From NCBI GenBank assembly GCA_000961765.1, contig LADT01000053.1, positions 124,001 to 188,000 of the forward strand: 64,000 nt of DNA, in the 5' to 3' direction. The stretch is from Clostridiaceae bacterium BRH_c20a. Its GTDB lineage: Bacteria; Bacillota; Peptococcia; Peptococcales; BICA1-8. The notes beneath the pieces were generated by a model. The model was not told the DNA's origin, ran no database searches, and saw only the letters and a program-made list of their open reading frames with translations. Of the stretch, positions 1 through 64,000 are shown piece by piece (the stretch's first letter is position 1; the number at the start of each line of letters is the position of its first letter). Made by a program: the position numbers and the translations under genes.

Positions 1-1
1 T

Positions 2-322
2 TTAGGTCTATTAATTATTATTTTAGGAAATGTAATCGATAATATTACCTCTTCCACAAATCTTTTTACACCTTTTGGCCTTACTAGTGCTACTTATGCT
101 TCTCTAGATTATTACCCTCTGCTTCCATATTTCGGGGTATTTCTTCTAGGAATGGCTCTGAAAAATATCTTCTATCTAAAAAAACAAAGTTTATTTAATT
201 TTTCCCTTCCATCTAATAACCCTATCAGTTTATTAGGGCAGCATTCTTTGCTTATATATTTAATTCATCAGCCCATAATTTTAGCTGTACTTTTTTTTAT
301 GCATAAGGTGGGATTATTGTAG
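2..322 (+). CDS. DUF1624 / heparan-glucosaminide acetyltransferase-like membrane protein, 3' end only
   Basis: The gene enters from the left edge; only the last 106 residues are visible, so the start and catalytic N-terminal part are missing. What is seen is hydrophobic and carries the block YYPLLPYFGVFLLGMAL followed near the end by LGQHSLLIYLIHQPI. Both are typical of the C-terminal half of DUF1624 proteins, multi-pass membrane proteins related to heparan-alpha-glucosaminide N-acetyltransferase that are thought to move acyl groups across the membrane. The TAG stop at 320-322 lies inside the first bases of an inverted-repeat element, so the last codons may differ from the ancestral end. It is the only plus-strand gene in the window. 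Family call fairly sure, substrate unknown. Confidence 0.75.
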   Translation, partial: LGLLIIILGNVIDNITSSTNLFTPFGLTSATYASLDYYPLLPYFGVFLLGMALKNIFYLKKQSLFNFSLPSNNPISLLGQHSLLIYLIHQPIILAVLFFMHKVGLL

Positions 323-390
323 GGGCGCCCATTGGGCGTCAGCATTTATCCAAAATTTTCCCCGACGGACGCGCATTGCGCGCCCCTACA
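318..390. repeat. Inverted-repeat element, copy 1 (73 bp)
   Basis: The ends are near-perfect inverted repeats: TGTAGGGGCGCCCATTGGGC at 318-337 and the complement of TGTAGGGGCGCGCATTGCGC at 371-390. Each end is itself palindromic (GCCCATTGGGC, GCGCATTGCGC), so the RNA could fold into a cruciform-like structure. A full copy lies at 46091-46177 and a half copy at 44447-44473. It resembles the short non-coding MITE/REP-type elements scattered in many Clostridia; it is too short for a transposase. Here it supplies the stop codon of the upstream gene. Confidence 0.8.
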
Positions 391-392
391 AG

Positions 393-424
393 AAAAAGGG
401 CTAGGCATTTGCCTAGCTCTTTTT
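393..424. terminator. Bidirectional terminator
   Basis: A-run, perfect stem GGGCTAGGC / GCCTAGCTC with a 4-nt ATTT loop, then a T-run. Because of the flanking A and T runs it can end transcription in both directions, closing the plus-strand DUF1624 gene and the minus-strand small ORF whose stop codon lies inside the stem. Confidence 0.8.
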
Positions 425-580
425 CTTGCCCTGTCCATCAACATCAATTTCCCGTACATTTTCAAACATTTTATGGGGATTCTTAGGATCAAAATCCTTC
501 CCGAATTCATATTTATCGGGTCCTTCCATGCTGAAAAAGCTTTTTTCCTTCTTTTCCTGCTTTTCCGGTTCTTTAACCAT
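413..580 (-). CDS. Small Lys/Glu-rich protein of unknown function (55 aa)
   Basis: A short reading frame with a perfect ribosome binding site AGGAGGTG five bases before ATG. The product begins MVKEPEKQEKKEKSFFSMEG and ends VDGQGKKKS: highly charged, Lys-rich at both ends, with no transmembrane segment, signal peptide or cysteine. It stops inside the shared terminator stem, as expected of the last gene in a transcription unit, and starts 64 bases after the hisA-like stop, so it may be the last gene of the yerC-hisA unit. I do not recognise a family. The strong RBS and the fit to the terminator make it more credible than the two longer overlapping frames in this spot. Confidence 0.65.
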   Translation of the reverse strand: MVKEPEKQEKKEKSFFSMEGPDKYEFGKDFDPKNPHKMFENVREIDVDGQGKKKS

Positions 581-644
581 AAAAACACCTCCTATTAGTT
601 ACTAATAGTATTATGAACTCATCAGGAGGTTATTCTATATTTGT

Positions 645-1364
645 TTACTTTATTTTCATAGCGTCTTTTAACTTTATGGCACCTGTATAGAGCGCCTTAC
701 CCACTATCACACCTTCTATACCAACCGATGCCAATTCAGCAATTTGCTTTAAATCCTCTAGAGAAGATACCCCGCCGGAAATAATAACTTTAAGGCCTGT
801 TTTTTCCGCTAATTCCTTGGCAACCTGAAGGTTAGGGCCCTTTAGAGAGCCATCACGGCGGGTATCATTAAAAACTACTCGCTCAACTCCTAGTTCCCTC
901 AAGCTTTGAGCGGTCTGATTTATAGACCAATCAGTTGGCTGATTCCAACCTTCTACAGCTACCATATTATTTCTACCTTCGATACCAACAGCAACTTGGT
1001 CGCCAAATTCTTTACAGGCTTGTCCAATTAACTTAGGTTCCCGAGCTGCAATTGCCGACAAGACAACCCTAGAAGCACCTGCTTCTAAAACATCTTCAAT
1101 ATGTTTTAAAGTACGGATACCACCCGATACTTGCAAAGGCATTTTTACAAAGTTTACTATTTCTTTAATGACTTCCAGACTTTCCGGTTGACCTCTAAAT
1201 GAACCGTCTAAGTCTGTAATGTGGAGCATACTTGCTCCTTGCTCCTTCCACCACCTGGCTACATCAATAGGGTCATAGTTATCTATTAATTCCTCCCAAG
1301 CATGCAAGGATAATAAATGAACAAACTTGCCACACCGTATATCCATGGCCGGTATGACCAACAA
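645..1364 (-). CDS. hisA: HisA-like phosphoribosyl isomerase, divergent
   Basis: A (beta/alpha)8 barrel of the HisA/HisF family. HisA isomerises ProFAR in histidine synthesis. With the TTG start at 1364 the conserved catalytic Asp falls at residue 8 (VIPAMD), as in HisA, and the RBS GGGAG sits 9 bases upstream; the TTG at 1373 abuts that RBS. Phosphate-binding blocks are intact: SGGIRTL near 80, SGGVSSL and GVIVGKALY near the end. Two oddities: the second catalytic position, Asp in HisA (GIDAR), is Glu129 here (GIEGR), and the usual QGD substrate loop after strand 1 is replaced by LLSLHAWEELIDNY. No other his genes are in view; its neighbour is a HisR/YerC-type regulator. Either a variant HisA or a paralogue with another substrate. 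Confidence 0.75.
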   Translation of the reverse strand: MLVIPAMDIRCGKFVHLLSLHAWEELIDNYDPIDVARWWKEQGASMLHITDLDGSFRGQPESLEVIKEIVNFVKMPLQVSGGIRTLKHIEDVLEAGASRVVLSAIAAREPKLIGQACKEFGDQVAVGIEGRNNMVAVEGWNQPTDWSINQTAQSLRELGVERVVFNDTRRDGSLKGPNLQVAKELAEKTGLKVIISGGVSSLEDLKQIAELASVGIEGVIVGKALYTGAIKLKDAMKIK

Positions 1365-1378
1365 ATCAACCAACTCCC

Positions 1379-1681
1379 TTATTTTTTATTCTCTTTTTTC
1401 AGTTTCTCCAAAATAAGCTTATACCCATCCGCCCCATAATTCAAGCATCTTTTTACCCTACTTATAGTTGCGGTACTGGCACCGGTTTCACTGGCAATAT
1501 CAGTATAAGTATTTTCCTCTGCCAACATTTTTGCAACCTCTAGCCTTTGGGCTATAGACTTGAGTTCACTTACAGTACAGATATCCTCAAAAAACTGGTA
1601 GCACTCTTCCTCACTTTCCAAAAGTAAAATTGCCTCAAAGAGCTTATCAGTAAAGTCATCTTTTAATTTACTATTATACAT
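1379..1681 (-). CDS. yerC: YerC/YecD family TrpR-like regulator (HisR type)
   Basis: A 100-residue protein matching the whole length of the YerC/YecD family: an N-terminal helical dimerisation part (KLFEAILLLESEEECYQFFEDIC) and a TrpR-type helix-turn-helix near 60-85 (YTDIASETGASTATISRVKR). YerC proteins of Firmicutes have been linked by comparative genomics to control of histidine genes (HisR), which fits the hisA-like gene that starts within its stop region: yerC ends TAA GGGAG and hisA begins 9 bases later. The pair is therefore almost certainly one transcript. Product is cytosolic; effector not visible from sequence. Confidence 0.85.
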   Translation of the reverse strand: MYNSKLKDDFTDKLFEAILLLESEEECYQFFEDICTVSELKSIAQRLEVAKMLAEENTYTDIASETGASTATISRVKRCLNYGADGYKLILEKLKKENKK

Positions 1682-1894
1682 ATCCTTTTCCGCCTTTCTG
1701 GATATTAATAAGAAAGATATTCTTTATAACTGATAATAATCCCTCTATTTTTTAGTTGTTAGTTGTTAGTGGCTAGTCTATTGTCTATCGACTTTGGTCT
1801 ATGGTCTATGGTCTATCTTTAATTTATAGTCTTAATCTAGCGAAGCGAAATCTTAATCTCAATCTTAATCTTAATCTCAATCTTAATACCTATT
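1682..1894. repeat. Repeat-rich spacer between chrA and yerC
   Basis: No gene. From about 1745 the spacer holds runs of short direct repeats: TTAGTTGT, GGTCTAT (three times), then CTTAATCT units repeated several times up to 1885. Embedded at 1834-1852 is AATCTAGCGAAGCGAAATC, a 19-bp word that recurs near 55 kb and 63.3 kb. The yerC promoter must lie near 1700-1750 but I see no clear consensus. Confidence 0.7.
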
Positions 1895-2434
1895 TTAATA
1901 TAAAATAACTCCGCTGATTGCTGCTAAAACAATTAAAAGAATAGGATGAAGCTTAAATTTATAAACTCCAATAAAGGCCGCACCGGCAATAAGAATACTT
2001 ATCCAATCCAAACCCATAAAACCAGTAGCAGATATAAGAACTGTCTTACCCACAAAGATGGCAGCTAATAATATTAAACTTACTACAACTGGCCTAATAC
2101 CGTAGAGAAGACCCCGCATTACTGGATGGCTATTGAATTTATTGACTGCTTTTGAGAGCAATAATACTATAATAAAAGTTGGAAACACTACACCAATTGT
2201 ACTTACAAGAGAACCATAAAAACCTGCGACCTTAAAACCTACAAAAGTTGCGGAATTTACTGCAATTGGCCCCGGAGTAGTTTCCGCAACAGCTATTATA
2301 TCAATAAACTGCTGGGCAGTTAACCAATTATTTACTTCAATCTCTTTTTGGATAAGAGGGATCATTGCATATCCGCCGCCAAAGCTAAATAAACCAATCT
2401 TAACGAAGGAGAAAAATAATTGTAAATATACCAC
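1895..2434 (-). CDS. chrA: Chromate-type transporter, half-size subunit (ChrA-like)
   Basis: Short-chain CHR family protein of about 180 residues with roughly six membrane segments and the family signature FSFGGGYAMIPLI near the N-terminus, followed by AETTPGPIAVNSATFVG. CHR proteins export chromate or related oxyanions; in Firmicutes they occur as pairs of half-size proteins that form a heteromer. The GTG start at 2434, one base after the stop of the upstream half and 5 bases after AAAGG, gives the usual short N-terminus; ATG 2458 and TTG 2467 in the same frame have no good RBS. Translationally coupled to the partner gene. True substrate cannot be inferred. Confidence 0.82.
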   Translation of the reverse strand: MVYLQLFFSFVKIGLFSFGGGYAMIPLIQKEIEVNNWLTAQQFIDIIAVAETTPGPIAVNSATFVGFKVAGFYGSLVSTIGVVFPTFIIVLLLSKAVNKFNSHPVMRGLLYGIRPVVVSLILLAAIFVGKTVLISATGFMGLDWISILIAGAAFIGVYKFKLHPILLIVLAAISGVILY

Positions 2435-2435
2435 G

Positions 2436-2996
2436 TTAACCTTTACCCCCGCACTCATAGTTGACAATATATTTCATATATATAACATATCCAGCCGCCC
2501 CACCACCTATTATTGCTATAATGGGGTGAATATTAAAGATGATAAGAGCAAATAATGCTGCTACGGCTATAATAAGGGTCCAATGGTCAATAATACAAGG
2601 CCTATAGAGCTTGATGACCGCAGCCATAATTAAAGAAACAACTACTGCTCTTATACCCGTAAACATTTTTTCTAATAATTGATTATCCCCATATTTAATA
2701 AGCAAGCCAGCCAGACTCAAAATAATTAAAAATGACGGCAGCACAACACCTAAGGTTGCCGCTAATGCTCCCCTAAATCCAAAAATTCGATACCCAATAA
2801 AAGTTGATGCATTAACAGCAATGGCCCCCGGTACTGTCTGGGCTAATGCTAACAAATCCACAATATCCTCTTCTTTTACCCAGTTCTTGTTATAACAAAC
2901 CTCAGTTTGGATTAAGGGAATCATAGCATAGCCCCCTCCAAAAGTAAAAGCACCTATCTTAAAAAATGTTATAAATAATTCCCATAAAATTCGCAT
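2436..2996 (-). CDS. chrA: Chromate-type transporter, half-size subunit (ChrA-like)
   Basis: Partner half of the CHR pair, with signature FTFGGGYAMIPLIQTE and AQTVPGAIAVNASTFIGYR, and about six membrane helices. The start ATG at 2996 is preceded by GAGGGAGATATCGTT; the frame stays open for 20 codons upstream, but those lack an RBS and are hydrophilic, unlike the family. It begins 47 bases after the enolase-superfamily gene and may share its transcript. Pairs of this kind (as YwrA/YwrB in Bacillus) work together; a role in anion export is family knowledge, not shown here. Confidence 0.82.
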   Translation of the reverse strand: MRILWELFITFFKIGAFTFGGGYAMIPLIQTEVCYNKNWVKEEDIVDLLALAQTVPGAIAVNASTFIGYRIFGFRGALAATLGVVLPSFLIILSLAGLLIKYGDNQLLEKMFTGIRAVVVSLIMAAVIKLYRPCIIDHWTLIIAVAALFALIIFNIHPIIAIIGGGAAGYVIYMKYIVNYECGGKG

Positions 2997-3042
2997 AACG
3001 ATATCTCCCTCAAATATATTCAGCTTATAATATTTTAGCGAA

Positions 3043-4125
3043 TCAACATATTTCATACCTTGAAATTCTTTCCTCGTCCCACTCCATACCGAAGCCCGGC
3101 CTATCTGGTACTTTTACCATACCCTCAGTACATTCAAGTGGCTCTCTAAACAATGGGCTAGCCCAGGTCATCCATTCTAACCTTTCAGAACTATTTAATC
3201 CCGCCAAAAGGTGGGCAGCAAATTCAGGGAATAAGTGGACAGAAATCTTAACATTATAACTTTCTGTAAAACATACAATTCTTTTCCATCCTGAAATACC
3301 ACCGGTTCTTTGTAAATCCGGAGTATAGATATCAGCTGCCTTAGCTTGTAGATAGGTTTGAAAAGAGCGTACGCCATACAAATTTTCGCCTGTGGTAATA
3401 GAAATTGGTAGTGACTTAATAAGTTCAATATAACCCTCTAGATTATTAGCATCAATGGGTTCCTCTAGCCAGTAGAGATCCAAAGAATTAAGCTCAGAGG
3501 CTATATCCTGAGTTTTTTTTACTGTCCATCCCTGATTAACATCACCTAGAATATCCACTTTCTCTCCCACGGCTTTTCGTATCTCCGTTAACACATTAAT
3601 ATCCTCTATTTGATTAATCCGACCTAACCTCATCTTCATAGCTTTAAAACCCTGCCCAGCGAAGTTTTCAGCTTGTTGTACAGCCTCTGCCGATGATACT
3701 AACCAAAGCCCCTGGCTAGCATAGGCTTCTATGGAAGTGCGATGACCGCCTAATAAACGATATACCGGTTGGCTCATGCTTTTGGCTAGAATATCCCATA
3801 AAGCTATATCTACCATAGATAAAGCAAAAGTTATAATGCCTTGATGCCCTAATAGCTTGGTAGTGTCCCACATTTTTTTCCATATCTTTTCAATAAACCG
3901 TGGTTCCTCATCTCTTATTACTGTTTTCAGAAATTCCAAACAAGCCCGTATGGCATTAGCACCAGGAACATGAAAGGCTTGAGCATATGAAATTCCTATA
4001 ATTCCTTCATCGGTAACAACATCCAACAATACAAAAACAACTTCTTCCGATTGTCTAACACAAGAAACTACAGGATACTCAACAGGTATAGAAACAGTTC
4101 TGTGCTTTAAATCTATAATTTTCAA
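3043..4125 (-). CDS. Mandelate racemase/muconate lactonizing enzyme family protein (sugar-acid dehydratase-like)
   Basis: Enolase-superfamily enzyme. With the TTG start at 4125 (RBS AAAGGAG 11 bases upstream) the functional residues fall exactly at mandelate racemase numbering: K164 (KMR motif), D195 (GDVNQGW), E221 (LEEP), E247 (TGEN), D270 and H297 (SVHLFPE). D195, E221 and E247 are the Mg ligands and H297-D270 the base dyad. Lys166, the second base of mandelate racemase, is Arg here. In MR-group enzymes these residues abstract the proton alpha to a carboxylate, most often for dehydration of acid sugars. Next to a TRAP importer and sugar enzymes, an aldonate or uronate-type dehydratase is likeliest. 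The ATG at 4152 has no RBS. Confidence 0.82.
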   Translation of the reverse strand: MKIIDLKHRTVSIPVEYPVVSCVRQSEEVVFVLLDVVTDEGIIGISYAQAFHVPGANAIRACLEFLKTVIRDEEPRFIEKIWKKMWDTTKLLGHQGIITFALSMVDIALWDILAKSMSQPVYRLLGGHRTSIEAYASQGLWLVSSAEAVQQAENFAGQGFKAMKMRLGRINQIEDINVLTEIRKAVGEKVDILGDVNQGWTVKKTQDIASELNSLDLYWLEEPIDANNLEGYIELIKSLPISITTGENLYGVRSFQTYLQAKAADIYTPDLQRTGGISGWKRIVCFTESYNVKISVHLFPEFAAHLLAGLNSSERLEWMTWASPLFREPLECTEGMVKVPDRPGFGMEWDEERISRYEIC

Positions 4126-4177
4126 AGCCCAGTTCACTCCTTTCAGAAACATGTTATTTTCTTAAATAGCCTATTAA

Positions 4178-6226
4178 TTAACTATCTTTATTTGGTTCGT
4201 GTGCCCACATAGCAGAAGGATTTGCATGCTCATACATCCAATATTTAAAACTAATGGACTCATCTACTTGCTTGTTGATTATTGGAGACCCTTTAATTCC
4301 TTTTGTCAAATCTTCAAGACGCAAATTGTATATCCAGGAATAATCAATACCATTACAGCGGCTTACTAAATAATTGAAAAACTTATATCTGCCTCTATCT
4401 TCACTCTTTTCGGCCAATTTACGCATTGACCATATATCACTTAGACCTGCACCAAAGAAATAGCTTTCTCCGCTTCCCACTTTATTTCGGGTTAATCCTA
4501 CACTGCCATCTTTATAAAAGCCTATAGACTCACCATCATTATTCAATTCTAACACAAATCTTTTTCCATATGGTAAAATATCCACTACAAAATCACTCCT
4601 ACATAAAAGGGCAGATTCTTGACAATTAGCTTCATTCATATTATTGATTCCAAATAAAAGGGCACGGTATTTTCTACATTCCTCTCCATTTGCAAGATAA
4701 CTAAACCCCATAGGGTCAGTACAGACAATCAAACCGCCATTGGAAATATAGTTAAAAAGCATCTCACATAATTTTTCCTCTACAAATTCCGCAGCAGGTA
4801 TAACTAGCATTTTGTAATCATTAAACGTTTTATCTCCATTTAAAATTTGATCATCGGAAACAAATCCTGACCATACACCGGCCTCTACTAATTCAATATA
4901 TGCTGAAAATACTTTAGACCATCCTCCAATTAGGCAGCTGCCCATATTAACCAAAATCCCCACTTCAGGATTAGGTGGCAAAAAGCGCGGTGTCCGAGAA
5001 AGTTCATTAGCAATTTCTAATGATGTTTCCCAGCGCAGCTTCGGAAGAGTTGATTCATCAGGATTTCCATAGCATAAGCCACTATAACCGCAAGGATCAT
5101 TTTGCACTGATTTAAAATCTTGTAACCAGATGTAATACCCCCAGCACCCCGCCTGTGCTGCTTGACTATACCATGCGCGGACAGTATCAGGTGTAGGTAC
5201 TATTCTCATGCCTGCAGCAGCATTATTAATCCTTACGCTAACCATAGGATCTTTTCCTACCAAGTCTTTAATTAAGCGTGTTGCATATCGCGAATAGTGA
5301 TTCCATCCAAATTTTGAGTCCAATAGACCCGGCCGGGTATTAGTTCCAGGATGGTCAAAGGTCTTGCCTAACATTACATAATCAGCAGGAGTATCAAACT
5401 CCACATTTGTAATAAATGTACCTTTATAATATTTTTTTATCATTTCACCCTTTAAGGTCACTAGTCTTGTCCATTTGCGATTAATCCACTTCCAAAAAAC
5501 GATTCTCTTTGCCTTATCATAAGAACTAACTGATGAGCCCAATGGCAAATTAAATCCATGCTCTTCTCTAAATTCTTTATTAACTGCAGCAAAATCTTCT
5601 AAGCATTTTGTTATAAATGATGTTAGAGGACTATCATCAAACATTACTCCCAGTGTTATCCATAACTGCTCTGGATCATCAATGTAGTCTTCACCAGTAA
5701 ATTGCCCTAATTTGGTAAGATATTTTTTTTGATATTCAAGCTCCTTTATATATGCTTTGCAAAATTCTTCTTCCTCATTTTTTAAATAATATAATTGCAT
5801 CCCGTACCCAGGCGCATATATAGTATGTTTAAGCCCATATTTTTTACAGATTAAAGCGCTTTCCAGTTTATCAGTACCTGGAGCATCTGTATATTTAATA
5901 CCACTATGAGAAAGTATTTTTCCTATTTCATCAGGAGAAAAAAAAGTGCCTCGAGTTGCGCCCCCTAGCCTAAACCCATAGTTTTCCTGTTCAGATTGAA
6001 AGGCTTCAATTTTCACAGGTATAGAAGTCTCCTTCATCTTAAAGTTATATGATTTGTATTTTCCAAAATCAGTATCTAGTCTTGGTACCCTTTCATAACC
6101 GCAAATATCGTAAAGATAATAATCTTCTTTAACATTTTCATATGTCCCAAGTCCCTCTAAAGTTAACTCATTAATTATTTCAGGCGTCAAAGCCTGCTCC
6201 GTCTCACTTCTTCTAGTACCTATCAT
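4178..6226 (-). CDS. Glycoside hydrolase-like protein with C-terminal glutaminase-fold (beta-galactosidase trimerisation-like) domain
   Basis: A 682-residue soluble protein without signal peptide. The first ~430 residues look like a TIM-barrel: aromatic- and acid-rich blocks such as FITNVEFDTPADYV, SVRINNAAAGMRIVPTP and a Trp-rich strand GCWGYYIWLQDF, a pattern seen in family 42-type and related glycosidases. Residues ~430-530 (EVGILVNMGSCLIGGW ... YKMLVIPAAEFVEEKL ... NYISNGGLIVCTDP) resemble the trimerisation domain of GH42, a class I glutaminase-like fold lacking catalysis. I cannot identify the catalytic acids. RBS AAGGAGAC precedes the ATG. Possibly cleaves the imported oligosaccharide or glycoside; substrate unknown. 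Followed by the enolase-family gene. Confidence 0.5.
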   Translation of the reverse strand: MIGTRRSETEQALTPEIINELTLEGLGTYENVKEDYYLYDICGYERVPRLDTDFGKYKSYNFKMKETSIPVKIEAFQSEQENYGFRLGGATRGTFFSPDEIGKILSHSGIKYTDAPGTDKLESALICKKYGLKHTIYAPGYGMQLYYLKNEEEEFCKAYIKELEYQKKYLTKLGQFTGEDYIDDPEQLWITLGVMFDDSPLTSFITKCLEDFAAVNKEFREEHGFNLPLGSSVSSYDKAKRIVFWKWINRKWTRLVTLKGEMIKKYYKGTFITNVEFDTPADYVMLGKTFDHPGTNTRPGLLDSKFGWNHYSRYATRLIKDLVGKDPMVSVRINNAAAGMRIVPTPDTVRAWYSQAAQAGCWGYYIWLQDFKSVQNDPCGYSGLCYGNPDESTLPKLRWETSLEIANELSRTPRFLPPNPEVGILVNMGSCLIGGWSKVFSAYIELVEAGVWSGFVSDDQILNGDKTFNDYKMLVIPAAEFVEEKLCEMLFNYISNGGLIVCTDPMGFSYLANGEECRKYRALLFGINNMNEANCQESALLCRSDFVVDILPYGKRFVLELNNDGESIGFYKDGSVGLTRNKVGSGESYFFGAGLSDIWSMRKLAEKSEDRGRYKFFNYLVSRCNGIDYSWIYNLRLEDLTKGIKGSPIINKQVDESISFKYWMYEHANPSAMWAHEPNKDS

Positions 6227-6357
6227 ATCTTATATCTTGTCTCCTTCCGTTTGAGTTCATCAAATCCCTTATGAGATTTAGAAAAGGAAGACCACAGGCT
6301 TTTGTAATGGCCCATGGTCTAGAGTGGGGGTAGGAAATTTTCGAGAAATATATTTAG

Positions 6358-7275
6358 CTAAATTATTAGCGTATCTTTGGCCTTATTTTCGTCTTCTTTC
6401 GGACACAACTTTTGATTTCTCTGGCCGTAAGAAATTATTAACACCCCAATGATAATTAATGTAAGACCTTTTATTTGCATCAAGCTTATACTTTCATTCA
6501 ATAAACTCATTCCCAATAATAGGTTCACTCCTGGAATAATTAAGTAAATGGAGCGTACTAGCCAGGTCGGGAGTAAATTTAGCCCTTTATAATATGTTAC
6601 AAATATAAGCCCCTGAAGAATAATTGCAAAAATAATTAAGACCTTATATGAAAATATCCCAACTACAAAGTAAAATCTGTTTGTGAATAGTATAGTTAGG
6701 AAAAACAAAATAGCACATACACCTGAATTTGCTAAAGCAATTAAAGAGCGGGGTATAGAATTTAATTTATACCTAATAATGACCGCATTAAGAGACAAAA
6801 AAATCACACTTAATAATAATAAAAAATCTCCTTTATTAAACCTAAATTCTGAGAAATTCATATCTAATACCATAAAAATACCAATAAAAAGTACCCCAAA
6901 TGCAAACCAGTCAATTTTCGATAATTTTTCTCCGAAAAACATATAGCCTAATAATGCAGTAAATAATACATCAGATCGTGCAAGTACTGCAGCATTTATT
7001 GATGTGCTTAATTGAAGACCTAAATATACCAGTGAGTTAATACTAAAGCCAAAAATGCCGACAACTAAAAGATATAAATAATTTTCTTTAATTAACTCAA
7101 ATATTTTTTTATATCCAAAGTTATATAGTAAATAAACAACCAGATAACTTGCAACCCCAGTCATAAGTACAAATCCAAAAGCAAAAGAATCTGTATTAGC
7201 TAAAACCACTTTACTGACTGTTATTAATGTCGCTGTGCATAAAGCCGATACCAGAGTCCACCAAATACCTTTCAA
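6358..7275 (-). CDS. EamA/DMT family transporter
   Basis: A 305-residue protein of about ten hydrophobic helices arranged as two EamA repeats; the first repeat ends near residue 140 (SKIDWFAFGVLFIGIFMVLDM) and the second near 290 (ISLMQIKGLTLIIIGVLIISYG), the usual end-of-repeat pattern. DMT transporters export or import small metabolites such as amino acids, sugars or nucleotide sugars. The ATG overlaps the cutC stop by four bases (ATGA), so it is co-translated with the catabolic cluster and may export an intermediate or by-product. Substrate not deducible. Confidence 0.85.
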   Translation of the reverse strand: MKGIWWTLVSALCTATLITVSKVVLANTDSFAFGFVLMTGVASYLVVYLLYNFGYKKIFELIKENYLYLLVVGIFGFSINSLVYLGLQLSTSINAAVLARSDVLFTALLGYMFFGEKLSKIDWFAFGVLFIGIFMVLDMNFSEFRFNKGDFLLLLSVIFLSLNAVIIRYKLNSIPRSLIALANSGVCAILFFLTILFTNRFYFVVGIFSYKVLIIFAIILQGLIFVTYYKGLNLLPTWLVRSIYLIIPGVNLLLGMSLLNESISLMQIKGLTLIIIGVLIISYGQRNQKLCPKEDENKAKDTLII

Positions 7276-7979
7276 TTATTACACCACTCTTTTGCAAGAG
7301 AATCCAATACTCCTCTAGCCCTTAAAACTTTCTCTCCTTGGACATCTTTCAAAGGGTCTTTGGCAGCTCTAACACCTAGTCCTAAATGTATTTCTTTACT
7401 TAACGGAGTCTTTCTAATAAAATCCATCAAATTTTCAGCATCCAAGCCTACCCCAGGCATAAAAATCATATGCTGATACTTTTTATGTAAACAATTCAAC
7501 ATTTCTAGTCCTAAAAAGCTATTCTCACCCCGTCCAGATGTTAATATTCTTTTGATGCCTAAATTTGTGAGAGTCTGAATTGTATGATCTAAATCACTAC
7601 ATTCATCAAAGACACGGTGGAATGTAATATCCAATCCAGTACTTTTTGCTAACAGCCTGTTAAGGGCAGTAACATTTACTTTTTTATCCGTCCCCAGAAC
7701 TCCCAATACTATTCCTGCCAAACCAATCTTTTTAACAACTTCAATGTCTCTTTCCATAATATCAATTTCTTCGTCGCTATAAACAAAGTTACCGCCCTTA
7801 GGCCGAATCATGACCATAACAGGTATCTTGGCAACTTTTTTCACCTGTTCTATTAGTCCTAAGCTAGGGGTTAGGCCCCCTTCACTGAACCCTGAAACTA
7901 ACTCTAGTCTATCTGCTCCATTCTCCTGAGCAACAATTACATCTTTCGGTGTGCTTGCTATTATTTCGAGAGTGTACAT
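7272..7979 (-). CDS. cutC: CutC family TIM-barrel protein
   Basis: Full-length CutC (235 aa) with the family blocks MYTLEIIASTPKDVIVAQENGADRLEL (start of barrel), GGLTPSLGLI, PVMVMIRPKGGNFVYS, DITFHRVFDEC and ILTSGRG. CutC was named for copper tolerance in E. coli, but that role is disputed and the barrel looks enzymatic. In this window it sits between the TRAP transporter genes and a DMT exporter in a sugar-type operon, a context that favours a metabolic function over copper homeostasis. It starts 30 bases after dctM and overlaps the next gene by four bases. Confidence 0.85.
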   Translation of the reverse strand: MYTLEIIASTPKDVIVAQENGADRLELVSGFSEGGLTPSLGLIEQVKKVAKIPVMVMIRPKGGNFVYSDEEIDIMERDIEVVKKIGLAGIVLGVLGTDKKVNVTALNRLLAKSTGLDITFHRVFDECSDLDHTIQTLTNLGIKRILTSGRGENSFLGLEMLNCLHKKYQHMIFMPGVGLDAENLMDFIRKTPLSKEIHLGLGVRAAKDPLKDVQGEKVLRARGVLDSLAKEWCNN

Positions 7980-8009
7980 ATCACTACATCCTTTATCACT
8001 AAAATAGAG

Positions 8010-9302
8010 CTATCGTAAACTAGTAATGAAATCAGGGAAGAATAATACTATCTCAGGGAAGAATATAAACATTACTGCCCAAAATAAGAATACCAAGATA
8101 AAAGGTATTTCAGCTTTTGATATTTGCATTAAACTTGCATCAGCAATTTTAACTGCCACAAATAAATTACCACCCACCGGAGGGGTTAAAAACCCAATCT
8201 CAATACACAACACAAAAATAATTCCAAAAACTACAGGATTAATACCTAAGTCGGTTAATATCGGAAGAAAAATAGGTGTAAGAATAATTATCTGACTTAA
8301 AGTTTCCATAAACATGCCAGTAATCATTAATAAACCAACAAGCATCAACAACACTAGTTCTGGGTTAGTAGTTATATTAGCAATAAAATATCCGACTTTC
8401 TGGGGAACTTGATACATGGTTACTAATCTTCCAAATCCACTGGCCACACCTGTCATGACTAGCATAATAGATGCTGTCAGTGCACCAGTGCGAAAGGCCA
8501 TTATAAAATTATTCAAAGTGACATTCCTTTTAATTCCAAATCCATAAATCAATGCATACAGAACAGCAAATTCTGCAGCTTCGGTAGGCGTAGCGATCCC
8601 GGAATAGATACTTCCTAAAATAACAACAGGCGCCAACAATCCCCATTTACCAATCCATAAAGCGTTTATTGTTCTTTTCAATGAGAATTTTTTGTCCGTT
8701 GCAATCAACTTTTTCCTTTTTCCGATTAAATACATTACTAAAGTTAAACTTGCAGTAATTAAAATTCCGGGAATTAAACCCGCCATAAATAATGCACCTA
8801 TAGAGGTTCCCGAAATTACTCCATAAATTATCATTGGATTACTTGGCGGTATTAAAACGCCTAGAGCACCACCAGATGCAGCAACAGCACCTGCTAGGGC
8901 TTTCTCATAGCCTCTCTGAACCATACCACCCACAGTAATTGATCCTATTGCCACTGTAGCAGCTAAACCAGAACCAGTTAATGCTGCGAAAAATCCACTA
9001 GCAATTATTGTTGTTGCACCTACTCCGCCCGGTATATGACCAACTATCGCATCAGCTACTTCTAATATTTCGTCAGTCATACCAGATGCCTGCATTATTG
9101 CACCAGAAATTATAAATAATGCAACAGCAATTAATACAAAATTATCTATTCCGCTAAAAAGTGTCTGTGGTATCATAGTAGGAGAAAAATCATTATATAC
9201 CAGTAAAGGGATCAAGGTTGCTGTCCCAATGGCGGCATATATAGGTACACCAATTAACAGAGTGATCATGAATATTGAAAACATTAATAAAATAGTAATC
9301 AC
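8010..9302 (-). CDS. dctM: TRAP transporter large membrane subunit DctM
   Basis: A 430-residue protein of about 12 membrane helices, the ion-coupled translocation subunit of a tripartite TRAP transporter. Family landmarks include GVPIYAAIG in helix 1, ASGGALGVLIPPSNPMIIYG (the hallmark IPPS loop), GLIPGI, TPTEAAEFA and GFLTPPVGGNLFV. GTG start, three bases after the dctQ stop, so the two membrane subunits are coupled. TRAP systems import carboxylates, often sugar acids, using the Na+ gradient and a lipid-anchored solute receptor in Gram-positive cells. Part of the GntR-controlled island; likely carries the island's substrate. Confidence 0.95.
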   Translation of the reverse strand: MITILLMFSIFMITLLIGVPIYAAIGTATLIPLLVYNDFSPTMIPQTLFSGIDNFVLIAVALFIISGAIMQASGMTDEILEVADAIVGHIPGGVGATTIIASGFFAALTGSGLAATVAIGSITVGGMVQRGYEKALAGAVAASGGALGVLIPPSNPMIIYGVISGTSIGALFMAGLIPGILITASLTLVMYLIGKRKKLIATDKKFSLKRTINALWIGKWGLLAPVVILGSIYSGIATPTEAAEFAVLYALIYGFGIKRNVTLNNFIMAFRTGALTASIMLVMTGVASGFGRLVTMYQVPQKVGYFIANITTNPELVLLMLVGLLMITGMFMETLSQIIILTPIFLPILTDLGINPVVFGIIFVLCIEIGFLTPPVGGNLFVAVKIADASLMQISKAEIPFILVFLFWAVMFIFFPEIVLFFPDFITSLR

Positions 9303-9304
9303 CC

Positions 9305-9778
9305 CTAGATTTTATTCACATTAAAGTCCGCTACCATATTTTGAACAATCCTAATGCATGTCAGTACAGCACTAACAGGGATCATGCCATAAAGCACCCA
9401 AAACGGTATTTCCAACATAGGCGTATGTTGAGGAAAGTCAATCATCTTCTTTATAAAGGGAATACTATACCAAAATAATCCCAAAGAAAAAAATAACCAA
9501 ATCAAATCTGCAACAAAAAGCATACCTTTTTTTACCTTTTCTGAGACATGTTCTAAAATTACATCAGCTCTAATGTGTTCTCTTTCTTTAGCCCCAAAAC
9601 TAATTCCAAATAGAATCGATACAACGAATCCATATTTTATTAATTCATGTATTTCCGAAGAAGATATTCCTACTTGCCGAAAAATAATAGATACTGCAAG
9701 CAAGATAAAAATCATAAAAATCAAAAATGAACTTATTATTTCCTCAATGTGATTTAAGAGCCATTTTATGTGCCGCAT
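9305..9778 (-). CDS. dctQ: TRAP transporter small membrane subunit DctQ
   Basis: Four predicted helices (157 residues with the start chosen here). The pattern IEEIISSFLIFMIFILLAVSIIFRQ ... ELIKYGFVVSILFGISFGAKEREHIRADVI is typical of DctQ, including the conserved G-A-K-x-x-x-H-I-R segment. ATG 9778 follows a G-rich RBS (GGGGAGAAA); 18 upstream in-frame codons lack an RBS and overlap the intergenic hairpin. DctQ binds DctM and is needed for transport. It lies between dctP and dctM. Confidence 0.9.
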   Translation of the reverse strand: MRHIKWLLNHIEEIISSFLIFMIFILLAVSIIFRQVGISSSEIHELIKYGFVVSILFGISFGAKEREHIRADVILEHVSEKVKKGMLFVADLIWLFFSLGLFWYSIPFIKKMIDFPQHTPMLEIPFWVLYGMIPVSAVLTCIRIVQNMVADFNVNKI

Positions 9779-9800
9779 TTTCTCCCCCCCCATAATAAAT

Positions 9801-9826
9801 GGTAAGCGGGTAAAACCCGCTAAACC
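9801..9826. promoter_or_regulatory. Hairpin between dctP and dctQ
   Basis: AGCGGGT / ACCCGCT stem (9805-9811, 9815-9821) with an AAA loop, directly after the dctP stop, with no T-run. A similar stem-loop sits at the same place in the second TRAP operon. Such hairpins usually protect the upstream message and raise receptor over membrane-subunit expression. Confidence 0.6.
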
Positions 9827-9845
9827 ACTCACTATTTGTTTAGTC

Positions 9846-10928
9846 TTATTTAATAATCTCTAATACTGAATCTACAATTTCCTTGCCTTTCGCTTCGTCG
9901 CCACCACCAATTAACTTATACTGCGAAGGCCAGATACTTCTTCCTTTTTCAACCCATTGTTCATAATCAGTAGGAACACCTAAAAACTCCATACCTTTTT
10001 CTTGTAGATATTTAACATCACCGGCATCTATTGTTGCAAATAGCTCCATTTCATACTTAGTGGCTTCTTTCCCAGCCTTTATTAGTGCTTCTTGCACATC
10101 TTTTGGTAGCTTTTGGAAGTATTCTTCAGAAATTGCGAATATACCTATTGTATACATCCATTGGATATCCGTGACATATTTTTGTACTTCATCATAATGC
10201 TCAGCTCTGATGGTTGTGTAACAGTTTTCCTGACCAACTGCTACACCCTGTTGTAAAGCAGGGAATACCTCCGAAAAAGGCATAGCGATAGGTTCAAAAC
10301 CAAATTCCTTAAAAGCAGCTTCGGAAACAGGATTAGGAGGAATCCGAATCTTTAATCCCTTAGCATCAGCTAAACTGCGAACTGGATGCTTTTTATCAGT
10401 TGATAAATTTCTAAAGCCCGCTACTGTCCACGCAAGGGGTCTTAGATTACCTTGGGTAACCATAAATTCGGTGTTTTTATCCCATAATTCTTCTAAAGCC
10501 TTATTAGCCTGTTCTATACCTGTAAAAATATATGGTAACGCAAGATAATTTACAGATGGAGAAAAAGTACCATAATTTTGGACTGAACCAAATACCATTT
10601 CTTGAGTACCATTTTGCATTGACCGCATTTGATCTAATTCGTCACCTAACTGATTAGAAGGATATTCTTCAACTATTACTCTTCCATCAGTATATTGACT
10701 AGCTAATTCTGCAAATTTAAGAGTTGCAAGATGAATAATATTCTCTTCAGTTGCTGGGTTACTATGACCAAGTTTAATTTTGTATACCTCTTTTACCTCT
10801 TCCTTAACAGGCTCTTTAGCTGGTTCTTGAGCCGGTTCCTTGGCTGGTTCTTTACCACTTGAACAACCAACCACTAGCAATACCAATACTAAGAATAAAG
10901 CTAACACCATAAAACTTTTCTTTTTCAC
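9846..10928 (-). CDS. dctP: TRAP transporter solute-binding lipoprotein DctP
   Basis: Lipoprotein signal with lipobox LVVGC (Cys22), then a flexible linker made of repeated EPAKEP/EPAQEP units, then the DctP fold from about residue 50 (YKIKLGHSNPATEENIIH). The loop GLKIRIPPNP near 190 holds the conserved Arg that pairs with a substrate carboxylate, and GFRNLS is the usual preceding strand. GTG start with RBS GGGGAGG seven bases upstream. It captures the carboxylate ligand outside the membrane and passes it to DctQM. About 45% similar by eye to the second DctP at 19.4 kb; substrate not predictable from sequence. Confidence 0.93.
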   Translation of the reverse strand: MKKKSFMVLALFLVLVLLVVGCSSGKEPAKEPAQEPAKEPVKEEVKEVYKIKLGHSNPATEENIIHLATLKFAELASQYTDGRVIVEEYPSNQLGDELDQMRSMQNGTQEMVFGSVQNYGTFSPSVNYLALPYIFTGIEQANKALEELWDKNTEFMVTQGNLRPLAWTVAGFRNLSTDKKHPVRSLADAKGLKIRIPPNPVSEAAFKEFGFEPIAMPFSEVFPALQQGVAVGQENCYTTIRAEHYDEVQKYVTDIQWMYTIGIFAISEEYFQKLPKDVQEALIKAGKEATKYEMELFATIDAGDVKYLQEKGMEFLGVPTDYEQWVEKGRSIWPSQYKLIGGGDEAKGKEIVDSVLEIIK

Positions 10929-11019
10929 ACAATAACCTCCCCTTAATTAATTTAACTAGTATGTAACTAAAAATCATTTTTTTGGAACCACCACCTCCAT
11001 ATATAAAAATTATATTTAA

Positions 11020-12030
11020 TTACCTCAGCTCAATAATACTGCCCGTTTTTACAGCTTCCTCTACAGCAAAACAAATTGCATGACTATCTCTTACCACATC
11101 TATGTTAGCCATAGGTAATTCGCCAGTCCTAATACTCTTGACAAAGGCTAAATGCTGTTCAATTTCCCCCTCATGATCAAAGCCGCCTTTAATGCCAGTT
11201 TTCTTAAAGTCATAGGATAGGCTATATCCCCGGGTATAAACATCCATTTTTTCCGAAGGGCTAAAGGCTTCTATTCTACCCGTCTCTCCCAGAGCACCCA
11301 TTTCCATGAGAAAACCTAGTTCATGAAACAAACTTAATACAAGAGATGCTCTGGCTCCGTTTTCATATTCAATTATGACTACACCATTATCTAAGATTCC
11401 TTCATTTTTATAGATAACATCACTACCACCAAAGGCACCCACTTTTATCGGTTTTGAGCCAATAAGCCAATTAAATAAGTCAAAGTGGTGTACATTCTTT
11501 TCTAAAAAGGTACCTCCGGATTTCGGACTTATTCGCCAACCATCAACTCCATCTTTAAAAGGAGGCCTGAATTCCTTACACCACATCATCTTAACTTGCC
11601 CAATTGATCCACTATCCACAATTTCCTTTAGCTTACTACCCATTTGTGAATAACGCAGTTCTATACCAACTTGATATACTAAATCCGTACCTTTAAGTAT
11701 ATCTAAAATGGCATCGAAGTCTTTCAAGCTTGTTGCTACGGGTTTCTCACTAAAAATATGCTTACCTGCTTCAATACATTTAAGGACAATTTCTTTATGT
11801 GTATGATTTGGTGTAGCGACAACAACTGCCTCCACCTTTGAAAACTCAAGCAAATCATTATAATTTCGAAACATTTTTGCATTAGGTACAAGTTTTGCCG
11901 CTTCCTTAAGCATGTTCTCCTGGAAATCTGCCAAAGCCACTATCTCTATTTCGCCTGTCTTTATAGCTGCATCAATTAATGCCTGCCCTCTTGCTCCATT
12001 TCCGATCACACCATAGCGAACCTTCTGCAT
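11020..12030 (-). CDS. Gfo/Idh/MocA family NAD(P)-dependent dehydrogenase
   Basis: N-terminal Rossmann fold with YGVIGNGARGQA (residues 5-16) and the family motif FSEKPVA near 93-99, whose Lys is catalytic; C-terminal alpha/beta domain contains GGTFLEKNVHHFDLFNWLIG with the conserved His pair. These enzymes oxidise or reduce a sugar or inositol carbon. At 336 residues it has the normal length. It lies in the operon between the amidohydrolase and dctP, so it probably oxidises the imported compound or its deacetylated product. Cofactor preference cannot be assigned: the acid after strand 2 (ALADFQ) suggests NAD. Confidence 0.88.
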   Translation of the reverse strand: MQKVRYGVIGNGARGQALIDAAIKTGEIEIVALADFQENMLKEAAKLVPNAKMFRNYNDLLEFSKVEAVVVATPNHTHKEIVLKCIEAGKHIFSEKPVATSLKDFDAILDILKGTDLVYQVGIELRYSQMGSKLKEIVDSGSIGQVKMMWCKEFRPPFKDGVDGWRISPKSGGTFLEKNVHHFDLFNWLIGSKPIKVGAFGGSDVIYKNEGILDNGVVIIEYENGARASLVLSLFHELGFLMEMGALGETGRIEAFSPSEKMDVYTRGYSLSYDFKKTGIKGGFDHEGEIEQHLAFVKSIRTGELPMANIDVVRDSHAICFAVEEAVKTGSIIELR

Positions 12031-12061
12031 AATTCAACTCCTTTCTTGCATTTTTTATTTC

Positions 12062-12898
12062 CTATTTAATTTTATGCAAATTCAAGAATTGAACTGCATT
12101 ACCACTAAATATTGCAGATTGAGTTTCCTCATTTAAATTCAGTAAATCAAAAAGTCTAACTTGATCATGATACACATCATTGATTTGATCCGCATGAACA
12201 TCAGTACCAAAAACTATTTTTTTAAAGGCATTTTCCCAAAAGAATAATTTTTGATAATCATTTGGACTTAATCTATTACGCCACCCTAATGAAGCTCCTG
12301 TTAAATCCACAAATATATTTTCATGGAATCTAGCCAATATTGTTGCTTCTTCAAACCAGGGGACCCCTAAATGGGCAATAATTATTTTGAGTTTTGGGAA
12401 CCTTCTGGCAATTCTATCTACTAACATTGGCCTCATTCGGTCAGTACATACATCATCTTCAGCATCGTAAGGTGTAAAAAGTACCATGCCTGTATGAAAA
12501 AGGACTGGCATTCCCAACTTATTCGCCTCATTGTAAATGGATAAGTATTCATCATCATTATAGTTCTTCAATGGTCTTGTTACTTTTAAGCCTTTAAAAC
12601 CCAAATCGTATAAATGTCGGACCTTTTCGGGATTATCCTTACCTAGGTTTATTACTCCGAAACCTATTAGACGCTTAGGATGTTTGTTAATAGCAACTAA
12701 AACATCATCATTATCAGGGCTTAATGAACCTAAGTTAAACTTGTCTAAACTATATTCATAGTGTCCTTTTCCTATACCTAACCCACTAAGACAAGTAATA
12801 CTAATTCCTGTTTCATCCATTTTCCTTATTAATGTATCAACATAATTTTCTTCACCCAATAAATGGTGATGAAAGTCTATTACATTTTTATTATCCAT
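12062..12898 (-). CDS. Amidohydrolase family 2 (PF04909-type) metal-dependent hydrolase or decarboxylase
   Basis: Cytosolic TIM-barrel of 278 residues with the metal motif IDFHHHLL at residues 7-14, further ligands VLFHTG near 134, IIIAHLG near 176 and the terminal Asp in VFGTDVH near 232. Family members hydrolyse lactones or amides, or decarboxylate aromatic and sugar-derived acids. In this operon, directly after the NagB-like genes and before a Gfo/Idh dehydrogenase, a lactonase acting on the dehydrogenase product is a reasonable inference. RBS GGAGTGTATAT precedes ATG. Confidence 0.82.
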   Translation of the reverse strand: MDNKNVIDFHHHLLGEENYVDTLIRKMDETGISITCLSGLGIGKGHYEYSLDKFNLGSLSPDNDDVLVAINKHPKRLIGFGVINLGKDNPEKVRHLYDLGFKGLKVTRPLKNYNDDEYLSIYNEANKLGMPVLFHTGMVLFTPYDAEDDVCTDRMRPMLVDRIARRFPKLKIIIAHLGVPWFEEATILARFHENIFVDLTGASLGWRNRLSPNDYQKLFFWENAFKKIVFGTDVHADQINDVYHDQVRLFDLLNLNEETQSAIFSGNAVQFLNLHKIK

Positions 12899-12910
12899 GT
12901 ATATACACTC

Positions 12911-13756
12911 CTAGCATTCGATAGGTTTTGCAGTTATCTTGTCGGCAATAATCATTACATCCTGATGCTCTTGTACCATAGTAACAGGATATTCTAGTGA
13001 AATGTTACCTAGCAAAGCCATACGTAATGCAAACCTTTGCCAATCTCCACCGTCACAGTACAATCTAATTTTTTTAGCACTGAGTATATCTTTCATGCCT
13101 ACAGTTATTGCCATAGGGGGGAAATCATAAAAGTTCCCTCCATTTGCTCTAACACTATTCATTACAACGGTTTCAGGGGCTAAAGACACTATCCGGGTCA
13201 ATGAATTTTTAAAATCATTTATTGATACCTTAAATAACCGGGAATTTGGTGGTTCATTAAAAGCAATATGCCCATGGCAGCCTATTCCTCCGTAACAGAT
13301 ATCAATTCCGCCTAATCGTGATATCGTATCCGAATAATAATCTATATTTGTTGGATCAGGACAGCAAAAATTTTCGTCTGGCAATTGCAAATCTTCATTT
13401 AATTTCAAAAACATTTGTTTTATATAACCTCTGAAGCTTAATGGATGATCTTCTGGGATTAACCTACCTTGCCAATCTAGATACTCATCCATAATAAATA
13501 CAAATACATTTTTCCAACTGATATTCTCTAGATTGCATCTTAAAATTAGAATAGGATATTGTCCTTTAGGACCAACAGGTAAAATCAATTTTGTATTTAT
13601 TCCTAATTGATTATTACATTTAATTTCATTAATAATGTCCTCAGCAAAAGTTTCATAAATATCCTCTTTAGTTTCGAGGTATTGGAACTTGACTTTGCTT
13701 TTAGTTAGTAATTCCCGTTCACCTAGACTCAGCATATCTTTATCTATTAATTCCAT
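12911..13756 (-). CDS. NagB-like (glucosamine-6-phosphate deaminase-related) protein, altered active site
   Basis: About 281 residues with the NagB/SugP isomerase fold. Recognisable: VFVFIMDEYLDW (the MDEY general-base Asp is present), EDHPLSFRGYIKQMF, GGIGCHGHIAFNEPPNS and AITVGMKDIL. Two functional sites differ from true deaminases: the phosphate-binding loop (TGGTP in NagB) reads VGPKGQYP, and the ring-opening Asp of DGHIAFNEP is His (CHGHIAFNEP). It may use a non-phosphorylated or otherwise different sugar, isomerise rather than deaminate, or be regulatory. It is 22 bases from a paralogue in which the same positions are altered, hinting at a heteromer. Confidence 0.7.
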   Translation of the reverse strand: MELIDKDMLSLGERELLTKSKVKFQYLETKEDIYETFAEDIINEIKCNNQLGINTKLILPVGPKGQYPILILRCNLENISWKNVFVFIMDEYLDWQGRLIPEDHPLSFRGYIKQMFLKLNEDLQLPDENFCCPDPTNIDYYSDTISRLGGIDICYGGIGCHGHIAFNEPPNSRLFKVSINDFKNSLTRIVSLAPETVVMNSVRANGGNFYDFPPMAITVGMKDILSAKKIRLYCDGGDWQRFALRMALLGNISLEYPVTMVQEHQDVMIIADKITAKPIEC

Positions 13757-13778
13757 TATTTTTCCTCCATATTCTTTG

Positions 13779-14615
13779 TTAGGCCGGTATTAATTGAGGC
13801 AGTTCTGCCACTGCTTCAATTATTGTTGCTTTTAAATTTGTATGTCTTTGGAGATATGATGCAGGATATAGAGGAGTTATTGGTCCATACATTGCTTTTC
13901 GGAAAACAGCAGGCTGCCAAGAACGCATGGCAATAATATGCATTTCCTTAGCTTGCATTAATTCCTTCATACCAATTGTGATTGCTTTCTTAGGAACTGC
14001 TTCCAGATTACCACCGGTAGACATTGCAACTTGAGTCCTACTGGCACAAACTAAATTTACAATTCTTGTCGGTAGAGTATCGTATTCTACATCCCCTAAC
14101 TCCTCTTGGGAACAAGGCTCGTTATAGGCAACATGCCCGCTTATACCAAATCCTCCGTAGCATACATCTACCTTGCCTCGCCAATCGATTATTCTTTGTA
14201 TTTCTCCTAAATCATGAGGATTGGGCATTATTCTATTTTCCACTGGGATTTTTAGGTCATCTTTTAGTAAATTATATAAGCTTCTATCCATATATTCGCT
14301 AAAGCTTAAGGGATGATTTTTAGAGATTAGATTACCATCCTCAGTAATGAATTCATCCATATTAATAATTACAAAGTCTTTACAACTAATATTTTCCTCA
14401 TTACAGATATTAGCTAGAATTGTATAATCTAAAGGACTAACAGGTAGTATTGCAGTAGTACCTTGCCCTTGACTATTATTTACTTTAATTTTATCTGCAA
14501 GATCTCTCGCAATAAACATATGAAGGTCTTTCACATTGGGAACAATGTTTACAGCTTTAAAGCGATGGTCATTAATAATTTCTTCTTTTGTAATTAATTG
14601 AGAGTTTTTTTGCAA
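13779..14615 (-). CDS. NagB-like paralogue, altered active site
   Basis: Second NagB-fold protein (278 aa), first structural gene after the gntR repressor. It keeps VIINMDEFITEDG and HPLSFSEYMDRS, but the catalytic loop reads GFGISGHVAYNEPCS, with Ser where NagB has Asp, and the phosphate loop reads VSPLDYTIL instead of TGGTP. TTG start with RBS GGAGTGGTGACTT. The two paralogues share the layout but are clearly diverged. No NagA deacetylase of the classical type is adjacent, so classical GlcNAc-6-P catabolism is unlikely. Fold assignment good, reaction unknown. Confidence 0.68.
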   Translation of the reverse strand: MQKNSQLITKEEIINDHRFKAVNIVPNVKDLHMFIARDLADKIKVNNSQGQGTTAILPVSPLDYTILANICNEENISCKDFVIINMDEFITEDGNLISKNHPLSFSEYMDRSLYNLLKDDLKIPVENRIMPNPHDLGEIQRIIDWRGKVDVCYGGFGISGHVAYNEPCSQEELGDVEYDTLPTRIVNLVCASRTQVAMSTGGNLEAVPKKAITIGMKELMQAKEMHIIAMRSWQPAVFRKAMYGPITPLYPASYLQRHTNLKATIIEAVAELPQLIPA

Positions 14616-14637
14616 AAGTCACCACTCCTATATAAAA

Positions 14638-15402
14638 TTATGATAAGATGCCACCTCTATCTTTGCTTTCATTTCTTGACATTTTCACTTTATATTTATA
14701 TCTATCAGCAGGATAAGAACTTAGCGATAATTCCATTGGCTGACCTTCACTATAGCCAATCCTCTCCTCAGAAAGCACTGGCTCTTTTGCTTTGATACCT
14801 AGATATTTACTGGTTTCTTCATCGGCTGCAGCACTAAAAATTGTTTGCTCTGCTTCATCGATACTTATACCAAGCTCTTGGGTGGCAATCTCATAAATGC
14901 CTCTCTTGGTCAAATCATATTTACTTATTTCCCGGCCTAACTCAAGTGGCCAATAACTTTGTAAATACACAACCGGTTCCCCATTCATCATTTGCACTTT
15001 TTTAATTAAAAAGACCTTTTCAGCATCAAATATATTTAAACTCGGCACTTCTTCAAGCATAAATGGAGTTAGTTCTACTTCTTTTAAACTAATTATCTTT
15101 GCACTGGGTACTGCACCTTTTTCTCTGATTTGTTCAAAGAAACCCATTAATCTTAAACTATCCTCAACAAAATCTTTTTTTACAAAAGTCCCTTTTCCAG
15201 GAATTCTTTCGAGAAATCCTTCCCTTACTAATTCAGCCACCGCCCTGCGAGCAGTTGTGATACTTACATTAAATTTTTCCATTAATTCTTTATCGGTTGT
15301 AAAATGGTCACCAACCTTATAATCGCCTTTTTTGAACTGTGCTTTGAGCTCCTCAGTTAGTTGATAATGTAGGGGGGTTGGTTTAAATTTGTCTAATGCC
15401 AA
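14638..15402 (-). CDS. GntR/HutC-family transcriptional repressor (UTRA domain)
   Basis: N-terminal winged helix at about residues 10-75 (PLHYQLTEELKAQFKKGDYK, ELMEKFNVSITTARRAVAEL, RIPGKGTFV) and a C-terminal UTRA ligand-binding domain (SLNIFDAEKVFLIKKVQ ... VVYLQSYWPLELG ... EERIGYSEGQPMELS). The TTG at 15402 has AAGGTG six bases upstream. UTRA regulators usually sense a phosphorylated sugar and release DNA. It heads the operon of NagB-like, amidohydrolase, Gfo/Idh and TRAP genes; a 22-bp palindrome covers its promoter and two related ones lie at the aldolase promoter, so it probably autoregulates and controls both units. A paralogue sits at 36.2 kb. Confidence 0.88.
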   Translation of the reverse strand: MALDKFKPTPLHYQLTEELKAQFKKGDYKVGDHFTTDKELMEKFNVSITTARRAVAELVREGFLERIPGKGTFVKKDFVEDSLRLMGFFEQIREKGAVPSAKIISLKEVELTPFMLEEVPSLNIFDAEKVFLIKKVQMMNGEPVVYLQSYWPLELGREISKYDLTKRGIYEIATQELGISIDEAEQTIFSAAADEETSKYLGIKAKEPVLSEERIGYSEGQPMELSLSSYPADRYKYKVKMSRNESKDRGGILS

Positions 15403-15430
15403 TATAGTCACCTTCTCTTCAGTTTATTGT

Positions 15431-15494
15431 TAGCTAATATACTAATTAGCTATTTAGTATATTTGTTAATATGCCAACTTTAAGTATAAGGCAA
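15431..15494 (-). promoter_or_regulatory. gntR operon promoter with GntR operator
   Basis: Minus-strand promoter TTGCCT (15494-15489), 17-bp spacer, TATTAA (15471-15466). Just downstream, at 15431-15452, is the palindrome TAGCTAAT-ATACTA-ATTAGCTA with perfect 8-bp arms. The same pattern (TAACTAAT-ATACAT-ATTAGTTA) occurs at the aldolase promoter at 16973-16994, which marks it as the likely binding site of the adjacent GntR repressor. Confidence 0.65.
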
Positions 15495-15546
15495 CTTTTA
15501 CTAGTTTTCAATATTCTTTAATTATTATTAAAATATTTTTGAAGTA

Positions 15547-16008
15547 TCAGATTTTTTGATACATTACAATTGTTCTTCCTAATTTACAAGTTGTACAATC
15601 TTTTTCAACCCAACCATATTTAAGATAGTACTCTTTAGCATTTGGAGTATGTAAGTATATCTTATTAAACCCTAAAGATTTGGCAGTATCACCCGCTTCT
15701 TTTAATAATTTTGCTGCGACACCATTCCCTCTATACTTCGGAGCAACATATAAGGCTGAAATCCATGGGGTGTAGACCCCAAACTCCTCTAGATTATCAT
15801 CTTTGACCAAGCTTACTGTTCCAACTGGACACCCATCTAATAAAGCTAAAAAACATATAGGTAATTTCCCTATATTACTACGTTCTTCAAACATAGAAAG
15901 CTGTTCGGAATATGTCCTTCCTAGTGTTTGCCCCCATTCGTCAAAAGTCCAAGATGCAACTATTGGAGCTAAATGAGGCACATCCCCAAGTTTTTTAACT
16001 TCTAGCAT
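15547..16008 (-). CDS. GNAT family N-acetyltransferase
   Basis: A 153-residue acetyltransferase with the acetyl-CoA loop ALYVAPKYRGNGVAAKLLKEAG at about 88-109, containing the R/Q-x-x-G-x-G/A core, and C-terminal strands IYLHTPNAKEYYLKYGWVEK. RBS GAGGTT precedes ATG by six bases. It follows the class II aldolase gene by 90 bases and shares its GntR-controlled promoter. The acceptor might be an amino-sugar intermediate given the NagB-like neighbours, but that is inference. A small hairpin (GTATCA/TGATAC, 15544-15561) overlaps its stop codon. Confidence 0.85.
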   Translation of the reverse strand: MLEVKKLGDVPHLAPIVASWTFDEWGQTLGRTYSEQLSMFEERSNIGKLPICFLALLDGCPVGTVSLVKDDNLEEFGVYTPWISALYVAPKYRGNGVAAKLLKEAGDTAKSLGFNKIYLHTPNAKEYYLKYGWVEKDCTTCKLGRTIVMYQKI

Positions 16009-16097
16009 TTTTTAACCTCACTAATTAAATATTTTCTCTTTCTATTAAAAATAAAACTAATATGCAAATTACTATTGAAGTTATTTCGTTGATAAAA

Positions 16098-16943
16098 TTA
16101 TTGGGCCCTGTTTTCTGAACCAAAAATTCTTATCTTATTTTTTACAATCTCTCTTACATCAATTAAACATTGGGATCTTATTTTCATGGGCTCCGTAATT
16201 CCTGCCTCAATTGCCTTTTTTACTGTATTTGCCCAACCAAGTTTCAGTTCTGTTCCCACATTTATCTTATTAATTCCGATAATAATCATTTCCCTATACT
16301 GTTCCTCAGTAAGACCAGAACCACCATGCAGTGCCAAATAACATGTTGTCAATGAACGGACTTTTTTCAATCTTGCGAAATCAAGTATGGGCTCTTCTTT
16401 ATAGATTCCATGAGCAGTTCCAATTGCCGGAGCCAGAACATCTACATCTGTTTCTTCCACAAAAATCTGAGCTTCTTCCGGAATAATCAGATTATTACTT
16501 TGCCCTTCAACCATATTGTCTTCAACTCCACCAATTGCCCCCAACTCACCTTCAACACTAACGCCTAATGCATGACAAGCATCACAAACCTGCTTTGTGT
16601 ATTTAATATTATCTTTGAGTGGCAATTTTGACCCATCAAACATTATTGAACTGAAACCATTTACTAAACACTTCTGAGCTAGATCAAAGCTGTTGCCATG
16701 ATCTAAATGCAAGACAACAGGTATTTTGCATCTTTTGATCAGTTCCTTTGCCATTACTGAACAAACTTCCAATCCAAGATTTTGGATATATGGTGGTGTA
16801 GTTTGCACAATTACTGGTGAATTCAATTCCTCAGCAGCATTAAGAATCGCTTCTAAAACATCCTGGTTATGAAAATTAAAGGCTCCTACAGCATACCCTT
16901 TACTCTTTGCTTCTTTTAAAACATCATTCATTGTATAAAGCAT
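16098..16943 (-). CDS. Class II ketose-bisphosphate aldolase (FbaA/KbaY/GatY-like)
   Basis: Zn-dependent aldolase of 281 residues. Motifs: AVGAFNFHN at 18-26, VVLHLDHGNSF near 80 (catalytic Asp and Zn His), GELGAIGG, IGTAHGIYK (Zn His), ALHGGSGL (Zn His) and INVGTELK. It cleaves a ketose 1,6- or 1,1-type bisphosphate into DHAP and an aldehyde. RBS AAGGAGATAATAAAAG. It is the first gene behind promoter TTGACT-18-TATACT with GntR operators, together with the GNAT gene, and probably completes the sugar pathway of the island. A close paralogue is at 34.1 kb in the second sugar operon. Confidence 0.92.
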   Translation of the reverse strand: MLYTMNDVLKEAKSKGYAVGAFNFHNQDVLEAILNAAEELNSPVIVQTTPPYIQNLGLEVCSVMAKELIKRCKIPVVLHLDHGNSFDLAQKCLVNGFSSIMFDGSKLPLKDNIKYTKQVCDACHALGVSVEGELGAIGGVEDNMVEGQSNNLIIPEEAQIFVEETDVDVLAPAIGTAHGIYKEEPILDFARLKKVRSLTTCYLALHGGSGLTEEQYREMIIIGINKINVGTELKLGWANTVKKAIEAGITEPMKIRSQCLIDVREIVKNKIRIFGSENRAQ

Positions 16944-16972
16944 CTTTTATTATCTCCTTCGTTTAAAGTAAT

Positions 16973-17053
16973 TAACTAATATACATATTAGTTAATATAC
17001 ATATTAGTTAATTAGCTAAGATTAGTATACTTGATGCTTTTCTTAAAAGTCAA
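16973..17053 (-). promoter_or_regulatory. Aldolase promoter with tandem GntR operators
   Basis: Minus-strand TTGACT (17053-17048), 18-bp spacer, TATACT (17029-17024). Downstream lie overlapping palindromes: TAACTAAT-ATACAT-ATTAGTTA at 16973-16994 and a second, less symmetric unit TAGTTAAT-ATACAT-ATTAGTTA at 16989-17010, plus a half site TTAGCTAA at 17012-17019. The position over the transcription start fits repression. Confidence 0.65.
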
Positions 17054-17173
17054 TATATTCTTGCAATTTTAATACATTTGTGCATAGTACTTAGCTTAAT
17101 AACAGTTTCATATATTCAGCCTAATTTGCGACAACTATTTGGGCTTAGTACTAATAAGTACACATGTTTTATA

Positions 17174-17204
17174 AAGTAAGCCTGACATTTTGTCAGGCCC
17201 TTTA
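17174..17204 (-). terminator. Terminator after the moaD-like gene
   Basis: Perfect stem GCCTGACA / TGTCAGGC (17180-17187 and 17191-17198) flanked by AAAG and CTTT, about 20 bases after the moaD-like stop. It closes the M20-E1-AOR-TRAP operon before the aldolase promoter. Confidence 0.65.
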
Positions 17205-17224
17205 TACCTAGAGCGGAAGAGCGA

Positions 17225-17497
17225 TTACCCACCACCTAAAGCCAAAACAAATACTACCTCATCCCCATCCTGCAATACTTTATCAGGCAAACTTAAAGTA
17301 TTATTAACAATAAAGGAAATAAGGTATCTACGGGTACCTGAATTCATGAATACTACATCTTTAAACCGCCCGCCATAACATTCACTTAATAATACTACAA
17401 GATCTTCAATTGTTGATTCTTTTTTTAACTTCACTACTTCACTTTCTTTCCCTGCAGCAGTTGCAATTATCGAATTGTATTTAATATTTATGTACAT
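17225..17497 (-). CDS. moaD: MoaD/ThiS-like sulfur carrier protein
   Basis: About 90 residues with the beta-grasp pattern of MoaD (YINIKYNSIIATAAGKESEV ... STIEDLVVLLSECYG ... ISFIVNNT ... LQDGDEVVFVLALGGG) and a C-terminal Gly-Gly(-Gly) tail. As a thiocarboxylate, such a tail delivers sulfur to precursor Z to form molybdopterin, the pterin that holds tungsten in AOR enzymes. Its place as last gene of an operon containing an AOR supports a role in tungsten-pterin assembly. Start uncertain: ATG 17497 has a long spacing to AGAGGT; GTG 17512 overlaps that RBS. A partner MoaE is not in view. Confidence 0.8.
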   Translation of the reverse strand: MYINIKYNSIIATAAGKESEVVKLKKESTIEDLVVLLSECYGGRFKDVVFMNSGTRRYLISFIVNNTLSLPDKVLQDGDEVVFVLALGGG

Positions 17498-17514
17498 AAA
17501 AATAACTGTCACCT

Positions 17515-18795
17515 CTACTTGCTAAGTAATTTTGGTAAGAATAAAGCAATATCAGGGAAGAACAAAATTGTAACTACGCATAGTATTAAAGCCAATACAA
17601 AGGGTAGTACAGCAACTGAAACTTCCTCCAAAGAGATATCAGCAAGTTTCGTTACTACATAAAGGTTTGCACCTAAGGGAGGAGTTAAGAAACCAATTTC
17701 ACAGCAAATAACAAATATTATACCAAAGGTTATGGGATCTATCCCAAGCTGTGTAACAACAGGTAAAAAAATCGGAGTTAGGATAATTATCTGGGCTAAG
17801 GTTTCCATCCAGGTACCTACAAAGATAAGGAAACCTATTATCATAAGCATTACGATATAGGGATTTGAAGAAACACCGGTTAAAAACATGGCCACGTTTT
17901 GGGGAATTTGATACATTGCCAATAAGCGCCCAAATGCAACTGCAATACCTACGATTACAATTATAGTCCCGGACATGAAAGCTGCCCGAACCAGAGACTC
18001 ATATATCATTTTCCATTTAAGGGTCCTATGAATAAATAATCCAACAACTAGTGAGTATATTACCGCAACTTCGGCAGCCTCAGTTGGAGTAAAAATCCCC
18101 CCATAAATTCCTCCTAAAATTATTAAGGGTGCTAAAATTGCCCATTTGCCTTTCCACAATGCTTTACCAAATTCCCTGGGGGAGAATTTTTCTCCAGAGC
18201 CTATAAAACCTTTTCGCTTAGAAATAATATAGGCGGTAAAAATTAAGACCAAGCCGACAAATATCCCGGGAATAAAACCTGCCATAAACATTTGAGTAAC
18301 AGATACATTAGCAATTACTGCGTATATAATCATGGGGTTACTGGGGGGGATTAAGATACCCAGTACTCCGCCTGTTGCTACCACTCCGCCAGAAAAACGC
18401 TTTGTATAACCCCTGTTAATCATTGCAGGAATGGCTAGAGAGCCCACTGCTGCTGTAGTTGCTGGACCAGAGCCAGATAAAGCAGCAAAGAACATACAAG
18501 CTAAGATGGTTACAGCCGCTAAACCTCCTGTAAAATTGCCTACGCTTTTATTTGCAATTTCCATAACCTTATCTGTGATACCAGAACGCTCCATCAATTC
18601 ACCCGCTAATAGAAAACCTGTTACGGCAATCAATGGGAATTGATCAACTCCGGTATATAAAGATTGGGTTATTAAAGTCAAAGGAATATCATCTCTAACC
18701 AGCATAGGGATTAGAGTTGATAAGCCTATAGCAGCCATAATAGGTACTCCGAGGAGTAAAGTAACAATAAAGGTAATAGCTAGAAGAATATTAAT
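17515..18795 (-). CDS. dctM: TRAP transporter large subunit DctM, start codon lost or non-canonical
   Basis: About 12 membrane helices with TGGVLGILIPPSNPMIIYA, FTPTEAAEVAV and GFLTPPLGANLYV, as in the first DctM. The first canonical start is ATG 18738, but the homologous N-terminus (INILLAITFIVTLLLGVPIMAAIG) is encoded upstream and is intact. Aligned to the other dctM, whose GTG is followed by ITILL, this gene has GAG followed by INILL, after RBS AAGGGAG. Translation may begin at ATT 18795 or ATT 18789, or at ATG 18738, which has GGAG eight bases upstream but would lose most of helix 1. Coordinates given are for the longest plausible form. Confidence 0.85.
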   Translation of the reverse strand: MNILLAITFIVTLLLGVPIMAAIGLSTLIPMLVRDDIPLTLITQSLYTGVDQFPLIAVTGFLLAGELMERSGITDKVMEIANKSVGNFTGGLAAVTILACMFFAALSGSGPATTAAVGSLAIPAMINRGYTKRFSGGVVATGGVLGILIPPSNPMIIYAVIANVSVTQMFMAGFIPGIFVGLVLIFTAYIISKRKGFIGSGEKFSPREFGKALWKGKWAILAPLIILGGIYGGIFTPTEAAEVAVIYSLVVGLFIHRTLKWKMIYESLVRAAFMSGTIIVIVGIAVAFGRLLAMYQIPQNVAMFLTGVSSNPYIVMLMIIGFLIFVGTWMETLAQIIILTPIFLPVVTQLGIDPITFGIIFVICCEIGFLTPPLGANLYVVTKLADISLEEVSVAVLPFVLALILCVVTILFFPDIALFLPKLLSK

Positions 18796-18831
18796 CTCTC
18801 CCTTCTAAGAGTACTGCCAAATATAAAAACA

Positions 18832-19305
18832 TTACTTAGAAGTCCTATATCGGCGCCAATTTACCTGGATAATTCTAAATGTAGTCAGAGCAAAACCAAA
18901 GGGAATAACTAAATAAAGCCATTTTAAATCCCACTGTAGTGCGGGAGAAATTATTTTAAATCGCATCATTACCTTGGTCATCTCCCAGCTAATTAATATT
19001 ACAGCTATATTAAAACAAACCCAAAGCAAGTCGGCAAAAACCAAAAACCTCTCTTGCATTTTTTTAGAGAATAATTTTAAAAAGGTTGTTACTCTAATAT
19101 GACCTAGCCTTTTTGCACCCAAAGCAACACCTAAATAATTCATCCAAACAAAGCAGTATCTGATTATTTCCTCCTGCCAGCCAATGGCATCCTTAAATAC
19201 AAAACGTAAGAATACCTGAATACCCAGCAGTATTATAATAACTGATAAAAGAAGTGCACAGGCAGCTTCTTCAAAGTGCTCGTCTAAAGCTTTCCAAAAG
19301 GTCAT
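18832..19305 (-). CDS. dctQ: TRAP transporter small subunit DctQ
   Basis: A 157-residue membrane protein with four helices. Conserved features are EEAACALLLSVIIILLGIQVFLRF in helix 1, WQEEIIRYCFVWMNYLGVALGAKRLGHIRVTTF and a C-terminal helix FGFALTTFRIIQ. It pairs with the downstream DctM. ATG start after GGTGATGTTACC. It follows dctP by 74 bases that hold a stable hairpin. Confidence 0.9.
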   Translation of the reverse strand: MTFWKALDEHFEEAACALLLSVIIILLGIQVFLRFVFKDAIGWQEEIIRYCFVWMNYLGVALGAKRLGHIRVTTFLKLFSKKMQERFLVFADLLWVCFNIAVILISWEMTKVMMRFKIISPALQWDLKWLYLVIPFGFALTTFRIIQVNWRRYRTSK

Positions 19306-19340
19306 GGTAACATCACCGTCCTAATACATAAATTTTAGGA

Positions 19341-19364
19341 AGGGACAGCGGACATGCTGTCCCT
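19341..19364. promoter_or_regulatory. Hairpin between dctP and dctQ (second TRAP operon)
   Basis: Perfect 9-bp stem AGGGACAGC / GCTGTCCCT with a GGACAT loop just after the dctP stop and without T-run. It occupies the same spot as the hairpin at 9801-9826 although the sequence differs, so both TRAP operons probably use a message-stabilising stem behind the receptor gene. Confidence 0.6.
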
Positions 19365-19379
19365 CGCTTTACCATTACC

Positions 19380-20468
19380 CTATTTTTTCTTATAGCTTTC
19401 AACTAAGTCGATAATTTCTTTACCTTTGGCCTTATCACCTTTTCCAATAAGTTCATAAAACTCTGGCCAGATAGAACGTCCTTTTTCCACCCAAATTGGC
19501 TTATCCTCGGGCGGTCCCAGTAAAATCATCCCCTTTTCTTCCAAGGTCTTTTTGTCCTTTTCTAAAGAGGAATCAGATAATTGCCTTTCGAATTCCATAG
19601 TTTCTTTTCCGGCTTTAACTACTACCTGCTGTAAATCGGCGGGAAGTTTAGAAAAAAAGTCCTCAGACATAACTATAGTACTGGTCTGAAAGATATAGCC
19701 GATTTCTGTTACATACTTTTGAACTTCATAGAATTTTTCGGAAACGAATACTGTATAAGGATTATCCTGGGCATCAACAACCTTTTGCTGTAGAGCATTA
19801 AAGGTTTCCGACCATGCAACAGGAATTGGGTTAACTCCCCAGGCTTTATACACGCCCATCTGAATTGGGTTCTGGGGAACTCTAACTCTTAAATCTTGTA
19901 AGTCTTCTAAAGTTTTAACGGGCTTTTTGGAGTTAGTCAATTCTCTAAAGCCTGCGTCCATTAAGGAGAGTATTCTGACACCGCCCTCTTCCACGGACCA
20001 TTTATTGATTTGGTCCCACATAGTATCAATTACTTTGCGGCCTTCTTCAGTACTTTCAAATATATAGGGTAGTGTGAAGAAACCTAATTGCGGAACAGAA
20101 GGATTTAGGTTATTCATGCCAACAACAACCATTTGTTGAGTACCTAATTGAGTGCTGCGAACCTGTTCTTCTTCGCTTCCTAATTGGGAAGCAGGATATA
20201 TTTCTACTACAAGCTGTCCATCGGAGTTTTTCTCTGCCAATTCTTTAAACTTAAGAGAAACCTGGTGGAAAATTGAGTCCATAGTCGGTTGATTACTATG
20301 CCCCAATTTAATAGTGTAGACTTTCTTTTCCGGCTTCTTTTCTTCTGCAGGCTTTTGTTCACTCTGCTTTTGCTCTGCAGGAGGAGTTGTGCCTCCGCAG
20401 CCTGCAGCAAAAACCATAACGATAATTAAGGTCAGTGCCATTAAAATCATTGACTTCCCGTACTTCAT
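19380..20468 (-). CDS. dctP: TRAP transporter solute-binding lipoprotein DctP
   Basis: Lipoprotein with signal MKYGKSMILMALTLIIVMVF and lipobox AAGC (Cys24), a Pro/Glu/Lys linker and a DctP fold starting YTIKLGHSNQPT. The ligand-binding region contains DAGFRELTNSKKP and LRVRVPQNPIQ, with the conserved Arg that contacts carboxylate ligands. It is the receptor of the second TRAP importer. It follows AOR by 29 bases in the same operon, so the transported carboxylate is probably the substrate, or the precursor, of the E1/AOR reactions. Confidence 0.93.
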   Translation of the reverse strand: MKYGKSMILMALTLIIVMVFAAGCGGTTPPAEQKQSEQKPAEEKKPEKKVYTIKLGHSNQPTMDSIFHQVSLKFKELAEKNSDGQLVVEIYPASQLGSEEEQVRSTQLGTQQMVVVGMNNLNPSVPQLGFFTLPYIFESTEEGRKVIDTMWDQINKWSVEEGGVRILSLMDAGFRELTNSKKPVKTLEDLQDLRVRVPQNPIQMGVYKAWGVNPIPVAWSETFNALQQKVVDAQDNPYTVFVSEKFYEVQKYVTEIGYIFQTSTIVMSEDFFSKLPADLQQVVVKAGKETMEFERQLSDSSLEKDKKTLEEKGMILLGPPEDKPIWVEKGRSIWPEFYELIGKGDKAKGKEIIDLVESYKKK

Positions 20469-20497
20469 AAATCCATCCCCTTTCTTTTTTTAAATAT

Positions 20498-22336
20498 TTA
20501 CCTTAACTTAAGGGATTGTATTTTTTGTTTTCGGGGTATACCTTGTTTATCCCAATCCCTTAGTTCATAATACTCCTCTATGCATTGGGTAAATTCCGCA
20601 AGTACTTTGCCAGCCCTGAATCCCTCTTTGCCAGGCTCCATGCACCGTTCAGGAAGAACATCACTTTCTCTGTCAAAACCATCACGAATATTGATCAAGC
20701 GCTGCATGTTAAAAATCCTTTCACCAGTTTCCATTAACTTTTGGGGAGAATAATTCCAGCCGGTCACAGCATTGAGTGCTTTAACAGTGTCAGTTAAACT
20801 CATCCCGCAAATCTGCATGAAAATACAGGATACAAGGGAATCTAATGCTGATGCATAATCTTGAAAAATAGTAGCCAGCTTGGCTTGCCCTTCCATAGAG
20901 AAACGCTCAGATGCTTTTTCTAAACCGATTTCCGGAAGTATCATTCCGGTTTCTCCACAGTGAGGAAATCCTCTTAGATGGCAGGCACCCCGAGTACTTG
21001 TGGCATAGTTAACTGCTAAACTGAAGAATGACCTAGGATCATGGGCAGGGAGATCTAACCCCTTAACATGAACAGCCAGCCTTTCAGCTTCAGAACCAAG
21101 ATACTTGGCAGCAGGTATGATTCCGCCAGAAAATAAGCTCCCTAGTTTTTCTTTGTTACCGATTTGTTTAATAAGCTCAATCAATACTTTTCCACTTCCC
21201 CATTCCGGCTTAAGCCCTTGGAGAAGTTCTTCTTTAATTAATCCCTTTTCATAACACTCCATAATGAAAGCGACAAAAGCGCCTGCAGATATAGTATCAA
21301 TACCCAGTCTATTACAGATATCATTTGCTTCGGAAATTGCTATTAAATCATCTATGAGGCAACAGGAACCCAACATGCCTAGGCTTTCATACTCTGCACC
21401 TGCCCCATCTAGTAATCTGCCGTCAGGTAAAGTAACATTGATATGACGATGGCATCCTATTGGGCAATTTCGGCAAGGCCAAGGTTTTGCATTCAGCTGC
21501 TTAGTATAACTGACTGCATCTAATTTAACTGCCCCCCGGGGCCAGACATCCCCTGCCCAATATTTTATAGGCAAATCTCCACCGGCTTCGGCAGGACCAA
21601 CTAATACAGAGGTTCCGTGCTCTCTAAATGTTTCCTTGGTATTTTGTGCTAATAAATTTGACATCTCCCTATTTAAATTTGTTAATTCTTGTTTATTATA
21701 AATAGGTACCTGTTTAGTACCATTAACAACAACGGCCTTTAGGTTTTTAGAACCCATAACTGCTCCAAAGCCGCACCGCCCGGCAAAGCTGTGCATATCT
21801 GCTACAATACAAGCTATGGCAACCAATTTTTCCCCTGCTGGACCAATTGCTGCAACACTTACCTTATCATTTTGGAGTTCTTTTTTAATTAATCCAACAG
21901 CTTCAACTGCATCAAAACCCCATATCCGATGTGCAGTTTTGATTTCAACCTTGTCATTTTCTATAATAATATATACCGGATACGGAGACCGCCCTGAGAT
22001 AATTACAGCATCATATCCTGTTTGTTTAAATTTCACTCCCCATTCCGCTCCTGCCGTAGAGACAGCAAAGGTTCCAGTCTGAGGTGATTTTGTAATTACA
22101 GACCATTTCCCACTGCCAGGTACCCCAGTCCCCTGAAAGGGGCCTGTTGCAAAGATTAATAAATTCTCCGGTCCTAAAGGTTCAGAATCCTTTGACAATT
22201 CTTCATAAATTATCTTAGTGCCTAAACCTGATCCACCCAGAAATAACTGGGCATCTTCCTGAGAAAATTCCTCTTCTGTTACTTTTTTAGTACTTAAGTT
22301 GATACGCAGTAGTTTATTCCAATATCCTCCAGGCAA
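20498..22336 (-). CDS. aor: Aldehyde ferredoxin oxidoreductase (AOR), tungsten-pterin enzyme
   Basis: A 612-residue cytosolic enzyme with AOR domains 1-3. The [4Fe-4S] ligands are C288-x2-C291-x3-C295 (PWPCRNCPIGC) and a distal Cys near 504. The pterin-contact regions GPAGE (~165) and GFGAVMGSKNLKAVVV (~189-203) are intact. AORs oxidise aldehydes to acids, passing electrons to ferredoxin; the cofactor is tungstobispterin. TTG start after AGGGGGGACTATA. Gene order M20, E1 alpha, E1 beta, AOR, TRAP, moaD suggests that an aldehyde made by the E1 pair is oxidised here. No dedicated ferredoxin is adjacent, unlike the second AOR. Confidence 0.93.
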   Translation of the reverse strand: MPGGYWNKLLRINLSTKKVTEEEFSQEDAQLFLGGSGLGTKIIYEELSKDSEPLGPENLLIFATGPFQGTGVPGSGKWSVITKSPQTGTFAVSTAGAEWGVKFKQTGYDAVIISGRSPYPVYIIIENDKVEIKTAHRIWGFDAVEAVGLIKKELQNDKVSVAAIGPAGEKLVAIACIVADMHSFAGRCGFGAVMGSKNLKAVVVNGTKQVPIYNKQELTNLNREMSNLLAQNTKETFREHGTSVLVGPAEAGGDLPIKYWAGDVWPRGAVKLDAVSYTKQLNAKPWPCRNCPIGCHRHINVTLPDGRLLDGAGAEYESLGMLGSCCLIDDLIAISEANDICNRLGIDTISAGAFVAFIMECYEKGLIKEELLQGLKPEWGSGKVLIELIKQIGNKEKLGSLFSGGIIPAAKYLGSEAERLAVHVKGLDLPAHDPRSFFSLAVNYATSTRGACHLRGFPHCGETGMILPEIGLEKASERFSMEGQAKLATIFQDYASALDSLVSCIFMQICGMSLTDTVKALNAVTGWNYSPQKLMETGERIFNMQRLINIRDGFDRESDVLPERCMEPGKEGFRAGKVLAEFTQCIEEYYELRDWDKQGIPRKQKIQSLKLR

Positions 22337-22356
22337 TATAGTCCCCCCTTAATAGA

Positions 22357-23337
22357 CTATTTTTCCAGTACTAATTTAACACCAGTAATAATCTTCTCTG
22401 CATTTGGCAAATATAGCTGCTCTAAATCAGGTGAAAAGGGAATAGGTACATCAGGAGCGGCAACACGAGCTATTGGACCTTTTAATTCCTTGAAGCATTG
22501 TTCACTAATTACTGCTGATATTTCTGCCCCCATACCACCCCTCTTATTGGCTTCATGGGCAATAACAACTCTTCCGGTTTTGGCAACTGATGTAAAGATT
22601 GTCTCTAAATCCAATGGAATAAGGCTTCTTAAATCAATGACCTCGGCACTAATTCCTTGTTCTTCTAAAGTGAGTGCTGCCTCTATGGCTTTATGAACCA
22701 TTAATGAATAGGCTAAAATTGTTACATCTGTTCCTTCTTTCCTTACTGCAGCTTTACCAATGGGTACCAAATAATCATCGGCAGGCACTTGGCCTTTTAA
22801 GACATATAATAGCTTATGTTCAAAAAATACAACGGGGTCATTGTCTCTAATAGCACCCTTAAGTAAACCCTTAGCATCATAGGGAGTAGAAGGTACAAGC
22901 ATCTTTAACCCGGTTCCATGCATAAATAATGCTTCGGGGCATTGTGAGTGTTCCGATCCACCGCCTCCTTTTGCTCCCATAGGGGCCCTGACCACTATAG
23001 AAATATCCGGGGTGCCCCCATGCATATATTTCCATTTTCCAGCTTTGTTATAAATCTCATCTACACAAACTCCGACAAAATCAGCCAGCATTAATTCACA
23101 TACTGGGCGCATTCCACCCGCTGCTGCTGCGCCTACTGCTCCGCCAATAATTGCACTTTCTGATAGAGGAGTATCCCTAACCCTTTTCTGTCCAAATTTT
23201 TCATATAAACCTTTGGTAACTCCAAAGATACCTCCAAATTTCCCTACATCCTGTCCCATAATGAATACAGTATCATCTCTCTCCATCTCTTCCCTTAAGG
23301 CTTCATTTAAAGCTTCTGCATAAGTTATTTCCCTCAT
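22357..23337 (-). CDS. TPP-dependent 2-oxoacid/acetoin dehydrogenase E1 beta subunit
   Basis: A 326-residue transketolase-like beta chain with MREITYAEALNEALREEMERD at the N-terminus, GQDVGKFGGIFGVTKGL near 28, DTPLSESAIIGGAVGAAAAG and GGGGSEHSQCPEALFMH, then a C-terminal transketolase domain (VTILAYSLMVHKA, VIDLRSLIPLD). It overlaps the alpha gene by four bases. It completes the TPP pocket between alpha and beta. No E2 lipoyl transferase or E3 gene is within the window. Closest in style to AcoB of acetoin dehydrogenases, but pyruvate or branched-chain E1 cannot be excluded. Confidence 0.88.
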   Translation of the reverse strand: MREITYAEALNEALREEMERDDTVFIMGQDVGKFGGIFGVTKGLYEKFGQKRVRDTPLSESAIIGGAVGAAAAGGMRPVCELMLADFVGVCVDEIYNKAGKWKYMHGGTPDISIVVRAPMGAKGGGGSEHSQCPEALFMHGTGLKMLVPSTPYDAKGLLKGAIRDNDPVVFFEHKLLYVLKGQVPADDYLVPIGKAAVRKEGTDVTILAYSLMVHKAIEAALTLEEQGISAEVIDLRSLIPLDLETIFTSVAKTGRVVIAHEANKRGGMGAEISAVISEQCFKELKGPIARVAAPDVPIPFSPDLEQLYLPNAEKIITGVKLVLEK

Positions 23338-24326
23338 AAACTGATCCCCCTTTGAAACACCTCAGGATTAGCATAAACATCGGTAAAAAGTTCCTCAGGC
23401 TTTGGAACAGGACTATTATTGGCTAATTCCAATTCCTTTTGTATATTTTCCTTTACTTGCTCTTCGATCTGTTTTAACTCTTTTTTAGTAGCGGTTCCAT
23501 AATTTATTAGTTGTTTTTCAACCCTAATGATTGGACATTTCTGCTTCCATGCTTCAATTTCCGCCTTATCACGGTATTTAGTCCCATCTTCAAATTCATG
23601 ATGACCACACCAGCGATATGTTTTTCCTTCAATTATAGTTGGCCCTTCTCCAGCTCTCGCTCTTTCTACAGCCTGATTAACAGCTTGGTAAACTGCTAAT
23701 ACATCATTGCCATCTACTACAACACCTGGAATACCATAACTTGCTGCTCGGTCAGCAACATTATCAATTAACATAACCTGCTTCTGGTGGGTAGAAAAAC
23801 TGTAAGTATCATTTTCGCAAACAAATATTACAGGCAATTTCCAAACAGCAGCCATATTTACTCCTTCATGGAAAGGTCCCCTGTTTGAGGTTCCTTCTCC
23901 GAAAAAGCACATTGCAACCTGGTCAGTCCCTTTCATTTTTGCTCTTAGACCAGCTCCTGCAGCAATGACAAAATTTCCTCCTTGACTTCCGCTTATGCCC
24001 AGTACTCCCCGTGAATAATCAGATAGATGCACCCCGCCTTTTCCTTTGGAGCAACCGATGCTCCTACCCATAAATTCCCCTACTATTTGACTGGGAGGAA
24101 TCCCCTTAGTAAGAGAATGGCCTACTCCACGATGAGAAAACACTAAATAATCATCCTTCCGCATGGGAAGAGTAGCACCTACCGAAAGGGCTTCATGACC
24201 AATTCCAAGATGTAATGCCCCAAAGATTTTTTTCTCTATAACTAATTTTGCCATTTCTTCTTCAACAATCCTATTTAGCAGCATTTTTTCATAAAGTTCC
24301 AACATCAAACTTTTCGTAATTTCCAC
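23334..24326 (-). CDS. TPP-dependent 2-oxoacid/acetoin dehydrogenase E1 alpha subunit
   Basis: A 330-residue alpha chain. TPP/Mg motif: CFFGEGTSNRGPFHEGVNMA near 160-180, followed by WKLPVIFVCEND; upstream FSHRGVGHSLTKG and SIGCSKGKGGVHLSD (a phosphorylation-loop type region). The family decarboxylates a 2-oxoacid, or cleaves acetoin, to a TPP-bound aldehyde that normally goes to lipoyl-E2. Here no E2 follows; instead an AOR gene does. Without E2 the enzyme could release a free aldehyde, the AOR substrate. That is inference; an E2/E3 pair may lie elsewhere in the genome. Confidence 0.88.
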   Translation of the reverse strand: MEITKSLMLELYEKMLLNRIVEEEMAKLVIEKKIFGALHLGIGHEALSVGATLPMRKDDYLVFSHRGVGHSLTKGIPPSQIVGEFMGRSIGCSKGKGGVHLSDYSRGVLGISGSQGGNFVIAAGAGLRAKMKGTDQVAMCFFGEGTSNRGPFHEGVNMAAVWKLPVIFVCENDTYSFSTHQKQVMLIDNVADRAASYGIPGVVVDGNDVLAVYQAVNQAVERARAGEGPTIIEGKTYRWCGHHEFEDGTKYRDKAEIEAWKQKCPIIRVEKQLINYGTATKKELKQIEEQVKENIQKELELANNSPVPKPEELFTDVYANPEVFQRGISL

Positions 24327-24362
24327 ATTAATACCTCCAATTTTGAGATTTGTTATGCTACT

Positions 24363-25562
24363 TTAAAAAAATTCACCTCCTAATTTATCTAAAAGTTCTA
24401 TAGTAGTTCTTGCAATAATTGCTGACCCTATTGGTAAAATTTCTTCATCTATATTAAATTTTGGATGGTGAAGGGGATAAATTATTTCCTTAGAGGAATT
24501 ATAGGTACCAAGCCAAAAATAACAGCCCGGAATATTTTCCAAATAAACCGCAAAGTCTTCCGATGCCATAGATGGCTTATTAAATTCGAGAATATTTTCT
24601 TCCCCAATAATTTCTTTTGCACACTCTCTCAAATATGCGGTTATTTTCTCATCATTTTTTAATGCTGGGTAGCCATAAAAGTATTCAAACAAATATTCAG
24701 CATTATAGGCTTCTGTAAGACTCCTTAGCACCCTTTCTATCTCCTTCGGTAAAACCTCCTTTAATTTGGGATTAAGATAGCGGGTAGTACCCCTCAAGGT
24801 TATTTCTGAAGGAATGATATTTGTACCCTTCCCGCCCTCAATTTGACCTATTGATATTACAGTAGGGTTAAAAACATCTGTCATCCTTCTAGTCAGGCCA
24901 TTCAATGAATTAATAAGAGCCCCTGTTAATCCAACCAAATCAGTAGCTTCATGGGGAGCAGCACCATGACCTCCGCTTCCTAGCAATTTAATACAGAAAA
25001 CATCACCGGCAGCCATCATAGTTTTCTCGGAGATCATGATTTTTCCGCTTTCAAAATAGGGCCAAATATGTATCCCTAAAATTGCAGAGAGTTCTTTAAA
25101 ATAACGAGGCCTAGCTTCAATCATTCCCTTAGCTCCGCCCTGAGGCAGGTGTTCTTCAGCCGGTTGGAAAATAAAAGTTACCTTACCTTTAATACTGCTT
25201 TGGAGTTCTTTTATTATTGCTGCCGTCCCTAATACAATTGCCATATGCCCATCATGACCACAGGCATGCATTGAATTTGAAATATTGGATCTATAATCAA
25301 CTTCGTTTAGCTCACCTATTGGTAAAGCGTCCATATCAGCTCTTATTCCGATGTTGGGACCTTCTGACACACCTTCTAAAACAGCAACTATTCCACCTGA
25401 ACCAACATTGTCTTCAACAAATAAACCTAAGTTTATTAAATACTCTTTTATTACTCCAGCAGTTCTGGATTCTTGATATGATAATTCAGGATATTGATGC
25501 AGCTTTCTCCTCAGGGCGATTATTTCATCTTTATAGTTTTCTGCAATTTTTTTTATTTCCAA
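24363..25562 (-). CDS. M20 family amidohydrolase (hippurate/N-acyl-amino acid hydrolase-like)
   Basis: A 399-residue peptidase M20D enzyme with the metal ligands in SMHACGHDGHMAIVLG (~102-116), FQPAEEHLPQGG (Glu general base), LLGSGGHGAAPHEATD and MASEDFAVYLE. Opening RRKLHQYPELSYQE is typical. These enzymes remove an acyl group from amino acids or hydrolyse indole- and hippurate-type conjugates. TTG start with RBS AAAGGAGGG. First gene of the operon with E1, AOR and TRAP 2; it may release the amino or carboxylic acid that is then metabolised. Confidence 0.9.
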   Translation of the reverse strand: MEIKKIAENYKDEIIALRRKLHQYPELSYQESRTAGVIKEYLINLGLFVEDNVGSGGIVAVLEGVSEGPNIGIRADMDALPIGELNEVDYRSNISNSMHACGHDGHMAIVLGTAAIIKELQSSIKGKVTFIFQPAEEHLPQGGAKGMIEARPRYFKELSAILGIHIWPYFESGKIMISEKTMMAAGDVFCIKLLGSGGHGAAPHEATDLVGLTGALINSLNGLTRRMTDVFNPTVISIGQIEGGKGTNIIPSEITLRGTTRYLNPKLKEVLPKEIERVLRSLTEAYNAEYLFEYFYGYPALKNDEKITAYLRECAKEIIGEENILEFNKPSMASEDFAVYLENIPGCYFWLGTYNSSKEIIYPLHHPKFNIDEEILPIGSAIIARTTIELLDKLGGEFF

Positions 25563-25629
25563 AAGAATTACCCTCCTTTAAACACGGAACATATCTTCCC
25601 TGTTTTCTTGACCAGTGACTAACAAAGAA

Positions 25630-25673
25630 ATACCTTATGCTGTATTCAATGTATTTGACACAGCATAAGGTAT
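25630..25673 (-). terminator. Long inverted repeat between pucR and the M20 operon
   Basis: ATACCTTATGCTGT (25630-25643) and its perfect complement (25660-25673), 14-bp arms with a 16-nt loop. Read on the minus strand it follows the pucR stop and is followed by TTTCTTTGTT, so it can act as an intrinsic terminator. Because it also lies in the leader of the M20 operon it could be an attenuator or a protein-binding site. Confidence 0.6.
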
Positions 25674-25727
25674 CACCTTTGACCAAAAATACGAATAAAA
25701 CCATTAAATTTTGTATTGGCGATACAA

Positions 25728-27356
25728 TTAAAAACTTTTAGAATATTTGTAAAAGTTAATAGCAAGATGTACATTCAACTTATCATTCGGATCGCGAAGA
25801 TTTATTTTGCATAACTCCTCAATAAGGTTAATGCGATAACGAACAGTATTATGATGGATATACAAGCACTTTGATGTTGACCTAAAATTGCAGTCCTGTT
25901 TTAAAAACACCTCAAGTGTCTCTAGTAAGTTTATATTGTATGCTTGGTCGTGGGATATAATTGGCTGCAATATCTCAGAAACTATTCTTTCTGCTTTTTG
26001 TGAATTCAACAACTCACTTATTACTTTATAGACTCCAATTTTTCCGTATTCATTACTTTCTATATCTTTTTCACTTAATAAACTAACCTTAGCTGCGATA
26101 CAAGCTTCTTCAAAGGATTCTGGTATATTATCTAACTTCTGTTTACAACTGCCAATACCAATCCCAATTTTAAAATCAAAATTCTTTTCCCTAATAGCTT
26201 TCTTTAATTTTTCAGCAAAATCCGTTATAACAACAGGAATCTTTTCCTGCTCTTCCCAGGAGAAAATAATTACAATTCTGTCACTTCTATCCACACCCAA
26301 GGGAATGCTGTCCAAACGGCCTTTTATCATAAACCGAGAAACTAATTCATATAAATTCTGTAATTGTGCCCAATTCTGCCCTCCATGATTGATGCCCGAA
26401 ACATTCACCACTAGTATTATATTGTTTACACCCAGTTTCCATCCTAATTCCTGGGCTCTTTTTTTTAAGTTATATCCTATGGATTCTTCGCCTCTTAAAA
26501 GTATGTTAATTAAGTCATCTTTAAACCGTCTTCTTGTTTCACTTACAGATTTTAATTTTTGTATTTGCAAAGCCGAAACAGTAGCCGCATGTTCTACTGC
26601 AATTATATCTATCTCCGAAAGACTATTGGATTCCCAAACAACTACATATCCTTCTGTTTTCTGAGCAATGCGTATAGGTACAACAAAAAGGACACAGTCT
26701 TTAATTAATTTTTCCAGCTTATAAGCTATAAACTTCGAATATTTTTCCTGTTGATTTAATAATTCTGTCAAGACTATATCGGTATCCGCCTTCAAGTCTG
26801 GATAAGTGGTACTTGTAAAGGAAAATAGCTCAAAAATCGTTATTGGTTTTTTAATAAGATTATGGAGAGTTTTAGCAATGGAATTTAACTGACCATCTTG
26901 TAGAACCTCTTCTACAAAAGATTTATGAATTCTTTCCGAGGTTTCCAATTTCACCAGTTGGCGGTTTAGGATTTCTGCCATTATTGGGTTTATTAAATCT
27001 ACCCAAGCACATTCATAAGGAATTGATAAAATCGGCAGAGAATGCCTTTCCGCTATTTCTAAAATTTCTGCGGGCAGTGCATCAATATATCTTTTTAGCT
27101 TTATCCCTAGCGCGGAAGCCCCTTTTTTTGCTAATTCTTCAACCAAAAGCTTTTGAGAAACAGTATCTCTAAAAGGATACATTGTCGTTACAACAAGTTC
27201 ATTACCCTTAACCCAGTTTATAGCATCAGGTGCATCAAAAAAAGTAACATTAGAAACTTGTCTATCCAAGCCCCCATTACCAGCCAGAACTTCGGAATTT
27301 TTTAAGACCTGAAGGTTTAGCAGTTCTCTCACTGTAAAATATGTACCCTGAATCAT
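25728..27356 (-). CDS. PucR/CdaR-family transcriptional regulator
   Basis: Three domains in about 542 residues: an N-terminal PucR ligand domain (TVRELLNLQVLKNSEVLAG ... LVVTTMYPFRDT ... KRYIDALPAEI), a central GGDEF-like CdaR region (~280-400), and a C-terminal HTH_30 (LETLEVFLKQDCNFRSTSKC, IHHNTVRYRINLIEE). Such proteins activate purine, sugar-acid or amino acid degradation operons. It is transcribed just ahead of the M20-E1-AOR-TRAP operon and likely controls it. ATG 27356 has GGGTGG upstream; GTG 27368 is an alternative. No metal or DNA target can be read off. Confidence 0.88.
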   Translation of the reverse strand: MIQGTYFTVRELLNLQVLKNSEVLAGNGGLDRQVSNVTFFDAPDAINWVKGNELVVTTMYPFRDTVSQKLLVEELAKKGASALGIKLKRYIDALPAEILEIAERHSLPILSIPYECAWVDLINPIMAEILNRQLVKLETSERIHKSFVEEVLQDGQLNSIAKTLHNLIKKPITIFELFSFTSTTYPDLKADTDIVLTELLNQQEKYSKFIAYKLEKLIKDCVLFVVPIRIAQKTEGYVVVWESNSLSEIDIIAVEHAATVSALQIQKLKSVSETRRRFKDDLINILLRGEESIGYNLKKRAQELGWKLGVNNIILVVNVSGINHGGQNWAQLQNLYELVSRFMIKGRLDSIPLGVDRSDRIVIIFSWEEQEKIPVVITDFAEKLKKAIREKNFDFKIGIGIGSCKQKLDNIPESFEEACIAAKVSLLSEKDIESNEYGKIGVYKVISELLNSQKAERIVSEILQPIISHDQAYNINLLETLEVFLKQDCNFRSTSKCLYIHHNTVRYRINLIEELCKINLRDPNDKLNVHLAINFYKYSKSF

Positions 27357-27486
27357 TTTAAAAACCACCCGATTAATGTTTGTATTATACTTATATCATA
27401 TCTAAGTAAATTTATAAATGAGTCTGCCTTCAATTAGTCTCCTCACCTGTGTTCATTTGTGGTTTTAAATAATTCTATTTATAAAA

Positions 27487-27511
27487 AAAACCGCAAGCCT
27501 TTCGGCTTGCG
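27487..27511 (-). terminator. Terminator of the ferredoxin-AOR operon
   Basis: On the minus strand: CGCAAGCC, GAAA tetraloop, GGCTTGCG, then GG and a run of eight T. A textbook intrinsic terminator, 44 bases after the AOR stop. Confidence 0.9.
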
Positions 27512-27554
27512 ATCAAGAGGAGGATGAAGATATATTAAGGGGGTGTGAAATTAT

Positions 27555-29354
27555 CTATAATCCTAATGCCTGCAACTTTTCTTCTGTTGGTACACCATCA
27601 TTATTCCAACCCATGGCAGCGTAGTAGTTATCCAACAAGGTTTCTAAATCTACTACCTGACCTTTGCTTTCACCAAACGCCATTGGCTCTTCGGTGAAAC
27701 GTTTGGGCAGTGTATCATCTTTTCTAGCGAAACCATTTTTAACATTGTACATTCTTTCCATGTTAAAAATTCTTTCGGCATTAAAGAGCATCTTTTCTTC
27801 TGTAAGTTCATAACCAGTTACTAATTTAAAGGCTTTTAACTGGTCAGCTCTTAAGAAACCATTTTGGCAAGTTGCACAGAAGCCAAGCGAATCAACTGCT
27901 GCAAAGTTTAATTGGGTATTTCTAACTAAAGTTTCTTTGCCCTTTTCTTCAAAACGGTTTCCTGCTGCCATTTCACCACCGAAGACTGGAGCTACCATAT
28001 GGTGGGCACCCTTGGGTGATGTCGCATATGTTAAAGCCATCCCTTTTGCTCCTCGGGGGTCATATACAGCAAAGGTCATCCCTTTAGAATGCATAGCTAA
28101 TTCAGGAGCACCCCATTTTTCGGCAGCATAGGCTGGTCCTTCTGCTAGATCTGCACCAATACCTTTTTTATAAGCTATCATTTCTAACAATTCAGCTTCT
28201 GCTTTACCATTACCAAAGCTCAGCTCTAAGCCGTTAGTATCTTTTAATGTTAATATCCCTTTTTCGAAGCATTCCATTGCTAAGGAAACGCAACCGCCGG
28301 CAGTTATAGAGTCTAACCCTAAGGCATCACAAATGGCGGAAACATGTAGAACATCTTCCCAATTTGTTAACCCACAGTTAGTTCCTAATAGTCCTAATGT
28401 TTCAAATTCCGGACCTTCTAATTTTACAGCACCATATTTTGTAGAGACTATTGCACTATTTTTACCACAGGCAATAGGACAGGCATAACAGGAAACATCA
28501 TTATAAACTACTTTTTCTCTAAATAAGGATCCTTCAAATTCTTTGTTTGCTTCAGATGTACCCTCACTAAAATTCTTGGTACACATAAAACCGGCATTAT
28601 TTATACCACGAACTAACTCATTTGTTCCTTCTACTCTACGAATTTGAGCCTTGGGGTTTTTCTTAAAGTTAGGATATAGCCCTGCTACTAATTCCATCAA
28701 GCCCTCTGGATCAGCTACCTCTACGTCTTTAGAACCCCTTACTGCGATTGCTTTTAAATTTTTAGAGCCCATTACTGCTCCACCGCCGCCACGACCAAAC
28801 TCACGGAAAACATCACTAGTAACACAAGCAATGTTTACTTGGTTTTCTCCGGCAGGTCCAATGCAAGCAACATGAATTTTTTGATCATTTAATTCTTCTT
28901 TTATCAGGTGGTCTGTATCAGCTATTTTTTGACCCCATAGCTTATCAGCTGATTTTATTTCTACCTTATCATTATCTATCCAAAGGTAAACAGGCTCTTC
29001 AGATTTACCTTCTATAATTAAACCATCATATCCAGCAAACTTTAGTTCCGGTCCAAAATGACCACCACATAATGAATAGGAGTAGGTATTTGTTAAAGGA
29101 GATTTAAAGGCAACATTAATCTTGTTGTTACCTGGCACCATTGTTCCGGAAAACGGACCATTAAAAAATATTAGTTTATTTTCAGGACTAAGTCCGTGAA
29201 TTTTAGGATCAACCTCTTTGTCTAAATAAAAGGCTCCTAAACCTCTGCCGCCTAGATAATCGATAAACATTTCCAATGGCAGTTGTTCATTAGTTATTTT
29301 TTTAGTAGTTAAATTTACTCTGAGCAGTTGTCCAGCTATACCATTCTTAGTCAT
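27555..29354 (-). CDS. aor: Aldehyde ferredoxin oxidoreductase (AOR) with partner ferredoxin
   Basis: A 599-residue AOR. Cluster ligands C289-x2-C292-x3-C296 (VSCYACPIACG) with the fourth Cys in LGFCATCQNG near 500; pterin-binding GPAGENQ and GGGAVMGSKNLKAIAV are intact. ATG 29354 lies nine bases after AAAGGAGG and one base after the ferredoxin stop; nine in-frame codons further upstream lack an RBS. Clearly diverged from the AOR at 20.5 kb. Paired with a 16-Cys ferredoxin, it resembles AorB-AorA type complexes that oxidise aldehydes or, with surplus reductant, reduce acids. Own promoter and terminator. Confidence 0.93.
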   Translation of the reverse strand: MTKNGIAGQLLRVNLTTKKITNEQLPLEMFIDYLGGRGLGAFYLDKEVDPKIHGLSPENKLIFFNGPFSGTMVPGNNKINVAFKSPLTNTYSYSLCGGHFGPELKFAGYDGLIIEGKSEEPVYLWIDNDKVEIKSADKLWGQKIADTDHLIKEELNDQKIHVACIGPAGENQVNIACVTSDVFREFGRGGGGAVMGSKNLKAIAVRGSKDVEVADPEGLMELVAGLYPNFKKNPKAQIRRVEGTNELVRGINNAGFMCTKNFSEGTSEANKEFEGSLFREKVVYNDVSCYACPIACGKNSAIVSTKYGAVKLEGPEFETLGLLGTNCGLTNWEDVLHVSAICDALGLDSITAGGCVSLAMECFEKGILTLKDTNGLELSFGNGKAEAELLEMIAYKKGIGADLAEGPAYAAEKWGAPELAMHSKGMTFAVYDPRGAKGMALTYATSPKGAHHMVAPVFGGEMAAGNRFEEKGKETLVRNTQLNFAAVDSLGFCATCQNGFLRADQLKAFKLVTGYELTEEKMLFNAERIFNMERMYNVKNGFARKDDTLPKRFTEEPMAFGESKGQVVDLETLLDNYYAAMGWNNDGVPTEEKLQALGL

Positions 29355-29355
29355 C

Positions 29356-29814
29356 TTATTCATCCTCCTTTGTAGCGGCAACTAACTTATCGGCTTCTTC
29401 CCTATCAAGAAAATAAAGGGCATTTTCCGGGCAGTATTTGACACATTGGGGGTCTCCACCACATAGGTCACAAATTAAAACATATTTTTCAGAAGGATGA
29501 ACCTTAATAGCATTATACGGACATGCTTTAATACACATTTTACAGGCAATACATTTTTCTTCATCAACTATGATTGCGCCTGTATTCTCATCTTTACTCA
29601 ATGCATCTATTTTGGTAGGACATGCTTTAATACATGGGGTATCAACACATTGTCTGCATACAACAGGATAATCCATGTAATCTTCATGACTTCTGGTAAC
29701 TGTTATCCTGGATTTCTTAGGATTTCCTGTTCGGAAATGACTCATGCTGCACCACTGCTCACAAATACGACAACCAACACACTTCTTTGCATCAGCTACT
29801 AATACTTTGCTCAT
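29356..29814 (-). CDS. AorB/HycB-like polyferredoxin, four [4Fe-4S] clusters
   Basis: A 152-residue iron-sulfur protein with exactly sixteen cluster cysteines in four groups: CVGCRICEQWC (~12-22), CRQCVDTPCIKAC (~53-65), CIACKMCIKAC (~88-98) and CDLCGGDPQCVKYC (~118-131). The spacing matches electron-transfer subunits of the HycB/CooF/AorB type. It precedes AOR by one base and should shuttle electrons between AOR and ferredoxin or another acceptor. RBS GGAGGTGTAGTAAAG before ATG. Confidence 0.92.
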   Translation of the reverse strand: MSKVLVADAKKCVGCRICEQWCSMSHFRTGNPKKSRITVTRSHEDYMDYPVVCRQCVDTPCIKACPTKIDALSKDENTGAIIVDEEKCIACKMCIKACPYNAIKVHPSEKYVLICDLCGGDPQCVKYCPENALYFLDREEADKLVAATKEDE

Positions 29815-29952
29815 CTTTACTACACCTCCAGAAATGTTAAAACTATTTCAACCTCTATTTATAAAATAAATTCTAGATATAAATGTGATATTTTGGTAAT
29901 AAATCTTAAAAAATGCGCATTTAATATTACAATATTACATAGTTACACATTT

Positions 29953-29980
29953 ATTCTACCTTATTAGACTAAATTGTCAA
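29953..29980 (-). promoter_or_regulatory. Promoter of the ferredoxin-AOR operon
   Basis: Minus strand TTGACA (29980-29975), 16-bp spacer, TAGAAT (29958-29953). It leaves a 5' leader of about 130 bases before the ferredoxin ATG. Confidence 0.65.
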
Positions 29981-30158
29981 TAAATTAATAATACTTAAAA
30001 GCAAGCAACTTATTGGATCTCACATACTTCTCCCGCCTACTGATAGTTTTTTATCATGCAATGCTTGTGTCAGACGTTAAATATTTCTTTCGTCCTAAAG
30101 TATTGCCAGACGCAAAAGGTTAACCCATAGTAACTAATATTCATACAATACAAACAAT
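29981..30158. other. Upstream region of the AOR promoter, with direct repeats
   Basis: No gene. On the minus strand two similar words, GCGTCTGGCA (30116-30107) and ACGTCTGACA (30077-30068), lie about 40 bases apart, with a small inverted repeat TGATA/TATCA nearby. The first ends 127 bases upstream of the -35 box, a position that could suit an activator. Function unknown. Confidence 0.35.
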
Positions 30159-30197
30159 ATAAATGAGTGCATAAATACAAATTATGCACCCATTTAT
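30159..30197 (-). terminator. Terminator of the methyltransferase operon
   Basis: Stem ATAAATGAGTGCATAA / TTATGCACCCATTTAT, 16 bp with one mismatch and a 7-nt loop, 30 bases after the last gene of the operon, followed by ATTGTTTG. T-run is modest but the stem is long. Confidence 0.7.
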
Positions 30198-30227
30198 AAA
30201 GAGGGGGAGATGAAAAAGCAATGATCC

Positions 30228-31031
30228 TTATTCTGTATATAATCCTTTACGGTGGACAGCAATGTAATTCATGCAAAAGTCATCTTTTCCAAGAAGCGCC
30301 TGAGAAGCATAGATAAATCCCATCATCTTCTTATCAAGAGGGTCAAGGATATAAGAGTCCATTCCAGCTGTCATGGTCTGAATCATAAACGTTTGATTAA
30401 TTATTTTTCTAGTTGGCAGCCCAAAAGAAACATTACTCAATCCGCAAATCTTGTGGACACGGGGGTACTGTTCTTTTAATTTTAACAAAGTCTCTAGAAC
30501 TGCTACACCTGCTTGGGAATCAAAACTAACAGGTTGAACTAAAGGATCAAGATGGATATCATCTTCTTTAACACCGGCTGAGACCAAATCGTTAACCAAT
30601 CTATCAGCTATCCGTAACCGATCTTCAGTAGTCTTAGGCATTCCCGAATCATCCATGCACAAAGCAATAACTTTTACCTTATACTCCACAACTAAAGGAA
30701 TAACTTCGGAAAACTTTTTTGCTTCAGCGGTTATTGAATTAACCATCGGCTGATAGTTATTATTAATTGATGATAAACCCGCTTTCAATACTTTAGGATT
30801 AGGACTATCAATACATAATGGAGCAGAAACCTTATCTTGAATTACCTTTACTAGCCAAGCCATTATTTCTGGTTCGTTATATACCTGAGTTCCACAATTA
30901 ACATCAATGTAGTGGGCACCCGCTTCAACTTGTTTTTGTGCAATTTCTTGAATTAAGGTGCTATCCATTTTTTCTAAAGCATCTTTGATCATTGATCTGC
31001 TAGAATTAATGAGTTCTCCAACAATAAGCAT
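30228..31031 (-). CDS. Corrinoid:tetrahydrofolate methyltransferase (MtgA/AcsE-like, MT II)
   Basis: A 267-residue pterin-binding (DHPS-fold) enzyme: LIVGELINSSR at the start, EAGAHYIDVNCGT near 37-49, PLCIDSPNPKVL, ALCMDDSGMP, DIHLDPLVQPVS and KICGLSNVSFGLP. These match MtgA/AcsE proteins, which transfer a methyl group between a corrinoid protein and tetrahydrofolate. RBS AGGAGG. As last gene of an operon with a UroD-like enzyme, a corrinoid protein and an activation-domain protein it supplies the second methyl-transfer step, giving methyl-H4folate for acetogenic or oxidative C1 metabolism. Confidence 0.9.
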   Translation of the reverse strand: MLIVGELINSSRSMIKDALEKMDSTLIQEIAQKQVEAGAHYIDVNCGTQVYNEPEIMAWLVKVIQDKVSAPLCIDSPNPKVLKAGLSSINNNYQPMVNSITAEAKKFSEVIPLVVEYKVKVIALCMDDSGMPKTTEDRLRIADRLVNDLVSAGVKEDDIHLDPLVQPVSFDSQAGVAVLETLLKLKEQYPRVHKICGLSNVSFGLPTRKIINQTFMIQTMTAGMDSYILDPLDKKMMGFIYASQALLGKDDFCMNYIAVHRKGLYTE

Positions 31032-31330
31032 TTTATTTTTCCTCCTGAAATAGTTTAATAAATATTAATTCCCTAACTTTCTAGAAATAGTTATTCTTCC
31101 ACAATTAAATCATTAAATGTTCTATCAGAAGAAATATCAATATATGTTGCCTATTTTAGAATATTGTCTATTTTTTGTTTTTTTATTTACTAAATAAGTA
31201 TATCCATGTGGGTTCCAAAGCCCCCCAACAATATAAACAATTTCTATTTCTTTCAATGTAGATAGTAAATTCAAAACTCTTTTAAAAGTTAAATTATCCT
31301 GCCTATCTTTTTGTACGACAAGTCAAGTAA
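31032..31330. other. AT-rich spacer without recognisable gene
   Basis: About 300 bases between the activation-domain gene and the MT II gene. I see no ORF with an RBS, no terminator with a T-run on the minus strand and no repeat family. It may carry a secondary promoter, but no consensus stands out. Confidence 0.4.
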
Positions 31331-31963
31331 TCAAATCTTCATCTTATAATTGCATTTTTCCATACTACAATTTGAACAGTTATGTCCTTTTCTCATTGTA
31401 GATATCTTTTCCCCTGCTCCACAAAAATAAGTGATTGACTTTAAAGGCATTAACATATTTCCTGAACTTATTGAAACACCCATGTTTATTAAATTCAACT
31501 TTTCAAAAATTTCTTTCTGTATTTGCAAAGGCACATTTTCACTGCCCGGTTCGATTTTCTCAGTTAAATTCCAGCCATTTTCCTGGGCTTCAAGAAGTGC
31601 TTTGCAATATAATTGTTCGCTCATTTTAAAGATAATTTCATCAGCTATTACCTCTAACAGCATTGCTTCCAAATATTCACCCTTAGCAAAATAATCTTTA
31701 GTTTTTAAGCTGACTTCTTCGCCTAATGTCAAAAAGCATAATACTATTTTTCCACAATTAGACATTTCTGGGAACTCAAAATTCGGGGGAATATCAATGA
31801 AACCATAAACTCCTATTGGATCTATAATATCCTTAATATTTTTTAAAAAACTATCGTAAATTCTGGATAAATTATTATAGGCAGGACTTTTAGGTCGACA
31901 GTCAATTATTTTAAAAATCCGCTCTTTTTCTATTACCCATTCAAATTCAGTAATTGTTTTCAT
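31331..31963 (-). CDS. MetH activation-domain-like protein with C-terminal Cys cluster
   Basis: A 210-residue protein resembling the vitamin B12-dependent methionine synthase activation domain: VLCFLTLGEEVSLKTKDYFAKGEYLEAMLLEVIADEI (central helices), then EPGSENVPLQIQKEIFEKL and VSISSGNMLMPLKSITYFCG. The tail CSNCSMEKCNYK adds four closely spaced Cys that could bind a metal or cluster. Stand-alone versions are common in corrinoid methyltransferase operons and are thought to bind the corrinoid protein during reactivation or cofactor handling. It lies between the corrinoid and MT II genes. Confidence 0.75.
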   Translation of the reverse strand: MKTITEFEWVIEKERIFKIIDCRPKSPAYNNLSRIYDSFLKNIKDIIDPIGVYGFIDIPPNFEFPEMSNCGKIVLCFLTLGEEVSLKTKDYFAKGEYLEAMLLEVIADEIIFKMSEQLYCKALLEAQENGWNLTEKIEPGSENVPLQIQKEIFEKLNLINMGVSISSGNMLMPLKSITYFCGAGEKISTMRKGHNCSNCSMEKCNYKMKI

Positions 31964-32013
31964 GAAGTCACCTTAATCCCTGAACTATTAATTTGGGAGA
32001 TTCTAATCTAGAA

Positions 32014-32196
32014 TTGGAAGTTGGAAGTTGGAAGTTAGATTTTTTCCCGAAATGCTCCGAAGTTTTGCTATAATCCAACCTCCATAAGTTGGGGACATTC
32101 GTCAACCCAATAGCTGTTCGTTGGGGACATTCCTCAGCCCAATAGTAACACTACAAATGAGGTGTGTCCCCTATCCTCTTAATGAGGTGTGTCCCC
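32014..32196. repeat. Repeat cluster inside the methyltransferase operon
   Basis: Three tandem TTGGAAG units (32014-32034), then two 26-bp direct repeats (32088-32113 and 32120-32145) sharing GTTGGGGACATTC and CCCAATAG, then two copies of AATGAGGTGTGTCCCC (32156-32171 and 32181-32196) that are inverted relative to the first pair around the core GGGGACA..CCTCA. No ORF. The arrangement resembles a small mobile-element remnant and could fold strongly in the message between the corrinoid and activation genes. Confidence 0.7.
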
Positions 32197-32204
32197 CATT
32201 CCTA

Positions 32205-32834
32205 TTACACCAGTTTCCTAGCCATTTCTGCAGCCGAAACAGCATCGGTAGCATAGCCATCTGCCCCAATATCTTTACAATATTGTTCAGTTACTGGTGC
32301 ACCACCGATCATAACCTTTACTTGATCTCTTAAACCTTCTTTAATTAAGGTATCAATTACTGTCTTTTGTTCTACCATTGTAGTTGATAAAAGTGAAGAC
32401 AAAGCAAGAATGTCGGGTTTATGTTCCTTAATAGCTTCAATAAATTTGTCCTCATGAACATCTATACCTACATCAACAACCTCTAATCCAGAGCCCATCA
32501 TTACCATACCCACGAGATTTTTTCCTATATCATGAAGATCTCCCTTTACTGTACCTAAAACAACCTTGGCAAATGGTTTTACTCCTGTATTTGCTAAAAT
32601 TGGCTTAAGAACATTTAACCCAAAATGCATAGCACGGGCAGCAATCAACACTTCTGGTACAAAAACTTCATTATTTTTAAACTTAGCACCAATAATACCC
32701 ATGCCCTTTAATAATCCATCACTCAAAATATTTGAGGGACTAACCCCCAGGTTTAAAGCCTCTTGTGCTTTTTCTCCGACTAAGTCTGCATCTCCATTTT
32801 GTAAAGCTTGGGAAATTTCATTTAGAACTTCCAT
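32205..32834 (-). CDS. Corrinoid (B12-binding) methyltransferase protein
   Basis: A 209-residue protein of the MtaC/MtbC/MtgC type: N-terminal four-helix cap (EISQALQNGDADLVGEKAQEAL ... EVFVPEVLIAARAM) and a Rossmann B12 domain with the lower-ligand motif GDLHDIGKNLV (His101), then SSLLSTTM and GGAPVTEQYC. It carries the methyl group between MT I and MT II. ATG 32834 has GGAGGT seven bases upstream; the upstream ATG overlaps that RBS. Located directly after the UroD-like gene, its probable methyl donor partner. Confidence 0.93.
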   Translation of the reverse strand: MEVLNEISQALQNGDADLVGEKAQEALNLGVSPSNILSDGLLKGMGIIGAKFKNNEVFVPEVLIAARAMHFGLNVLKPILANTGVKPFAKVVLGTVKGDLHDIGKNLVGMVMMGSGLEVVDVGIDVHEDKFIEAIKEHKPDILALSSLLSTTMVEQKTVIDTLIKEGLRDQVKVMIGGAPVTEQYCKDIGADGYATDAVSAAEMARKLV

Positions 32835-32873
32835 TCGGCAAACCTCCATTAAATATGATATTTTTATATAAAT

Positions 32874-34010
32874 CTATTTACCTGAATAACATTTAAAGCT
32901 ATATTCTCTAGCGGTTTTATAGCAAGCAACAATATTTTCCGGTGGTGTCTCATTCTGTACCACATTGGCTGGAGCAACTATATAGCCACCATCTCTTCCC
33001 AGGTCATTTATTCTGCTTATTGCTTCTTCTTCTATATCTGTCAAACTACCGCAAAGTGCCCTTTGAATATCAATTCCACCATGAAAAACTAATCGATTGC
33101 CAAATTCTCGTTTGATAGTTCCAGGATCCATCCCATTAGCTGTATGTTGTATTGGGTTAAGGATATCTATTCCAGCCTCAACAAAATAGGGAATTAAAGG
33201 ATATACCGCGCCACAACTGTGCAACATAATTTTAACATGAGGTGCCTTTTTCTTAATAAAACTAAATAATTCTTTGTGTAACGGCAGGAAAAACTCCTGA
33301 TACATTTTGGGTGAAATAAAAGGTGCATTTTGCATTCCATAATCTTCGCAATGGGCTATCGTCTGAATATACGGACCCACAGCATCTAGATATACATCAT
33401 GAAGTCCAATAATTCTTTCCAGTATCTTATCCAATAATTTATGGATAAACTTTTTATTAAAAACTAAATCCATCATAAAATCTTGAAAGCCTCTTAATAT
33501 CCACCCGTTATCAAAAAGTCCCAACGAATGAGGCGCATGGGCGGCAACAGCATAACTAGTGTTATCAAATAAGAACTTTGCTCTATCCGTTAAACCATTT
33601 ATCCTACCTGGAGCATAAGGATCAGGCCAAGGATATTTATCTAGATCGGATTCGTCGAAACCTTTTAATGGAGTATTAATAATTGCTCTTTCATTTCCTG
33701 AAAACTTATAAATATATCCCCATTCATCTTGAATAGTTCCATCTGGAAATTTTTTGGGTTGATAACCTTCTGGTGGATTTAGCCAAATATGTCTAAAATC
33801 AATTTCTAGTGCTTCTAAAACCCTTTCATCATAATAGGTTGCCGTAAAACCTTTACGAAAAGGATCAATATCACCTTCTATCTTTAAATGCTCTTTTAAA
33901 GCAAAATAGCCAGTATCATTAATAAAGGATGCTGAATTGCATAAGTCCAAAGGGGCTCGATCTGGTTTTTTATGGTTTAGTACTGCATTAACTCGTTCTC
34001 TACTGTTCAA
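32874..34010 (-). CDS. Uroporphyrinogen decarboxylase-family (MtaA/CmuA-like) methyltransferase, probable MT I
   Basis: UroD-fold protein. The start chosen is TTG 34010 (GAGGAG nine bases upstream), giving MNSRERVNAVLNHKKPDRAPLDL, the standard family opening; ATG 34037 and 34076 are in frame. The block VKIMLHSCGAVYPLI holds His264-x-Cys266, the zinc pair of methylcobamide:CoM-type transferases; a third zinc ligand is not obvious. True UroD would have an Arg-rich N-terminus and heme-gene neighbours, which are absent. With corrinoid, activation and MT II genes next to it, it is likely the substrate-specific methyltransferase. Natural substrate unknown; the sugar genes upstream suggest a methylated sugar or glycoside. 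Confidence 0.8.
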   Translation of the reverse strand: MNSRERVNAVLNHKKPDRAPLDLCNSASFINDTGYFALKEHLKIEGDIDPFRKGFTATYYDERVLEALEIDFRHIWLNPPEGYQPKKFPDGTIQDEWGYIYKFSGNERAIINTPLKGFDESDLDKYPWPDPYAPGRINGLTDRAKFLFDNTSYAVAAHAPHSLGLFDNGWILRGFQDFMMDLVFNKKFIHKLLDKILERIIGLHDVYLDAVGPYIQTIAHCEDYGMQNAPFISPKMYQEFFLPLHKELFSFIKKKAPHVKIMLHSCGAVYPLIPYFVEAGIDILNPIQHTANGMDPGTIKREFGNRLVFHGGIDIQRALCGSLTDIEEEAISRINDLGRDGGYIVAPANVVQNETPPENIVACYKTAREYSFKCYSGK

Positions 34011-34084
34011 ATTTTTCCACTCCTCATAATATGTCATTATCCTCTTGAAAAAAGTCATTATTTCTAATGAAATCAAACGGAAAT

Positions 34085-34957
34085 CTAATCTTTTATATTA
34101 ATGAAATCCCTTGCTTTGCCTACCGAACCAAATATTTTTATCTTATCAATAACTATCTCTTTAACTGCTTTTCTGGCTTCAGCACTTGCCAATAAGGGAT
34201 CTGTCTTGCCATTTTTGAAACTATTCTCTAATGCCTTGTACCATGCAATCTTCAACTCAGTACCAACATTGATCTTACTAAATCCGAGCTGAATTAATTT
34301 ATGAAAGGTTTCTACATCAAGACCCGAACCACCATGTACAACCATAGGGATTTTTATCAATTTATTTAATTCTGCAGCCACATCAAATCTAATTATAGGT
34401 TCGGATTTATAAATCCCATGGGCAGTTCCGATGGCAGGAGCAAGAGCGTCAATTCCTGTTTGTTCCACAAACTTAACGGCTTCTTCAGGAATAATAATTT
34501 TTCCACTTCCTCCATCAATGATTTGGTCCTCTACTCCTCCAATAGAACCTAACTCTGCTTCAACTGCAATATCCTCTCTTACCGCCTTTGAAATTTCAAC
34601 AACTTTTTTGGTAAGTTCTATGTTTTTTTCAAACGACATTTTTGAACCGTCGATCATAACAGACGTAAATCCGTTAACTAAGCATTTCTGCACAAGTTCA
34701 AAAGAATTACCATGATCTAGATGTAGTGCTGCCGGAACACTGCACCTTGAAACTATTTCTCTTGCTGCGAAAATTACCGGTTTAAATCCAGCGTCATTAA
34801 TAAAAGGTGGTGTAGTTTGAACAATAACCGGTGAAGACAGTTCCTCGGCAGCAGCAATAATCCCCTGCAAAACTTCTAAATTATGAAAGTTAAATGCTCC
34901 CACAGCAAATGAATTTTTTTTTGCAATTTCCACTAATTTTATATATGAAACTTCCAT
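34085..34957 (-). CDS. Class II ketose-bisphosphate aldolase
   Basis: A 290-residue Zn aldolase with AVGAFNFHN, ALHLDHGNSFELVQKCL, VEAELGSIGGVED, IGTAHGIYKSEP, VVHGGSGL and INVGTELK, covering all catalytic and Zn residues. Very similar to the aldolase at 16.1 kb. RBS AAGGAGTGAATTAA. It follows the phosphofructokinase-like gene and would split the bisphosphorylated ketose into DHAP and an aldehyde. Whether the product aldehyde is glyceraldehyde-3-P, lactaldehyde or a modified triose depends on the unknown sugar. Confidence 0.92.
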   Translation of the reverse strand: MEVSYIKLVEIAKKNSFAVGAFNFHNLEVLQGIIAAAEELSSPVIVQTTPPFINDAGFKPVIFAAREIVSRCSVPAALHLDHGNSFELVQKCLVNGFTSVMIDGSKMSFEKNIELTKKVVEISKAVREDIAVEAELGSIGGVEDQIIDGGSGKIIIPEEAVKFVEQTGIDALAPAIGTAHGIYKSEPIIRFDVAAELNKLIKIPMVVHGGSGLDVETFHKLIQLGFSKINVGTELKIAWYKALENSFKNGKTDPLLASAEARKAVKEIVIDKIKIFGSVGKARDFINIKD

Positions 34958-34974
34958 TTAATTCACTCCTTAAA

Positions 34975-36165
34975 TTATTTAAATCTAAAAAACCTCGGCA
35001 AAGAATCTCCTATTAATGGTAAAGCATAATCTTTAAATGCCTCTGTGATATAATTCCCTTCACTATTTATGAACTGATCAGGAATTAATTTTTCAACATT
35101 TGCTACATTTTCTAAAGGAGTTACATCAAAATGGCACTTATAATCTTTTCCTTCTTCCCTTTTAAGGATAATCATTTTCCCCGAATATCCCTTTATTGCT
35201 AATTCTACAGCCTTTTGTCCAACAATTAATGCCTCTTCTCTATCAATATTGGAGGTGCATTCCGCAAATGATCGCTGAACTGTACCGCATCTATTGTATC
35301 TAACCTTTAGTCCTATTTCTTGTTTAACAATTTTAGCAAGATAGGCAGCGGGACCATCGCTAAGGGCTACGGGGACATGTCCAAAAGAGTCTTTTTCAAT
35401 ATTACCTGTTCCAATAAACTGATTATTTTCATCCCTTATTCCTTCACAAAGTGAGATAAATACATATCCTAATTCCTGATGTATATTTTTAATATCTTTT
35501 AAGAAACTTTCAATTTTAAACGTCCGTTCTGGAAGATATACTAAATGTGGTGCATCTTTAAAATCATTTTTCAAAAGAGCCGACGAAGCCGTTAGCCAAC
35601 CTGCATGTCTCCCCATAACCTCCACAATGGCAACATCGTCAAATGTTTTCATTGCCTCCAAATCCCGTCCTGCGCTTATTGTACTTACTGCAGTAAAGCG
35701 AGCAGCACTACCAAAACCTGGACAATGATCAGTTATAGGCAAATCGTTATCAATGGTCTTCGGAATTCCCATGGTATACATCTCATACCCTTCACTCTCT
35801 GCCAGTTTTGCTATTCTATTACATGTATCCATTGAGTCATTTCCACCAATATAAAAGAAGTACCGAATATTATTACTTTTAAGTATTTGCAAAATATTAG
35901 TATAATCTTCATCCTTCACTTTATACCTGCAGCTTCCTAATGCCGATGCGGGAGTAACTGTTAGCTGTTCAATTTCTTGCTCAGAAATGATTATTTCCTT
36001 TAAATTTCCTACTAATAATCCCTCTATACCGTGTTCCATGCCATATATTTTCTTGATTTGGTTACTATTTTGAGCTGCAATAATTACCCCAGCAAGGCTA
36101 GCATTTATTACTGGTGTTGGACCACCCGACTGACCTACCAAAAGATTTCCCGAAATTGTATTCAC
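34975..36165 (-). CDS. pfp: PPi-type 6-phosphofructokinase
   Basis: A 396-residue phosphofructokinase with GQSGGPTPVINAS at the N-terminus, FFYIGGNDSMDT at 104-114 and GIPKTIDNDLP at 133-143. Asp110 (GGND, Gly in ATP enzymes) and Lys136 (PKTID, Gly in ATP enzymes) are the classic signature of pyrophosphate rather than ATP as donor. MGRHAGWL and RYNRCGTVQRS also fit the long PPi clade. GTG start after AGGAGTGATAAATTA. In this operon it probably phosphorylates the ketose phosphate ahead of the class II aldolase. Confidence 0.88.
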   Translation of the reverse strand: MNTISGNLLVGQSGGPTPVINASLAGVIIAAQNSNQIKKIYGMEHGIEGLLVGNLKEIIISEQEIEQLTVTPASALGSCRYKVKDEDYTNILQILKSNNIRYFFYIGGNDSMDTCNRIAKLAESEGYEMYTMGIPKTIDNDLPITDHCPGFGSAARFTAVSTISAGRDLEAMKTFDDVAIVEVMGRHAGWLTASSALLKNDFKDAPHLVYLPERTFKIESFLKDIKNIHQELGYVFISLCEGIRDENNQFIGTGNIEKDSFGHVPVALSDGPAAYLAKIVKQEIGLKVRYNRCGTVQRSFAECTSNIDREEALIVGQKAVELAIKGYSGKMIILKREEGKDYKCHFDVTPLENVANVEKLIPDQFINSEGNYITEAFKDYALPLIGDSLPRFFRFK

Positions 36166-36194
36166 TAATTTATCACTCCTTGCAGTTAACTTTT

Positions 36195-36968
36195 CTAATA
36201 AGATTTAATAAATATGCCCCCGTTGTTTTTATCAGATTCTCTATTCAGGGCAACCCTATACCTGTATGAGTCGGGTCTGTATGAGTTAAAAGATACCTCA
36301 ATTATTTTTCCCCTGCTATAAGCAATTCTCTCCATAACAAGTACCGGAGAATTCTCTTTAATTTCCAATGCCTTTGCTTCTTCCTCGGTCGCTTCGGCTG
36401 CAGAAATTGTCTGATAAGCATTCTCCACTATTATTCCAAGCTCATTTTGAACAATATCATATATTCCTTTTTGAGTAAGATCATATTTTACAATCTCTAA
36501 TCCAATCTCTACTGGCCAAAAATTATTATTAAATGTAATATGTTCACCGTTGGCTTTTTGTATTTTTCTAATCAAATAAACTTTTGAGGTTTTAAATTCA
36601 GCTAACAAAGGCATCTCCTGCAATAGATCATCATCAATAGTAATGATTTCTGTTTTTAAAACTTGCGCACTAGCTTTAATTCCTTTAGCTTCCATCTCTT
36701 CAAAGAATCCTGTTAGCCTATTTAGATCTTCTACCATATCTTTTCTTACGAATGTACCTTTTCCGGATCTTCTGACAAGCCAGCCGTCCTTGACCAATTC
36801 GTAAATTGCCCTTCGAACAGTAGTACTACTGACATTGTATTGCTCCATCAGTTGCTTATCAGTCGGAAACAGGTCGCCTGCTTTCCAACGGCCATCTTTT
36901 AATTGTGTTTCCAATTCCAATTTTATTTGGGAATGTAGAGGCATCGAATCCAAATCAAGTTTATTCAA
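36195..36968 (-). CDS. GntR/HutC-family transcriptional regulator (UTRA domain)
   Basis: Winged helix at ~10-75 (PLHSQIKLELETQLKDGRWKA, QLMEQYNVSSTTVRRAIYEL, RRSGKGTFVRKDM) followed by a UTRA effector domain (TSKVYLIRKIQKANGEHITF, VMERIAYSRGKIIEVSFNS). TTG 36968 has GGAGGA seven bases upstream. Sequence and length parallel the regulator at 14.6 kb, so the two islands arose from related regulons. Lies inside the ABC-isomerase-kinase-aldolase operon, which it likely controls in response to a sugar phosphate; the operator is not certain (see 42841-42891). Confidence 0.88.
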   Translation of the reverse strand: MNKLDLDSMPLHSQIKLELETQLKDGRWKAGDLFPTDKQLMEQYNVSSTTVRRAIYELVKDGWLVRRSGKGTFVRKDMVEDLNRLTGFFEEMEAKGIKASAQVLKTEIITIDDDLLQEMPLLAEFKTSKVYLIRKIQKANGEHITFNNNFWPVEIGLEIVKYDLTQKGIYDIVQNELGIIVENAYQTISAAEATEEEAKALEIKENSPVLVMERIAYSRGKIIEVSFNSYRPDSYRYRVALNRESDKNNGGIFIKSY

Positions 36969-37003
36969 ATTGCTTTCCTCCAAACATTAAGTCAATATTT
37001 AAA

Positions 37004-38335
37004 CTATAACTTCAAAATCTCCAAATTCACCAAATTAGCAAACTCTTTTAATTCCTCGGTAAAATCTCCATATGTTAAAATATAATGATGCTCCAAGCCA
37101 TTATAAATAATACTGTCTATTGCTTCCTCAACCGGCGTTTCAATTTTAACTGGCAGTGTATTACCATGAAACATTAGTTCTCTTTTAATTCCCACTCCTC
37201 CTCCGATAAGCAACCTTAATTTATTATTCTTATCGGGGCTTAACCTTCCAATTGTCACAAACCCTTCTTGTAATGGGAAATAAAGTGCTAACGGAATCTT
37301 CCGATTGGGATGAATACCTGGTACAACCTCCGAATCTTGGGCCTTTAACGACTGTGGACCCGCTCCGCAATGCCAAAAAGTCAATTCATTAATTTCCTCA
37401 TCCCCACAAATTAAGTCAGCAATAAATGTTGCTTTTTGAGAAAAATATTGACCTAGCAGCATTGTAATTGCACCATTAACATCGGCTTCACAAGCCGCTA
37501 CAATACCTTCATCGTTTAATTTACCAAGAGAAAAACAGGCAGCTCCTCCATATTTGTTCATAAATTCAGGCCAACATTCTACAGCAACCGCATCTAACTT
37601 TTTTTCTGCTATTATTTTTTTTAATGCATAATACGCCCTGATAGATTTCTCGCAAGCCTTTTTATCTAGTGCTTCACAACCCGGCAAATCGGAAATAAAA
37701 GGAAAATCTGGATTTTCAATGTTATCAGCAACATCAAAAATATCCTGTAGCGAAAAATAATCCACTGAAACACCCAAAAGCTCATATAGGCTAGTTTCTT
37801 GAAAATTAGAAGCATAATAGCCTGCAGGGCGATGCCCAAATAAACCTATCCTTTTCCCTTTCAACCATTTTGCTGCACCGGCGGCCCTGACAAATGCTAC
37901 AATTTTTTTCCATACTTTAGCTGAATCCACCGGACCGTAAACACCTTTAAATTTTTTCCCAGCTGCAACTAATGCATGAGCTCCAAGATTTAATCCACAA
38001 AATGAATTTAACCTTAAACGTTCTCCATTGGCTTCCTCTTTTACAGCCCAAATCAGTACAGGTTTATTAATATAAGTCACGAACTTTAGTATTAATGATG
38101 CATCAGTAAAAGTACCTTGAATAACTATTACGGCATCTAATTCTAAAGTATTTAATTTTTCAGCAACAGCAAGTGCTTCATCGGGGACTGTAATTCCCTG
38201 GTCAATAACTTCAGTACATATATTGTTTTCCCTTAAAATCTTATTAAATATTTCAAAGTTTTCCTGTGCATATTGTGTATCAAACTGAGGTCGCGCTAAC
38301 ATAATGACTCCAACTTTGTTGTGTAGACTGCTCAT
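37004..38335 (-). CDS. L-fucose/L-arabinose isomerase-family protein (COG2407-like)
   Basis: A 443-residue FucI-fold protein. N-terminal alpha/beta part with VGVIMLARPQFDTQYAQENFEIF; catalytic region with AVAVECWPEFMNKYGGAACF (metal Glu) and GIVAACEADVNGAITML (metal Asp), and a conserved His late in the chain (FWHCGAGP). Family members interconvert aldoses and ketoses with Mn. Good RBS AAGGAGTTTTAGAT. Placed between the sugar permeases and the kinase/aldolase, it should convert the imported aldose to a ketose. Too divergent to name fucose, arabinose or another sugar. Confidence 0.8.
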   Translation of the reverse strand: MSSLHNKVGVIMLARPQFDTQYAQENFEIFNKILRENNICTEVIDQGITVPDEALAVAEKLNTLELDAVIVIQGTFTDASLILKFVTYINKPVLIWAVKEEANGERLRLNSFCGLNLGAHALVAAGKKFKGVYGPVDSAKVWKKIVAFVRAAGAAKWLKGKRIGLFGHRPAGYYASNFQETSLYELLGVSVDYFSLQDIFDVADNIENPDFPFISDLPGCEALDKKACEKSIRAYYALKKIIAEKKLDAVAVECWPEFMNKYGGAACFSLGKLNDEGIVAACEADVNGAITMLLGQYFSQKATFIADLICGDEEINELTFWHCGAGPQSLKAQDSEVVPGIHPNRKIPLALYFPLQEGFVTIGRLSPDKNNKLRLLIGGGVGIKRELMFHGNTLPVKIETPVEEAIDSIIYNGLEHHYILTYGDFTEELKEFANLVNLEILKL

Positions 38336-38403
38336 ATCTAAAACTCCTTCACATTATAATTAAGGTTTCCTTTTACAGTGATTGATTATATGCTATTTAT
38401 TCA

Positions 38404-39249
38404 CTAACCTTTAACCGCACCGCCGGTCAATCCTTCAACCAAATAACGTTGTAGTAGAATAAATACTACAACAACAGGGATACTGATAATTGTTGAAGCT
38501 GCCATCATTCCGCTCCAATCATGTTTGAATTCCCCGCCAAAGGCTAGAATCATACCTGGAGGTAATGTTTTCATACTGATATCGTTAACCAATGTTAAAG
38601 GAAATAACAGATTATTCCATGCATCTAGGAAAGCAAATACCCCAGTTGCAACTATGCCGGGCAAAATCAGAGGCAAGACTACCATCCGCATAGCTTGAAA
38701 TCTGCTACAGCCGTCCACCATTGCCGCCTCCTCTATTTCTATTGGAACTGAGTCCACAAATCCTTTAATCATCCAAATACCAAAAGGAATTGAAAAGGAA
38801 GTAAATCCCAAGATTAGACCTATATAAGTATTCAATAAATGTGTTTTAACATAGAGCAAATATAATGGAATTAGTAAGACAACAAGGGGAAACATCTGGG
38901 TCACGAGTACACCAATTGAAATTGCTTTGCGAAAACGAAATCTCAAGCGGGACAAAGCGTATCCCGCTAGAGTTGCCAGGATAATAGAGATAAAGACGGT
39001 CCCCAGTGAAGTTATGACGCTATTAATAAAATATTTATAAATAGGTGTCGAACCAAAAATAAGGTTTTCATAACTTTTAAGACTTGGATCTTGCGGCAAT
39101 ATAGTGGGTGGCACTTGAAATACATCCAAGTTTGTCTTCAAACTTGTTACCAACATCCAAAACATGGGGAATAGTGTCCAAATTACTGTAAAAAGTAAAA
39201 TTGCTGCTAAAGCACCATACCATAATATTGAAAATTTCCTTTCTATCAT
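38404..39249 (-). CDS. Sugar ABC transporter permease (MalG-type)
   Basis: A 281-residue permease with six membrane helices and the MalG EAA loop EEAAMVDGCSRFQAMRMVVLPLILPGIVA near 190-218, which docks on the ATPase. The C-terminus LVEGLTGGAVKG is the usual MalG end. CUT1 family importers carry di- and oligosaccharides or glycosides. Starts 15 bases after the MalF-type partner. Confidence 0.93.
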   Translation of the reverse strand: MIERKFSILWYGALAAILLFTVIWTLFPMFWMLVTSLKTNLDVFQVPPTILPQDPSLKSYENLIFGSTPIYKYFINSVITSLGTVFISIILATLAGYALSRLRFRFRKAISIGVLVTQMFPLVVLLIPLYLLYVKTHLLNTYIGLILGFTSFSIPFGIWMIKGFVDSVPIEIEEAAMVDGCSRFQAMRMVVLPLILPGIVATGVFAFLDAWNNLLFPLTLVNDISMKTLPPGMILAFGGEFKHDWSGMMAASTIISIPVVVVFILLQRYLVEGLTGGAVKG

Positions 39250-39264
39250 GTAAATACCCCCGTT

Positions 39265-40200
39265 TTAAAAATCTTTTTGTAACGATTTGATATATGCGAT
39301 TGAGAGTGCAAGAAGGGCAAAAACCCATATAACACCAACAGCTGAAGCGTAACCTAGCTGGTATTGTTCAAAAGCTATTTTGTAAATATAAACTGCTGCA
39401 GTTGTCGTTGCATTTGCAGGTCCACCACCGGTCATGGTAAAAATTATTGGGAAATTGTTAATGTTTCTAATAACCATTAAAAGACTACTAATTACTAAAA
39501 TTCCTTTTAAAAAGGGTAAAGTTACATGGCGAAATTCCTGCCATCTGCTGGCTCCTTCAACATACGCCGCTTCCTGTACATCACGTGGAATAGCTTTTAA
39601 GCCTGCTGTAATCATTAAGATAAAGAAGGGTGTTTGGTTCCAGATATGGGCAATAATTATTGAAGCCATCGCCAGTTTATCTCGCATTAACCACGGTAAA
39701 TAATTTTCAATTATATGAATTTTTTGCAGGAAAAAATTTATAATTCCTACTTCAACATCAAACATATACATAAATAAATAACCTACAACTATACCTGGAA
39801 TAACCCATGGAACCAGGATTATCCCCCTGTAACCTGCGTATTTTTTAGGAAGTTGATCGAAAACAATAGCAATAATTAATCCTAAAAGCAGGCTTATAGA
39901 AACCGTAGTGAAGGTAAAAATAAATGTATTTTTAAAGACAACCCAAAATGTTTCATCACGAAACATAATTCTAAAGTTTTCCAAGAAAACAAATGCTGTA
40001 TTATTGGGCTGGGTTAGATTAAGATTATAAAAAGCTAAAATAAATGCTCTAATTAACGGATAGAATATGATAAATGTCATTAGCAGCAACGCCGGAGCAA
40101 GCAAAATTGCCGCGGTTTTTGGAGAATCGTGAACACTAGGTTCACGATTCTCCTTGTTAAATTTAATTTTTAGTAATTTAGCCAATATTTTTTTTGCCAT
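39265..40200 (-). CDS. Sugar ABC transporter permease (MalF-type)
   Basis: A 311-residue permease with six helices after a charged N-terminal tail, EAA loop QEAAYVEGASRWQEFRHVTLPFLKGIL near 225-250, and MTGGGPANATTT, a hallmark of MalF/UgpA proteins. Pairs with the MalG-type subunit. RBS GGAGGTTTTATAG. Confidence 0.93.
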   Translation of the reverse strand: MAKKILAKLLKIKFNKENREPSVHDSPKTAAILLAPALLLMTFIIFYPLIRAFILAFYNLNLTQPNNTAFVFLENFRIMFRDETFWVVFKNTFIFTFTTVSISLLLGLIIAIVFDQLPKKYAGYRGIILVPWVIPGIVVGYLFMYMFDVEVGIINFFLQKIHIIENYLPWLMRDKLAMASIIIAHIWNQTPFFILMITAGLKAIPRDVQEAAYVEGASRWQEFRHVTLPFLKGILVISSLLMVIRNINNFPIIFTMTGGGPANATTTAAVYIYKIAFEQYQLGYASAVGVIWVFALLALSIAYIKSLQKDF

Positions 40201-40233
40201 CTATAAAACCTCCAGTTTAAACCAATCAGCTAA

Positions 40234-41565
40234 TTATTTACCTTGAATAATACCCTCTAATTTAATTTGCGTTTTATCAAGGATTTCATCGATAGATTTG
40301 GAAGTTGTAATTACTTCTTGCATACTATTTGCTAAAATAGTAGCTGCATTAGTATAGTTAGCACCAAAAGGTTGAGCTACTGAAGTTGGTACTACTTCTT
40401 TTATAAATGCTTTTGTAATGGGATTGTCAAACTCTACGGGGAATCTATCTAATGCACTAGAAACTACAGGTAAAAATCCCATTGGAATAACATAATCTTT
40501 TAAGCCAACATCGCTAGTGGCAAGGAATTCAAGGAATTTTGCAGCTTCTTCTTTATGTTGAGAAGCTTGAAATACCGCAGTATAATGATCACTGCCACCC
40601 ACTGTATAAGACTTACCGTCGATTCCTGCAGGTAATGCTGTCACACCCCATGTATCATAAAAGACCTCATCGGTAATTTTTTCATCAAAACTCTGAATCG
40701 TCCCTTTCAAGAACGGTGCATCAAAGGCAAAGGCTAATCTATCTTGGGCACCAAGGGGTCTAAATTCACCAAGTTTTTTCCCTGGCAAAGTATAGCCTTT
40801 GTCAACAAGATCGCGCAGCCATTCTGCATAAAGCTTCATCCCATTTACATTTACACTTTCTCTATTAAATGGCTCTACGCCAAAAGATCTCATAAATGGC
40901 CATTGAAAACCAGTTGTAAAAGCACGTGCCGTGGTATCGTATTGGAGAGGAACAATATCTTTTATTGTTTTTACTTTGGCCATAGCGGCATTTAATTCTT
41001 CCATTGTTTTAGGAGGACTATTTGGATCTAAACCTGCTTGTTCCATAATTTTCTTATTATACCAAAATCCGTTGGTGCCTCCTCCCCAGGGTACAAGGTA
41101 ATGTTTATCTTCAAACGCACCAATGTCATAGTAAGATTTACTTACATCAGACAGGAATTCTTTGGAAAGTAACTCATCAGTAGGTGCCAAAGCACCCATA
41201 GCAGCTAAACTAACACCTGCGTCAGAAGCTAGTTGAGCCATATCAGGAGCATTTCCTGCCGTTACCATAATAGTTAACTGATTTTGGATTTCTGAAAATG
41301 GTATTGTTATATTTTTAATCTTTATATTTGTGTTTTCCGCTTCAAATGCCTCAATAACCTTATTAATTCTTGCTTTTGTAGCTTCTTCGGCAGTTGCCCA
41401 GTTAACAAAACTTAATTCAACCACTTCTGCTTTATTTTCAACTGCATTTTGATTTTCATTGGTATTGTTTTCTTCTTTTTTTGAATTACTACCAGCGCAA
41501 GCTGCTAAAACCATCGAGAAAACTACTAATAAAACCATTAACATTAATAAATTTTTCTTTGTCAT
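40234..41565 (-). CDS. Sugar ABC transporter substrate-binding lipoprotein
   Basis: A 443-residue family 1 solute-binding protein. Signal MTKKNLLMLMVLLVVFSMVL with lipobox AAC (Cys23), an Asn/Glu-rich linker, then VELSFVNWATAEEATKARIN, and the hinge segment YLVPWGGGTNGFWYNKKIMEQAG. It binds the sugar outside the cell; the aromatic-rich cleft is usual for oligosaccharides and glycosides. First component after the ATPase in the operon. Confidence 0.93.
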   Translation of the reverse strand: MTKKNLLMLMVLLVVFSMVLAACAGSNSKKEENNTNENQNAVENKAEVVELSFVNWATAEEATKARINKVIEAFEAENTNIKIKNITIPFSEIQNQLTIMVTAGNAPDMAQLASDAGVSLAAMGALAPTDELLSKEFLSDVSKSYYDIGAFEDKHYLVPWGGGTNGFWYNKKIMEQAGLDPNSPPKTMEELNAAMAKVKTIKDIVPLQYDTTARAFTTGFQWPFMRSFGVEPFNRESVNVNGMKLYAEWLRDLVDKGYTLPGKKLGEFRPLGAQDRLAFAFDAPFLKGTIQSFDEKITDEVFYDTWGVTALPAGIDGKSYTVGGSDHYTAVFQASQHKEEAAKFLEFLATSDVGLKDYVIPMGFLPVVSSALDRFPVEFDNPITKAFIKEVVPTSVAQPFGANYTNAATILANSMQEVITTSKSIDEILDKTQIKLEGIIQGK

Positions 41566-41594
41566 AAACTACCTCCCACGAAATTTATATTTTA

Positions 41595-42704
41595 CTATTT
41601 TATGTTAATTAACAATGATGTCAAAGATTCACCACTTTGCGCATCAAAAAGGTGTTTATTCCCCTCGCTGGGTTTTAACTTAATTGTAGAATCTACAGCC
41701 GGCACCCTTTTGCTACCATTTACGCAAATGACCACTTCTTCCCCACTTTCGACTCGAGTATGGATAATTGACTCTGAACCTATATGTTCGACCACCTCCA
41801 CTTTACAAGCAAAATTATCGGAATCCCCTTCTTCATTAACAAGTTCAAAGCTTTCGGGGCGTATTCCCAAAACTACTTTTTTGTCTTTCAACATACTTAA
41901 GGGATTATCCGCAAGTTCTACACTTACATGATTGTTTTTAAAAAAAGTCTTTCCATCATTAATTTCAATACTGCCATTAATAAAATTCATTTGCGGGGAA
42001 CCAATAAATCCCGCCACAAAAATATTTTTGGGACTTTCATAAATTTCTTTAGAAGTTCCAAATTGTTGGACAATTCCATCTTTCATAACCACAATTCTGG
42101 AACCCATTGTCATGGCTTCAGTTTGGTCATGGGTAACATAGATCGTTGTAGTTTTTAATCGCTGATGTAATTTAATTAATTCAGCTCTTGTCTGGACACG
42201 CAATTTTGCATCCAGATTACTTAAAGGTTCATCCATCAAAAACACCTTGGGATGTCGAACAATTGCCCTTCCCAAAGCCACCCTTTGTCTTTGCCCACCC
42301 GACAATTGTTTTGGAAAACGGGTAAGATACTCAGACATATCCAGTAGTCGAGCTGCTTCATCAACCCGCGTTTTAATTTCATCTTTAGAGAACTTTCTTA
42401 AATGCAAACCAAAAGCCATATTATCAAACACATTTTTATGGGGATAAAGGGCATAGTTTTGGAAAACCATTGCAATATCCCGATCTTTCGGTTCTAAATA
42501 GGTAACTTTTTTATTATCTATATATATTTCTCCAGTAGTTGGTTTCTCTAAACCGGCAACCATTCTTAGCGTTGTGCTTTTACCACAGCCTGAAGGACCA
42601 ACAAGGACTAAAAACTCCCCATCGTTAATTTTTAGATCAATATTTGCAACCGCTGTAGTTTCACCAAAAGACTTTGAAACTCCCTCCAATACCACTTCTG
42701 CCAT
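41595..42704 (-). CDS. msmK: ABC transporter ATPase, MsmK/UgpC type
   Basis: A 369-residue ATPase: Walker A GPSGCGKST (~37-45), signature LSGGQRQRVALGRAIVR, Walker B VFLMDEPLSNLD, H-loop YVTHDQTEAM, and C-terminal TOBE/OB regulatory domain from ~240. Powers the MalFG-type permeases downstream. First gene of the operon, RBS AGGGGAGGAAT, promoter 160 bases upstream. Confidence 0.95.
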   Translation of the reverse strand: MAEVVLEGVSKSFGETTAVANIDLKINDGEFLVLVGPSGCGKSTTLRMVAGLEKPTTGEIYIDNKKVTYLEPKDRDIAMVFQNYALYPHKNVFDNMAFGLHLRKFSKDEIKTRVDEAARLLDMSEYLTRFPKQLSGGQRQRVALGRAIVRHPKVFLMDEPLSNLDAKLRVQTRAELIKLHQRLKTTTIYVTHDQTEAMTMGSRIVVMKDGIVQQFGTSKEIYESPKNIFVAGFIGSPQMNFINGSIEINDGKTFFKNNHVSVELADNPLSMLKDKKVVLGIRPESFELVNEEGDSDNFACKVEVVEHIGSESIIHTRVESGEEVVICVNGSKRVPAVDSTIKLKPSEGNKHLFDAQSGESLTSLLINIK

Positions 42705-42840
42705 TATTGTTAATTCCTCCCCTTATTCTTAGTTTTAGCAACTTTGCGAAAATTAAAATTTCATTATATCCTGTACTTTTAAAACCAAAAATATATTCTT
42801 TTATAAGGAAAATATTTTATTGATTGATTGCAAAGTTTGT

Positions 42841-42891
42841 AATGTTTGTATACTTTATTTACATTATATTTTTCCAACTTAGACAAGTCAA
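42841..42891 (-). promoter_or_regulatory. Promoter of the ABC-sugar-methyltransferase operon
   Basis: Minus strand TTGACT (42891-42886), 17-bp spacer, TATAAT (42868-42863), a near-consensus sigma-A promoter. Just downstream is an imperfect inverted repeat TAATGT ... ACATTA with GTATAC inside, over the expected start of transcription; it may be the operator of the operon's GntR protein. Confidence 0.7.
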
Positions 42892-43087
42892 TATATTTAC
42901 TCCAATTTTCTGAATTTAATTTCTAAATCATATGTCTTCCAATTATAAACAGCCTTTAATTCAATTTTATTTTGTCTGCCACCATTTAGGAACAGTATCT
43001 AAATTTATGGTATTCCGTGATTGCCAAGTGTATTAGATAACTAGATGTTTCTACGCCTAATGGCAGCACTGTAGCTTTTTTAGGTAC
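42892..43087. other. Spacer upstream of the sugar operon promoter
   Basis: Together with 42705-42840 this forms a 400-base gap. I find no ORF with an RBS and no repeat family here; only AT-rich DNA between the purD terminator and the sugar-operon promoter. Confidence 0.4.
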
Positions 43088-43114
43088 AAAAAAACCTGCC
43101 TAGGCAGGTTTTTT
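43088..43114. terminator. Bidirectional terminator after purD
   Basis: A-run, AACCTGC / GCAGGTT stem with CTAG loop, T-run: a symmetrical intrinsic terminator that begins at the purD stop and ends the purine operon. Confidence 0.9.
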
Positions 43115-44377
43115 CTAAACTAATGCCCTAGCACCAATATCTTTCCGATACTGTGCTCCCTCAAAGCTTATTTGCTCAGCTCCTTGATAGGCTTTGTTTA
43201 TAGCTTCTTTTATATCTATCCCTAGCGCTGTAACACCCAGAACCCTACCGCCGTTTGTTAAGATATTTTCCTTTTCTTTTTTCGTACCAGCATGGAAAAC
43301 TAATACACTTTCAGGTACATTTTTCAAGCCTGAAATTATCTTTCCATTTTCGTATTCCTCCGGGTATCCACCAGCTGCTATTACGACACAAACTGCTGGC
43401 TCATTAAACCATTCTACACTTGCCTTATCCAGTTCTCCATCAACTACAGCCTCCATGATATCGATAAGATCACTTTTTAGACGGGGCAGAACAGCCTGAG
43501 TTTCTGGATCACCAAACCTAGCATTAAATTCCAAGACTTTAGGACCCGCTTCGGTTAACATCAATCCAGCATAAAGTATTCCTTGGAAAATCCGACCCTC
43601 TTCAGCCATAGCCAGAACCGTTGCTTCTAAAATGTCTTTAAGTACTATTTCATGAATTTCCTGGGTATAAACCGGAGCGGGTGAGTACGCACCCATTCCA
43701 CCAGTATTAGGTCCCTGGTCATTATCAAACACCCTTTTATGATCCTGAGCTGAAACCATAGGGATAACTGTTTTTCCATCAGTAAAAGCCAGCATACTTA
43801 CTTCCTGCCCAACTAAATACTCTTCAATAACCACTTTTTCTCCGGCTTTTCCGAATTTACTTTTCAACAGTATTTCTTCTACTGCGGCTATTGCTTCTCC
43901 CTTAGAAAAACAAATTATGACACCTTTTCCAGCAGCCAAACCATCTGCCTTCACAACACAGGGTATACCTATTTCATCTATAAATTGAAAAGCCTGTTTA
44001 CTATCAGTAAAAACCTGATACTTAGCTGTAGGTATCTTGTATTTTTCCATCAATTCTTTACTGAAGGCTTTACTGCCTTCAATTTCAGCAGCTTTTTGCG
44101 AGGGCCCAAAAATCCTTAAACCTCTAGCCTGAAATTTATCCACTACACCAAGAGTCAGTGGTACTTCCGGCCCCACAACTGTCAAATCTATTTTTTTCTC
44201 CAGAGCAAATTCCAGTAATACGTTAATATCTTCAACTCCAATATCAATGCAGCTTGCTAATTCAGCTATACCCGCATTACCAGGAGCACAGTAAATTTCT
44301 TTAACCATAGGGCTCTGCCTGAATTTCCAGACTAGGGCATGCTCCCTGCCCCCACCCCCAATTACAAGGATACGCAA
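43115..44377 (-). CDS. purD: Phosphoribosylamine-glycine ligase
   Basis: Full-length PurD (about 420 aa), ATP-grasp enzyme joining glycine to phosphoribosylamine, step 2 of IMP synthesis. N-terminus MRILVIGGGGREHALVWKF; ATP-grasp blocks VVKADGLAAGKGVIIC and EEYLVGQEVSMLAF; DNDQGPNTGGMGAYSPAP; and GPKVLEFNARFGDPETQAVLPRL. TTG 44377 has GGAGGT seven bases upstream and gives the normal length; the TTG at 44392 contains that RBS. Last gene of the operon, after a repeat-bearing 165-base spacer. Confidence 0.96.
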   Translation of the reverse strand: MRILVIGGGGREHALVWKFRQSPMVKEIYCAPGNAGIAELASCIDIGVEDINVLLEFALEKKIDLTVVGPEVPLTLGVVDKFQARGLRIFGPSQKAAEIEGSKAFSKELMEKYKIPTAKYQVFTDSKQAFQFIDEIGIPCVVKADGLAAGKGVIICFSKGEAIAAVEEILLKSKFGKAGEKVVIEEYLVGQEVSMLAFTDGKTVIPMVSAQDHKRVFDNDQGPNTGGMGAYSPAPVYTQEIHEIVLKDILEATVLAMAEEGRIFQGILYAGLMLTEAGPKVLEFNARFGDPETQAVLPRLKSDLIDIMEAVVDGELDKASVEWFNEPAVCVVIAAGGYPEEYENGKIISGLKNVPESVLVFHAGTKKEKENILTNGGRVLGVTALGIDIKEAINKAYQGAEQISFEGAQYRKDIGARALV

Positions 44378-44397
44378 TTCCTTCACCTCCAAATTAT

Positions 44398-44515
44398 ATC
44401 CCTACGGGACAGGTTAAGGCTAAGGTTGAGGTTAAGAATTAATAACCGCGGACGCGCAATGCGCGCCCCTACAGTTTTCGTTTCATATTCTCAACCTTAA
44501 CCTTAACCTTAGCCT
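44398..44515. repeat. Telomere-like repeats and half copy of the inverted-repeat element
   Basis: Between purD and purH. 44411-44437 reads AGGTTAAGGCTAAGGTTGAG and continues; 44491-44517 is its approximate inverse (CTCAACCTTAACCTTAACC), so the two arms can pair. Between them, 44447-44473 is one end of the 73-87 bp element (CGGACGCGCAATGCGCGCCC). The first arm starts with CTACGGGACAGGTTAAGG, a word also found at 63424-63444. Confidence 0.75.
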
Positions 44516-44550
44516 AAGCATTAATAATGCCAGTGGCATTATTAATGCTT
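44516..44550. terminator. 17-bp perfect palindromic hairpin overlapping the purH stop
   Basis: AAGCATTAATAATGCCA (44516-44532) and its exact complement (44534-44550) with one base between. It overlaps the purH stop codon and has no T-run, so it is more likely an RNA-stability or processing stem between purH and purD than a full terminator. Confidence 0.55.
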
Positions 44551-46074
44551 AAAGTGCCTAATCCCTGTAATCACCATAGCTATTCCATATTCATCACAGG
44601 CTTTGATGCATTCTTCATCCCGAATAGAGCCGCCGGGCTGAATGATTGCTTTGATACCTCTTTTAGCTGCAGTATCTATTGTATCCCGAAATGGGAAAAA
44701 GGCATCTGAGGCTAGTACAGCTCCTTGAGATTTGTCCCCCGCCTGTTTCAAAGCTATTTCTGCAGCACCTACTCGATTCATCTGTCCCGCTCCCACCCCT
44801 AAGGTTTGCCTGTCATTGCTAATAACTATAGCATTAGATTTTACATGCTTGACAACCTTCCAGGCAAACAATAATTCAGCTATGTCTTCAGAGCTGGGCT
44901 TTTGCTCCGTTACTACCTGAAGACTTTCTTTAGTTATTTCAATCCCATCCCGTTCCTGAACTAAGAAACCACCGCTAACCTTTTCCATCCAATAGTCTTT
45001 TACCGGTCTACTGTGACCTACTTCTATTAACCGCAGGTTTTTTTTAGCAGTAAGGATTTCTAATGCCTTATTGGAGAATTCGGGAGCAACTACTGCTTCC
45101 ATAAATGTTGCGATAATTTTCCGGGCTGTCTTGGAATCCACCCCTTGATTGAATCCGATTATTCCCCCAAAGGCAGAAACGGGATCAGCTTCTAATGCCC
45201 TAGTGTACGCCTCCTCTAATGTATCACCTAAGGCAGTCCCGCAGGGATTAGTATGCTTAATAATACACGCCGCAGGGATATTTTTAAACTCCTGAACAAT
45301 GGACCAAGCCGCCTCAACATCAACAATATTATTATAGGATAACTCTTTGCCCTGCAGCTTATTAGCCCCAGCAATTGTCCCTCTGATGTTTCCAGAATGG
45401 GCATAAAAGGCCGCTTTCTGGTGGGGATTTTCCCCATAACGCAGATCCACTATTTTCTGACCGCTAGCAATAAAATCTCGGGGAAAGGCTTCGCTGTCAA
45501 CTAAGCCCGCTAGGTAGTTGCTGATAACTGAATCATAATGGGCAGTATGCTGAAAAGCTTCTAAAGCCAAGTTCATTCGCAGCTCTAAAGCTATCTCTTG
45601 GTTTTCCTCCAACTGTGCAATAATCTCTTGATACCTATGAGGATTAACAACAACTGCTACCCTAGAAAAATTTTTAGCGGCAGCCCTAACCATAGTTGGT
45701 CCCCCGATATCAATTTTTTCTACAGCCTCATCTAAAGTAACCTCTTCTTTACTTATAGTTGCTTCAAAAGGATAAAGATTAACTACTACCAAATCAATAG
45801 GGGAAATTTCGTATTCTTTGAGAATTTCCAGATGTTCTTTAGTACCTTTAGCCAATATCCCACCATGAACATTAGGATGCAAGGTTTTTACTCTGCCTTC
45901 TAGGATTTCAGGGAAATTTGTAACCTGGGAAATTCCCGTGACTTTAATACCTGCTTCCTGCAGACTTTTAGCGGTCCCTCCCGTAGAAACTATTTCCCAA
46001 CCCAGCCCAGTAAGCTTTCGTGCAAAATCTATAACACCGGTTTTATTTGAAACACTAATTATAGCTCGTTTCAT
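44542..46074 (-). CDS. purH: Bifunctional AICAR formyltransferase / IMP cyclohydrolase
   Basis: About 510 residues. N-terminal MGS-like cyclohydrolase domain (MKRAIISVSNKTGVIDFARK, STGGTAKSLQEAGI, GRVKTLHPNVHGGIL) and C-terminal formyltransferase domain with KLQGKELSYNNIVDVEAAW, IIKHTNPCGTALG (catalytic Lys-His), SDAFFPFRDTIDTAAKRGI and AMVITGIRHFKH. Catalyses the last two steps to IMP using 10-formyl-H4folate. ATG 46074 follows AGAGGTGAATTTA; GTG 46083 overlaps the RBS. Confidence 0.97.
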   Translation of the reverse strand: MKRAIISVSNKTGVIDFARKLTGLGWEIVSTGGTAKSLQEAGIKVTGISQVTNFPEILEGRVKTLHPNVHGGILAKGTKEHLEILKEYEISPIDLVVVNLYPFEATISKEEVTLDEAVEKIDIGGPTMVRAAAKNFSRVAVVVNPHRYQEIIAQLEENQEIALELRMNLALEAFQHTAHYDSVISNYLAGLVDSEAFPRDFIASGQKIVDLRYGENPHQKAAFYAHSGNIRGTIAGANKLQGKELSYNNIVDVEAAWSIVQEFKNIPAACIIKHTNPCGTALGDTLEEAYTRALEADPVSAFGGIIGFNQGVDSKTARKIIATFMEAVVAPEFSNKALEILTAKKNLRLIEVGHSRPVKDYWMEKVSGGFLVQERDGIEITKESLQVVTEQKPSSEDIAELLFAWKVVKHVKSNAIVISNDRQTLGVGAGQMNRVGAAEIALKQAGDKSQGAVLASDAFFPFRDTIDTAAKRGIKAIIQPGGSIRDEECIKACDEYGIAMVITGIRHFKH

Positions 46075-46090
46075 TAAATTCACCTCTTTA

Positions 46091-46177
46091 TGTAGGGGCG
46101 CCCATTGGGCGTCCGCAATAATTGGATATTATCGGGAAGGACAGATTCATTACGGACGCGCAATGCGCGCCCCTACA
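46091..46177. repeat. Inverted-repeat element, copy 2 (87 bp), fused to purN
   Basis: Ends TGTAGGGGCGCCCATTGGGC (46091-46110) and the complement of TGTAGGGGCGCGCATTGCGC (46158-46177), both followed inward by GTCCG. The interior differs from the copy at 318-390, while the ends are conserved. The right end codes for the last residues and stop of purN. Confidence 0.85.
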
Positions 46178-46773
46178 ATCGTTTTTCTTCCCTTAACCTC
46201 AATTCTATCTTCAGCGATCAGTTTAACCGCTTCTGGGTAAATTCGGTGTTCCTCAGCTAAAATACGCAGGCTTAGGGTTTCCTCGGTATCATCGGCTAAA
46301 ACCGGTACTACGGCCTGCGAAATAATGGGGCCGCTGTCCATCCCTTCATCTACAAAATGAACAGTACAGCCGGAAAATTTCACTCCGTAGTCTAGAGCCT
46401 GCTGTTGAGCATCTAAGCCTGGAAAAGCAGGCAGTAGTGAAGGATGGATATTAATGATCTTTACTTGGGAATTACTTATAAAATATGGGCTCAAAATCCT
46501 CATAAACCCAGCTAAGCAGATAAGATCACAGCTATATTCATTTATTAAGTCTAAAATTTTTTGTTCATAAAGCTCCCGGGTCGAGAAGTCATGTCTGACT
46601 AGAGTAATTGCAGGTATTTGATGTTTATGGGCCCGCTCCAAGGCTAAAGCCTTTGGATTATCACTTATAACTACAGCAATCTCCGTCGGTATTTCACCTT
46701 TCTCTTGAGCATCAATTAAAGCCTGCAAATTTGTGCCCCGGCCCGATGCCAAAATTGCTAGACGCAACCTCAT
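46150..46773 (-). CDS. purN: Phosphoribosylglycinamide formyltransferase
   Basis: 207-residue Pur[20 protein letters not shown] (phosphate loop), [52 protein letters not shown] (catalytic Asn-His) and [20 protein letters not shown] (catalytic Asp). Transfers formyl from 10-formyl-H4folate to GAR. The last residues VGARIARP and the stop are encoded by the inverted-repeat element, replacing the natural tail; the core enzyme is complete. It starts inside the purM stop (ATGA-type overlap). Confidence 0.96.
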
Positions 46774-47807
46774 AAAACTTTAGCCCCTTCATAAATTACT
46801 GCCTTTTCACCAGAGGAAATGAAGCCAATTTGATAAGCAGGCTCTCCCAGCTTTTTACAAAGCTCCACGGCCTCTTTTGCTTCTTCCTGATCCATAATTA
46901 CCACCATACCAATACCCATATTAAAGGTCCTATACATTTCCTCCGTGCTAATATCACCTAGCTTTTGCAAAAGCTTAAATACAGGCAATACCGGCCAAGA
47001 ATTTTGATTGATTTCAGCCTGACAATTATCTGGTAAAATTCGGGGTATATTTTCCGTTAATCCCCCGCCGGTTATATGGGCTAAACCTTTAACTTTATAT
47101 AGATCAAATATCTTTCTCATAAGTGATACATATATCCTGGTGGGTTCTAATAAAGCATCCCCTAGTTTTTGTCCTAGTTCTTTGATATATTCATCAAGCG
47201 AGAGTCCCGCCCTTTCCAAAAGCACCTTACGGACCAAGGAAAAGCCATTACTATGAAGACCGCTAGAAGGAAACCCTAAAATAACATCGCCGGGTTTTAT
47301 CTTACTACCATCAATAATTTGGCTTTTATCCACTACTCCAACCACAAAACCGGCTATATCATACTCACCTTCGGAGTAAAAACCGGGCATTTCCGCTGTT
47401 TCTCCGCCGATTAGAGCACAGCCAGCCTGACGGCAGCCCTCAGCGATACCGGCAACAATTTCCTTTACCTGCCCTGGATCAAGCTTACCTACAGCTAAAT
47501 AGTCCAAGAAAAATAAAGGTTCTGCTCCGGAAACTAAAACATCATTTACACACATAGCTACCGCATCAATACCGATAGTATCATGTCTTTTCATTTGAAA
47601 GGCAATCTTAAGCTTTGTCCCTACACCATCTGTACCGGAAACTAAAACGGGCTCCTGATATTTTTTTATATCCAGGGCAAACAATCCGCCAAATCCACCT
47701 AACTCAGTCAACACTTCGGGGCGAAAAGTGCTTTTTACTAAAGGTTTGATGAGCTCTACAGCTTGATTTCCTTTATCAATATCAACACCAGCTTGGCTGT
47801 AACTCAT
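46770..47807 (-). CDS. purM: Phosphoribosylformylglycinamidine cyclo-ligase (AIR synthetase)
   Basis: About 345 residues: [110 protein letters not shown] and [16 protein letters not shown]-dependent ring closure of FGAM to AIR. ATG 47807 overlaps the purF stop by four bases; the ATG at 47825 lies inside purF without its own RBS. Confidence 0.97.
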
Positions 47808-49258
47808 TCCCTGATGCGAGCACATAATTTTCCCCCCTGTCCATTGCCTGTTTCTAAGCTGTGTTTACCCAACTCCTCCGGTGGAGGTATGACAATAGGA
47901 TAATCACCATCAAGACAGGCAGAACAAAACCCTTTATCCCTGCCCATAGCCTTAAATAATCCTTTTTGACTTAGATAATGCAAACTATCAGCACCAATAT
48001 ATTTTCTAATCTCATCTAAACTTTTTTGAGCTGCAATTAACTCTGCCCGTTCAGAGGTGTCAATGCCATAATAACAGGGGTGCATAACAGGGGGTGAACT
48101 AACCAGCACGTGTACTTCTTTAGCACCATTGTGTCTTAACATTTCCACTAGTTTCTTGCTGGTTGTCCCTCTGACAATGGAGTCATCAACTATAGCTACT
48201 CGCTTGCCGGCTATTTCCTGCCGAATTGGGTTAAGCTTTAATCTGACACCCAACTCTCTTAGATTTTGGTCCGGCTGTATAAAAGTTCTACCGGCATACC
48301 TGTTTTTTAATAAACCCTGGGAAAAAGGAATGCCTGCTGTTTCTGCATAACCAATTGCTGAAGCAGTACCAGAGTCGGGAACAGGAATAACCGCATCTAC
48401 ATCCAAGAAAACTTCTTTCGCCAGCTGTTTACCCATATTCCTGCGGGCATGGTTTACACTGATACCATCTATAATGCTATCAGGCCGTGCAAAGTAAATA
48501 TATTCAAAAACACAGACCGCACCTTGATCTTGAGTGAAAATACGGCGGGAATTTAAGCCATTTTTATCAATTATCACTATTTCCCCTGGCTCTACATCTC
48601 TAAGGAATGTTGCTCCTAAAGTATCTAGGGCACAGGACTCAGAAGCAAGCACATAGCCATCTTCACCGAGTTTACCAATACAAAGGGGCCGATTACCATA
48701 AGGATCTCTTACACCAATCAGCTTTTCTTCGTTCATAACTACTAAAGAATAAGAGCCTTTAATATCGATCATGCACTTCAACAATGAATCTTCAATAGAA
48801 TTTTGCCCATACCTGGCTATAAGATTTATAATTAATTCGGAATCAATGCTGGATTGGAAGACGGAACCATTATTGGCTAACTTGTCTCTCATCTCATTAG
48901 CATTAGTAAGATTTCCGTTATGGGCTAAAGCGACACTTCCCTGCAGATACCGACACACCAAGGGTTGGGCATTAAGGGCCAGGCTAGAACCGGTAGTAGA
49001 ATACCGTACATGACCAATAGCCATATATCCTTCCATACTTTTAATATTCTCTTCAGTAAATACTTCGGCAACCAAACCCATATCCTTATGGACTTGAATG
49101 CCGCAGCCATTAGTAACTGCTATTCCTGCACTTTCCTGCCCTCTATGCTGTAGGGCAAATAATCCGTAATAGGTTAGTCTAGTAACATCTAAGCCAGGAG
49201 CATAAATTCCGAAAACACCACATTCTTCTGAGAGCTTGTCTAACCTTTCATCAAACAC
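47804..49258 (-). CDS. purF: Amidophosphoribosyltransferase
   Basis: 484 residues. Class II glutamine amidotransferase whose Cys nucleophile is residue 13 (EECGVFGIY), implying removal of a 12-residue propeptide as in Bacillus PurF. Phosphoribosyltransferase part has [15 protein letters not shown] and [19 protein letters not shown] (PRPP loop). Cys in [14 protein letters not shown] and [11 protein letters not shown] fit the [4Fe-4S] cluster of this clade. Catalyses the committed step PRPP to phosphoribosylamine. GTG start; overlaps purL by 19 bases. Confidence 0.97.
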
Positions 49259-51450
49259 GGTATAGCCCCCTTATATCTAGCCTCAATTTCATTAAGAGTC
49301 AGGTTTATGGTAAAGCTATTGCCGTTAATAACCAAAGACTTGCCTTGGACAACACCAAGCTTACTTATTGCCAGGGAATGGCTTTGAGCCATCGCTTTTA
49401 CTTTATCCGCACTTTCCCGGGAAACACTAATAATTATCCTGGATTGAGTTTCCCCAAAAAGTAATGAACTGGGCCGCAAGGTGCTTTCCTCCAACCTAAT
49501 CTGAGCACCCATACCTCCAGCTAGACAGCATTCAGCCAAGGCTACACTTAATCCGCCTTCGCTGCAGTCATGAGCCGAATTAATTAAACCCTCTTTTATT
49601 AACTTTAAAGTACACTCCTGTAGAGCTATCTCCTTTTCTAAATCAAGATCTGGCGGCATACCTGCTTCTAAGCCATGATACATGACCAAGAATTCACTAC
49701 CTCCAAGCTCATCACTATTTTCACCTAGTAAATAGATTATGTCATCCTGATTTTTAAAGTTCAAAGTACAAACCTTTTCGATATCCTCAATTAAGCCAAC
49801 CATGCCCACAGTGGGCGTAGGGAATACTGCTTCACCCTTTGTTTCATTATAAAAACTGACATTACCGCCGGTAACTGGAGTATTTAAGGCACGACAAGCC
49901 TCTCCAATACCTCGAGCAGCTTCTTTAAACTGCCAGAATATTTCCGGTTTCTCAGGATTGCCAAAATTAATGCAGTCCGTAACTCCCAGAGGTTTAGCTC
50001 CTGTACAGACAAGGTTTCTAGCCGCTTCACTGACCGCAATTTTCCCTCCCACATATGGATTTAGATAAACATACCGGGAGTTACAATCTATAGTCAAGGC
50101 AATACCTTTTTTCGTCCCCTTTACCCTCACTACCGCTGCATCAGCCCCTGGGCGAACTACTGTATTAATACCCACCATATAGTCATACTGCTCATATACC
50201 CACTCTTTACTTGCTATGGTAGGTCTTGATAGCAAATCCAAAAAGGTTTTTTGATAATTTGCGGGCTCTGGTAATTCCATTAAATTGCACTTTTGGATTT
50301 CAGCCAGCTTTTCGGGCATCTTTGCTTCCCGCTCAAAGACAGGGCACATTTCCGTTAAGCCCTTGGCCGGAATCTCGGCCACAACCTTTTCTCCTTCTTT
50401 AATACGCAAAATTCCATCATCAGTCACTGTTCCCACTACTACAGCATCCAAGCCCCATTTTCTAAAGATAGACTGTACTTCATCTTCTTTTCCCTTCATA
50501 GGAACAACCAGCATTCTTTCCTGAGATTCAGAAAGCATTATTTCATAAGGATTCATGCCTTTTTCTCTGCGGGGTATTAAGGCTACATCCATTTCTATAC
50601 CGGTACCACCCTTGGAAGCCATTTCACAAGAGGAACTGGTCAATCCTGCTGCACCCATATCCTGCATACCCACGACATAACCTGTTTTTATTAATTCCAA
50701 ACAGGCTTCCATCAGAAGTTTTTCCATAAAGGGATCTCCTACCTGAACAGCAGGACGTTTTTCCTCTGAAGCTTCATTTAACTCCTCCGAGGCAAAAGAA
50801 GCACCACGAATACCATCCCTACCCGTTTTAGCACCTACAACCATTACAGGATTCCCCACACCTGAAGCTACCCCTTTGGCCAGGTCTTTGTGCTCTAAGA
50901 TACCTACACACATTGCATTAACAATTGGATTTCCTTCATAGGACGGGTGGAAGTATACTTCTCCTCCTACGGTAGGTATACCTATGCAGTTTCCATAACC
51001 GGCAATACCTGAGACTACTCCATTGAAGAGATACCTGGATCGGGCACTGGAAAGGGTCCCAAACCTTAAAGAATTTAAAAGGGCAATGGGTCTTGCACCC
51101 ATAGTAAAAACATCTCTGATAATCCCTCCCACACCAGTAGCAGCCCCCTGGTAAGGCTCAATAGCTGAAGGGTGATTATGACTCTCCACCTTAAAGGCCA
51201 CGGCTAGCCCATCACCTATATCAACTACTCCCGCATTTTCCCCAGGTCCCTCTAGAACCTGGGCTCCTTCGGTAGGGAAAGTCTTAAGAACAGGACGGGA
51301 ATTTTTGTAGCTGCAGTGCTCTGACCACATTACGGAGAACATTCCTAATTCAACATAGTTGGGCTCTCTTGCTAAAATTTCTTTAATCATTTCATATTCA
51401 TAGTCAGTAAGCCCCAGTTCAACCCAAGGCTTGCCTGTATTATTCTCCAT
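49240..51450 (-). CDS. purL: FGAM synthase large subunit
   Basis: 736 residues, the small Gram-positive PurL that works with separate PurQ and PurS. Motifs: [61 protein letters not shown], and in the second half [47 protein letters not shown]. Converts FGAR to FGAM with ATP and ammonia supplied by PurQ. Overlaps purQ by 11 bases and purF by 19, indicating tight coupling. Confidence 0.97.
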
Positions 51451-52153
51451 TTCTCCCGCCTCCTTTTAGCCAGCTAACGATAGAGGTAAACACATGTTTA
51501 CCAAGGTCATTACCTAGTATTGTCTCAGCACATCTTTCCGGGTGAGGCATCATACCCAGAACATTTCCCTTTTTGTTTATTATCCCTGCGATATTATCAC
51601 TGGAGCCATTAAAGTTACACTCAGGAAAGGTTTCGCCAGCAGAAGTACTATAGCGAAAAACGATTTGCTTGTTGGCTTTAAGTTTCTCCAAGGTATTCTC
51701 ATCACAAACATACGCTCCTTCCCCATGGGCCACCGGCACCTGTATTACTTGATCTTGGGTATAGTCAAGGGTAAATGGCGTTTCATTATTTTCAACCTTT
51801 AAAAATGTGTCTTTACAAACAAACTTTAAGCCCTTATTCCGGACTAATGCCCCTGGTAATAACCCGGCTTCCGTAAGAATCTGAAAACCGTTACAAATAC
51901 CCAAGACAAGCCCGCCTTGATTTGCAAATTTAATTACTTCATTCATAATAGGAGAAAATTTGGCAATTGAACCGGTCCGCAAATAGTCCCCATAAGAAAA
52001 GCCTCCGGGAAGGACAATGCAGTCGTACTGTGTTTTAAATGTTTCATCCTGGTGCCACACATAATCTGCATCCTGCCCAATTACCTCTTTGACTACATGG
52101 TAGCAGTCGGCATCACAGTTAGATCCTGGAAACACGATAACAGCGAACTTCAT
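51440..52153 (-). CDS. purQ: FGAM synthase glutaminase subunit
   Basis: Class I glutamine amidotransferase of about 237 residues: [61 protein letters not shown] (nucleophile Cys) and [11 protein letters not shown] (catalytic His-Glu). Delivers ammonia to PurL. ATG 52153 has AAAGGAG 11 bases upstream; 20 more upstream in-frame codons are unsupported. A 280-base repeat-rich spacer separates it from purS, unusual in an operon where other genes touch. Confidence 0.95.
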
Positions 52154-52433
52154 CTTATCTATCACTCCTTTCCTACGCTCAATGCACAAAATAAGAAATA
52201 TTTTAATCCCCAATCCTACATTCTACATTCCCAATTTTCAAATTCAAATCTGTCGGTCAATCTGCATGATGCATCTACTATTGGGATTGATTCCCTGATG
52301 CATCCGATGAAAGTGACTCGAAGTTGATGCATCCTTTAAGCTAGACCCTGGTGCAGATGCCTCATACAAAATTTACATGCATGAAATGCATCCCGGTAGA
52401 ATGACATTCATCGTGACACATCATGTCTATAAA
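52154..52433. repeat. GATGCATC-rich spacer between purS and purQ
   Basis: No gene. Contains GATGCATC at 52268-52275, 52297-52304 and 52326-52333 at 29-base intervals, a variant AATGCATC at 52385-52392, and related words (CAGATGCCTC). The rest is low-complexity (CTACATTCTACATTC). Four perfect copies of the same palindrome occur in the purE-permease spacer. Confidence 0.75.
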
Positions 52434-52682
52434 TTACCCTTCCATTAATTCAAAGCGATAGTCTTCGATAACCGGATTAGACAGTAGCTTTTTACACATT
52501 TCTTCTACCTGTTCACGGGCATCTTGTTTGTCTTCAGCCTCTAAGCTTACCTCTAGATATTTACCTACCCTCACATCCATTACATCAGAGAACCCTAATG
52601 ATTCAAGTCCTTTTTTTACAGCGGTGCCTTGAGGATCTAATATGCTGGGTTTTAAAGTCACATAAACCAAGGCTTTATACAT
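52434..52682 (-). CDS. purS: FGAM synthase small subunit
   Basis: 82-residue Pur[43 protein letters not shown] and [17 protein letters not shown]. Forms the PurL-PurQ-PurS complex. ATG 52682 overlaps the end of purC (GATGTATAA) and has GGAGG nine bases upstream. Confidence 0.95.
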
Positions 52683-53397
52683 CAAGACCTGCCTCCTCTA
52701 ATCTTTTCAATACTTCTTGGTAAGCATCCTCAACTTTACCTAGATCTCTACGGAAGCGGTCTTTATCCATTTTTTCTCTGGTAGTTTTATCCCAAAAACG
52801 GCAGGTATCTGGGGATATTTCATCAGCAAGGATTATTTCCCCGCTTTTTGTACGGCCAAACTCTAATTTAAAGTCAACCAATTCTATCTCGCATTTATCC
52901 ATATGTTCTTTGAGAATTTCGTTAACCTTAAATGCTTCTTCAGTAATAATAGCCATTTCTTCTTTAGTAGCTAGTTCTAAAGCAGCAATGTGATAGTCAT
53001 TAATCATGGGGTCACCTAATTCATCACTTTTTAAGCAAAATTCTAACACAGTACTTTTCATAACAGTACCTTCTTCTATCCCCAGCTTTTTCGCTAAGCT
53101 TCCTGCAGCGATATTTCTGACAATTACTTCTACAAGTATTATCTCAACTGCCTTAACCAGCATAGAACGATCATCTATCTGTTTAATATAGTGGGTATTA
53201 ATTCCTTTTTTCTCTAACAATTTAAAAAAGATCCCCGCTATTTTGTTGTTCATCATTCCTTTTGATTGAATTGTTCCCTTTTTCAAACCATTGAATGCTG
53301 TAGCATCATCTTTATACTCCACCAAATATAAATTTTCATCATCAGTTTTATAAATTCTTTTAGCCTTTCCCTCATACAAAAAATCTAATTTTTCCAA
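52675..53397 (-). CDS. purC: SAICAR synthase
   Basis: 240 residues: [14 protein letters not shown] (nucleotide loop), [55 protein letters not shown] and [15 protein letters not shown]. Joins aspartate to CAIR. TTG start with RBS GGGGT. Overlaps purS. Confidence 0.96.
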
Positions 53398-53468
53398 TAT
53401 TATCTACCCCTTCAAATTTTATTTGTTTTCCGCGCCCACACGCCCACGAATTAACGAGGTTAACGTAA

Positions 53469-54761
53469 TTAGAGTCCCGCTCTGGCAAAAATATAATCTA
53501 CATGTTTAGTGTGATAAGAATAATCAAACAACTCATCAATCTCTTCTTTACTTAGATATTGACTTAAATTCTCATCCTGCTTTACTAATTCTTTAAAGCT
53601 TATTTTTTCATCCCAAGCTCTAAGGGCACTTTTTTGTACCCACTGATATACTGTATCTCTCGCTGCACCTTTACTAACAACAGCTAACATGACCCTTTGG
53701 GAGAAAATCAGACCTAAGGTTTTTTCTATATTAGCCATCATTACATCTTCATTAACCTGGAGGTCATCCACAACTTTAATAAAGAGCGTTAAGATATAAT
53801 CTAGGAGCGTTGTACTATCCGGTATGATAATTCTTTCTACTGATGATTGGGTTAAGTCCCTTTCATGCCAGAGAGCAACATTTTCCAAGGCAGGTATAAC
53901 ATTTCCTCTAATAACCCTAGCAAGACCTGCGACCCGCTCACTAGTCATGGGATTTCTCTTATGAGGCATGGCTGAGGAGCCTTTTTGTCCTTTTGCAAAC
54001 TCTTCCATCACTTCAAATACTTCTGTGCGCTGCAGATTTCGTATTTCAGTGGCGAATTTATCCAAGGAGCTAGCTGCTACTGCCAAAGTGCTTAAATATT
54101 CAGCATGGCGGTCTCTTTGAATAATTTGAGTAGAAACCTCGGCTGGTTTTAAATAAAGCTTAGTGCAAACAAACTCTTCAATACGGGGATCAATGTTAGC
54201 GAACGTTCCCACCGCACCGGAAATTTTACCTACACTAATATTTTCAATGGCATTTTCAATTCTTGTGATATTTCTAAGTGTTTCGGTATACCACATAGCC
54301 ATCTTTAAACCAAAGGTTACCGGCTCAGCATGAACTCCATGGGTACGACCCATCATAAGAGTATACTTATACCTTAAGGCCTTTATCTTAATAACCTCTG
54401 CAAGCTTTTTTAGTTTCGCCAAAATTACTTCTCCAGCTTCCTTCATCTGAACAGAAAGGGCAGTATCCAAAATATCCGAGGAAGTCATTCCCATGTGGAT
54501 ATATTTAGCCTCTTCCCCTACGTACTCAGCAACATTTGTCAAAAAGGCAATTACATCATGACGGGTTACAGCTTCAATCTCGTTAATTCTTTCAACATTA
54601 AAATCTGCCTTTTCCCTAATTACCTTTGCTGCTTCACTAGGAATTTGGCCAATTTCAGCCATCCCCTCACAGGCTAATACTTCAACCTCCAGCATAACTT
54701 TCAGCCTGTTTTCAACTGACCAGATTCTTTTCATCTCCGGTAAAGTATATCTTTCAATCAT
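53469..54761 (-). CDS. purB: Adenylosuccinate lyase
   Basis: 430 residues of the fumarase/aspartase superfamily: MIERYTLPEMKRIWSVENRL, IGQIPSEAAKVIREK, VTRHDVIAFLTNV, GMTSSDILDTALS, MGRTHGVHAEPVTFGLKMA (catalytic His), and signature GSSAMPHKRNPMTSERV with the flexible Ser loop. Cleaves SAICAR to AICAR and also adenylosuccinate to AMP. RBS GGAGG before ATG. Separated from purE by a repeat-rich spacer with a likely hairpin, so it could also have its own transcript start. Confidence 0.96.
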   Translation of the reverse strand: MIERYTLPEMKRIWSVENRLKVMLEVEVLACEGMAEIGQIPSEAAKVIREKADFNVERINEIEAVTRHDVIAFLTNVAEYVGEEAKYIHMGMTSSDILDTALSVQMKEAGEVILAKLKKLAEVIKIKALRYKYTLMMGRTHGVHAEPVTFGLKMAMWYTETLRNITRIENAIENISVGKISGAVGTFANIDPRIEEFVCTKLYLKPAEVSTQIIQRDRHAEYLSTLAVAASSLDKFATEIRNLQRTEVFEVMEEFAKGQKGSSAMPHKRNPMTSERVAGLARVIRGNVIPALENVALWHERDLTQSSVERIIIPDSTTLLDYILTLFIKVVDDLQVNEDVMMANIEKTLGLIFSQRVMLAVVSKGAARDTVYQWVQKSALRAWDEKISFKELVKQDENLSQYLSKEEIDELFDYSYHTKHVDYIFARAGL

Positions 54762-55096
54762 GAAATAAACCTCCGTTATTTAGTTACTGGTGACTGGTTA
54801 TTAGTTGGGTGTAATTTTTCGGGTTTCGTGTCTAGTGCTCTGGGACCAGGGCCCAGGGACCAGGAAAACATTTTTTAACCACGGGCCCCTCCAGGGCACA
54901 CGGATTAATACGGATATAAGACTAAGATTAGAGATTTCGCTTCACTAGATTTTAATACTAAAAAAATCTAACGAAATGAAATGTAGTGAAATCTCAATCT
55001 AACGAAGTGAAATCTTTTAGTCCTTTTCAACAGCCGCCTTTTTAAAACAAGCCCGGCGGGGAATATTAGAGAACATACTCCTGCCTGGGCTTATTG
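54762..55096. repeat. Repeat-rich spacer between purB and purE
   Basis: No gene. Contains GGGACCAGGGCCCAGGGACC (54841-54860), and three versions of the 19-bp word: GATTTCGCTTCACTAGATT (54933-54951), and in the opposite direction from 54965 and 54996-55014 (AATCTAACGAAGTGAAATC). At 55049-55094 AAGCCCGGCGGGG pairs imperfectly with CTCCTGCCTGGGCTT, just after the purE stop, followed on the minus strand by GTTTTAAAAAG: a possible weak terminator. Confidence 0.7.
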
Positions 55097-55597
55097 TCAT
55101 TCAATTACTGCATTTTTCACTTTTTCCGCTTTAGCTTCAACTTCCAAAGCCAGGTTTTGCTTAAATTCTTTGAATTTCTCTCTTAACTCAGGATACTTGA
55201 CAGCCAGAATCTGCACAGCTAACAATCCGGCATTCTTGGCTCCATTTATCGCCACAGTAGCCACAGGTATCCCCGATGGCATTTGGACAATAGCATAAAG
55301 AGAATCTAGCCCTTGCAAGGGTGTTGCATTAATAGGCACACCAATTATAGGCAGAGGAGTTACTGCTGCTAAAACACCTGGCAAATGAGCTGCGGCACCT
55401 GCCCCTGCAATTATCACTTCAAGTCCATTTTCCTCAGCCTTTTCAGCATAACCTAAGGCACGGTATGGGGTTCTATGAGCAGAAGCCACCACCAAGTCAT
55501 AACCTATTCCAAAGGATTTTAATACTTTTGCAGCCTCCTGCATAATTGGCAAATCAGAATCACTACCCATTACAATACCAACTAAAGGTTTTGACAC
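55097..55597 (-). CDS. purE: N5-CAIR mutase / AIR carboxylase catalytic subunit
   Basis: 166 residues: [49 protein letters not shown], and [22 protein letters not shown]. These are class I PurE features. A PurK partner is not in the operon; it may lie elsewhere, or high CO2 in an anaerobic niche may make it dispensable. GTG start with AGGAGG. First pur gene after the permease. Confidence 0.95.
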
Positions 55598-55998
55598 AGC
55601 AATTTTCCTCCTTGTTTTTTAGTGAGTGTTTAAGTGTGATAGTGCGTAAGTGTACAAGATTTCAATTAAGCTAATTTTTTCTGGATGCATCCTATGCATG
55701 TGAATATAACATGAGGCATCTGCTGAACAGGAAGCAAGAAACAAGAGGCCAGAGGCAAGAAACTAATAATAAATATTCTTTTTTTCCTGCTTCATACCTC
55801 CAGTATCCTGCATCTTGAATAGGATGCATCAATATAAATTGCCAATCATCGATGCATCATGCAGTATAGCTTTGGAGCTGATGCATCCCAATAAATTGGC
55901 TTTCATCAGATGCCACTATCACACTGACACTCTGAATTACCCATAAGCTTACACACTGACATGCAGTATATCCTGTAAGCCGTCACACTTAGGATATT
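55598..55998. repeat. GATGCATC-rich spacer between purE and the permease
   Basis: A 400-base gap without a gene. GATGCATC occurs at 55684-55691, 55823-55830, 55851-55858 and 55880-55887; there are also ACAAGAGGCCAGAGGCAAG-type direct repeats (~55740-55765) and two ACACTGACA words. An imperfect stem ATATCCT / AGGATAT (55968-55997) follows the permease stop. No clear promoter. Confidence 0.7.
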
Positions 55999-57348
55999 TT
56001 ACCCTACAAAAAATCTAACTATAAATAAAGCTGTTAAAATCCACATTGTTAAGCTAATTTCTTTAGCACGTCCTGTTAATGCCCGTAAGACAGTATAAGA
56101 AATTACACCAAAAACTATTCCTTCGGCAATACTAAAAGCTAAGGGCATCATAAACATTGCAAAGAAGGCGGGGATTGCTTCCAGATAATCACTAAAGTCA
56201 ATCTTCGTGACAGGCTCCATCATAAAGATACCAACAATAACTAAAATCGGTGCTGTTGCAGCTGATGGGATTATTCCAACTAGTGGTGAGAAGAATAAAG
56301 CTAATAAGAATAAAACACCGGTTGTTACAGCGGTAAGACCTGTTCGACCACCTTCGGCAACACCAGCGGCACTTTCAATATAAGTGGTGGTAGTACTAGT
56401 ACCTAAAGCAGCTCCGGCCATAGTAGCAATAGAGTCTGCCAATAAAGCCTTATTTGCCTTAGGTAAGTGCCCGTTTTTATCCAACATACCTGCTTTACTG
56501 GATACTCCAACTAAAGTACCAATAGTGTCAAATAAATCAACAAATGTAAAGGCAAAAATTATCGGAATAAGGCCATAACTAAACACTGCCGCAAAGTCCA
56601 TAGCAAATAGCGTTTCAGAAATACTAGGCGGCATACTTACTGGTGAAAACTTCTGACCCAACTGCACAACCCCTAGAGGAATTCCAATGATGGTTGTTGC
56701 TAAGATACCCCACAATAAGGAACCTCTAACTTTTTTGACAACCAGAGCACCTGTTATAACTAAACCAAAGAGTGCCAGCATAATACTTTGGGGACTTGTA
56801 CCAAAGGGAAGTAAAGATAATAAAGCTTCGTCAGCAAAATAATGGGGAGTGACAAGACCTAATGTTCCTGTAGCAGGATTATGCACGATAATTCCTGCAT
56901 TTTTTAAACCAATTAATGCAATAAATAGACCAATACCAACACTCACTGAATATTTTAAGCTTAAGGGAATTGAATTAACAATTGCTTCCCTAACCTTAGT
57001 TAAAGTTAGCAATAGAAAGATAATACCCGATATAAATACTGCAGCTAAAGCAGCCTGCCAGGAAAGTCCCATAGTTAAAACAACGGTATAGGCAAAAAAA
57101 GCATTTAAACCCATTCCAGGAGCTAAGGCAAAAGGATAATTAGCTAAGAAACCCATCAAAAATGTTCCTAAAGCTGCAGCTAAACAAGTAGCAACCATAA
57201 CAGGTCCTGCAGGCATACCAGCATCACTTAATATCAAAGGGTTAACAGCAATGATATAAGCCATAGTCATAAAAGTTGTAATACCTGCCATGATTTCAGT
57301 ACGTACATTTGTACCATGTTCTTTTAACTTAAAAATATTTTCTAACAT
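55999..57348 (-). CDS. pbuG: NCS2 family (AzgA/PbuG) purine permease
   Basis: About 449 residues with 12-14 membrane segments: LENIFKLKEHGTNVRTEIMAGITTFMTMAYIIAVNP, APGMGLNAFFAYTVV (substrate region), LFDTIGTLVGVSSKAGML and GTSTTTTYIESAAGVAEGGRTGLTAV, all hallmarks of AzgA-like hypoxanthine/guanine permeases. ATG 57348 has GGAGGT nine bases upstream. Its leader holds a guanine riboswitch and a ykkC/PRPP-type riboswitch with a terminator, so expression responds to the purine pool; the pur genes follow on the same strand. Confidence 0.93.
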   Translation of the reverse strand: MLENIFKLKEHGTNVRTEIMAGITTFMTMAYIIAVNPLILSDAGMPAGPVMVATCLAAALGTFLMGFLANYPFALAPGMGLNAFFAYTVVLTMGLSWQAALAAVFISGIIFLLLTLTKVREAIVNSIPLSLKYSVSVGIGLFIALIGLKNAGIIVHNPATGTLGLVTPHYFADEALLSLLPFGTSPQSIMLALFGLVITGALVVKKVRGSLLWGILATTIIGIPLGVVQLGQKFSPVSMPPSISETLFAMDFAAVFSYGLIPIIFAFTFVDLFDTIGTLVGVSSKAGMLDKNGHLPKANKALLADSIATMAGAALGTSTTTTYIESAAGVAEGGRTGLTAVTTGVLFLLALFFSPLVGIIPSAATAPILVIVGIFMMEPVTKIDFSDYLEAIPAFFAMFMMPLAFSIAEGIVFGVISYTVLRALTGRAKEISLTMWILTALFIVRFFVG

Positions 57349-57517
57349 TTCTCTCATACCTCCAAATGCTATTAATATGTACAAAAATTCTTCTCTTCAT
57401 TTTCAATTTTCAATTTTCCATTTTTCACTATATCACTATTCTTTATTGTCCCTCCCTTCTGGAAAAATACTCCTAATTAATGTTGTTACTTTAGATAAAA
57501 TTTGAAAAATAATAAAA

Positions 57518-57565
57518 CCCAGACGGGTAGGTTATCCAATAAACGAGGAAACCTACCCGCCTAGG
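57518..57565 (-). terminator. Riboswitch-controlled terminator of the permease/pur operon
   Basis: On the minus strand CCTAGGCGGGTAGGTT pairs over 16 positions (two G-T) with AACCTACCCGTCTGGG, then TTTTATTATTTTT. Its 5' arm overlaps the 3' end of the PRPP-type aptamer (AAAAGCCTAGGCGGG), so ligand binding would free or sequester the arm. Confidence 0.88.
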
Positions 57566-57680
57566 CTTTTATCCTTTCGGTGTAATACTGGCTCACCAGT
57601 ATCCATACCACTCGGACCAAAAGAATTCAGATATCCAACTCCTAGTTTCTGACTTCTTTTTGGAACCCTAGGTATGCTTT
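57555..57680 (-). promoter_or_regulatory. ykkC-type (PRPP-like) riboswitch
   Basis: Minus-strand RNA with the conserved ykkC blocks in order: AGCATACCTAGGGTTCC, then TTTTGGTCCGAGTGGTATGG, then TACACCGAAAGGATAAAAGC with CTAGGCGGG. This order (CUAGGGUUCC, GGUCCGAG, ACACCG..GGAUAAAAGCC) is the ykkC consensus. Next to a guanine aptamer and ahead of purine genes, the ykkC 2b (PRPP-sensing) class is expected; PRPP would favour expression. The guanidine class is less likely from gene context. Subclass bases were not checked by alignment. Confidence 0.8.
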
Positions 57681-57681
57681 C

Positions 57682-57751
57682 TCCCGTAGCCGGATGATTT
57701 ACGGTCACCCGGTAGAAACTTGTGGGCCATATCCCCACTAATTATACGGAA
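57682..57751 (-). promoter_or_regulatory. Guanine riboswitch aptamer
   Basis: Purine aptamer with P1 TTCCGTA / TACGGGA, loop GGATATGGCCC, junction AAGTTTCTACCGGG and CCGTAAATCATCCGG, then GGCTAC. The base equivalent to position 74 is C, which selects guanine or hypoxanthine over adenine. It lies directly 5' of the ykkC-type aptamer in the same leader. Confidence 0.93.
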
Positions 57752-57780
57752 CGTATGCTGTTTTCGTTAGTTATATGTAA

Positions 57781-57809
57781 ATTTTAGCATCTTTTTAGTC
57801 CATAGTCAA
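57781..57809 (-). promoter_or_regulatory. Promoter of the purine permease/pur operon
   Basis: Minus strand TTGACT (57809-57804), 17-bp spacer, TAAAAT (57786-57781), about 30 bases ahead of the guanine aptamer. AGCGAACGTT at 57816-57825 resembles half a PurBox but departs from consensus. Confidence 0.7.
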
Positions 57810-57895
57810 TCAAAAAGCGAACGTTATTTATGTTTTATTAATTAATATTCGTAAAACAATCTTTGCTCGTTTAGCTTTTTCATCGGCGGGTGTTC

Positions 57896-57931
57896 AAAAG
57901 GGATGGTGCCCTTTTGGGCACCATCCCTTTT
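57896..57931. terminator. Terminator of the nucleoside ABC operon
   Basis: AAAAGGGATGGTGCCC and GGGCACCATCCCTTTT form a perfect stem with TTT loop right after the last permease gene; A and T runs allow both directions. Confidence 0.92.
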
Positions 57932-57932
57932 A

Positions 57933-58868
57933 TTATCGTTCTTCGCGGAAATACGGTACTCCTAACCCCTTCGGTGGGGCATTTTTTTTGGATTTCCGCA
58001 TAGACACTACAACTAAAACTGCTATTGTAACCAGATAAGGCAGCATATCAATAAAATACTGGGATATTTGAATGCTTGTTCCTTGGAGCCTAAAACCAAT
58101 AATATCCATCCCGCCAAAAAGATAGGCGCCTACAAGAGCTTTAAAGGGATTCCATGCTGCAAAAATTACTAGCGCAACGGCAATCCAGCCCCTTCCCGCC
58201 GTTACATTTTCCTGCCAAGCGGGTACATATACTAAAGAAAGGTATACACCACCTAAGCCGCATAAAGCCCCGCCCAAAAGGACATGTGCATATTTATATA
58301 GGGTAATATTTATACTAGCCGCATCAGCAGCTCCGGGATTCTCTCCAACAGCAATCAGATTTAATCCTTTCCTGGTTTTATATAAATAAATCCCAAGAAT
58401 TATTGCTGTTAAATACCCTAAATAAATAAACAAATCTTGAGAAAATAATGCCTTGCCCAGGATTGGAATATTTGCAAGTCCTGGTATTTCTAAGGGTTTA
58501 AAGAAAAGCTTTATAGCATTGGGAGTAACCTGCCCTACTAAATCCTTACCAATAAAAGCGGAAAAACCCGTCCCAAAGATAGTAAGTGCCAAGCCGGATA
58601 CAACCTGGTTTGCCCTTAAGGATATCGTCAAGACAGCGAATATTAATGCACCCATACTTCCTGCAAACATCGCCGCTAATAAAGCCAAGATTGGATTACC
58701 TGTTATTAGACCTATTTTAAAGCCTATTACAGCCCCCATCAGCATCATACCTTCTACACCTAGGTTAAGGTTACCGGCTCGTTCAGTTATTATTTCACCT
58801 AAAGTAGCAAAAAGAAGGGGTGTTCCCGCCACTACAGCTGCCGCCAAAAAGGATGTCATAAAATCCAT
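57933..58868 (-). CDS. Nucleoside ABC transporter permease (YufQ/NupQ-like)
   Basis: A 311-residue membrane protein of the branched-chain/BMP permease family, about ten helices, with GTPLLFATLGEIITERAGNLNLGVEGMMLMGAV at the N-terminus, the family hallmark, and VALVIFAAWNPFKALVGAYLFGG. Overlaps its partner permease by one base (TAATG). Together they import nucleosides or related purine compounds. Confidence 0.92.
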   Translation of the reverse strand: MDFMTSFLAAAVVAGTPLLFATLGEIITERAGNLNLGVEGMMLMGAVIGFKIGLITGNPILALLAAMFAGSMGALIFAVLTISLRANQVVSGLALTIFGTGFSAFIGKDLVGQVTPNAIKLFFKPLEIPGLANIPILGKALFSQDLFIYLGYLTAIILGIYLYKTRKGLNLIAVGENPGAADAASINITLYKYAHVLLGGALCGLGGVYLSLVYVPAWQENVTAGRGWIAVALVIFAAWNPFKALVGAYLFGGMDIIGFRLQGTSIQISQYFIDMLPYLVTIAVLVVVSMRKSKKNAPPKGLGVPYFREER

Positions 58869-59950
58869 TATATTTCCCCCTTACCAGCTGCCGACTTAGC
58901 AGAACCATTTTTTGTTAACTTATATTTTATAAAAAATTCGCTGCCTAAGACAAAAAATAGAATCATGCCCTCTAAAATCATTGCAGCCGCCGCAGGTATT
59001 CCAAAGGCAGTCTGAATAAAGGATCCCCCTTGAATAAGGGCAGCAAAGAGTATAGATGCTAATAAAATAAAAGGAGCACTCAAAGAAGCTAGCCATGTAG
59101 TAATAATAGCGGTAAAGCCTACACCGCCCGAAACCTCCACATTAAGGGTGTTACTCACTGCTGAAGCCTGAATCATTCCCGCCAAACCACATAATCCACC
59201 ACTTATTAACAAGGCAATTATTATTGTTCGTTTGACATTGATTCCCGCATAACGGGCAGTGTTCTCACTTTCACCTAAAACAGCGATTTCGTAGCCCAGC
59301 TTTGAATGCTTCATAAAAATATAAACTACAATAATTAAAATAAGTGCGAATATCCATCCGATATGAATTCCTAGAAAATTAGGCAAAATTGCATTATCCG
59401 AGAAATTGGGTATTTTCGGAAAACCCAATGCTCCTTTATCCCGCCATGGACCATACTGCAAATAAGTGACCCATTTTATCGCGATATAGTTCATCATTAA
59501 GGTAATAATTGTTTCATTAGTTTCCCACTGAGCTTTGAAAAATGCAGGAATTAGAGCCCATAGTCCTCCAGCAACCATACCAGCAATCATCATTAATGAT
59601 AATAGTATTGGTTTTGGCAAATCCGGATATCTTAAAGCAAAAAAACTGGCGGCAAAGGCTCCCATCATTATCTGCCCTTCTCCCCCTATGTTCCAAAACT
59701 TCATCTTAAAAGCTATAGCAATTCCTAAGGAAGTAATAACTAAAGGGATAGCGGTGATAATTGTTTGCTTTATTCTATAGTTAGAACCAAATGCTCCTTT
59801 AATCAAAGAAGCATAGACCTCTAGAGGATTTAAATTGAGTATCATAATAAAAACAGCAGAGGTTAATAAGGCTAAAATTATAGCAGCGGTTCTTATGCCA
59901 AAACTTTTCCCTTGTGTAATTTCACTTCTTTTGACAACTTTATACAGCAT
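58868..59950 (-). CDS. Nucleoside ABC transporter permease (YufP/NupP-like)
   Basis: About 360 residues with GAFGSNYRIKQTIITAIPLVITSLGIAIAFKMKFWNIGGEGQIMMGAF, the NIGxEGQ hallmark of this permease family, and GGVGFTAIITTWLAS. ATG 59950 has GAGGG nearby and overlaps the ATPase gene end; GTG 59956 is an alternative. Confidence 0.92.
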   Translation of the reverse strand: MLYKVVKRSEITQGKSFGIRTAAIILALLTSAVFIMILNLNPLEVYASLIKGAFGSNYRIKQTIITAIPLVITSLGIAIAFKMKFWNIGGEGQIMMGAFAASFFALRYPDLPKPILLSLMMIAGMVAGGLWALIPAFFKAQWETNETIITLMMNYIAIKWVTYLQYGPWRDKGALGFPKIPNFSDNAILPNFLGIHIGWIFALILIIVVYIFMKHSKLGYEIAVLGESENTARYAGINVKRTIIIALLISGGLCGLAGMIQASAVSNTLNVEVSGGVGFTAIITTWLASLSAPFILLASILFAALIQGGSFIQTAFGIPAAAAMILEGMILFFVLGSEFFIKYKLTKNGSAKSAAGKGEI

Positions 59951-61463
59951 AGGCACCCTCAGTTTCCTTGATTTTTTCTCCTAACATCATCAGCCCAATT
60001 TGTTCTTTAGTTGCCTTCCTTGCATCAACAACCCCAGTAATTTCACCATTAGATAATACTAGAATTCTATCACTTAAAGCAATTAAGGAATCTAAATCTT
60101 CCGCAATATAAAGGATAGCAACACCTTTTTGCTTTTCTTCATTTAATAAATCATATATTTTATGACAGGTATTTATATCAAGACCTCTAACCGGATAAGC
60201 AGTAATCAATAATTCCGGATTGGTGTCTAATTCCCTTCCTAATAGAACCTTTTGAATATTACCACCCGAAAGATCTCTAATAGGATGGTAAATTCCTGGT
60301 GTCTGAACATCCAATTTTTTAATAATCTCTTTAGCCTTAAGGACAGCTGGTTTACGATCAACGAAAAAGCCCTTTTCCTTTTGATACTGCTTTAATAAGA
60401 CATTATCTACAATACCCATGGCTGCAACTAGGCCCATCCCTAATCTATCTTCAGGAATAAAGCTCATACTTACCCCTTTTGCAATTATCTCTTTTGGATT
60501 TTTGCCAACTAAATTTTCTTCCTTAAAGAGTATTTGGCCGGATTTTATGGGATAGAGACCTGCAATTGCTTCACATAACTCTTTTTGTCCACTTCCAGCT
60601 ATACCAGCTATACTTAATATTTCACCGGCATACAAATCAAAGTTTAAGCCTTTAAGAACTTCAATTCCTTCGTTATTTTCTACTTTAAGGTCTCTAACCT
60701 TTAAAGTAATGGTATCCCTCTGCCTGTCCAATCTCTTAATTGACAGATCTACAGGATGGCCTACCATTAGTTCAGTAAGTTCTTGAGGATTTGTCATGTT
60801 CTTTTCAAGGGTTGCAACGGTTTGACCCTTATGAAGAACAGTTATTTTATCAGATATCTCCATTACCTCATTCATCTTGTGACTGATAAATATTACAGCA
60901 CAGCCTTCTTCTTTCATCCTGCGCATAATTTTAAATAACTTGGCTGTTTCCTGTGGTGTAAGCACCGCTGTAGGTTCATCTAAAATTAATATCTTGGCCC
61001 CTCTATACAAAACCTTTAGTATCTCCAGGTTTTGTTTTTCTCCAACGGACATTTCATATACTTTTTTCCCTAAATCAATATCCAGTTGAAACTTTTGAGC
61101 AATCTCCAGGATTTTATTTCTTATCGCCTTCTTGTTAAGAAAAAACCCCATTTGCTGCCCTAGGATAATATTCTCCTGAGCTGAAAGCACCTCTACTAGT
61201 TTAAAATGCTGATGAATCATCCCTATACCCGCTTGGATAGAATCCTTGGGTGAATTAAATTTTACTTCTGTTTGGTTAATAAAAATAGAACCGCTGTCAG
61301 GGAAATAAATCCCCGACAGCATGTTCATTAATGTGCTTTTTCCGGCTCCATTTTCTCCTAAAAGAGCATGGATTTCGCCTTTATCTACACTCAAGTTTAT
61401 ATCTTTATTTGCAGTTACTTTACCAAAAGTTTTTGTGATATTCACCATCGAAATATAAGTCAT
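59940..61463 (-). CDS. Nucleoside ABC transporter ATPase, tandem domains (YufO/NupO-like)
   Basis: 507 residues, two ABC domains. Domain 1: LLGENGAGKST, MSVGEKQNLEILKVLYRGAKILILDEPTAVL. Domain 2: degenerate GIAGSGQKEL, LSGGNIQKVLLGRELDTNPELLITAYPVRGLD. The degenerate second Walker A is normal for this family. Between bmpA and the permeases. Confidence 0.93.
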   Translation of the reverse strand: MTYISMVNITKTFGKVTANKDINLSVDKGEIHALLGENGAGKSTLMNMLSGIYFPDSGSIFINQTEVKFNSPKDSIQAGIGMIHQHFKLVEVLSAQENIILGQQMGFFLNKKAIRNKILEIAQKFQLDIDLGKKVYEMSVGEKQNLEILKVLYRGAKILILDEPTAVLTPQETAKLFKIMRRMKEEGCAVIFISHKMNEVMEISDKITVLHKGQTVATLEKNMTNPQELTELMVGHPVDLSIKRLDRQRDTITLKVRDLKVENNEGIEVLKGLNFDLYAGEILSIAGIAGSGQKELCEAIAGLYPIKSGQILFKEENLVGKNPKEIIAKGVSMSFIPEDRLGMGLVAAMGIVDNVLLKQYQKEKGFFVDRKPAVLKAKEIIKKLDVQTPGIYHPIRDLSGGNIQKVLLGRELDTNPELLITAYPVRGLDINTCHKIYDLLNEEKQKGVAILYIAEDLDSLIALSDRILVLSNGEITGVVDARKATKEQIGLMMLGEKIKETEGAYAV

Positions 61464-61476
61464 ATTATATCACCTA

Positions 61477-62598
61477 TTATTTAATTTTGCCTTCTACTCC
61501 TTCGACAAACCAATCAAAAGAAAGAAGCTCTTGGTCTGTCATTACAACACCGTCTTGTACTTTTACAGCACCGGTCTGATCTTTAATTGGACCTACAAAG
61601 ATTTTTTCTTTGCCGGAAATAATATCTGCTTTTACCTTTTCTACAGCATCTTTGGCCTCAGGAGGCGCAACATCTGTTAGTGGAGCAAGCTGTACAATTC
61701 CGTCCTTCATACCTTCCCAAACGCTAGAAGATTTCCAAGTGCCATCCATAACAGCCTTGACCTCTTGTACATAATATGGTCCCCAGTTCCAGATGGGAGC
61801 AGTCATATATGCTTTAGGGGCCATTTCCTTCATGTCTGTATTATATCCGATTGACCATACACCTTTTTCTTCAGCAGCTTGTTGGGGTCCTGGTGTATCT
61901 TGATGCTGAGCTATAACATCAGCGCCTTCATCTAATAATGCTTTGGCTGCTTCTTTTTCTTTTGCCGGATCATACCAAGTATGGGTCCATTTTACTTTAA
62001 CTACAGCATCAGGGTTAACAGAGCGTACACCTAATGTAAATGCATTAATACCTCTTACTACTTCCGGAATTTCAAAAGCAGCAACATATCCTAAAACATC
62101 AGATTGTGTTTTCATTCCTGCAACTATACCTGATAAGTATCTTGCCTCATAAATTCTACCGAAATAATTGGACATGTTATCAAGCTGTTTATATCCGGAA
62201 CAATGTAAGAATTTTACGTCTGGATTTGCTTTAGCAACCTTTTCAGTGTAATCCATAAAACCAAAGCTGGTTGTAAAAATAACATTGGCACCTTGATCAA
62301 TCATATCATTTAATACTTTTTCAGCTTCTTGACTCTCAGGAACCGATTCCTTAATTATTGTTTCAACGCCTAATTTTTCTTCAAGATATTTTCTTCCTTC
62401 ATTATGGGCATAAGTCCAACCACCATCACCTATGGGCCCGACGTACACAAAACCAACTTTTATCTTTTGTTCCGGAGCCTTTTCTTCTTGTTTTGGCTCT
62501 TCCTTTTTGGGCTCTTCTTTCGCAGGCTGAGAACAACCTGTGACAAGAATTGACATTACTAACATTAACACTAACAACAAACCTAGAGCTTTTTTCAT
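61477..62598 (-). CDS. bmpA: BMP/Med family nucleoside-binding lipoprotein
   Basis: About 373 residues: signal KKALGLLLVLMLVMSILVTGC with lipobox Cys22, Lys/Glu/Pro linker, then IKVGFVYVGPIGDGGWTYAHNEGRKYL, a strong BMP-family signature, and GADVIAQHQDTPGPQQAAEEKG. Binds nucleosides outside the membrane for YufOPQ-type import. ATG 62598 has AAGGGGG; 23 upstream in-frame codons are unsupported. Confidence 0.93.
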   Translation of the reverse strand: MKKALGLLLVLMLVMSILVTGCSQPAKEEPKKEEPKQEEKAPEQKIKVGFVYVGPIGDGGWTYAHNEGRKYLEEKLGVETIIKESVPESQEAEKVLNDMIDQGANVIFTTSFGFMDYTEKVAKANPDVKFLHCSGYKQLDNMSNYFGRIYEARYLSGIVAGMKTQSDVLGYVAAFEIPEVVRGINAFTLGVRSVNPDAVVKVKWTHTWYDPAKEKEAAKALLDEGADVIAQHQDTPGPQQAAEEKGVWSIGYNTDMKEMAPKAYMTAPIWNWGPYYVQEVKAVMDGTWKSSSVWEGMKDGIVQLAPLTDVAPPEAKDAVEKVKADIISGKEKIFVGPIKDQTGAVKVQDGVVMTDQELLSFDWFVEGVEGKIK

Positions 62599-62721
62599 TT
62601 TTTTCCCCCTTATTTTCTTTTTGATAGTTTTTTTTAAAAACTTTATTTTTCGTATCCACCTATTCATATCAAGTGCTTTAGAAGTTATTCTATAAGACTA
62701 GGTACAAGCAGATACGTTGTT

Positions 62722-63297
62722 TTATTCCGAAAATATAATACTGCCTTCTTCGAAGGAATCAATAATAGCTAGGGACTCTATTTGTACATCCAATTTATCA
62801 AGTATAGCTTTTCTACCCTTCTGGAAGCCTTTTTCAATCACTATCCCGATACCACTTAATTCTGCCCCAGCCTGATTAACAATGTCAGCTAAACCAATTA
62901 CAGCGTTCCCTAAAGCTAGAAAATCGTCTATTATAAGTACTTTATCCTGGTAATCAAGGAATTTTTTATCTACTCTAATTTTAGAGTGCTTGTCCTTTGT
63001 AAAAGAATAAACATCACTCTCAAACACATCTGTTCCTAAATTTGCTGCCTCATGTTTCTTGGCAAACAAAACAGGAACATTAAAATATTGGGCTGTAATA
63101 CAAGCAATTGCTATTCCTGAGGTCTCAACAGTAAGAATTTTAGTTATTTCTTTGGACACAAACCTTTTTTTAAATTCCTTACCCATTTCATTAAAAAGTT
63201 CTATATCCAACTGGTGATTAAGAAAATTATCCACCTTGATAATTCGGTTTTCAATAACCCTGCCATCCTTTAAAATTCTGTCTTTCAATAGCTGCAT
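62722..63297 (-). CDS. xpt: Xanthine phosphoribosyltransferase
   Basis: 191 residues: [60 protein letters not shown] and the PRPP loop [16 protein letters not shown]. Converts xanthine (and possibly guanine) to the nucleotide, salvaging purines brought in by the permease and ABC importer. Preceded by a guanine riboswitch and PurBox pair. The 123-base gap to bmpA may allow read-through into the importer operon. Confidence 0.95.
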
Positions 63298-63463
63298 TTG
63301 TTTATCAGTCCTTCTTTTAAATTCAAGGTTAAGGTTTCGCTTCGCTAGGTTAAGGTTAAGAAATTTTTAATCTCAATCTTAACCTCAGCCTTAACCTGAC
63401 CTCCAAAATTTCCCAAAAGCTAACCTTAACCTGTCCCGTCAGGGACATTGTGGCTAAACATAG
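63298..63463. repeat. Repeat-rich leader between the riboswitch terminator and xpt
   Basis: No gene. 63333-63351 is GGTTTCGCTTCGCTAGGTT, the 19-bp family with A-to-G changes; around it AAGGTTAAGG units and, from 63370, TCTCAATCTTAACCTCAGCC repeats and inverse copies. TAACCTTAACCTGTCCCGTC at 63421-63440 matches the spacer at 44.4 kb in reverse. All this is transcribed in the xpt leader when the terminator is read through. Confidence 0.75.
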
Positions 63464-63496
63464 AAAACTCCCGGAATATTTAAACCCCGGGAGTTT
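63464..63496 (-). terminator. Riboswitch terminator of xpt
   Basis: AAACTCCCGG and CCGGGAGTTT with a 12-nt loop, then TTTT C on the minus strand; lies 45 bases 3' of the guanine aptamer. Confidence 0.88.
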
Positions 63497-63541
63497 ATAT
63501 CAAAGATTAATTGAAATCTAAAAATAGCATCCTCAATACAA

Positions 63542-63616
63542 ACAACCAGTAGTTAGGCAATTTACGGCTGCCTGGTAGAAACATTTGGACCATATCTCCA
63601 AAAATATACAAGCTGT
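63542..63616 (-). promoter_or_regulatory. Guanine riboswitch aptamer (xpt)
   Basis: P1 ACAGCTTGTA / TACTGGTTGT, GGAGATATGGTCC, AATGTTTCTACCAGG, CAGCCGTAAATTGCC and TAACTACTGG. The position-74 equivalent is C, so guanine or hypoxanthine is the ligand. With the terminator downstream it is an OFF switch, matching its use upstream of xpt in Bacillus. Confidence 0.93.
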
Positions 63617-63618
63617 TC

Positions 63619-63662
63619 ATTTCCGAACATTATTTAGTTTTTGTAATTTATCGTTCACTATT
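63619..63662. promoter_or_regulatory. PurBox pair (putative PurR operator)
   Basis: ATTTCCGAACATT at 63619-63631 matches the Bacillus PurBox AWWWCCGAACWWT in every position. A second, weaker box in the opposite direction, AATAGTGAACGAT, lies at 63662-63650, with 18 bases between; paired, inverted PurBoxes about 16-17 bases apart are normal. Placed at the start of the xpt transcript. Confidence 0.7.
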
Positions 63663-63666
63663 TGAC

Positions 63667-63698
63667 ATTATATTAACTTATTTCGACACAAAATTCAA
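63667..63698 (-). promoter_or_regulatory. Promoter of xpt
   Basis: Minus strand TTGAAT (63698-63693), 17-bp spacer, TAATAT (63675-63670), with TATAAT at 63672-63667 as an alternative -10. It precedes the PurBoxes and the guanine aptamer. Confidence 0.6.
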
Positions 63699-63735
63699 TA
63701 CATTTTTCCATTATATAATTTATTCCCTCATTACA

Positions 63736-63760
63736 AAAAATCGCCATTATGGCGATTTTT
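63736..63760. terminator. Bidirectional terminator
   Basis: AAAAATCGCC and GGCGATTTTT with an ATTAT loop. The stop codon of the GGDEF gene lies at its edge. Ends that gene's transcript before the xpt promoter. Confidence 0.88.
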
Positions 63761-64000
63761 AAAGAACATTATAATTATAACAGTTTATGACTAAACTATT
63801 TTTTCCTTTTTCTTTAGCTTGATACATAGCATCATCAGCTCTACCGACAGCTTCTTCAACAATACTACAGTCCTTACCGAAATAAGATAATCCAATAGAA
63901 ACAGTAACCCTTCCCGGTATCCCAAATTCAGTATGCTCGATAGTTTCCTTCAATCGCCTGCAGATCAGCTCACCAGTCTCTGGGATAGTATTATGGAAAA
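63759..64000 (-). CDS. GGDEF domain protein (diguanylate cyclase), 3' end only
   Basis: Only the last 80 or so residues are in the window; the frame is open to the right edge, so the true start is outside. Visible are the C-terminal GGDEF features: RRLKETIEHT, VTVSIGLSYFGKD (the S-I-G strand) and AVGRADDAMYQAKEKGKNSL (A-D-x-A-x-Y-x-A-K). The GG(D/E)EF loop itself is outside, so activity cannot be judged. Likely makes cyclic di-GMP or is a degenerate receptor. Confidence 0.85.
   Translation of the reverse strand, partial: FHNTIPETGELICRRLKETIEHTEFGIPGRVTVSIGLSYFGKDCSIVEEAVGRADDAMYQAKEKGKNSLVINCYNYNVL

Follow-up and report, generated by a model that had tools for sequence, protein, structure and literature searches.

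In textbooks E1 is a component of complexes that depend on lipoate. Aldehyde oxidation by tungsten oxidoreductases (WORs) is described from another side: the Pyrococcus furiosus aldehyde:ferredoxin oxidoreductase (AOR) has its highest activity with aldehydes from decarboxylated 2-oxoacids, class I WORs have an accompanying protein termed WorX, and among the 92 clades of WORs only 5 include a member of defined role (PMC13328260). In the portions of that classification paper reached by a term search of its text, neither an E1 nor another ThDP partner is mentioned, and our literature search found no paper linking an AOR with a TRAP importer and an E1 or ThDP enzyme. The locus described here brings these parts together. 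In the window (the whole 64 kb stretch of DNA that was analysed) eight genes run on the minus strand from 25562 to 17225 in the order M20, E1alpha, E1beta, AOR, DctP, DctQ, DctM and MoaD, with intergenic gaps of -4 to 93 bp. The ORFs fit this span exactly and Pfam confirms the family of each gene, so the operon drawn in an earlier note on this DNA is real. That note also described it as lacking E2 and E3, and the ORF list of the whole window has neither. What it missed is the first gene of the unit, a PucR-type regulator (25728..27368, minus strand; Pfam PucR 118 bits, HTH_30 73 bits), which is separated from the upstream AOR2 gene by a terminator-like hairpin at 27514-27489.

The E1 pair and the E2 question

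The E1alpha gene (23334..24326, minus strand) and the E1beta gene (22357..23337, minus strand) have the domain set of a pyruvate-dehydrogenase family E1 (alpha2beta2), with E1_dh in alpha (PF00676, 272 bits, as against 20.5 bits for Transketolase_N, which is below its cut-off of 22) and Transket_pyr (138 bits) plus Transketolase_C (148 bits) in beta. The canonical GDG...NN Mg-ThDP motif is absent from the alpha subunit, which reads GEG...ND both here and in the Moorella counterpart described below. On comparing 115 E1alpha sequences, Asp of the GDG motif was found in 110 and Glu in 5 (E144 in the window, codon 23895..23897, minus strand), and Asn of the ENN motif in 113, with Asp in the window and Moorella only (D173, codon 23808..23810, minus strand); the two replacements are combined in no other sequence. 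At the RGH motif, 105 have the active-site His and 3 have Val, including the same two (V68, codon 24123..24125, minus strand). Both predicted Mg-ThDP ligands and the pocket His are therefore altered alike in the two proteins, and the acidic residues of GEG...ND could still bind metal. E1beta keeps the catalytic Glu (PLSE) and His (SEHSQ). The loop His of E1alpha (GHH), which in pyruvate dehydrogenase helps transfer to lipoate, is also retained and counts against an E2-free reading. In the E1 tree the window and Moorella form one clade with support 1.0, and the acoX-linked E1s fall outside it. Acetoin, one of the substrates proposed in the earlier note, is for this reason not favoured, and acoX itself is missing.

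The counterpart unit is in Moorella sulfitireducens SLA38 (G342, NZ_JANRHG010000013; locus L146), in the order PucR-M20-DctPQM-E1a-E1b-AOR-ThiS. As compared with the window the TRAP block is transposed; M20 is near the front, E1alpha, E1beta and AOR are contiguous and the ThiS-like gene is last. Identity to the window proteins is 64% for E1alpha, 67% for E1beta, 59% for AOR and 52-67% overall for the TRAP proteins (DctP 56%, DctM 67%). Because the same gene set is found with its TRAP block transposed, the gene association is above chance. The M. sulfitireducens assembly (about 99% complete) encodes no 2-oxoacid_dh E2. A lipoyl-domain search of this genome also gave no E2, since its strong Biotin_lipoyl matches are all biotin carriers (EAMKM/EAMKL) and two weak matches are HlyD-like. 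The E1alpha of the unit is the only full E1alpha of the genome. The Moorella contig stops about 110 bp past the ThiS-like gene, so that a gene might, strictly speaking, have been lost in an assembly gap.

Among 109 other E1 pairs examined, 103 have an E2 within 6 kb (a count that takes in the Pseudomonas-type lipoyl-hydrolase E2). A single-protein scan with E1alpha over 84,980 genomes gave no match. Scanning with a pair alignment of E1beta (85 aa), a method that uses exact 7-8 residue patterns and may let diverged members escape, gave M. sulfitireducens as the only close relative, the remainder being mostly ordinary E1-E2 operons. No member of the unit was found in the same family or order, nor in the other Moorella species searched. 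The tie between E1 and AOR claimed in the earlier note is strengthened in that two distant genomes, one of them without E2, have the E1 pair together with AOR, TRAP and a ThiS-like protein, but only these two carry the exact unit.

The window genome has two E1_dh pairs and one E2. This sole E2, with an E3, is on contig C15 downstream of its own E1 pair, in an operon which also has an AOR, a TRAP importer and, at the MoaD position, a small unclassified protein of 93 aa. The absence of E2 and E3 claimed earlier does not extend to the whole genome, which goes halfway to refuting the earlier idea, though the one set found belongs to a separate operon with its own E1. It could serve the window E1 in trans, which is a point against the E2-free reading. 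In that case the window E1 would oxidise a 2-oxoacid or acyloin as a usual dehydrogenase does, with E2/E3 borrowed from C15, and the AOR would only oxidise the aldehyde co-product of acyloin cleavage. An AOR does lie beside full E1-E2-E3 sets, both at C15 and elsewhere (G001 L060, G334 L154, G420 L259, G226 L262, G428 L265), E1 pairs without an adjoining E2 are known (L062, and also L058, whose contig carries a full set as well), and Pelobacter carbinolicus has acetoin:DCPIP oxidoreductase and tungsten-dependent acetaldehyde oxidation side by side (PMC4275255). Yet M. sulfitireducens retains the whole unit with no E2, and the C15 E2 has a dedicated E1 that is 45-52% identical to the window E1 and falls in a separate clade. 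We therefore hold borrowing to be unlikely, while giving it some weight. The bypass of CoA and lipoate put forward earlier follows for Moorella; for the window genome we can only infer it.

The tungsten oxidoreductase and its neighbours

The AOR gene (20498..22336, minus strand) encodes a protein whose best solved relative is P. furiosus AOR (1aor, 414 bits). It retains Thr243, Glu313, His448 and the Cys ligands (CxxCxxxC plus a distal Cys), with Tyr427 changed to His, and by its AFOR_N and AFOR_C domains, Cys ligands, Glu313 and His448 it is a class I WOR (WorL). No gene for an Fe-S subunit (WorS, ferredoxin-like) adjoins it, E1beta being upstream and DctP downstream. A ThiS/MoaD-like WorX is near (17225..17512, minus strand; Pfam ThiS 32 bits), and its LALGGG C-terminus is common to the window, Moorella and G091 copies.

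In the earlier note the TRAP importer beside AOR has the role of bringing in the acid. The pairing of AOR and TRAP alone says little because 11 of the 25 full-length AOR genes in the window genome are near a TRAP importer, nearly all of them without E1, and C15 has another such set. The AOR genes of this genome have neighbours of many kinds, which counts against the proposed E1-AOR route. These cases would also suit the view that AOR, TRAP and ThiS form a stand-alone module and the E1 reaction is unrelated, as would same-clade AORs that have no ThDP enzyme (L148, L157, L158). Against this, E1beta and AOR are adjacent in both genomes with gaps of 12-20 bp although the TRAP block has moved, and we consider mere neighbourhood improbable. 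In the AOR tree the window protein is closer to the G091 AOR (62% identical) than to that of Moorella, so E1 and AOR are not strictly co-moving, which also counts against that route.

If the AOR acts on free aldehyde, lyases are expected beside it, and relatives of the window AOR do adjoin other aldehyde-releasing C-C lyases. In G091 (L147) the neighbour is a PLP-dependent protein of the threonine-aldolase family, within an ectoine cluster of Ehu/DoeA-like type. In G189, whose AOR is only about 42% identical to that of the window, a split transketolase is directly upstream, in a sulfosugar-like cluster with ComA and a sulfoquinovose-isomerase-like protein.

Substrate genes and the proposed route

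The PucR gene is directly before M20 also in Moorella and G091, and the regulators are about 40% identical. The M20 protein (24363..25562, minus strand; Pfam Peptidase_M20 144 bits) belongs to an NCBIfam amidohydrolase subfamily (340 bits, cut-off 154) and stays under the equivalog cut-offs for CpsA (367 against 500) and DoeB2 (277 against 550). It may thus be called an IAA-amino-acid hydrolase / CpsA / DoeB2-like amidohydrolase by family only. Its assignment as the DoeB2 N-acetyl-diaminobutyrate deacetylase was rejected, the scores with NF038260 (cut-off 550) being 277 bits in the window, 338 in Moorella and 262 in G091. Ectoine as such was also rejected as the window substrate, as neither the window genome nor the Moorella genome has a DoeA orthologue. 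The importer consists of DctP (19380..20468, minus strand; Pfam DctP 250 bits), DctQ, the small membrane subunit (18832..19305, minus strand; Pfam DctQ 99 bits), and DctM, the large one (17515..18738, minus strand; Pfam DctM 370 bits). The nearest solved protein to DctP is 4pfr, and a model of it (mean pLDDT 70, three sequences) matches TRAP receptors generally, 4pfr again being nearest, and points to no particular ligand. No one substrate accounts for M20, TRAP and E1 together, which is a point against our main reading.

As Moorella has the same gene set and encodes no E2, an aldehyde-making E1 working with an aldehyde-oxidising AOR is suggested. We think it reasonably probable that an E2-independent ThDP lyase or decarboxylase feeds a ferredoxin-reducing tungsten oxidoreductase of class I. 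An organic acid would be imported by TRAP and catabolised through free aldehyde. E1alpha-beta would be a C-C lyase that depends on ThDP but not on E2/E3, either decarboxylating a 2-oxoacid or splitting an alpha-hydroxyketone, and the ThDP-bound enamine would be protonated and depart as aldehyde instead of being handed to lipoate. The oxidoreductase would convert this to carboxylate with reduction of ferredoxin. WorX probably assists tungstopterin synthesis, M20 probably strips off an amide or N-acyl group, either ahead of the aldehyde step or following it, and PucR would sense the substrate. The release of free aldehyde, the coupling of E1 to AOR and the direction of the reaction are what we infer from the observed gene content, the conservation, the lack of E2 in one carrier genome and the catalytic residues kept in E1 and AOR. 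E1-like and transketolase enzymes are also capable of carboligation. That the AOR instead draws on reduced ferredoxin to turn an imported acid into an aldehyde, which then serves the E1 pair as acceptor in a ThDP carboligation to an acyloin or ketol, seems very unlikely, for although acid reduction by AORs is described (PMC10816221, PMC12727526), the unit has no gene for acyloin use or export, its importer, hydrolase and PucR regulator indicate catabolism, and relatives of the AOR accompany lyases in catabolic clusters.

Comparison with known systems

In a wider form, to which we give an even chance, the PDH-type E1 would have become an E2-free ThDP lyase that is dedicated to forming aldehyde and has a changed metal site, and in the catabolism of anaerobes the AOR clade would act as a plug-in sink for the aldehydes of several C-C lyases that are unrelated to one another (E1alpha-beta, threonine-type aldolase, split transketolase), allowing low-potential electrons to be harvested free of CoA and lipoate. 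If true, an E1 that had permanently lost E2 and been coupled to a tungsten enzyme would be a case of the family reused as a plain lyase, one class I WOR clade would gain a physiological role, and it would be explained how some anaerobes reduce ferredoxin from substrates without CoA activation.

Ectoine/hydroxyectoine catabolism (EhuABC, DoeA, DoeB2) is represented by the G091 cluster, in which EhuABC score above cut-off and one hydrolase resembles DoeA. This cluster, with the closest AOR, shares M20 and PucR with the window, which in contrast lacks a DoeA orthologue and an aldolase and has TRAP in place of the ABC importer. The split transketolase SqwGH (sulfo-TK) is likewise a two-subunit ThDP enzyme without E2, and makes sulfoacetaldehyde (PMC11659671), but the alpha subunit of the window is E1_dh and not Transketolase_N. 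In acetoin dehydrogenase (AcoABC/AcoL) E1alpha-beta is of the same superfamily and its cleavage frees acetaldehyde, whereas the window unit has no E2, E3 or acoX and its E1 is outside the acoX-linked clade. The P. furiosus route from 2-oxoacid decarboxylation to AOR has the same logic of oxidising aldehydes with ferredoxin (PMC13328260), except that the ThDP enzyme of the window is a PDH-type E1 in the same operon as the AOR. The class I WORs (PfAOR, CsWOR87, BmWOR) are like the window AOR in having a single large AFOR_N/AFOR_C subunit, the Cys ligands, Glu313, His448 and an adjoining ThiS-like WorX; the window AOR differs from them in being locked to an E1 pair.

Gene content of the window unit and its surroundings

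The operon that the earlier note had read as M20, E1, AOR, TRAP and MoaD genes lacking E2 and E3 was confirmed. Genes for an M20 amidohydrolase, E1alpha, E1beta, AOR, DctP, DctQ, DctM and a ThiS/MoaD-like protein run on the minus strand (25562-17225) with intergenic gaps of -4 to 93 bp, and neither E2 nor E3 was found within the window. The PucR regulator before M20 (27368-25728), found at the same place in two related clusters, belongs to the unit, and a terminator-like hairpin (27514-27489) lies between it and a second AOR, which is located upstream together with a ferredoxin-like gene (27555-29814). This second AOR has L060_16580 (genome G001) as its nearest relative in the AOR tree. Next to it, at 30228-34076, the sequences inspected by eye probably encode the MtrH-like, corrinoid and UroD-like proteins of a corrinoid methyltransferase set, which is possibly an O-demethylation unit. 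In the AOR of the operon the Cys ligands, Glu313, His448 and Thr243 of the P. furiosus enzyme are conserved; Tyr427 has become His, a change shared by most of the relatives analysed here.

E2 and E3 in Moorella and in the window genome

Among 398 genomes of the phylum, a search gave a single close relative, with E1alpha (66% identical) and AOR (59%) on one contig; a scan of 84,980 species genomes showed it to be Moorella sulfitireducens SLA38. Its cluster (GntR, PucR, M20, DctP, DctQ, DctM, E1alpha, E1beta, AOR, ThiS-like) has the gene set of the window with the TRAP block shifted and E1alpha-E1beta-AOR kept together; global identities are 64-67% for E1, 59% for AOR, 67% for DctM, 56% for DctP, 45% for M20 and 40% for PucR. 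No 2-oxoacid_dh domain was found in this genome (99% complete). As that model misses acetoin-type E2s that are lipoyl-hydrolase fusions, a lipoyl-domain search was added, which also gave no E2 (three strong matches are biotin carriers and two weak ones HlyD-like proteins). The cluster E1alpha is the only full E1alpha of the genome, and the Moorella E1 thus has no E2 partner, with the caveat that only about 110 bp of contig follow the last cluster gene. This strengthens the proposed tie between AOR and an E1 without E2.

For the window genome (4.5 Mb in 92 contigs) the supposed absence of E2/E3 has to be corrected, as it holds two E1_dh pairs and one E2, the latter with an E3 on contig C15. The order there is GntR, a 93-aa small protein, AOR, 3-hydroxyacid-dehydrogenase-like, DctP, DctQ, DctM, SDR, E1alpha, E1beta, E2, E3, Zn-alcohol-dehydrogenase-like and IlvD-like. 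E2/E3 genes elsewhere, named earlier as a ground for rejecting the proposed route, therefore do exist, but this set comes with its own E1, 45-52% identical to that of the window. The genome also carries 25 full-length AOR genes besides several fragments, an unusual expansion; 15 have an adjacent ferredoxin-like gene, and for 11 a TRAP DctM gene is found within 6.5 kb. AOR with TRAP is therefore a common combination in this genome and no evidence for E1-AOR coupling. On contig C92 an ORF starting MTKFIDLTLPLYDYMPVGNVWA is present twice within 2 kb beside AOR genes (L076:10640 and 12428), an apparent recent duplication.

The E1 pair and the proposed route

In 103 of the 109 further E1 pairs whose flanks were long enough, E2 lies within 6 kb. 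The window and Moorella E1s form one clade (support 1.0) outside both the acoX-linked E1s and the C15 E1 clade, which weakens the acetoin route. In alignments, one of them with human PDH, their E1alpha subunits share GEG instead of GDG (E in 5 of 115 sequences), END instead of ENN, found in these two only, and a Val where the RGH motif has its active-site His (V in 3 of 115). E1beta still has its catalytic Glu and His, and E1alpha its loop His; the enzyme thus looks alive yet re-tuned at the ThDP-metal site and pocket, and the kept loop His is a point against full independence from lipoate. An E1alpha-beta pair without E2 in an alphaproteobacterial MAG (L233:8767-13822) is another candidate E2-free E1; its E1alpha has Gln for the loop His, and the pair adjoins two isomerases related (26% and 43%) to the ones that accompany the split transketolase in cluster L303. 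Genome G012 has two E1alpha-beta pairs in tandem with no E2 alongside (L062:7965-12539).

Most likely, TRAP would import an acid, M20 would take off an amide-linked group, E1, acting without E2, would decarboxylate its substrate or cleave an acyloin and so set an aldehyde free, and AOR would oxidise it while reducing ferredoxin. The gene content and the missing E2 of Moorella are what the data show; we infer the aldehyde release and the coupling. The predicted DctP model resembles TRAP receptors in general, with no ligand deducible. Neither the window genome nor that of Moorella has DoeA, so ectoine itself is an unlikely substrate.

Neighbours of related AORs and known systems

The window AOR falls in a clade (support 0.999) with those of Moorella and genome G091, and more distantly L148, L157, L158 and G189. 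The G091 AOR (62% identical to that of the window) neighbours PucR, M20, EhuB/EhuC/EhuA, a DoeA-like ectoine hydrolase, a PLP aldolase of the threonine-aldolase family and a ThiS-like protein; the ectoine-transporter proteins score above cut-off and the hydrolase under it (468 against 613 bits). There, hydroxyectoine would plausibly be converted to 3-hydroxy-2,4-diaminobutyrate, which the aldolase would split into glycine and an aminoaldehyde for AOR to oxidise. This anaerobe ectoine-type cluster (L147:184-12436) also has an MttB family methyltransferase. Upstream of the G189 AOR, and ending 11 bp from it, lies a split transketolase (Transketolase_N and Transketolase_C proteins), at a locus with ComA and a protein matched best, among NCBIfam models, by sulfoquinovose isomerase. 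The cluster (L303:9579-13222) also codes for LarA, an ABC importer and a psicose-epimerase-like protein, and as a whole it suggests a pathway for a sulfosugar or a related one.

One AOR clade thus stands beside three unrelated C-C-cleaving enzymes able to release an aldehyde (E1 pair, aldolase, split transketolase), which is the strongest argument, though still a genomic inference, for the proposed E1-AOR coupling. It may be noted that identity between the AORs of G189 and the window is only about 42%, and that L148, L157 and L158 have no such partner. Several genomes also have an AOR next to a full E1-E2-E3 set (C15, L060, L154, L259, L262, L265); the aldehyde could there arise as the usual by-product when E1 cleaves an acyloin. 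In Pelobacter, acetoin:DCPIP oxidoreductase and W-dependent acetaldehyde oxidation coexist (PMC4275255). By its missing ferredoxin-like subunit gene and the ThiS-like protein in its operon, the window AOR fits the class I WORs with WorX (PMC13328260), a paper in which TRAP, pyruvate dehydrogenase, thiamine, acetoin, 2-oxo and aldolase do not occur. In the sulfo-TK pathway a two-subunit transketolase gives sulfoacetaldehyde (PMC11659671), and G189 likewise has a transketolase split into two proteins, directly upstream of its AOR.
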